Below, one piece after another: positions 1 to 19,925 of a stretch of DNA of 19,925 bases. The notes under the pieces were generated by a model. That model did not search any database and was not told the origin of the DNA. It saw nothing but the letters and a program-made list of their open reading frames with translations. Both the position numbers and the translations under genes were made by a program. Source of the DNA: an uncultured Lachnospiraceae bacterium. GTDB lineage: Bacteria > Bacillota_A > Clostridia > Lachnospirales > Lachnospiraceae. Positions within the stretch are counted from its first letter, which is position 1. Each line of letters opens with the position of its first letter. The stretch is from assembly GCA_947564305.1 (NCBI GenBank), contig CANOBT010000102.1:1-19925 (forward strand), in the 5' to 3' direction.

Positions 1-81
1 GGCGAAAGCCCGCAGCGAGGCGAAGCCGAGCTGGCACGGCGGAGTGGAGAGAAAACGCAGAAAAAGACTGCTTGCAGGCAG
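1..81. repeat. Direct repeat, copy 1 (107-bp period; may start before the window)
   Basis: The first 55 bases recur exactly at 108-162, and recognisable similarity continues to about base 81 (copy 2 to about 188). The unit is GC-rich and contains small stem-loops such as GGC-GAAA-GCC with a GNRA-type loop. At the end of this copy an imperfect hairpin can form: 56-64 pairs with 82-90 and 68-71 with 78-81, around a bulge at 65-67 and a 6-base loop. Copy 2 has diverged and lacks this hairpin. The function is unknown; it could be a dispersed REP-like element or the remains of a tandem duplication. Confidence 0.8.
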
Positions 82-107
82 TTTTCTGTGTTTACCTGAG
101 ACTATAG

Positions 108-188
108 GGCGAAAGCCCGCAGCGAGGCGAAGCCGAGCTGGCACGGCGGAGTGGAGAGAAAATACAGAAACTAACTGCCCGCAGGAAG
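108..188. repeat. Direct repeat, copy 2, running into the RBS of the next gene
   Basis: This is the second copy of the repeat at 1-81, identical over its first 55 bases and then diverging. Its 3' edge overlaps the purine-rich stretch AGGAAGAGG that serves as ribosome-binding site for the ATG at 197. The reading frame stays open through the repeat from a GTG at 44, but that upstream part looks like translated repeat (basic, Arg-rich), so it was not taken as coding. Confidence 0.8.
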
Positions 189-196
189 AGGAAACC

Positions 197-2755
197 ATGA
201 GAAAAGCGCAGCAAAAACAAATACAGGAAATACTTGCGCTTTTGGAGCAGGCGCATGACGAGATCAGGAGCGGCATAGAGCATGGAGAGAATGCGAAGGC
301 TATGGATTTGCTGGCACAGTGTCAGGACAGCGCCGTGCAGATCGGGGAGCTGATCGAGAAGACAGAGGGGGAAGGCAACCCTGCCATATTGAAGCTGGAA
401 GAATACTGCGAAACGGTTTATGAAGCCTATGATTTGCTTTCTAATGGGACGGCATTCAATCCGGCAAAGACGAGGAAAAGACTGCGCAAAGCGCTCATTC
501 ATGTTGAGAACAGTGTAAAAAATGATATAAAAATCCGGTTGGAAATGGTTTTCCTGCCCTATAAAGCGAGTATGTGGGATTCCTTGGAAAGCGTCTGGCG
601 CGCCGCGGATGCGGATCCGGACTGTGATGCCTATGTGGTGCCGATTCCCTATTATGATAAAAACAGGGACGGTACGCTCGGAACGTATCATTATGAAGGC
701 GACAGATTCCCGGCGGATGTGCCGGTGGTGCATTATGAGGAGTACCGTTTGGAGGAAAGAGAACCGGACGCCGTTTTTATACATAATCCTTATGATAATA
801 TGAATTTTGTGACGAGTGTAGAGCCAAGGTTTTATTCTTTTGAAATAAAAAAACATACGCCGTGTCTGGTTTATATTCCCTATTATGCGACTTCCGGAAA
901 TATGAGCGAGGCGCAGTCGTCCTGTATGGCCTATTATTTTGCGGATTATATCATCATACAGGCGGAGAAATATCGCAAATTTTTTGATCCGGAGCTGCCG
1001 GAGGAAAAACTCGTGCCGCTGGGCTCGCCTAAGTTTGATAAGGTGATACGGCTTTGCCGGAATCCGTCCGAACCGCCTGAAGACTGGAAAGAGAAGATGG
1101 CGGGGCGGAGAGTGTATTTCTTTAACACGAGCATTAACGGTATGCTGGCCAATACGGAAGCGTTTTTAAGGAAGATGGAATATGTGTTTCGCTGTTTCGC
1201 AAAATGTGAGGATGCCTGTCTGCTGTGGCGTCCGCATCCGCTGTTAGAGTCTTCCTTTGCTTCTATGCGCGCGGAGTATAAGCCTGTCTACGATAAATTG
1301 AAGCAGTATTTTATGGAAAATAATCTGGGTATTTTTGATGATACGCCTGAGATCGAGCCGACGATTGCATTATGTGACGCCTATATCGGCGACGGAGCCA
1401 CTTCGGTGACGGCACTGTTTGCAGCGGCGGGGAAACCGCTTTTTCTGTTAGACAATCAGATTGACCGCGAGCCGGAGAAAGAGGACTGGCGGGGCAATGT
1501 AATACCGGGATTTTTCCATGATGGAAACGGCAGATATATGGTGACCGGCGGCGGGGCGCTGTTTTATGATGCGGAAGGCTGCTATCAGTATAAATATGCG
1601 GGCAGTCTGTGTGAATATCAATCCATTTATGCCGGTTACTACTTGTCCTATGTGGTCTCTGTTTTGGGAAAAGATTATGCGTGTCCCGGCAATGCGCAGG
1701 AGATTCTGCTTTTGGAGCAGGGGAAAATAGTTAAAAGGATCGGACTGGAAAGAAGACTTGAACAGCCGGGCGCGTTCTGTGCAGCGACAGCCTGCGGGAA
1801 ATATCTGCTCTTGCTGCCAAACAGGTATCCGGCTCTTGTACGCTATGACACAGTGACAGGGGAAATCCGCTATTGTACGGAGGGACTTGATGTCTTTATT
1901 GATGAGTCAATGGGGGAAAGGCGGTTTGGCGGTTTTTGTGTCTGGAAGGAGTATCTATTTCTGGCATCTCCCGTGAACAATTATGTGACGGGGATTCATG
2001 TGCCAACAGGAAAGACACAGATCATGTCCACGAAGGCAGAAAATACCTGTGGATGCGTTTTTCTGGTCGCAGACGGGGAGGAGCTCTGGCTTCTGCCCTA
2101 TGAGGGTTACACCATTACCAGATGGAATCCGGAAAGCGGAGAGATGCGGGAGTATGACTGCAGGATAGACGGATTGGAATGTAGACATCCTATTTTCGGA
2201 TATGTGTGTGATACGGCGCCGTTCGGTTTTCCGGCTGTTCTTGAGGATGTCCTGTATCTGCCGCCGGGATGGGGAAATCGGTATCTTCGTCTGGATAAGG
2301 AGACAGGGGAGAGCAGTGTCTGGGAGCCGGCGTGGGGGGAAAAACAAAAAAAGGCCGACTGCTATTACCCGCCGAGCGGAGAGTCCGCCATATTTATCAA
2401 AGTTTCGGAGGGCAAAGCGGAAGAGGAATGGCAGCTTTACACATATGCGGATAAAAAATTGTATGAGATCAATTTGTTTACCGGCGACTGTCGGGAACGG
2501 CCGCTTGCCTTTCAAGCCGAGGACATGCAGAAACTGGCGGTTGGATTCGACCGTGCCTCTGAATGGAATAGTTATACGGCCTGCGAGGAGGATGCCTTTC
2601 ATACGCTTGCAGATTTTTTACAGGAGACTCTGCCGGGCAAACCTTTTGATCCGGAGCGGGCGGGGCGCGAGTTTGCACAGATTGCGGCAAACAGTGACGG
2701 GACATGCGGAGAAAAGACATATACGTTTGTGCGGGATAAACTTACGGGGATATAA
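197..2755 (+). CDS. CDP-glycerol glycerophosphotransferase-like protein with C-terminal propeller-like domain
   Basis: The start is ATG 197, behind AGGAAGAGG with 5-base spacing, giving 852 aa; an in-frame GTG at 44 only adds repeat-encoded sequence. Residues 1 to about 110 are helical and charged. About 115-470 resemble the TagF/TagB glycerophosphotransferase fold: an RPHP motif near residue 344, and an acidic-Gly segment IGDGATSVTALF followed by GKP near 396, in the place of the family's DYSS...GKP motif. From about 490 to 765 at least five short repeats of the type 'strand-x-D/N-x-x-(T/S)G-(E/K/D)' occur (for example RYDTVTGE, RWNPESGE, RLDKETGE), as in a beta-propeller. No signal peptide or membrane helix is visible. 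The likely role is transfer of glycerol phosphate (or a similar CDP-activated alditol phosphate) in wall-polymer synthesis, supported by the cytidylyltransferase downstream. The DYSS to DGATS change leaves the substrate open. Confidence 0.7.
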   Translation: MRKAQQKQIQEILALLEQAHDEIRSGIEHGENAKAMDLLAQCQDSAVQIGELIEKTEGEGNPAILKLEEYCETVYEAYDLLSNGTAFNPAKTRKRLRKALIHVENSVKNDIKIRLEMVFLPYKASMWDSLESVWRAADADPDCDAYVVPIPYYDKNRDGTLGTYHYEGDRFPADVPVVHYEEYRLEEREPDAVFIHNPYDNMNFVTSVEPRFYSFEIKKHTPCLVYIPYYATSGNMSEAQSSCMAYYFADYIIIQAEKYRKFFDPELPEEKLVPLGSPKFDKVIRLCRNPSEPPEDWKEKMAGRRVYFFNTSINGMLANTEAFLRKMEYVFRCFAKCEDACLLWRPHPLLESSFASMRAEYKPVYDKLKQYFMENNLGIFDDTPEIEPTIALCDAYIGDGATSVTALFAAAGKPLFLLDNQIDREPEKEDWRGNVIPGFFHDGNGRYMVTGGGALFYDAEGCYQYKYAGSLCEYQSIYAGYYLSYVVSVLGKDYACPGNAQEILLLEQGKIVKRIGLERRLEQPGAFCAATACGKYLLLLPNRYPALVRYDTVTGEIRYCTEGLDVFIDESMGERRFGGFCVWKEYLFLASPVNNYVTGIHVPTGKTQIMSTKAENTCGCVFLVADGEELWLLPYEGYTITRWNPESGEMREYDCRIDGLECRHPIFGYVCDTAPFGFPAVLEDVLYLPPGWGNRYLRLDKETGESSVWEPAWGEKQKKADCYYPPSGESAIFIKVSEGKAEEEWQLYTYADKKLYEINLFTGDCRERPLAFQAEDMQKLAVGFDRASEWNSYTACEEDAFHTLADFLQETLPGKPFDPERAGREFAQIAANSDGTCGEKTYTFVRDKLTGI

Positions 2756-2805
2756 CGGAAAAATCGGTGATGCTGTGACAGATAAAACAGGAAACGGAGT
2801 TCTAT

Positions 2806-4149
2806 ATGAAAAAGGTGATTACATACGGCACCTTCGATCTCTTGCATGAGGGACATTACCGTCTTTTGGAGCGGGCGAAGGCATTGGGAGATTACTTGAT
2901 CGTCGGTGTCACCTCGGAGGCTTATGACAAGGCGAGAGGGAAACTGAATGTGATAGATTCTCTGGCGACGCGAATTGAAAATGTGAGAAAGACAGGCTTT
3001 GCCGATGAGATCATCGTGGAGGAATCTCATGGGCAGAAGGTGCAGGATGTCAAGAAGTACAAGATTGATATTTTTACGGTAGGCTCTGATTGGACAGGCA
3101 CATTTGACTATATGAAGGACTACTGTCAGGTGGTTTATCTGGAAAGGACAAAAAATATTTCCAGTACCATGCTGCGGGTACAGAATAAGCGGATTCACAG
3201 AATCGGGATAATCGGTACGGGGCGGATTGCAGAGCGGTTTGTCCCGGAAGTCAAACTGGTCAGCGGCATTACCACACAAGGGTGTTACAATCCGCATGTG
3301 GAGAGCGCAAAGCGGTTTGCCGAAAGATGGGAAATTGAGGCATATGAAGATATAGAGAGTTTTTATGAGGCAATGGATGCAGTCTATATCGCGTCGCCTC
3401 ATGAGACACATTATGAGTATATTAAGTCAGCGCTGGAGCACGGCAAGCATGTACTCTGTGAGAAGCCCATGGTGCTGAAAGCCGCGCAGGCGGAGGAGCT
3501 GTTTCGCTATGCGAGAGCGCATGAACTGATTTTGTTTGAGGGAATAAAGACCGCGTACTGTCCTGGATTTAATAAGCTCCTGGGGGTTGCCTGCAGCGGC
3601 ATCATCGGGAGTATAAGAAATGTGGAAGTGTGCTTTACCAAGCTGGAAAACCCGGATAACCGGGAATTGACTGACCGGAAGTATGGTGGCAGCCTGACGG
3701 AGCTTGGCAGCTATGTGATGCTCCCCATATTAAAACTTTTTGGAGAAAATTACGACGACATTCGTTTTGATGTAATCAGAGGAGAGAATGGGCTGGATCT
3801 GTTTACAAAAATTTCAGTCAGCTATGCCAACGGCATTGCAACGGCCACCTGTGGGTTGGGCGTGAAGTCTGAGGGAAGACTTTTGATTGCCGGGACTAAG
3901 GGATATATGATTGCGGAGGCGCCCTGGTGGAAGACATCCTATTTTGAGGTGCACTATGAAAACCCGTTGGAGGTGGAAAAGTACTCCGAACGTTTTCTGG
4001 GAGAGGGTCTGCGGTATGAGATCAGTGATTTTCTTTCCATGATGAACGGCAGGAACAGCAGCGAATTTAAGCTGACTAGGAGCGAGTCGGTGGCGCTTGC
4101 CGATATCATGGAGAAGTTTTTGAAAGCGGAGGGGCGCGTAGAGAAATAG
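2806..4149 (+). CDS. Glycerol-3-phosphate cytidylyltransferase fused to Gfo/Idh/MocA oxidoreductase
   Basis: This two-domain protein has 447 aa. Residues 1 to about 128 match the TagD/GCT nucleotidyltransferase family: TYGTFDLLHEGH near the start holds the HxGH CTP-binding motif, and RTKNISST near residue 114 matches the RTxGIST signature. Such enzymes make CDP-glycerol from CTP and glycerol 3-phosphate. From about 130 a Gfo/Idh/MocA oxidoreductase begins, with GIIGTGRIAERF as the dinucleotide loop and CEKPM near 218-222, whose Lys is the usual catalytic residue of the family. ATG 2806 lies behind a GGAG in the 50-base gap after the glycerophosphotransferase-like gene. Both halves look intact. 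The oxidoreductase substrate is unknown; fusion suggests it acts on the cytidylyltransferase's substrate or on the same polymer. The N-terminal call is firm at family level, but the exact alcohol phosphate is inferred from the neighbours. Confidence 0.85.
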   Translation: MKKVITYGTFDLLHEGHYRLLERAKALGDYLIVGVTSEAYDKARGKLNVIDSLATRIENVRKTGFADEIIVEESHGQKVQDVKKYKIDIFTVGSDWTGTFDYMKDYCQVVYLERTKNISSTMLRVQNKRIHRIGIIGTGRIAERFVPEVKLVSGITTQGCYNPHVESAKRFAERWEIEAYEDIESFYEAMDAVYIASPHETHYEYIKSALEHGKHVLCEKPMVLKAAQAEELFRYARAHELILFEGIKTAYCPGFNKLLGVACSGIIGSIRNVEVCFTKLENPDNRELTDRKYGGSLTELGSYVMLPILKLFGENYDDIRFDVIRGENGLDLFTKISVSYANGIATATCGLGVKSEGRLLIAGTKGYMIAEAPWWKTSYFEVHYENPLEVEKYSERFLGEGLRYEISDFLSMMNGRNSSEFKLTRSESVALADIMEKFLKAEGRVEK

Positions 4150-4220
4150 AATGTGGCCATGATGGTTTTGAACGGACAGATGACAGGCTGTCAGGAGTTG
4201 GGGGAATAGGAGCGGTTTCG

Positions 4221-4952
4221 ATGAAAATTTGGGCGCACAGAGGATGCAGTCAGCGATATCCTGAAAATACGATGCTTGCCTTTGAAAAGGCGGCGGAACT
4301 AAAGGGGCTGACGGGGATCGAATTGGATATACAGCTCACAAAGGACGGGGAGATCGTCGTGATTCATGATGAGAGAGTGGACAGGACGACGGAGGGAGCC
4401 GGGTATGTGAAGGATTTTACACTTTCGGAACTAAAAAGACTGCATATTTACGCAGACGAAAATCCGGCGCAGTCCATTCCGACCATTAATGAAGTGCTTG
4501 ATCTGCTGCAGGATAGAATGAAGGGCGGATTAAAGCTCAATATAGAACTGAAAAACAGCGTGAATCCCTATGAGGGGATGGAAGAAAAGATCGTGGAGCT
4601 GATCGGGCGGTACGGTTTGCAGGAGAATATTGTCTATTCTTCGTTTTACGCGCTGTCTCTGGAAAAGCTGCGGGAGATAGAGCCGCAGGCGGAGATCGGG
4701 ATTCTGGATACTAAGGTTTCTGACTGCTTGTATAAAGGGAAGGGCGGATGCGGCGCAAAGGCCTTGCATCCTTGCTGGCAGGGAATTGATTTGTCACCTG
4801 AAAAATTACAGGGATATACGGTGCGGGCATGGTTTTCCGGGCATCTGTATCCTGAGAAGCCGACGGGGACGAAGCTCGATTTGGATGTGTTGGAGAAGCG
4901 TGGAATTACGGATGTGTTTTTGAACGAGCCGGAGCGGTATTTGCTGGTTTGA
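4221..4952 (+). CDS. Glycerophosphodiester phosphodiesterase
   Basis: This 243-aa GDPD family protein would hydrolyse glycerophosphodiesters to glycerol 3-phosphate and an alcohol. Its N-terminal catalytic signature is complete: H6-R7-G8, PENT at 14-17, E34-x-D36 and H49-D50, the usual metal ligands and general acid/base pair. KLNIELKN in the middle matches the third conserved strand. The C-terminal end (GITDVFLNEPE) departs from the common ITDxP ending. There is no signal peptide, so it acts in the cytoplasm. AGGAG lies 7-8 bases before ATG 4221, and the gene follows the cytidylyltransferase fusion by 71 bp, probably in the same transcript. It may recycle glycerol phosphate from lipid or teichoic-acid-like material. 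Confidence 0.9.
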   Translation: MKIWAHRGCSQRYPENTMLAFEKAAELKGLTGIELDIQLTKDGEIVVIHDERVDRTTEGAGYVKDFTLSELKRLHIYADENPAQSIPTINEVLDLLQDRMKGGLKLNIELKNSVNPYEGMEEKIVELIGRYGLQENIVYSSFYALSLEKLREIEPQAEIGILDTKVSDCLYKGKGGCGAKALHPCWQGIDLSPEKLQGYTVRAWFSGHLYPEKPTGTKLDLDVLEKRGITDVFLNEPERYLLV

Positions 4953-4957
4953 AAGTA

Positions 4958-5122
4958 GCGTGAGAAGAACTTCTAGCCACTCACAGCAGAGGCTGTTTCG
5001 CGGAGAAGTTCTAGGAGTTGCCTTGCAACTCCGTCTCACGCAGGAGAATGCCTGAAATGCGGCATTCTCCGCACCGATTTGAGATTCCGCGATGCGGAAT
5101 CATCGCGGTTAGAGTGTGCGGA
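4958..5122. repeat. Dense array of hairpins (structured intergenic element)
   Basis: This element fills much of the 325-base non-coding stretch 4953-5277. An outer stem pairs 4958-4965 with 5034-5041 (GCGTGAGA/TCTCACGC). Inside it are 4967-4974 with 5004-5011, and 5014-5021 with 5025-5032 (GGAGTTGC/GCAACTCC, 3-base loop). A second block follows: 5043-5052 with 5061-5070 (10 bp, GGAGAATGCC/GGCATTCTCC) and 5083-5090 with 5094-5101 (GATTCCGC/GCGGAATC), with 5068-5074 also able to pair with 5116-5122. The start lies 5 bases after the GDPD stop, so it may end that transcript or protect its 3' end, although no clear U-tract follows. A REP-like or other dispersed element is equally possible. Confidence 0.65.
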
Positions 5123-5213
5123 AAACGAAAATTTCCTTATATTTGGTTGATTTATAAATAGCAAGGCACCTTGACAATTTCATACTTTATATCAGATTTG
5201 GCGACGGCTTTTC

Positions 5214-5242
5214 TTTATATGCCTTTAATACAATGTTAGAAT
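5214..5242 (+). promoter_or_regulatory. Possible extended -10 promoter before the ATPase/nuclease pseudogene
   Basis: TAGAAT at 5237-5242 is preceded by TG plus one base (extended -10). A weak -35 match, TTTATA at 5214-5219, lies 17 bases upstream. The TGTTAGAAT string also occurs in the stronger promoter at 5783-5811. It would start about 30 bases before the pseudogene's ATG. Confidence 0.4.
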
Positions 5243-5277
5243 GAGGGTAACAAAGGTTTGCGTATGGAGGGTACGGA

Positions 5278-5731
5278 ATGCGCTATTTCAATACGGAAGG
5301 ACGCTGTGATCCGGAGTCGGGTTTGCAGGGCGGCTTCCAGACCGATTGTGCTGATGATTGATGAGGTGGACAGCGCATCCAATAATCGGGTGTTTATTGA
5401 CTTTTTGGCACAGCTTCGCGCGTATTATCTGAAACGGAGAAAGAAGCCGATTATCAATGGCACGGGAAATTATTATCTCGAAGCGCAGACAAAGGATGCT
5501 TCCAGAACCGACGTGATCGTGGATTACTTAGGGCAGCAGTTTGTGGTGGAACTGAAAATCTGGCGTGGAAATGAGTATAATGAGCGAGGGGAAAGACAGA
5601 TTACCGAATACTTGGACTACTATCATCTGGATAAGGGCTACATGCTCAGCTTTAACTTTAATAAGAAGAAGGAAGTGGGCGTGAAGGAACTGCAGGTTGG
5701 GGATAAGATGATCGTGGAGGCGGTGGTGTGA
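5278..5731 (+). pseudogene. Decayed AAA-ATPase-like / PD-(D/E)XK nuclease gene (two internal deletions)
   Basis: ATG 5278, behind GGAGGG, begins MRYFNTEGRCDPE, which resembles the start of the AAA-ATPase-like/DUF1703 family, but that frame stops after 27 residues. In another frame (open from 5258) a Walker-B-like segment PIVLMIDEVD begins near 5342. It runs only to about 5437 and then joins directly to a C-terminal nuclease domain starting PIINGTGNYY. That domain keeps D85 and E98-L-K100 (numbered from 5258), a PD-(D/E)XK core. Family members are, from memory, roughly 500 residues or more, so the Walker A region and the whole middle are missing: one frame-shifting deletion near 5315-5340 and one in-frame deletion near 5437-5447. 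The 157-aa remnant could still be translated as a small nuclease-like protein, but ATPase function is lost. Confidence 0.8.
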
Positions 5732-5782
5732 GGAAGGCTTCCCTAAGAACGGAAAAACGTCAAAAAGAGATCAAAATTATTG

Positions 5783-5811
5783 TTGACAGCTGCGTGCGAT
5801 GCTGTTAGAAT
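5783..5811 (+). promoter_or_regulatory. Strong sigma-A-type promoter for the Rpn-type gene
   Basis: TTGACA at 5783-5788 is a perfect -35 box. After 17 bases, TAGAAT at 5806-5811 is a 5/6 match to the -10 consensus, with a TG one base upstream (extended -10). Transcription would start near 5818, about 150 bases before the start codon at 5972. Confidence 0.85.
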
Positions 5812-5836
5812 ATAGGCATCAAAGGAATTCTAACAG
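5802..5836. promoter_or_regulatory. Perfect 10-bp inverted repeat over the -10 box (possible operator)
   Basis: CTGTTAGAAT at 5802-5811 and ATTCTAACAG at 5827-5836 are exact reverse complements separated by 15 bases. The left arm contains the -10 box and the right arm lies about 10 bases into the transcript. A dimeric repressor bound here would block initiation. The RNA holds only the right arm, so this is a DNA feature rather than an RNA hairpin. No regulator gene is visible nearby. Confidence 0.55.
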
Positions 5837-5857
5837 TTGTGCGTTCGGCACGTTCAA

Positions 5858-5879
5858 GACAGCTTCTGTCGGATTTTTT
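5858..5879 (+). terminator. Leader hairpin with U-tract (possible attenuator)
   Basis: GACAG (5858-5862) pairs with CTGTC (5866-5870) around a 3-base loop, followed by GGA and six T's. A second small hairpin, GTGC/GCAC (39-42 with 48-51 of the 5800s), lies just upstream. With a start near 5818 this would give a leader RNA of about 60 bases. The 5-bp stem is short, so termination would be partial at best. Confidence 0.4.
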
Positions 5880-5971
5880 CTTTGAAACATAACAGAAAAC
5901 GGCAGGAGAGAATGAGAGGGTGCAATTTGTTATGACATATCATATCCTGCCAGAGAAAGGGAGGATACCAT

Positions 5972-6925
5972 ATGTCAAGACGAAGACAAAAGAAGAGACA
6001 CGCAAGCAGGCGACCGGAGCAGTACAGGCAGAAACAAAGACAAATGCAGCGGAATGTAAAGGACAGGTTGTTCCGGTATCTGTTTGAGAAAGACAGATAT
6101 GCGCTTCTGGATTTGTACAACGCGTTGAATGGGACAGCATATGAGGATTCATCACAGCTTGAGATTGTGACGATTGAGAGCGCGGTTTATGTAGTGATGA
6201 AGAACGATTTAGCCTATATTCTGTCCGGTACATTAAGCATGTATGAGCACCAGAGTACATACAGCCCGAATCTGCCGGTAAGGTTTCTGATCTATCTGGC
6301 GCAGGAGTACCAGATGGTGATCGAGAAGGCGGAGAGAAGCCTGTATGGAACCGGGCAGATTACCTTGCCTACGCCACAGTGCGTTGTCTTTTACAACGGC
6401 GTGAAGGAGATGCCGGAAGAGCAGACGTTAAAGCTGTCAGATGCCTTTGAAAATAGGAAGGCGCAGGCAGATGTAGAGCTGACGGTGCGGATGCTCAACA
6501 TTAACCACGGACATAATAATAAGCTGATGGAGAAGTGTAAGGTTTTGGATGAGTATTCTAAGCTGGTAGCCGTGATAAGAGATTGTATGGCTGCTGAAAA
6601 GGATATGCAGACAGCTTTGAACAGAGCGGTGGATTATTGTATAGAAGAAGGTATCTTGAAGGAGTTTCTCTTAAAGAACCGTGCGGAGGTGTTAGGAATG
6701 TTATTGGAAGAGTTTGATGCGGAGAAATATGAGAGGACGATACGGGGCGAGGGAAGAGAGGAGGGAAAAAAAGAAGGCCTGAAGATAGGTATGCGTTTGA
6801 GCATAGAGATTCTGCAGGAGACCAATCAGACAAGAGAGGACGCAAAGAAAAAGATAGCGGAGAAGTATTCGGTATCTGAAGATGAGGCAGAGCAGGAACT
6901 CTTACTGTACTGGAAGGGGAACTGA
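5972..6925 (+). CDS. Rpn family / PD-(D/E)XK nuclease family putative transposase
   Basis: This 317-aa protein has the layout of Rpn-like recombination-promoting nucleases, which clostridial genomes often carry in many copies. The N-terminus (1-28) is very basic. NVKDRLFRYLF (28-38) and the LYNALNGTAY segment (48-57) are typical of the family. D79 in MKNDL and E92-x-Q94 in MYEHQS form a PD-(D/E)xQ-type active site. The C-terminus has the usual charged Gly-Glu/Lys tail (EGREEGKKEG) and a helical end. ATG 5972 follows GGGAGG. The gene stands alone between its own promoter at 5783-5811 and a terminator at 6978-7026. Family members have shown DNA-cutting and recombination-promoting activity, but the cellular role is unclear. 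No flanking inverted repeats of a mobile unit were found. Confidence 0.85.
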   Translation: MSRRRQKKRHASRRPEQYRQKQRQMQRNVKDRLFRYLFEKDRYALLDLYNALNGTAYEDSSQLEIVTIESAVYVVMKNDLAYILSGTLSMYEHQSTYSPNLPVRFLIYLAQEYQMVIEKAERSLYGTGQITLPTPQCVVFYNGVKEMPEEQTLKLSDAFENRKAQADVELTVRMLNINHGHNNKLMEKCKVLDEYSKLVAVIRDCMAAEKDMQTALNRAVDYCIEEGILKEFLLKNRAEVLGMLLEEFDAEKYERTIRGEGREEGKKEGLKIGMRLSIEILQETNQTREDAKKKIAEKYSVSEDEAEQELLLYWKGN

Positions 6926-6977
6926 ATGACTTGAAGTAGTAAAGGCATATTAGATATAGAAATATAGATAAAATTAG

Positions 6978-7026
6978 AAAAATCTGATGTAGAGTATGGA
7001 ATTGTCGTATTTTGCATCAGATTTTT
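6978..7026 (+). terminator. Rho-independent terminator after the Rpn-type gene
   Basis: AAAAATCTGATG (6978-6989) pairs perfectly over 12 bp with CATCAGATTTTT (7015-7026), and the 3' arm ends in the T-run. The loop is long (25 bases) and AT-rich. The stem, with A's on the 5' side and T's on the 3' side, could work in both directions. It separates the Rpn gene from the glycan operon, whose own promoter was not identified. Confidence 0.8.
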
Positions 7027-7069
7027 ATTTGGTTAAGTTCAACTTGTTCGACAAGAAAAAGGAGACATG

Positions 7070-7966
7070 ATGACAGATTATCAGAAGATACGGGATGCAA
7101 TTGAGCGGTCACTTAATTCAGAAAAAAGTAATTTTATCATCTATCCGTATGGAGAATACGGCGTGTTGGCAAAGCGGATTCTAAACGACAGTTTTGGGAT
7201 AGTAGAAGATTATGTGATTGACAACAGGCTTTCCCAATATAACAGTAGTATCAAGAATTTGGATTTTTTCAAGGAGTTGGACAGCAGTAAATATACCGTT
7301 TTGTTTACTTGTGCGAATCCGGACATATATGACGAGGCGTTACAACCTTTAAAGCAGTTTTTTGACGCAGACCAGATTATAGATATATTTAGTAGTAATT
7401 TCGAAGAGAGAGGGGTAACATGTCGCGGAAAATATAGCTATGGCCCATTGTGCGATCATTGGTTAGTGGAATCGGTTGGGGCGTTTTGTAGCTTTGCAGA
7501 GGGGACTGATGTTGTAGAGAATCATGCTGTTGGCTATATATCTACGCATCCATTCTTATATTTAGGTGGCATAGCGGATACAATTCGGGAGAAAAGATGG
7601 GATGAGTGGAGAGGGAGTGAAATTTATTTTGAGGGAGTTGCACCTAAAGGAGAAAATTATAAGTTAAAGCGAATACATGTTGGGAATGATGTGTGGTTAG
7701 GAAAAAACGTTTTGATTACAAATAGTGCGGATATCGGTAACGGAGTTATTGCGGGAGCGGGTGCTGTCATAACAAAAGATGTCCCAGACTATGCTGTAGT
7801 TGCAGGGAGCCCGGCTCGAATTATTAGATATAGATATACACAGGAGCAGATTATAGCATTAAATAGAATTGCATGGTGGAATTGGTCTGATGAAAAAATA
7901 AGGGAATGCTATGATGATTTTTTTGAAGAAGTAGAAGTGTTCATTAATAAACATAAGGATGATTGA
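7070..7966 (+). CDS. Rossmann-like domain + CatB/Vat-type hexapeptide acetyltransferase
   Basis: Of the paired ATG codons at 7067 and 7070, the second sits 5 bases after GGAG and is preferred; the first would have a spacing of 2. The N-terminal ~110 residues form a Rossmann-like unit (NFIIYPYGEYGVLAKRIL, then DYVIDN). From about 125 to the end is a left-handed beta-helix acetyltransferase of the xenobiotic/CatB type: H152 in VENH is in the place of the catalytic His, and THPF, VGNDVWLGKNV, IGNGVIAGAGAV and AGSPARIIR are typical. It probably O- or N-acetylates a sugar of the glycan from acetyl-CoA. It is the first gene of the AT-rich operon and precedes the SDR gene by 21 bp. The fusion resembles PglD-like sugar acetyltransferases in layout. 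Confidence 0.85.
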   Translation: MTDYQKIRDAIERSLNSEKSNFIIYPYGEYGVLAKRILNDSFGIVEDYVIDNRLSQYNSSIKNLDFFKELDSSKYTVLFTCANPDIYDEALQPLKQFFDADQIIDIFSSNFEERGVTCRGKYSYGPLCDHWLVESVGAFCSFAEGTDVVENHAVGYISTHPFLYLGGIADTIREKRWDEWRGSEIYFEGVAPKGENYKLKRIHVGNDVWLGKNVLITNSADIGNGVIAGAGAVITKDVPDYAVVAGSPARIIRYRYTQEQIIALNRIAWWNWSDEKIRECYDDFFEEVEVFINKHKDD

Positions 7967-7987
7967 TAAAGAAAGTATGATGGCGGG

Positions 7988-9052
7988 ATGAATTATTACA
8001 AGACAAAATTATATAAAGCAGAAATCAAAAAGAATATAGAACATAATAATATGCTGCAGGTGCTTAGCGGAAAAGTGTGTGTTGTTACAGGAGCGCGGGG
8101 GATGATCGGAAGCGAACTGATTGATACGATTATGTTTGCAAATCAATACTATGGTTTAAATTGTAAGGTCTATGGCATAGTCCGAAATATGTCGGTGGCT
8201 TCTGAACGGTTTCATTCATTTATTAATGATGATTTCTTTGAATTGATACAGGCTGATATTAATACGGATTTTATTCGTGTTAATGAGAATGTTGATTATA
8301 TTATTCATGGAGCAAGCAATACGCATCCGGTCTATTATGCGACACGTCCAATAGAAACAATACTTACCAATACTGTCGGGACAAGTCGTGTTCTGGAATT
8401 TGCTTCGGAGCATAAATGCCAAAAGTTTATTTTTTTATCTTCGGTTGAAGTGTACGGCGAGAATAGAGGAGATGTAGATAAGTTTACTGAAGATTATTTG
8501 GGATATTTAGACTGTAATACTCTTAGAGCTGGCTACCCGGAAGGGAAAAGAGTGGGGGAGGCATTGTGTCAGGCATACATAGAGGAGAAAAATCTGGACT
8601 GCATAATACCAAGAATATCAAGATGCTATGGCCCTGGGCTTCTAAATGAGGATTCCAAGGCGCTGTCACAATTTATTCATAAGGCGGTAGACAGAGAAGA
8701 TATTGTATTAAAAAGTAAAGGGAACCAATTATACTCTTATATTTATGCGGCGGATGTAGTTAGTGCAATTTTGTTTCTTATTTCGAGTGGACAGAGGGGA
8801 GAAGCGTATAATCTCTCAGGTATTGAATCGGATATTACGCTCGCAGAATTGGCAGATTGTGTTGCTGCCATTGCTGGCACAAAAGTAATCTATGATATAC
8901 CTGATGAAAAGGAGGCGGCAGGATACTCTAAGGCGACGAAAGCTTTGTTAGATACTTCGAAGATAGAAAGTCTTGGGTGGCATTCGCGTTATTCAGTTAA
9001 AGAGGGAATTAGAAGAACGTTAGAAATGCAGGGATACTATTTGGGGGAGTGA
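7988..9052 (+). CDS. NAD-dependent epimerase/dehydratase (extended SDR)
   Basis: This 354-aa extended short-chain dehydrogenase/reductase has an unusual ~28-residue lead before the Rossmann fold. The NAD loop is G35-A-R-G38-M-I-G41, and the active site is S151-S152 with Y183-x3-K187. LSSVEVYG and YPEGKRVGEAL are close to UDP-glucuronate decarboxylase (UDP-xylose synthase) and dTDP-glucose 4,6-dehydratase relatives. These act on nucleotide-linked sugars, with a transient 4-keto intermediate. The ribosome-binding site is weak, so coupling to the previous gene is likely. The next gene, an IspD/TarI-type cytidylyltransferase, starts 2 bases after its stop, so it could reduce, epimerise or decarboxylate a CDP-linked or phosphorylated pentose. 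A UDP- or dTDP-sugar substrate is the conservative alternative. Confidence 0.8.
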   Translation: MNYYKTKLYKAEIKKNIEHNNMLQVLSGKVCVVTGARGMIGSELIDTIMFANQYYGLNCKVYGIVRNMSVASERFHSFINDDFFELIQADINTDFIRVNENVDYIIHGASNTHPVYYATRPIETILTNTVGTSRVLEFASEHKCQKFIFLSSVEVYGENRGDVDKFTEDYLGYLDCNTLRAGYPEGKRVGEALCQAYIEEKNLDCIIPRISRCYGPGLLNEDSKALSQFIHKAVDREDIVLKSKGNQLYSYIYAADVVSAILFLISSGQRGEAYNLSGIESDITLAELADCVAAIAGTKVIYDIPDEKEAAGYSKATKALLDTSKIESLGWHSRYSVKEGIRRTLEMQGYYLGE

Positions 9053-9053
9053 G

Positions 9054-9755
9054 ATGAATACAGCAATCGTAATTGCGGCGGGTGTAGGACAGAGAACAGG
9101 ACAGTGTGTACCGAAGCAGTTTATCAATGTATTGGATAAACCTATCATAGCCTATACTTTGGAGAAATTTCAAAAATCGGAAAAGATAGACAGTATAGAA
9201 GTGGTTTGTCTGAAAGGTTGGGAAGAAGTTTTAAAAGTTTACGCCCTACAATATGGCATCGCAAAATTGAAATGGATCGTTACGGGTGGAAACAGCAGCC
9301 AGGAATCCATATACATAGGACTGAAATATCTGGAGGATATTTGTGGGGAAGGAGATATTGTAGTGATCCATGATGGGATCAGACCGATGGTTGAAGAGGA
9401 TATCATCGATTCGTGTATCGATATCTGCCAAATACGAGGTAACGGCATTACGGCGCTTCCTGTTTACGAACAGATTTTTAAAGCTGATAATGGAGAATCG
9501 TCAAAGGAGTATATTCCCAGAGACAGTTTAAAGGTTTTACAGACGCCGCAGGCTTATAAATATAGTGAAATAAAGAAGGCGTATGATGAGGCTTTTGCAA
9601 AAGGAATAGGGATTCAAGGATCAGCGTATGCGAATACGATGATGGCTGAGTTGGGCAATACGCTCTACTTTTCAAAAGGTTCGACCAAAAATATAAAGAT
9701 TACGACAAAAGATGATATAGAAATTTTCAAAGCTATGTTGAGGATGGAAGAATGA
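9054..9755 (+). CDS. IspD/TarI-type cytidylyltransferase
   Basis: This 233-aa protein belongs to the family that joins CMP from CTP to 2-C-methyl-D-erythritol 4-phosphate (IspD) or D-ribitol 5-phosphate (TarI). AAGVGQR (8-14) with P20-K21-Q22 is the CTP-binding signature, HDGIRP (106-111) the second motif, LQTPQAY the dimer/acceptor loop and NIKITTKDD the C-terminal metal-binding segment. GGGGGAG precedes ATG 9054, and the stop overlaps the LicD start as ATGA. IspD for isoprenoids is normally a housekeeping gene outside glycan loci, and here the neighbours are LicD and a DXS-like protein. A cell-surface alditol or deoxypentose phosphate is therefore the more likely substrate. The sequence alone does not separate IspD from TarI. 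Confidence 0.85.
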   Translation: MNTAIVIAAGVGQRTGQCVPKQFINVLDKPIIAYTLEKFQKSEKIDSIEVVCLKGWEEVLKVYALQYGIAKLKWIVTGGNSSQESIYIGLKYLEDICGEGDIVVIHDGIRPMVEEDIIDSCIDICQIRGNGITALPVYEQIFKADNGESSKEYIPRDSLKVLQTPQAYKYSEIKKAYDEAFAKGIGIQGSAYANTMMAELGNTLYFSKGSTKNIKITTKDDIEIFKAMLRMEE

Positions 9756-10567
9756 TAGAATTGGATGCGACAACACTTCGAAAGCTCCAGATGACTGAGC
9801 TTGAGATGTTAAAGGAAGTGGATAGGATATGTAGAAAATATGATATTAAGTATTCTCTCGACGGCGGAACATTGTTGGGCGCAATACGGCATAACGGCTT
9901 TATTCCGTGGGATGATGACGCAGATGTTGTAATGTTAAGACCTGAGTATATTAGATTTTACAAAGCATGTAAGAAGGAGCTGGATAAGGATAAGTTTTTT
10001 CTGCAGGATTTTAGGACAGATTTGGACTACCGATGGGGGTACTCTAAAATGCGCAGAAATGGAACAGTCTTTTTGAGGGAGGGACAGGAGCATGGTAAAT
10101 GGAACCAAAGCGTATTTATAGATATTTTTGTGTACGATCAAGTGCCGGATTCAAAAATACTTCGGAGGATTCATTTGCTAATCTGTTTTTGTATCAGGAA
10201 GGGATTGTACGCAGAGGTTGGCAGGAAAAGCGCCTCAAACGGACTTTTCAGAAAGCTATACCAGTTGCTCTATATAATTCCACGGGACAGATGGGTCAGA
10301 CAACTTGAAAAGATGGCAGAGATTACAAGCAGGAAAAGGACAGAGCTTGTCAGACATATGACTTATCCATATAGAAAGGAATGTCGATATGGGTTGCCCA
10401 GAGAGTGTTTTGACGAGTACATAGATAAGGAATTTGAAGGTTTTAAATTTAAAATATTTAAAAACTATGATCTATATTTAACAAGGTTATATGGTGATTA
10501 TATGATACTGCCGCCAGTGGAGAAAAGAAAAGTACATCCGGTGAGTAAGATTAAGTTAATAGATTGA
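9752..10567 (+). CDS. LicD family phosphotransferase
   Basis: This 271-aa LicD protein has the family core at residues 37-58: DGGTLLGAIRHNGFIPWDDD with the D54-D55-D56-x-D58 metal cluster. LicD enzymes move a phospho-alcohol from a CDP donor (phosphocholine, or ribitol phosphate in the fukutin/FKRP relatives) onto a glycan. It overlaps the cytidylyltransferase by ATGA, so donor synthesis and use are translationally coupled. That makes the neighbour's CDP product the probable donor. No choline kinase or choline cytidylyltransferase (LicA/LicC) is seen in the window, which argues against phosphocholine. The C-terminus is basic, with no membrane helix. Confidence 0.88.
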   Translation: MIELDATTLRKLQMTELEMLKEVDRICRKYDIKYSLDGGTLLGAIRHNGFIPWDDDADVVMLRPEYIRFYKACKKELDKDKFFLQDFRTDLDYRWGYSKMRRNGTVFLREGQEHGKWNQSVFIDIFVYDQVPDSKILRRIHLLICFCIRKGLYAEVGRKSASNGLFRKLYQLLYIIPRDRWVRQLEKMAEITSRKRTELVRHMTYPYRKECRYGLPRECFDEYIDKEFEGFKFKIFKNYDLYLTRLYGDYMILPPVEKRKVHPVSKIKLID

Positions 10568-10578
10568 AAGGTGAGAAT

Positions 10579-11781
10579 ATGTCAAATTTGGAAGAACAGA
10601 TTGAAAAGGAAAAACAGAGGTATTTAGATTATGCCGACCGGAATAGTGATAAGCGAATATATATTTATGGGGCGGGAAAACAGGCGGTTCCGATTGCCGA
10701 TTTTTATAAAAAGAACAACGTTTCGATAGATGGATTCTGTGTCACAGACCGATCGAGTAACAGAAAGAATATCAATGGAATGCCGGTATATCAGGTGGAT
10801 GAGCTCCCTCATGCAGATGCTGCGTTTGTATTTGGGGTGAGGGTTCAGCTAAATGATGAAATAGAGAAGATATTGAAAGAAAATGGCTATACTAATTTTT
10901 TGCCGGCATCAAATTTGATTCGCTATTTAGGGGAATATGGGTACAGCTTCTATACAAGTCCCATGATTGAAATTACAACGAAGCTGGGATGTGCGGTAAA
11001 TTGTAAATTTTGTCCACAAGAGTTATATATTAAGGAATATTTAAAAGAAGGAAATCCAGATACCGTATTATCTTTCGAAAATTATAGAATATGTATCGAT
11101 AAATTGCCGGAAAATACAATTGTTGAATTTGCTGGATTTACGGAACCTTTTTTTAATGCAAGGTGTATGGAGATGATTCAATATGCGAAAAACAGAGGGC
11201 ATAGAGTAAATTTATTTACGACGCTCCGGGGATTGAAATTGGATCAGATAGATCAACTGCTGGAGATCGAATTTGAGGAGTTCGTTCTGCATGTTCCGGA
11301 TCGTGAAGGTTATGCTGTTATTCCTGTGGATGAAGAGTATAGGGAAATTATAAAAAGATTAAGCGTGGCAAAGAAGCCAAATGGAAACAGTTTCATTGAT
11401 TACGCCTGCGCGCAGGGGACGGTGGAGGATGAGATAACAGAACTGCTGGGAAACGATATTAGAATTTATGTGGTTCTCAACGATAGGGCAGGAAATTTGC
11501 AGGATAGCTGTCTGTATGGAAAAAAGGGAATTCGTGGCAGGATAAGGTGTGAACTTTCAAAAGATATTAACCATAATGTTTTACTGCCGGACGGGCGGGT
11601 GATTCTGTGCTCGAATGATTGGGGATTAAAGCATGTCATGGGGAATCTGATACACGAGACATATGAGCAGATTCTGGACGGTGACGAGGCGAATAGAATA
11701 AGAGAGGCGATGATGAACGAAGGCGGCGCATTCGTTTTGTGTAGAAACTGTTTTCAGGCAATATGCGAGGGAGATTTTTAA
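10579..11781 (+). CDS. Rossmann-like domain + radical SAM/SPASM-type protein
   Basis: ATG 10579 follows AAAGGTGAG and is preferred over an in-frame TTG at 10564 that overlaps the previous gene; the product has 400 aa. Residues ~24-120 form a Rossmann-like unit (RIYIYGAGKQAVPIADFY, then GFCVTD). The radical SAM core starts near 128, with C138-x3-C142-x2-C145 for the [4Fe-4S] cluster that cleaves S-adenosylmethionine. The C-terminal part has a SPASM-like stretch (LPDGRVILCSNDW...HVMGNL) and CRNC plus another Cys near the end, probably ligating a second cluster. No precursor peptide gene is seen. Its place between LicD and the DXS-like gene suggests radical chemistry on a sugar or alditol of the glycan, such as epimerisation, dehydration or deoxygenation. 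The reaction cannot be named. Confidence 0.8.
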   Translation: MSNLEEQIEKEKQRYLDYADRNSDKRIYIYGAGKQAVPIADFYKKNNVSIDGFCVTDRSSNRKNINGMPVYQVDELPHADAAFVFGVRVQLNDEIEKILKENGYTNFLPASNLIRYLGEYGYSFYTSPMIEITTKLGCAVNCKFCPQELYIKEYLKEGNPDTVLSFENYRICIDKLPENTIVEFAGFTEPFFNARCMEMIQYAKNRGHRVNLFTTLRGLKLDQIDQLLEIEFEEFVLHVPDREGYAVIPVDEEYREIIKRLSVAKKPNGNSFIDYACAQGTVEDEITELLGNDIRIYVVLNDRAGNLQDSCLYGKKGIRGRIRCELSKDINHNVLLPDGRVILCSNDWGLKHVMGNLIHETYEQILDGDEANRIREAMMNEGGAFVLCRNCFQAICEGDF

Positions 11782-13545
11782 ATGTACATAGAAAAAATCG
11801 ACAGTCCAAAAGATTTGAAAAAGCTGAATGTAGAGCAGTGTGTTGTTTTAGCAGATGAAATACGATATGCGCTTTTGCATGCCATTAGCGCGACAGGGGG
11901 ACACCTTTCTTCCAATTTGGGAATTGTGGAAGCGACGATAGCGTTACACTATGTATTTGATTCCCCAACAGATAAGATCATTTTTGATACTTCGCATCAA
12001 TGCTATACACATAAAATACTTACAGGGCGAAAAGATGCATACTTAGAACCAAAGCAGTATAAAAAGTATTCCGGCTATACAAACCCGGACGAGAGCGTAC
12101 ATGATTATTTTAAACTGGGTCACACTTCAACGTCAATTAGTTTGGCTTGTGGCTTGGCAAAGGCAAGAGATTTGAGAGGAGATAAAGAAAATGTAATAGC
12201 CGTTATAGGAGATGGTTCACTAAGCGGTGGAGAAGCATTCGAGGGATTAAATTTCGGTGGCTCTGAGATAAGGGGAAATCTAATCATTTTGTTTAATGAT
12301 AATCAAATGTCAATTGCAGAAAATCATGGGGGAATGTACGAGAGCATAAATGCGCTTCGTATGTCCAAAGGCGAGACACCGAATAATATCTTTCGGTTTT
12401 TGGGATATGAATATAAATACATCGGAGATGGAAATGATCTTATGAACCTGATACCGATTTTTCAGCAGATTAAGGATATTGACCATCCGATTGTACTGCA
12501 TATGTGCACTATGAAGGGGAAGGGTTATGATGTATCCGAACAAAAAAGGGAAGAAACACATTTTGTTAAGTCATTTGATTTGAAACTGGGTGATGTTCAA
12601 CAAAAAATTGCGGGCGAGAGATATGATCTGATTGTCAGAGATTTTTTGCTTGAAAAGATGAAGGCGGATAGAAACGTTGTGATAATGACGGCGGCAATGC
12701 CTGTTACACTGTCCTTATCAGAAGAGCTGAGAAAACAGATTGGAGAGCAGTACATAGACGTTGGGATTGCGGAAGAGCATGCAATATCAATGGCGGGAGG
12801 AATTGCCAGAAATGGCGGAAAGCCTGTATTTTTTACCAGATCGACCTTCTTCCAGAGAGCCTATGACCAGATATCACAGGATGTATGTATCAATAAACTT
12901 CCGATTACCATGATACTGATTAATTCATCTGTTTATGCTGCTACGGATATGACGCATATTGGCACTTTTGATATTGCCATGATGTCAAATATTCCGAATC
13001 TTGTAATGCTGGCGCCGACCAATAAAGAGGAATATCTGGCAATGCTTGATTGGAGTATTGAGCAGGACGAGTATCCTGTGGCAATACGACCGCCAAGAAA
13101 CGGTATATATCATGCCGACTATGAGGTTAACAGGGATTATAGTGTGATCAATAAATTCCAGATGACGATTCAGGGAGAAGAAATAGCAGTAATAGCGTTA
13201 GGTGATTTTTATCAATTAGGTGAAGAAGTTATTAAATTGATCCGAGATGAAATTCATGTAAATGCCAGTCTGATTAATCCAAGATATGCGTCGGGAATTG
13301 ATGAAATACTGTTGAACGAATTATCCGAGACTCATCGCATTATCATTACGTTAGAGGATGGGATACTGGAGGGAGGATTTGGACAGAAAATTTCGGCATT
13401 TTATGGGAATACCGGTGTAAAGGTCTTAAATTATGGGTTAAAAAAGGAATTTGTAGATTTTTATGATACACGGGAAATCTTGGGAAGGAATAGATTAAAG
13501 CCAAACTTAATTGTAGAAGATATCATGAGACAAATACAGCGGTGA
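11782..13545 (+). CDS. 1-deoxy-D-xylulose-5-phosphate synthase-like transketolase, divergent paralog
   Basis: This 587-aa thiamine-diphosphate enzyme has DXS architecture. It keeps H41 and H72 (SHQCYTHKILTGR), the ThDP motif GDG (143-145)...N157, NDNQMSI, the cofactor-activating E331 in AEEHA, and FFQRAYDQ. DXS joins pyruvate and glyceraldehyde 3-phosphate. Compared with E. coli DXS as recalled, the substrate region differs: Tyr392 is Arg353, the DRAG motif with Arg420 is N381-S382-S383, and the following loop is one residue shorter (TDMTH). The equivalents of Arg398 (R359), Asp427 (D389), His431 (H392) and Arg478 (R439) remain. It lies directly after the radical SAM gene (start abuts the stop), in a glycan operon with no IspC homologue. 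It probably supplies a 1-deoxy-ketose phosphate or related ketose for the glycan rather than isoprenoids. Plain DXS activity with redirected product remains possible. Confidence 0.85.
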   Translation: MYIEKIDSPKDLKKLNVEQCVVLADEIRYALLHAISATGGHLSSNLGIVEATIALHYVFDSPTDKIIFDTSHQCYTHKILTGRKDAYLEPKQYKKYSGYTNPDESVHDYFKLGHTSTSISLACGLAKARDLRGDKENVIAVIGDGSLSGGEAFEGLNFGGSEIRGNLIILFNDNQMSIAENHGGMYESINALRMSKGETPNNIFRFLGYEYKYIGDGNDLMNLIPIFQQIKDIDHPIVLHMCTMKGKGYDVSEQKREETHFVKSFDLKLGDVQQKIAGERYDLIVRDFLLEKMKADRNVVIMTAAMPVTLSLSEELRKQIGEQYIDVGIAEEHAISMAGGIARNGGKPVFFTRSTFFQRAYDQISQDVCINKLPITMILINSSVYAATDMTHIGTFDIAMMSNIPNLVMLAPTNKEEYLAMLDWSIEQDEYPVAIRPPRNGIYHADYEVNRDYSVINKFQMTIQGEEIAVIALGDFYQLGEEVIKLIRDEIHVNASLINPRYASGIDEILLNELSETHRIIITLEDGILEGGFGQKISAFYGNTGVKVLNYGLKKEFVDFYDTREILGRNRLKPNLIVEDIMRQIQR

Positions 13546-13613
13546 AGTGGAAATGTCGCAAACCGAAGCCAATGGTAACAGATGTGGGAAATAATAAATG
13601 AGGGAAAATCAAC

Positions 13614-14714
13614 ATGAAATTTTCAATCGTAACGGTTTGTTTGAATTCAGCAGACACAATTAGGCAGACGATAGAGAGCGTTGTACATCAGCAGAACGAG
13701 AATATTGAATATATCATAATTGACGGAGGGTCTACGGATGGCACTGTAGATATTATAAAAGAATATGGCGATGAAATTTCATTTTGGGTAAGTGAAAAAG
13801 ATAACGGATTATATGATGCCATGAATAAGGGGATAGTAAAGGCGTCTGGAGATGTGATATCTTTGCTCAATTCTGACGATTGGTATGAACCAAATATTCT
13901 GGAAAGAGTGAAAGAGTATTTTGAGACTTATAAAGTTGATATGGTGTGTGGAAGTGTAAGAAACATCTTAGACAATGAAGAATTTGGAATAACAGCACCT
14001 AGGTATGATTTGGGCGAGCTCCATCTTAGAGTACAATGCATGCCGCCGGCATTATTTTGTAGAAAAAGTGTTTATGATCAGATAGGACTCTTTAATACGG
14101 AGTTTAAGATAACGTCCGATTTCGAATGGGAAATGAAAGTATGGCAAACGGGATTATCCTGTTACAATGCCGCCGATATTTTTACAAACTTTCGGCTGTC
14201 AGGAACATCCGGACAAAGGAAATACCTGGCCATGTTAGAAAATTACGAGATAGCGAATCGATATTTGACTCCCAAGTATCAAAAGGAAGTCGATACATTT
14301 TATTCTGAGAGGCTCGAAAGTTGCTTTTATGAGCAGAGTTTTGAAGAACAATTTAAAAATATTGATAAAAATGTTTTGTTAAATATTTTTGGTGATGAGG
14401 AGCTTTATATATGGGGAACGGGGATTCAAGGCGCCTTGTGTTTACATACGATGGAACAACTGGAACTTAAATGCGCTGGTTTTGTAGACAATGATAAAAG
14501 AAAATGGAACAGCAAAATTAAGAACTATCTAATTTACGAGCCAGTTAAACTGGATAAAAGTATAAAGATATGTATTGCGGCGCGTGAGTATAATACACAG
14601 ATCAAAGAGCAGTTAGTGGATTTGGGATATTTACCTGATAGATATGTGGAGTTTTCCGAAGTAATGAAGCAGGCGGTAATGAAGGAGACTGGTATTAGAT
14701 ATATGGTCGATTAG
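13614..14714 (+). CDS. GT2 glycosyltransferase with C-terminal Rossmann-like domain
   Basis: The first ~230 residues are a GT-A fold family 2 transferase: MKFSIVTVCLNS, IDGGSTDGT, then NSDDW in place of the DxD motif that binds the metal and nucleotide sugar. Residues ~262-350 are a separate Rossmann-like unit (LYIWGTGIQG, then GFVDND). A 68-base gap lies upstream, with GAGGG before ATG 13614; no clear promoter is visible in it. It would add a sugar to the growing lipid-linked glycan on the cytoplasmic side. Donor and linkage cannot be read from the sequence. Confidence 0.88.
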   Translation: MKFSIVTVCLNSADTIRQTIESVVHQQNENIEYIIIDGGSTDGTVDIIKEYGDEISFWVSEKDNGLYDAMNKGIVKASGDVISLLNSDDWYEPNILERVKEYFETYKVDMVCGSVRNILDNEEFGITAPRYDLGELHLRVQCMPPALFCRKSVYDQIGLFNTEFKITSDFEWEMKVWQTGLSCYNAADIFTNFRLSGTSGQRKYLAMLENYEIANRYLTPKYQKEVDTFYSERLESCFYEQSFEEQFKNIDKNVLLNIFGDEELYIWGTGIQGALCLHTMEQLELKCAGFVDNDKRKWNSKIKNYLIYEPVKLDKSIKICIAAREYNTQIKEQLVDLGYLPDRYVEFSEVMKQAVMKETGIRYMVD

Positions 14715-14787
14715 ATGAGTAGCGGGTAATTTATTAAACTATTAAATATGACAGTGGGTATTATTGAGAAAGGTAAACATATAGGCG

Positions 14788-16044
14788 ATGAAAGTATTGT
14801 GGTTATGTAATATAGTACTGCCGGAATATGCAGAAGAATTTGCATTGAAACCAACAGTTGTTGAAGGATGGCTAACCGGAATGTTACATCAGATGGAAAA
14901 GAAGGTAGAAATCGCGCTTTGCTTCCCTATTATTGATTTATGGAGAAAGAAAGATGGAGAATTAAATGGACATAAATTCTATTCCTTTTCCTATTCGGAT
15001 TATGAATACAGTACAGAAACAGAAGAAAGATTTGCAGAAATATTAAATGATTATCAGCCAGACATCGTACATATTTGGGGAACTGAATTTCCGCATACTT
15101 TGGCAATGATAAATTCCTGTGAAAAAATGAGGATTTTAGATAAAGTACTTATTAATATTCAGGGTCTGATTGAGCCTTGCAGTCAGTATTATTTAGATCA
15201 TATATCAGAAGAATATATCGACGAAGAAAATGAGCTTGGTGATTCGCTGCGCAAGGCGCAGGAGGAATTTCAGGTTCGTGGTAGGTATGAGAGAGAAGCA
15301 TTGAATAAAGTTAAATACGTAATTGGAAGAACAGATTGGGATTGCGCGTGGGTAAAACATATTAATTCTAATATTATTTATTATTGTGTAGGAGAGATAT
15401 TACGGGATGAGTTTTATGAGAAAAGAAGGACTTGGTCGTATGAAATGTGTGAAAAGCATTCAGTATTTGTCAGCCAGGCAGGATATGCGATTAAAGGACT
15501 TGATTATTTATTGCGCGCAATGCCTGACATTATTAAAGATTATCCAGATGCACATGTTTATATTGCGGGGACAAATCCAATGGTGAACAATCCAAGATCG
15601 GGATATATAACACCATATGGCGTTTTCTTAAAAAACATAATTAGCGAATTGAACTTACAGGATAATGTGTCCTTTTTAGGACGTCTTAATGCTAAGCAAA
15701 TGATACAGATGTATTTAAAAGCAAATGTGTTTGTCTCTTGCTCCAGAATAGAAAATTCTCCCAATTCAGTTTGTGAAGCAGCAATTATAGGGACTCCGAT
15801 TGTGTCATCTTATGTAGGGGGAATTGAGAATTTGGCTGAAAAAATTACAAATATTTATCTGTATCAGCCTGGCGTGGAATATATGCTTGCATTTTATATA
15901 AAAAAAGTGTTTAAAACTGATAAGTTTGCAATTCATTCAAATAAAATTCTGGAATTTATGGATAGGCAGAATAATATGGAGACTACATGGAAAATTTATC
16001 AGGAATTGTGTAAAAAAAGGGAATCAGAGGGAGAAGATCAATGA
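14788..16044 (+). CDS. GT4 family glycosyltransferase (GT-B fold)
   Basis: This 418-aa retaining GT-B transferase has an N-terminal domain containing HIWGTEFPH. Its C-terminal domain has YVYIAGT-type and FLGRL strands and the EX7E motif, E322 to E330 (ENSPNSVCE). That is followed by GTPIVSSYVGGIENL, typical of GT4 sugar-donor sites. ATG 14788 has only a distant AAAGG, so the ribosome-binding site is weak, after a 73-base gap. The stop overlaps the next start as ATGA. Unlike both neighbouring transferases it has no attached Rossmann-like module. The sugar is unknown. Confidence 0.88.
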   Translation: MKVLWLCNIVLPEYAEEFALKPTVVEGWLTGMLHQMEKKVEIALCFPIIDLWRKKDGELNGHKFYSFSYSDYEYSTETEERFAEILNDYQPDIVHIWGTEFPHTLAMINSCEKMRILDKVLINIQGLIEPCSQYYLDHISEEYIDEENELGDSLRKAQEEFQVRGRYEREALNKVKYVIGRTDWDCAWVKHINSNIIYYCVGEILRDEFYEKRRTWSYEMCEKHSVFVSQAGYAIKGLDYLLRAMPDIIKDYPDAHVYIAGTNPMVNNPRSGYITPYGVFLKNIISELNLQDNVSFLGRLNAKQMIQMYLKANVFVSCSRIENSPNSVCEAAIIGTPIVSSYVGGIENLAEKITNIYLYQPGVEYMLAFYIKKVFKTDKFAIHSNKILEFMDRQNNMETTWKIYQELCKKRESEGEDQ

Positions 16045-17303
16045 ATGTTGCAACAATTCTTTTTACTTATAATCGCAGCAAACATACACGACAGGTTCTT
16101 GACGCATTGAGCAGAAACACAGTTTTACCTGATAAACTTTATATTTTTCAGGATGGACCAAAAAGAACTACAAATCAAAAAGAGTGGAAAGCTGTCAGTG
16201 ATGTAATAAATGCTGTTTCATGGTGTGATACAGAAATAGTCATATCGAACTATAATAAAGGATTGGCAAATTCTATAAAATCTGGTGTGAGTCAGGTGCT
16301 TCAATTATATGATGCTGTGATTGTATTAGAAGACGACTGTGTACCTCATCCGCAATTTATGGAGTATATGGTAAAAGCATTGGAAAAATATGAATCCAAG
16401 AAAGAGGTGTATCATATAGGGGCATCATCCGAGCCAGTAGAAGTAAACGAAAATGGAACATGCGCCTATTTTTTGGGAAGAGCAAATTCATGTGGCTGGG
16501 GGACTTGGAAGGATAGGTGGGAACAGTTTAATAACGATTATACTCTTTTGGTAAAGATAAAGTCAGATTCACAATTAAATGAATGGTTTCAATTATGGGC
16601 AGAAGATACAGAATCAGCCATTTTAGGGAATATTGAGGGCACAACTGATTCATGGGCAGCATTTTGGGTACTTACTATAATTATGAACAAGGGATATTGC
16701 ATGTCGCCATATGAGTCTTTCATTACGAATATTGGTTATGATAATAGTGGAAGACATTCTGGGGCGGCTCAGCCGGAATTGAAGATTCGTTCGGATGAAA
16801 ATCGAACCGAAATTATTTTGCCGGATAAGATTGAATTTGTTGATAATTATAAAAAATCTTTTGCGAACTATTATCCATGGACCAATCCGATAATAAAGAA
16901 TGCGTATTATAGAGATGTGGCTTTGGATTTGCTGGAAATATCTCAAAAAAATATTAGCATGGCTGACTACCTGAAAAAATATGGAATACAGAAAATTGCA
17001 ATATGGGGCAGAGGAAGAATAACAACATATCTGATTGAGGCGCTAAAGACCGAAATTGAAATATTGGCGATTACGGAAACACATCCGGCAGGGGACAAGT
17101 ATGAGGAGATACCTTTAATTTCATGGAGAAAGTTGCAAGAGGATATTCCCTTAATTATAGTTATTCCGGGGTTTGATGCTGAGCGGATTAAAAGCACTCT
17201 TGAAGAGATTCATTTAGAAGATCGTGCTATTTCCATTGGGGAGCTGACGGATGTAATATTGCGTAGTGAGGAGAAAGAAGGATCAAGGCGACGTGAAAAA
17301 TAA
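16041..17303 (+). CDS. GT2-like glycosyltransferase (EDD motif) with C-terminal Rossmann-like domain
   Basis: This 420-aa GT-A fold protein begins with ATILFTYNRSKH and has E97-D98-D99 (VLEDDC) as its metal/nucleotide motif. LGRANSCGWGTWKDRW follows near 150, as in bacterial transferases related to GNT-I/MGAT1 (GT13-like) and hypothetical sugar transferases. Residues ~315-415 form the additional Rossmann-like unit (KIAIWGRGRITTYLIEA). There the usual Asp at the end of strand 2 is not obvious (LAITETH). It is coupled by ATGA to the GT4 gene and overlaps the deacetylase gene. It probably adds one residue of the same glycan. Confidence 0.8.
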   Translation: MNVATILFTYNRSKHTRQVLDALSRNTVLPDKLYIFQDGPKRTTNQKEWKAVSDVINAVSWCDTEIVISNYNKGLANSIKSGVSQVLQLYDAVIVLEDDCVPHPQFMEYMVKALEKYESKKEVYHIGASSEPVEVNENGTCAYFLGRANSCGWGTWKDRWEQFNNDYTLLVKIKSDSQLNEWFQLWAEDTESAILGNIEGTTDSWAAFWVLTIIMNKGYCMSPYESFITNIGYDNSGRHSGAAQPELKIRSDENRTEIILPDKIEFVDNYKKSFANYYPWTNPIIKNAYYRDVALDLLEISQKNISMADYLKKYGIQKIAIWGRGRITTYLIEALKTEIEILAITETHPAGDKYEEIPLISWRKLQEDIPLIIVIPGFDAERIKSTLEEIHLEDRAISIGELTDVILRSEEKEGSRRREK

Positions 17304-18213
17304 TAGGGTTCTTACACTGTTTTATCATCGTATCAATGTGTTCGCAAATGATTATCAACAACTATGCGTATCTCCCCAAAATTTTAAAGAACAACTGCAA
17401 TATTTGAAAGATAATTACTTGCTCGTACGCTTTGAAGAAGACTGGAATCAATTAAATTCTGATGCAGTGGCGATTACCTTTGATGACGGATATCTTGATA
17501 ATCTGCAATTTGCTCTTCCGATTTTGGAGGAGATGCAGGTACCAGCAACTATATTCGTGAGCACTGGCACGATGAATCAGGCAAAAGAATTGTGGTGGGA
17601 TGAATTAGAATATTTATTACTTAATGACAATTACACGTCCTCATATTTTCAATTGGAGGATAGTGAGTTCGGCTATCGGTGGGATACAAGTACTTGGGCG
17701 TATCGGGAAAATTGTTATAGGAGTATTCACCATCTGATGAAAAATTTTGTTAATCCGAATAAGCGCGAAGAATGGATGGAACAGTTATGGCGCTGGCGTG
17801 GATTGGAAAGAAAGGCAAGAAAAGAAAATTTAACAGTTTCTGAAGATGAATGTCGGATTTTGGCGCGGTCAAAAATGATTTCCATAGGGGCGCATACAGT
17901 AAACCATCCGTCACTGGCAGTTTTAAACAGAGCGGATCAGGAAAAGGAAATTGCGTCATCGATAGACAGGCTCTCAGATATTTTGGGTGAACAAATTATT
18001 CTGTTTTCTTATCCGTTTGGGAGTTACGGCGCAAATTATAATGAGGACAGTATAAAAATATGTAAGCGGTGCGGAATTAAGAAAGCAGCATCCACGGATA
18101 GTTTGTTATGGGATTCGTCAGTGAATCCATATACAATTCCCCGTAAAGTAATTAGGAACTGGGATGCAGAAGAATTTCAAAAAAAGCTGCAGGAATATTG
18201 GGAAGGGGTTTAG
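17293..18213 (+). CDS. Polysaccharide deacetylase (NodB homology domain)
   Basis: GTG 17293 is preferred: it has purine-rich AAGAAGGA/AAGG upstream and puts the conserved LTLFYHRI near the N-terminus. A GTG at 17266 is also in frame but lacks a close ribosome-binding site. The gene overlaps the previous one by 11 bases. The 306-aa product has the NodB metal site: TFDDGY with D64-D65, and H201-T-V-N-H205. SYPFGSYG near the C-terminus is the usual substrate-side motif. No signal peptide or membrane anchor is visible, unlike exported peptidoglycan deacetylases. It is therefore likely to de-N-acetylate a cytoplasmic lipid-linked or nucleotide-linked sugar intermediate of this glycan. Confidence 0.88.
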   Translation: MKNNRVLTLFYHRINVFANDYQQLCVSPQNFKEQLQYLKDNYLLVRFEEDWNQLNSDAVAITFDDGYLDNLQFALPILEEMQVPATIFVSTGTMNQAKELWWDELEYLLLNDNYTSSYFQLEDSEFGYRWDTSTWAYRENCYRSIHHLMKNFVNPNKREEWMEQLWRWRGLERKARKENLTVSEDECRILARSKMISIGAHTVNHPSLAVLNRADQEKEIASSIDRLSDILGEQIILFSYPFGSYGANYNEDSIKICKRCGIKKAASTDSLLWDSSVNPYTIPRKVIRNWDAEEFQKKLQEYWEGV

Positions 18214-19326
18214 ATGAAGAAAGTTTTTGTTTTTGGAAGAGGAAGTCTGTATAAACAAAAGGAAAAGTATATTAAGAGAACTTATAACGTGCAGGGCTTT
18301 GTGGATAATGCGGTTAGCAGGGATAATGAAATGGATGTGGAGAGTGGTTTACCTGTTATCCATCCGGAGCAGATTAGTCAATATTTAGACGAGGATGTGA
18401 AGATAATTTTAATGTCAACACAGTATGTTTCCATGTGGAAACAGTTAAGTAAGTTGGGAATTGAAAAACATAGAATCCTGTTTGGAATTATATTTCCACC
18501 GCTTATGGATGGCGAAGATGTTTTATTTGGAGATGGAGGAAGTATAGTGGCAGAAGAGTGTGGAGGTGTCTGCTATTTAAATTGTGCTAAAAAGATAGAC
18601 GTGGAGAGCCATAAGCAGTTATTAGAAAAGGTGCAGGATATTCTGAGAGAACGGTATAAAAGAAAATATCCTATTATTGATGCAATTTCACAAATGGATA
18701 CTGAGCCGGTCAGCAGAAAATTTGGCACGGAGAGAGGAACGGCGATAGATCGATATTATATTGAAAAATTTCTTGAGAAAAATAGGGGGCTTATACATGG
18801 TGATTGTATTGAAATCGCTGAAAATACATATACGCTGCGTTACGGAGAAAACAGGGTGAAAAACGCATATATTCTACATGTAAAAGGCTGGGGAGAGAAT
18901 GCGATAAAAGGGAATCTGGAAACGGGAGAGGGAATCAGGGAAAATCAATATGACTGTGCCGTTATTACGCAGACATTAATGTTTATTTATGATCTTAGAG
19001 AGACAGCGAGAAATATATATAAAATGCTTAAGCCGGGGAGCAATGCGTTGCTTACGGTTGCTGGTATATCCCAGATATCACGTTATGATGCAGAACTTTG
19101 GGGAAGTTATTATGGGTTCCATGAAGATGCAGTAAAGGCATTGTTTGAACCGGAATTTGGCAGCGAAAATGTTATGGTAGACACATATGGGAATGTAAAG
19201 ACGGCAATTGGTTTATTGTGTGGACTGTGCAGAGAGGACTTAAAGGAGGAAGATTTTATTTTCCAGGATAAAGATTATCCGGTAATTATCACGGCGTTAC
19301 TGCATAAGGAGGAAGAAGTTAAATGA
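18214..19326 (+). CDS. Rossmann-like domain + class I SAM-dependent methyltransferase
   Basis: ATG 18214 directly follows the deacetylase stop, behind GGAAGGGG. Residues 1 to about 95 are the Rossmann-like unit (KKVFVFGRGSLYKQKEKY, then GFVDNA). After a linker, residues ~165-365 resemble a methyltransferase type often found among glycosyltransferase genes: RKFGTERGTAIDRYYIEKF, then a SAM loop CIEIAENTY in place of the usual GxGxG, and YDCAVITQTL. An MLKPG strand follows. It probably methylates a sugar hydroxyl of the glycan. The overlap with the next methyltransferase gene (ATGA) suggests the two act together. The SAM loop is atypical, so activity is inferred. Confidence 0.75.
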   Translation: MKKVFVFGRGSLYKQKEKYIKRTYNVQGFVDNAVSRDNEMDVESGLPVIHPEQISQYLDEDVKIILMSTQYVSMWKQLSKLGIEKHRILFGIIFPPLMDGEDVLFGDGGSIVAEECGGVCYLNCAKKIDVESHKQLLEKVQDILRERYKRKYPIIDAISQMDTEPVSRKFGTERGTAIDRYYIEKFLEKNRGLIHGDCIEIAENTYTLRYGENRVKNAYILHVKGWGENAIKGNLETGEGIRENQYDCAVITQTLMFIYDLRETARNIYKMLKPGSNALLTVAGISQISRYDAELWGSYYGFHEDAVKALFEPEFGSENVMVDTYGNVKTAIGLLCGLCREDLKEEDFIFQDKDYPVIITALLHKEEEVK

Positions 19327-19925
19327 ATTATATCGGCGCACTGGAAACGGATAGTGAACTTATTAATAGCAATAAAGAATATCTAATTTACGGAGGGGCA
19401 GGAGGATATGGAGAAAAAATATACCGAAATATGGAACTATATGGGAAGCAGGGTAATGTCAAAGCATTCATAGATAGAGAACCAGCCAGATGGGGAGATA
19501 CGTTGCATGGTATTCCTGTCCTCAGTATAGAGAGGGCAAAGGAAGAATACAGGGAAGCGGTTATATGCATTGGAGGTGAAGTAGAAGAAAATATAAAAGA
19601 TATTGAATTGCTACAGGGAATGTTAAATATTCATCAAATTATATTTAATAGAAAATGCAAAATGTATGGAACAGAGTATGGAGGATTTTATCTGCCGGAG
19701 AGTGTTGTGATAAAAAATGCCGTTGTATATTCATTTGGTATTGGGGAGGATTTGTCATTCAGTGAAGCTATCATTAAGGCGGGAGGAAAAGTTTTTGCGT
19801 TTGATCCCACGCCCAAAGCGATAAAATTTGTGGAAAATCATAGATTGTTTTCTCATCCTAATTTCCGCTTTTTCCCGTATGGATTATCTGACAGAGACGA
19901 AGCAGAAAAGTTTTTCTTGCCAAAG
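19323..19925 (+). CDS. Rossmann-like domain + FkbM-like methyltransferase (cut by window end)
   Basis: The gene starts at ATG 19323, overlapping the previous stop as ATGA, and is still open after 201 residues at the window edge. Residues ~19-110 are the Rossmann-like unit (YLIYGGAGGYGEKIYRNM, then AFIDRE and HGIPVLSIE). From about 125, YGGFYLPE, VVYSFGIGEDLSF and VFAFDPTPKAI are typical of the N-terminal half of FkbM-family SAM methyltransferases, which O-methylate sugars or polyketides. The catalytic C-terminal half is not in the window, so intactness cannot be judged. It is the second methyltransferase in a row, with the same module order as the first. Confidence 0.78.
   Translation, partial: MNYIGALETDSELINSNKEYLIYGGAGGYGEKIYRNMELYGKQGNVKAFIDREPARWGDTLHGIPVLSIERAKEEYREAVICIGGEVEENIKDIELLQGMLNIHQIIFNRKCKMYGTEYGGFYLPESVVIKNAVVYSFGIGEDLSFSEAIIKAGGKVFAFDPTPKAIKFVENHRLFSHPNFRFFPYGLSDRDEAEKFFLPK

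What the first reader, a model, noticed from the sequence alone, without database searches (positions are those of the whole stretch)
7988..13545. DXS-like, IspD-like, SDR and LicD genes together: candidate CDP-(deoxy)pentose or pentitol phosphate glycan pathway
Homologues of two early MEP-pathway enzymes (DXS and IspD) lie in a glycan operon, but the enzyme between them (IspC) has no homologue here. LicD, which uses CDP donors, overlaps the IspD-like gene. The DXS paralog keeps ThDP motifs but changes acceptor-pocket residues (Arg353 at the Tyr392 position, Ser382 at Arg420, a one-residue loop deletion). IspD/SDR pairing recalls Haemophilus Bcs1/Acs1, which makes CDP-ribitol by ribulose 5-phosphate reduction and cytidylylation. 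A ThDP carboligase making a 1-deoxy-ketose phosphate, then activation and LicD transfer, would be a new kind of decoration. The product is inference.
Basis: partly seen in the sequence, partly recalled or inferred. Interest (0 to 1): 0.8.

Follow-up and report, generated by a model that had tools for sequence, protein, structure and literature searches.

The report
DXS paralogue in CDP-polyol glycan locus
A bacterial surface-sugar gene cluster joins a repurposed relative of an isoprenoid-pathway enzyme to genes that look able to make and attach CDP-activated sugar alcohols, which may point to an unusual deoxygenated sugar-alcohol phosphate decoration, but the product has not been shown.

Summary
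The genes are real: SDR, IspD-like, LicD, a radical-SAM/SPASM gene and a DXS paralogue form one tight run. The DXS-like protein is in subfamily PRK12315 ("DXS2"), a clade apart from housekeeping DXS. R420 of the glyceraldehyde-phosphate pocket is kept in 0 of 181 DXS2 rows; the 22 nearest homologues all have Arg392, Asn420 and Arg478. The SDR is structurally closest, by about 5 Z units, to the Campylobacter CDP-fructose-to-CDP-glucitol reductase, so the likely order is CDP-ketose first, reduction second, not the Bcs1 order. DXS2 beside IspD and SDR recurs in three other genomes with different gene orders. All four DXS2 fall in one clade, and those three genomes have separate housekeeping DXS, IspC and IspD. 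Best reading: a CDP-polyol-phosphate cassette (LicD or TagF as transferase) that recruited DXS2, most likely to make a 1-deoxy-ketose phosphate. The polyol half is well supported; the DXS2 step is inference. Against it: closely related IspD-SDR pairs occur in genomes where only housekeeping-type DXS was found, so DXS2 may make something else. The window's own genome is not held, and no chemistry was tested.

The parts
7988..9052 (+). Extended SDR (PF01370), predicted CDP-ketose reductase
9054..9755 (+). IspD-like cytidylyltransferase, predicted to make a CDP-ketose
   Evidence: Pfam IspD 130.1 bits; below the NCBIfam cut-offs for IspD (164.3 vs 181.3) and for ribitol-5-P cytidylyltransferase (124.3 vs 166); outside the housekeeping IspD clade
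9752..10567 (+). LicD-family transferase, predicted to transfer the polyol phosphate from the CDP donor
   Evidence: Pfam LicD 142.5 bits, cut-off 22.6; 4-base overlap with the IspD-like gene
10564..11781 (+). Radical-SAM/SPASM protein with CxxxCxxC at residue 143, role unknown; travels with DXS2
   Evidence: PF13186, motif; next to DXS2 also in L048; 11 same-length contigs shared with DXS2 homologues
11782..13545 (+). DXS2: PRK12315-type ThDP carboligase paralogue with an altered acceptor pocket
   Evidence: NF008968 844.4 bits, cut-off 510; clade apart from housekeeping DXS 100/100; pocket residues
7067..7966 (+). Hexapeptide acyltransferase-like protein, upstream neighbour, probably same operon
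   Evidence: Hexapep 24.2 bits, below the Pfam cut-off of 27; best NCBIfam match 100.1 bits, below its cut-off; 21-base gap to the SDR
13614..14714 (+). Family 2 glycosyltransferase, downstream neighbour
   Evidence: PF00535 109.4 bits; 68-base gap after DXS2

Best explanation
A CDP-polyol-phosphate cassette inside a surface-glycan locus, with a recruited DXS paralogue as its front end. Proposed order: (1) DXS2, with ThDP, joins the two-carbon unit of pyruvate to an aldose phosphate and gives a 1-deoxy-2-ketose phosphate (inferred); the acceptor could be glyceraldehyde 3-phosphate or a longer aldose phosphate, perhaps ribose 5-phosphate where an RpiB gene sits in the set. (2) The IspD-like enzyme and CTP turn the ketose phosphate into a CDP-ketose (inferred from HS5.18/Mnp1). 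(3) The SDR reduces it with NADPH to a CDP-alditol (inferred from HS5.17, strong structural match). (4) LicD here, TagF-type enzymes in relatives, transfer the alditol phosphate to the glycan (inferred from the families). The radical-SAM protein goes with DXS2 in one lineage and may modify the same intermediate (open). Shown here: gene content, paralogy, pocket changes, recurrence, fold. Not shown: any reaction.
Against: IspD-SDR pairs of the window's own IspD clade lack a linked DXS2 in L105, L106, L107, L098 and L101 (L101 ends at the contig end just after the SDR start). G185 and G646 gave only housekeeping-type DXS matches. Among IspDs the DXS-linked ones are scattered (4 changes, as many as shuffled labels), and I found no pocket residue shared only by them. 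Housekeeping DXS already makes DXP, so a second DXS would be redundant if the product were plain DXP. 12 of the 19 HS5.17 ligand-contact or neighbouring residues checked differ, among them the cytosine contact D212 (Q) and the phosphate contact R233 (Y). L052 has DXS2 without the IspD/SDR pair. Unbiased DXS2 searches show that most DXS2 genes are not in such loci: 2 of 39 loci and 0 of 13 carry IspD and SDR.
Confidence: 0.45

Rival explanations
1. The SDR, IspD-like and LicD genes alone make and attach an ordinary CDP-polyol (from fructose 6-phosphate, ribulose or xylulose 5-phosphate), while DXS2 and the radical-SAM protein make a different building block or modification of the same glycan.
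For: IspD-SDR-LicD or -TagF occurs without DXS2 in most loci examined: of 33 IspD loci fetched, 20 have an SDR within 3.2 kb and 1 of the 33 has DXS2. Lactobacillus plasmids carry LicD-IspD-SDR with no DXS gene annotated in the stretch. L048 IspD has the same motif (YNEQIF) as DXS-less relatives. rSAM and DXS2 keep together.
Against: DXS2 of this clade sits with IspD-SDR in 4 of 5 genome-located cases (window included), with unrelated IspD branches and with or without rSAM, which suggests coupling to the CDP-polyol chemistry itself.
Confidence: 0.28
2. DXS2 of the glycan clade acts on a CDP-linked keto sugar: it adds a two-carbon branch from pyruvate (as the unrelated ThDP enzyme YerE does for yersiniose, recalled), and the SDR reduces the branched product.
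For: R420, R99 and mostly D427 are lost, so the acceptor need not be glyceraldehyde 3-phosphate. L052, in the same clade, sits with genes of the CDP-glucose 4,6-dehydratase and sugar-1-phosphate nucleotidylyltransferase kind, a second ThDP enzyme and a short SDR. All five genome-located members lie in loci with nucleotide-sugar genes.
Against: DXS-type enzymes are known for aldehyde acceptors; Arg478 is kept in the window's relatives, which suits a small phosphate. L052 has its own acetolactate-synthase-like enzyme for such a step.
Confidence: 0.15
3. Ordinary: extra DXS and IspD copies that boost isoprenoid (lipid carrier) supply for glycan export.
For: NCBI models name both proteins as MEP enzymes; DXS2 passes one DXS equivalog cut-off (NF003933, 632.2 vs 395) and misses TIGR00204 by under a bit (465.2 vs 465.95).
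Against: No IspC in the cluster; IspD-like proteins lie outside the housekeeping IspD clade (100/99), below the IspD cut-off and lack D139, T140 and T189 kept by the 7 housekeeping IspDs; DXS2 lacks R420 and R99; complete housekeeping genes exist in the three relatives.
Confidence: 0.05
4. DXS2 here is inactive or keeps only a structural role.
For: Several canonical pocket residues are lost.
Against: H49, N181, H299, E370, R398 and H431 are kept in all 181 rows; the reading frame is intact; the signature R392/N420/R478 is fixed in 22 of 22 nearest homologues.
Confidence: 0.05

Closest known systems
C. jejuni HS:5 HS5.18/HS5.17 CDP-6-D-glucitol pathway (PMC10918830; abstract, section 19, part 1 of section 22 and passages read)
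   Same: IspD-family cytidylyltransferase plus PF01370 SDR side by side in a glycan locus; SDR with N-terminal helix; best structural match
   Different: No DXS2, no radical-SAM gene described in what I read; 30% SDR identity over 305 aligned positions, 12 of 19 checked residues differ; substrate there is fructose 6-phosphate
S. pneumoniae 35A Mnp1/Mnp2 CDP-mannitol pathway (passages in PMC10918830)
   Same: CTP plus ketose phosphate, then reduction of the CDP-ketose; PF01128 plus PF01370 pair
   Different: No DXS2 mentioned; sequences were not compared here
TarI/TarJ and Haemophilus Bcs1/Acs1 CDP-ribitol routes
   Same: CDP-pentitol for polyol-phosphate glycans; IspD-family cytidylyltransferase
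   Different: Reduction comes before cytidylyl transfer (reference title in PMC10918830); TarJ-like partner is another reductase family; window IspD scores 124.3 against a 166 cut-off for that model
ISPD with FKTN/FKRP (PMC4873967, passages read)
   Same: IspD-family enzyme makes CDP-ribitol for LicD-domain transferases
   Different: Eukaryotic, no DXS paralogue
DXS2 / PRK12315 subfamily, PDB 9kpq (no paper found)
   Same: Same subfamily, 715 bits
   Different: 9kpq has Tyr at 392, Gly or Trp near 420 and Ala at 478 by the printed alignment, unlike the window; its function is not known to me

Membership tests
DXP synthase (housekeeping DXS) | ThDP and catalytic residues H49, N181, H299, E370, H431 (labels partly recalled) | tested here: met
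   all kept
DXP synthase (housekeeping DXS) | Glyceraldehyde-phosphate pocket Y392, R420, R478 (PMC11019550, passages) and R99 | tested here: not met
   window: R353, N381, R439, K91; only R478 kept. Housekeeping 5 of 5 keep all four; of 7 one has Lys at 478
DXP synthase (housekeeping DXS) | In the housekeeping clade | tested here: not met
   separate, 100/100
PRK12315 (DXS2) subfamily | NF008968 above cut-off | tested here: met
   844.4 vs 510
IspD (MEP cytidylyltransferase) | Model cut-off TIGR00453 | tested here: not met
   164.3 vs 181.3
IspD (MEP cytidylyltransferase) | CTP/catalytic R20, K27, D106, R109, R157, T165, K213 (roles recalled) | tested here: met
   all identical
IspD (MEP cytidylyltransferase) | D139, T140, T189 (kept in 7 of 7 housekeeping rows) | tested here: not met
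   E, Q, A in the window
TarI ribitol-5-phosphate cytidylyltransferase | NF001183 above cut-off | tested here: not met
   124.3 vs 166
CDP-ketose reductase (HS5.17/Mnp2 type) | N-terminal helix before the Rossmann fold; closest fold | tested here: met
CDP-ketose reductase (HS5.17/Mnp2 type) | YxxxK, E140, R164, Y295 | tested here: met
   Y183/K187, E154, R180, Y313
CDP-ketose reductase (HS5.17/Mnp2 type) | CDP and polyol contacts S100, Q196, D212, T227, R233 | tested here: not met
   P, R, Q, S, Y, so it works like one but is not filed as the same enzyme
CDP-ketose reductase (HS5.17/Mnp2 type) | NADPH reduction of a CDP-ketose | not testable with these tools
   needs enzyme assay
LicD family | PF04991 above cut-off | tested here: met
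   142.5 vs 22.6
Bcs1/Acs1 bifunctional CDP-ribitol synthase | IspD and reductase fused in one protein | tested here: not met
   two separate genes, 1-base gap
Aminoethylphosphonate pathway with IspD-like cytidylyltransferase | PEP mutase in the cluster | tested here: not met
   no such Pfam match among the 17 window proteins scanned

The most novel reading that the evidence does not exclude
Bacteria build a glycan with 1-deoxy-alditol phosphates: a neofunctionalised DXS makes 1-deoxy-ketose phosphates (C5 from glyceraldehyde 3-phosphate; C7 from ribose 5-phosphate where RpiB is present), an IspD relative turns them into CDP-1-deoxyketoses, an SDR reduces these, and LicD or TagF transfers the deoxy-polyol phosphate. 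The first two enzymes of the isoprenoid route would thus have been rebuilt as a cell-surface pathway.
Probability: 0.35. Interest if true: 0.82.

Novelty: new variant of a known kind. Interest (0 to 1): 0.6.

Why it matters
If true, ThDP-made 1-deoxy sugars would have a fate outside isoprenoids, thiamine and vitamin B6, and polyol-phosphate glycans would gain a new donor class. Independently of that, the data mark DXS2 (annotated everywhere as DXP synthase) as a family whose acceptor pocket is not that of DXP synthase, so many genome annotations and metabolic models that count it as an isoprenoid enzyme are doubtful. The operon offers three or four purified-enzyme tests that would settle it.

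Tried and rejected

Rows dropped before counts: in the DXS tables ORFs under 450 residues were not taken, so L051, L081 and the fragment L082 are absent, and L061 and L160 were left out of trees; 35 of the 36 places with E at or below 1e-140 were fetched, plus the fragment (the unfetched one is in L003). L002 and L083 are one gene. From the 82-row tree I also removed L005, L008 and L141 as long branches. From the IspD tree L124_11590, L153 and L099 were removed. P0001 is the window's own protein and is counted with it in the 181 rows.
Full report
What is there. The run 7988-13545 holds five genes on the + strand, not four: SDR, IspD-like, LicD, a radical-SAM/SPASM protein and a DXS-like protein, with gaps of 1, -4, -4 and 0 bases. 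It lies in a glycan locus: a hexapeptide acyltransferase-like protein before it (below the Pfam cut-off), and three glycosyltransferases and a polysaccharide deacetylase after it. GC falls from about 0.49 in the first 5 kb to 0.34-0.40 beyond 7 kb. No genome is held for the window, so all genome-level tests were made in relatives.

The DXS-like protein. It matches PRK12315 (NF008968) at 844.4 bits, cut-off 510; it also passes one DXS equivalog model (632.2 vs 395) and just misses TIGR00204 (465.2 vs 465.95). Its best solved relative is 9kpq (715 bits); I found no paper on it. In a tree of 56 rows the DXS2 rows are apart from seven housekeeping DXS (100/100). Catalytic residues are kept in all 181 DXS2 rows, but R420 is kept in 0, and R99, R420 and R478 together in 0 of 181. 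PMC11019550 (passages read) names R420, R478 and Y392 as the conserved glyceraldehyde-phosphate pocket and reports that R478A has a very high Km for that substrate. The window reads R353 (392), N381 (420), T388 (427), R439 (478), K91 (99). Of the 120 best homologues listed (a capped list from 7,980, P0001 being the window's own), the 22 nearest all have R392, N420 and R478, and all 120 have R478; of 56 other DXS2, 1 has R478 and none R392. Thus this sub-clade has a re-tuned, still partly basic acceptor pocket.

Recurrence. A DXS2 search of 397 Lachnospiraceae-type genomes (family of a Lachnospira genome) gave 36 places at E 1e-140 or better; I fetched 35 of them, one fragment, and three more loci (39 loci, two of them the same gene). 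Two, L048 and L072, have IspD and SDR next to DXS2. An IspD search of 391 Clostridia-type genomes gave 33 places in 31 genomes; one, L125, has IspD, SDR and DXS2. A search of 398 genomes of the phylum gave six more DXS2 loci, and one of 237 genomes of G761's family gave 13 more beside G761 itself: none of those 13 has the pair, and among 50 DXS2 genes tested within 4.5 kb the IspD, SDR and TagF-type families appear only in L048, L072 and L125. The orders differ: window SDR-IspD-LicD-rSAM-DXS2; L048 TagF-IspD-SDR-rSAM-DXS2; L072 TagF-IspD-RpiB-DXS2-SDR; L125 TagF-RpiB-IspD-SDR-DXS2. The four DXS2, with L052, are one clade (100/98; again in the quick tree, where 16 homologues of unknown context join it). 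L052 has no IspD-SDR pair but sits with nucleotide-sugar genes: a GDP_Man_Dehyd-type dehydratase, a nucleotidyltransferase, an acetolactate-synthase-like enzyme, an HMGL-like aldolase, a short SDR and a flippase (the names RfbF/RfbG are my reading). Independent support: homologue lists for DXS2 (120), rSAM (87) and IspD (120) share exactly equal longest-contig lengths in 11 (DXS2-rSAM), 10 (DXS2-IspD) and 8 (rSAM-IspD) cases, six of them for all three, against 0.23, 0.30 and 0.32 expected with jittered lengths. Equal length is indirect evidence of one contig and does not show adjacency.

Housekeeping copies. G342, G186 and G761 each have one IspC, one DXS matching the N-terminal domain end to end besides DXS2 and an IspD scoring higher than the cluster copy. 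Their housekeeping DXS and IspD fall in the housekeeping clades.

The IspD-like protein. It is below the cut-offs for IspD and for ribitol-5-phosphate cytidylyltransferase. In a 54-row tree the glycan-locus IspDs are apart from seven housekeeping IspDs (100/99), and the window is in a seven-member clade with SDR-linked IspDs (99/98). D139, T140 and T189, shared by the housekeeping rows, are E, Q and A here; R20, K27, D106, R109, R157, T165 and K213 are kept (roles recalled).

The transferase. LicD-domain proteins transfer the phosphate with the polyol (PMC4873967, passages), and LicD homologues are proposed for ribitol phosphate in Enterococcus (PMC7188991, passages). L048, L072 and L125 use Glyphos_transf (TagF-type) proteins instead: Pfam-confirmed for L048 and L072, by BLAST for L125. 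Of 33 IspD loci, 20 have an SDR within 3.2 kb, and 15 of those 20 also a LicD or TagF-type gene; of the 13 without SDR, 12 have LicD or TagF-type and 3 a TarJ-like reductase (labels from BLAST best hits, TarJ by my reading).

How it most likely works. Cassettes of this kind often bring their own supply gene: ribulose-phosphate 3-epimerase in L164, RpiB in L072 and L125. DXS2 fits as another supply gene that gives a 1-deoxy-ketose phosphate. In L072 and L125 the pocket has Asn or Gly at 392 and Trp at 478, and an RpiB is present, which would suit a longer acceptor such as ribose 5-phosphate; the window and L048 have two Arg and no RpiB. This last step is inference.

What speaks against it. IspD-SDR pairs in the window's IspD clade occur where DXS2 was not found: G185 and G646 gave only housekeeping-type matches; G631 gave one 38% match of unclear type. 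DXS-linked IspDs are scattered in the IspD tree and share no pocket mark. G342 has a second IspD-SDR pair (L101) without a second DXS2. DXP is already made by the housekeeping enzyme. So DXS2 may serve a separate branch of the glycan. Most DXS2 genes outside this clade are not in such loci and their role is unknown.

Verdict. Observation real, with two residue details corrected and one gene added. Interpretation partly supported: CDP-polyol cassette likely (about 0.75 by my judgement), DXS2 as its supply enzyme about even. Best explanation as a whole 0.45.

Noticed in passing
window 2806-4149: Fusion of a glycerol-3-phosphate-cytidylyltransferase-like domain with a GFO_IDH_MocA oxidoreductase, next to a GDPD-family gene (4221-4952); 77% alike in L048. 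It looks like a second, unrelated CDP-polyol module in the same locus.
   Followed up: partly
window 110-2755: An 881-residue frame with no Pfam match, conserved as a piece in L048 (39%).
   Followed up: no
L164:7286-10977: Parabacteroides distasonis plasmid-labelled record: IspD, SDR, ribulose-phosphate 3-epimerase and a CDP-glycerol glycerophosphotransferase in a row, suggesting a CDP-pentitol made from a pentulose phosphate.
   Followed up: partly
L052:8910-17178: DXS2 of the same clade beside an acetolactate-synthase-like enzyme, an HMGL-like aldolase, a short SDR and nucleotide-sugar genes: two ThDP enzymes in one glycan locus.
   Followed up: partly
L122:8136-12411: IspD-like gene with aminotransferase, a split ThDP-enzyme frame and LicD; looks like a phosphonate-type decoration.
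   Followed up: no
L001:6089-9758: Two DXS2 genes in tandem in Selenomonas artemidis; no match covering the whole DXS N-terminal model was listed for G001 or G004, so DXS2 may be the only DXS there.
   Followed up: no
L049-L083 and other stand-alone DXS2 loci: Among 50 DXS2 genes, families that I read by eye as MerR regulators (9 loci) and flavodoxins (7 loci) recur within 4.5 kb; stand-alone DXS2 may have a redox or stress link.
   Followed up: no
window 7067-7966, 10564-11781, 13614-14714, 16041-17303, 18214-19326, 19323-19925: By eye, several proteins carry a similar Rossmann-like add-on ('IYGAGKQA', 'YIWGTGIQG', 'VFVFGRGSL'), as if a shared domain is stitched to many enzymes of the locus.
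   Followed up: no
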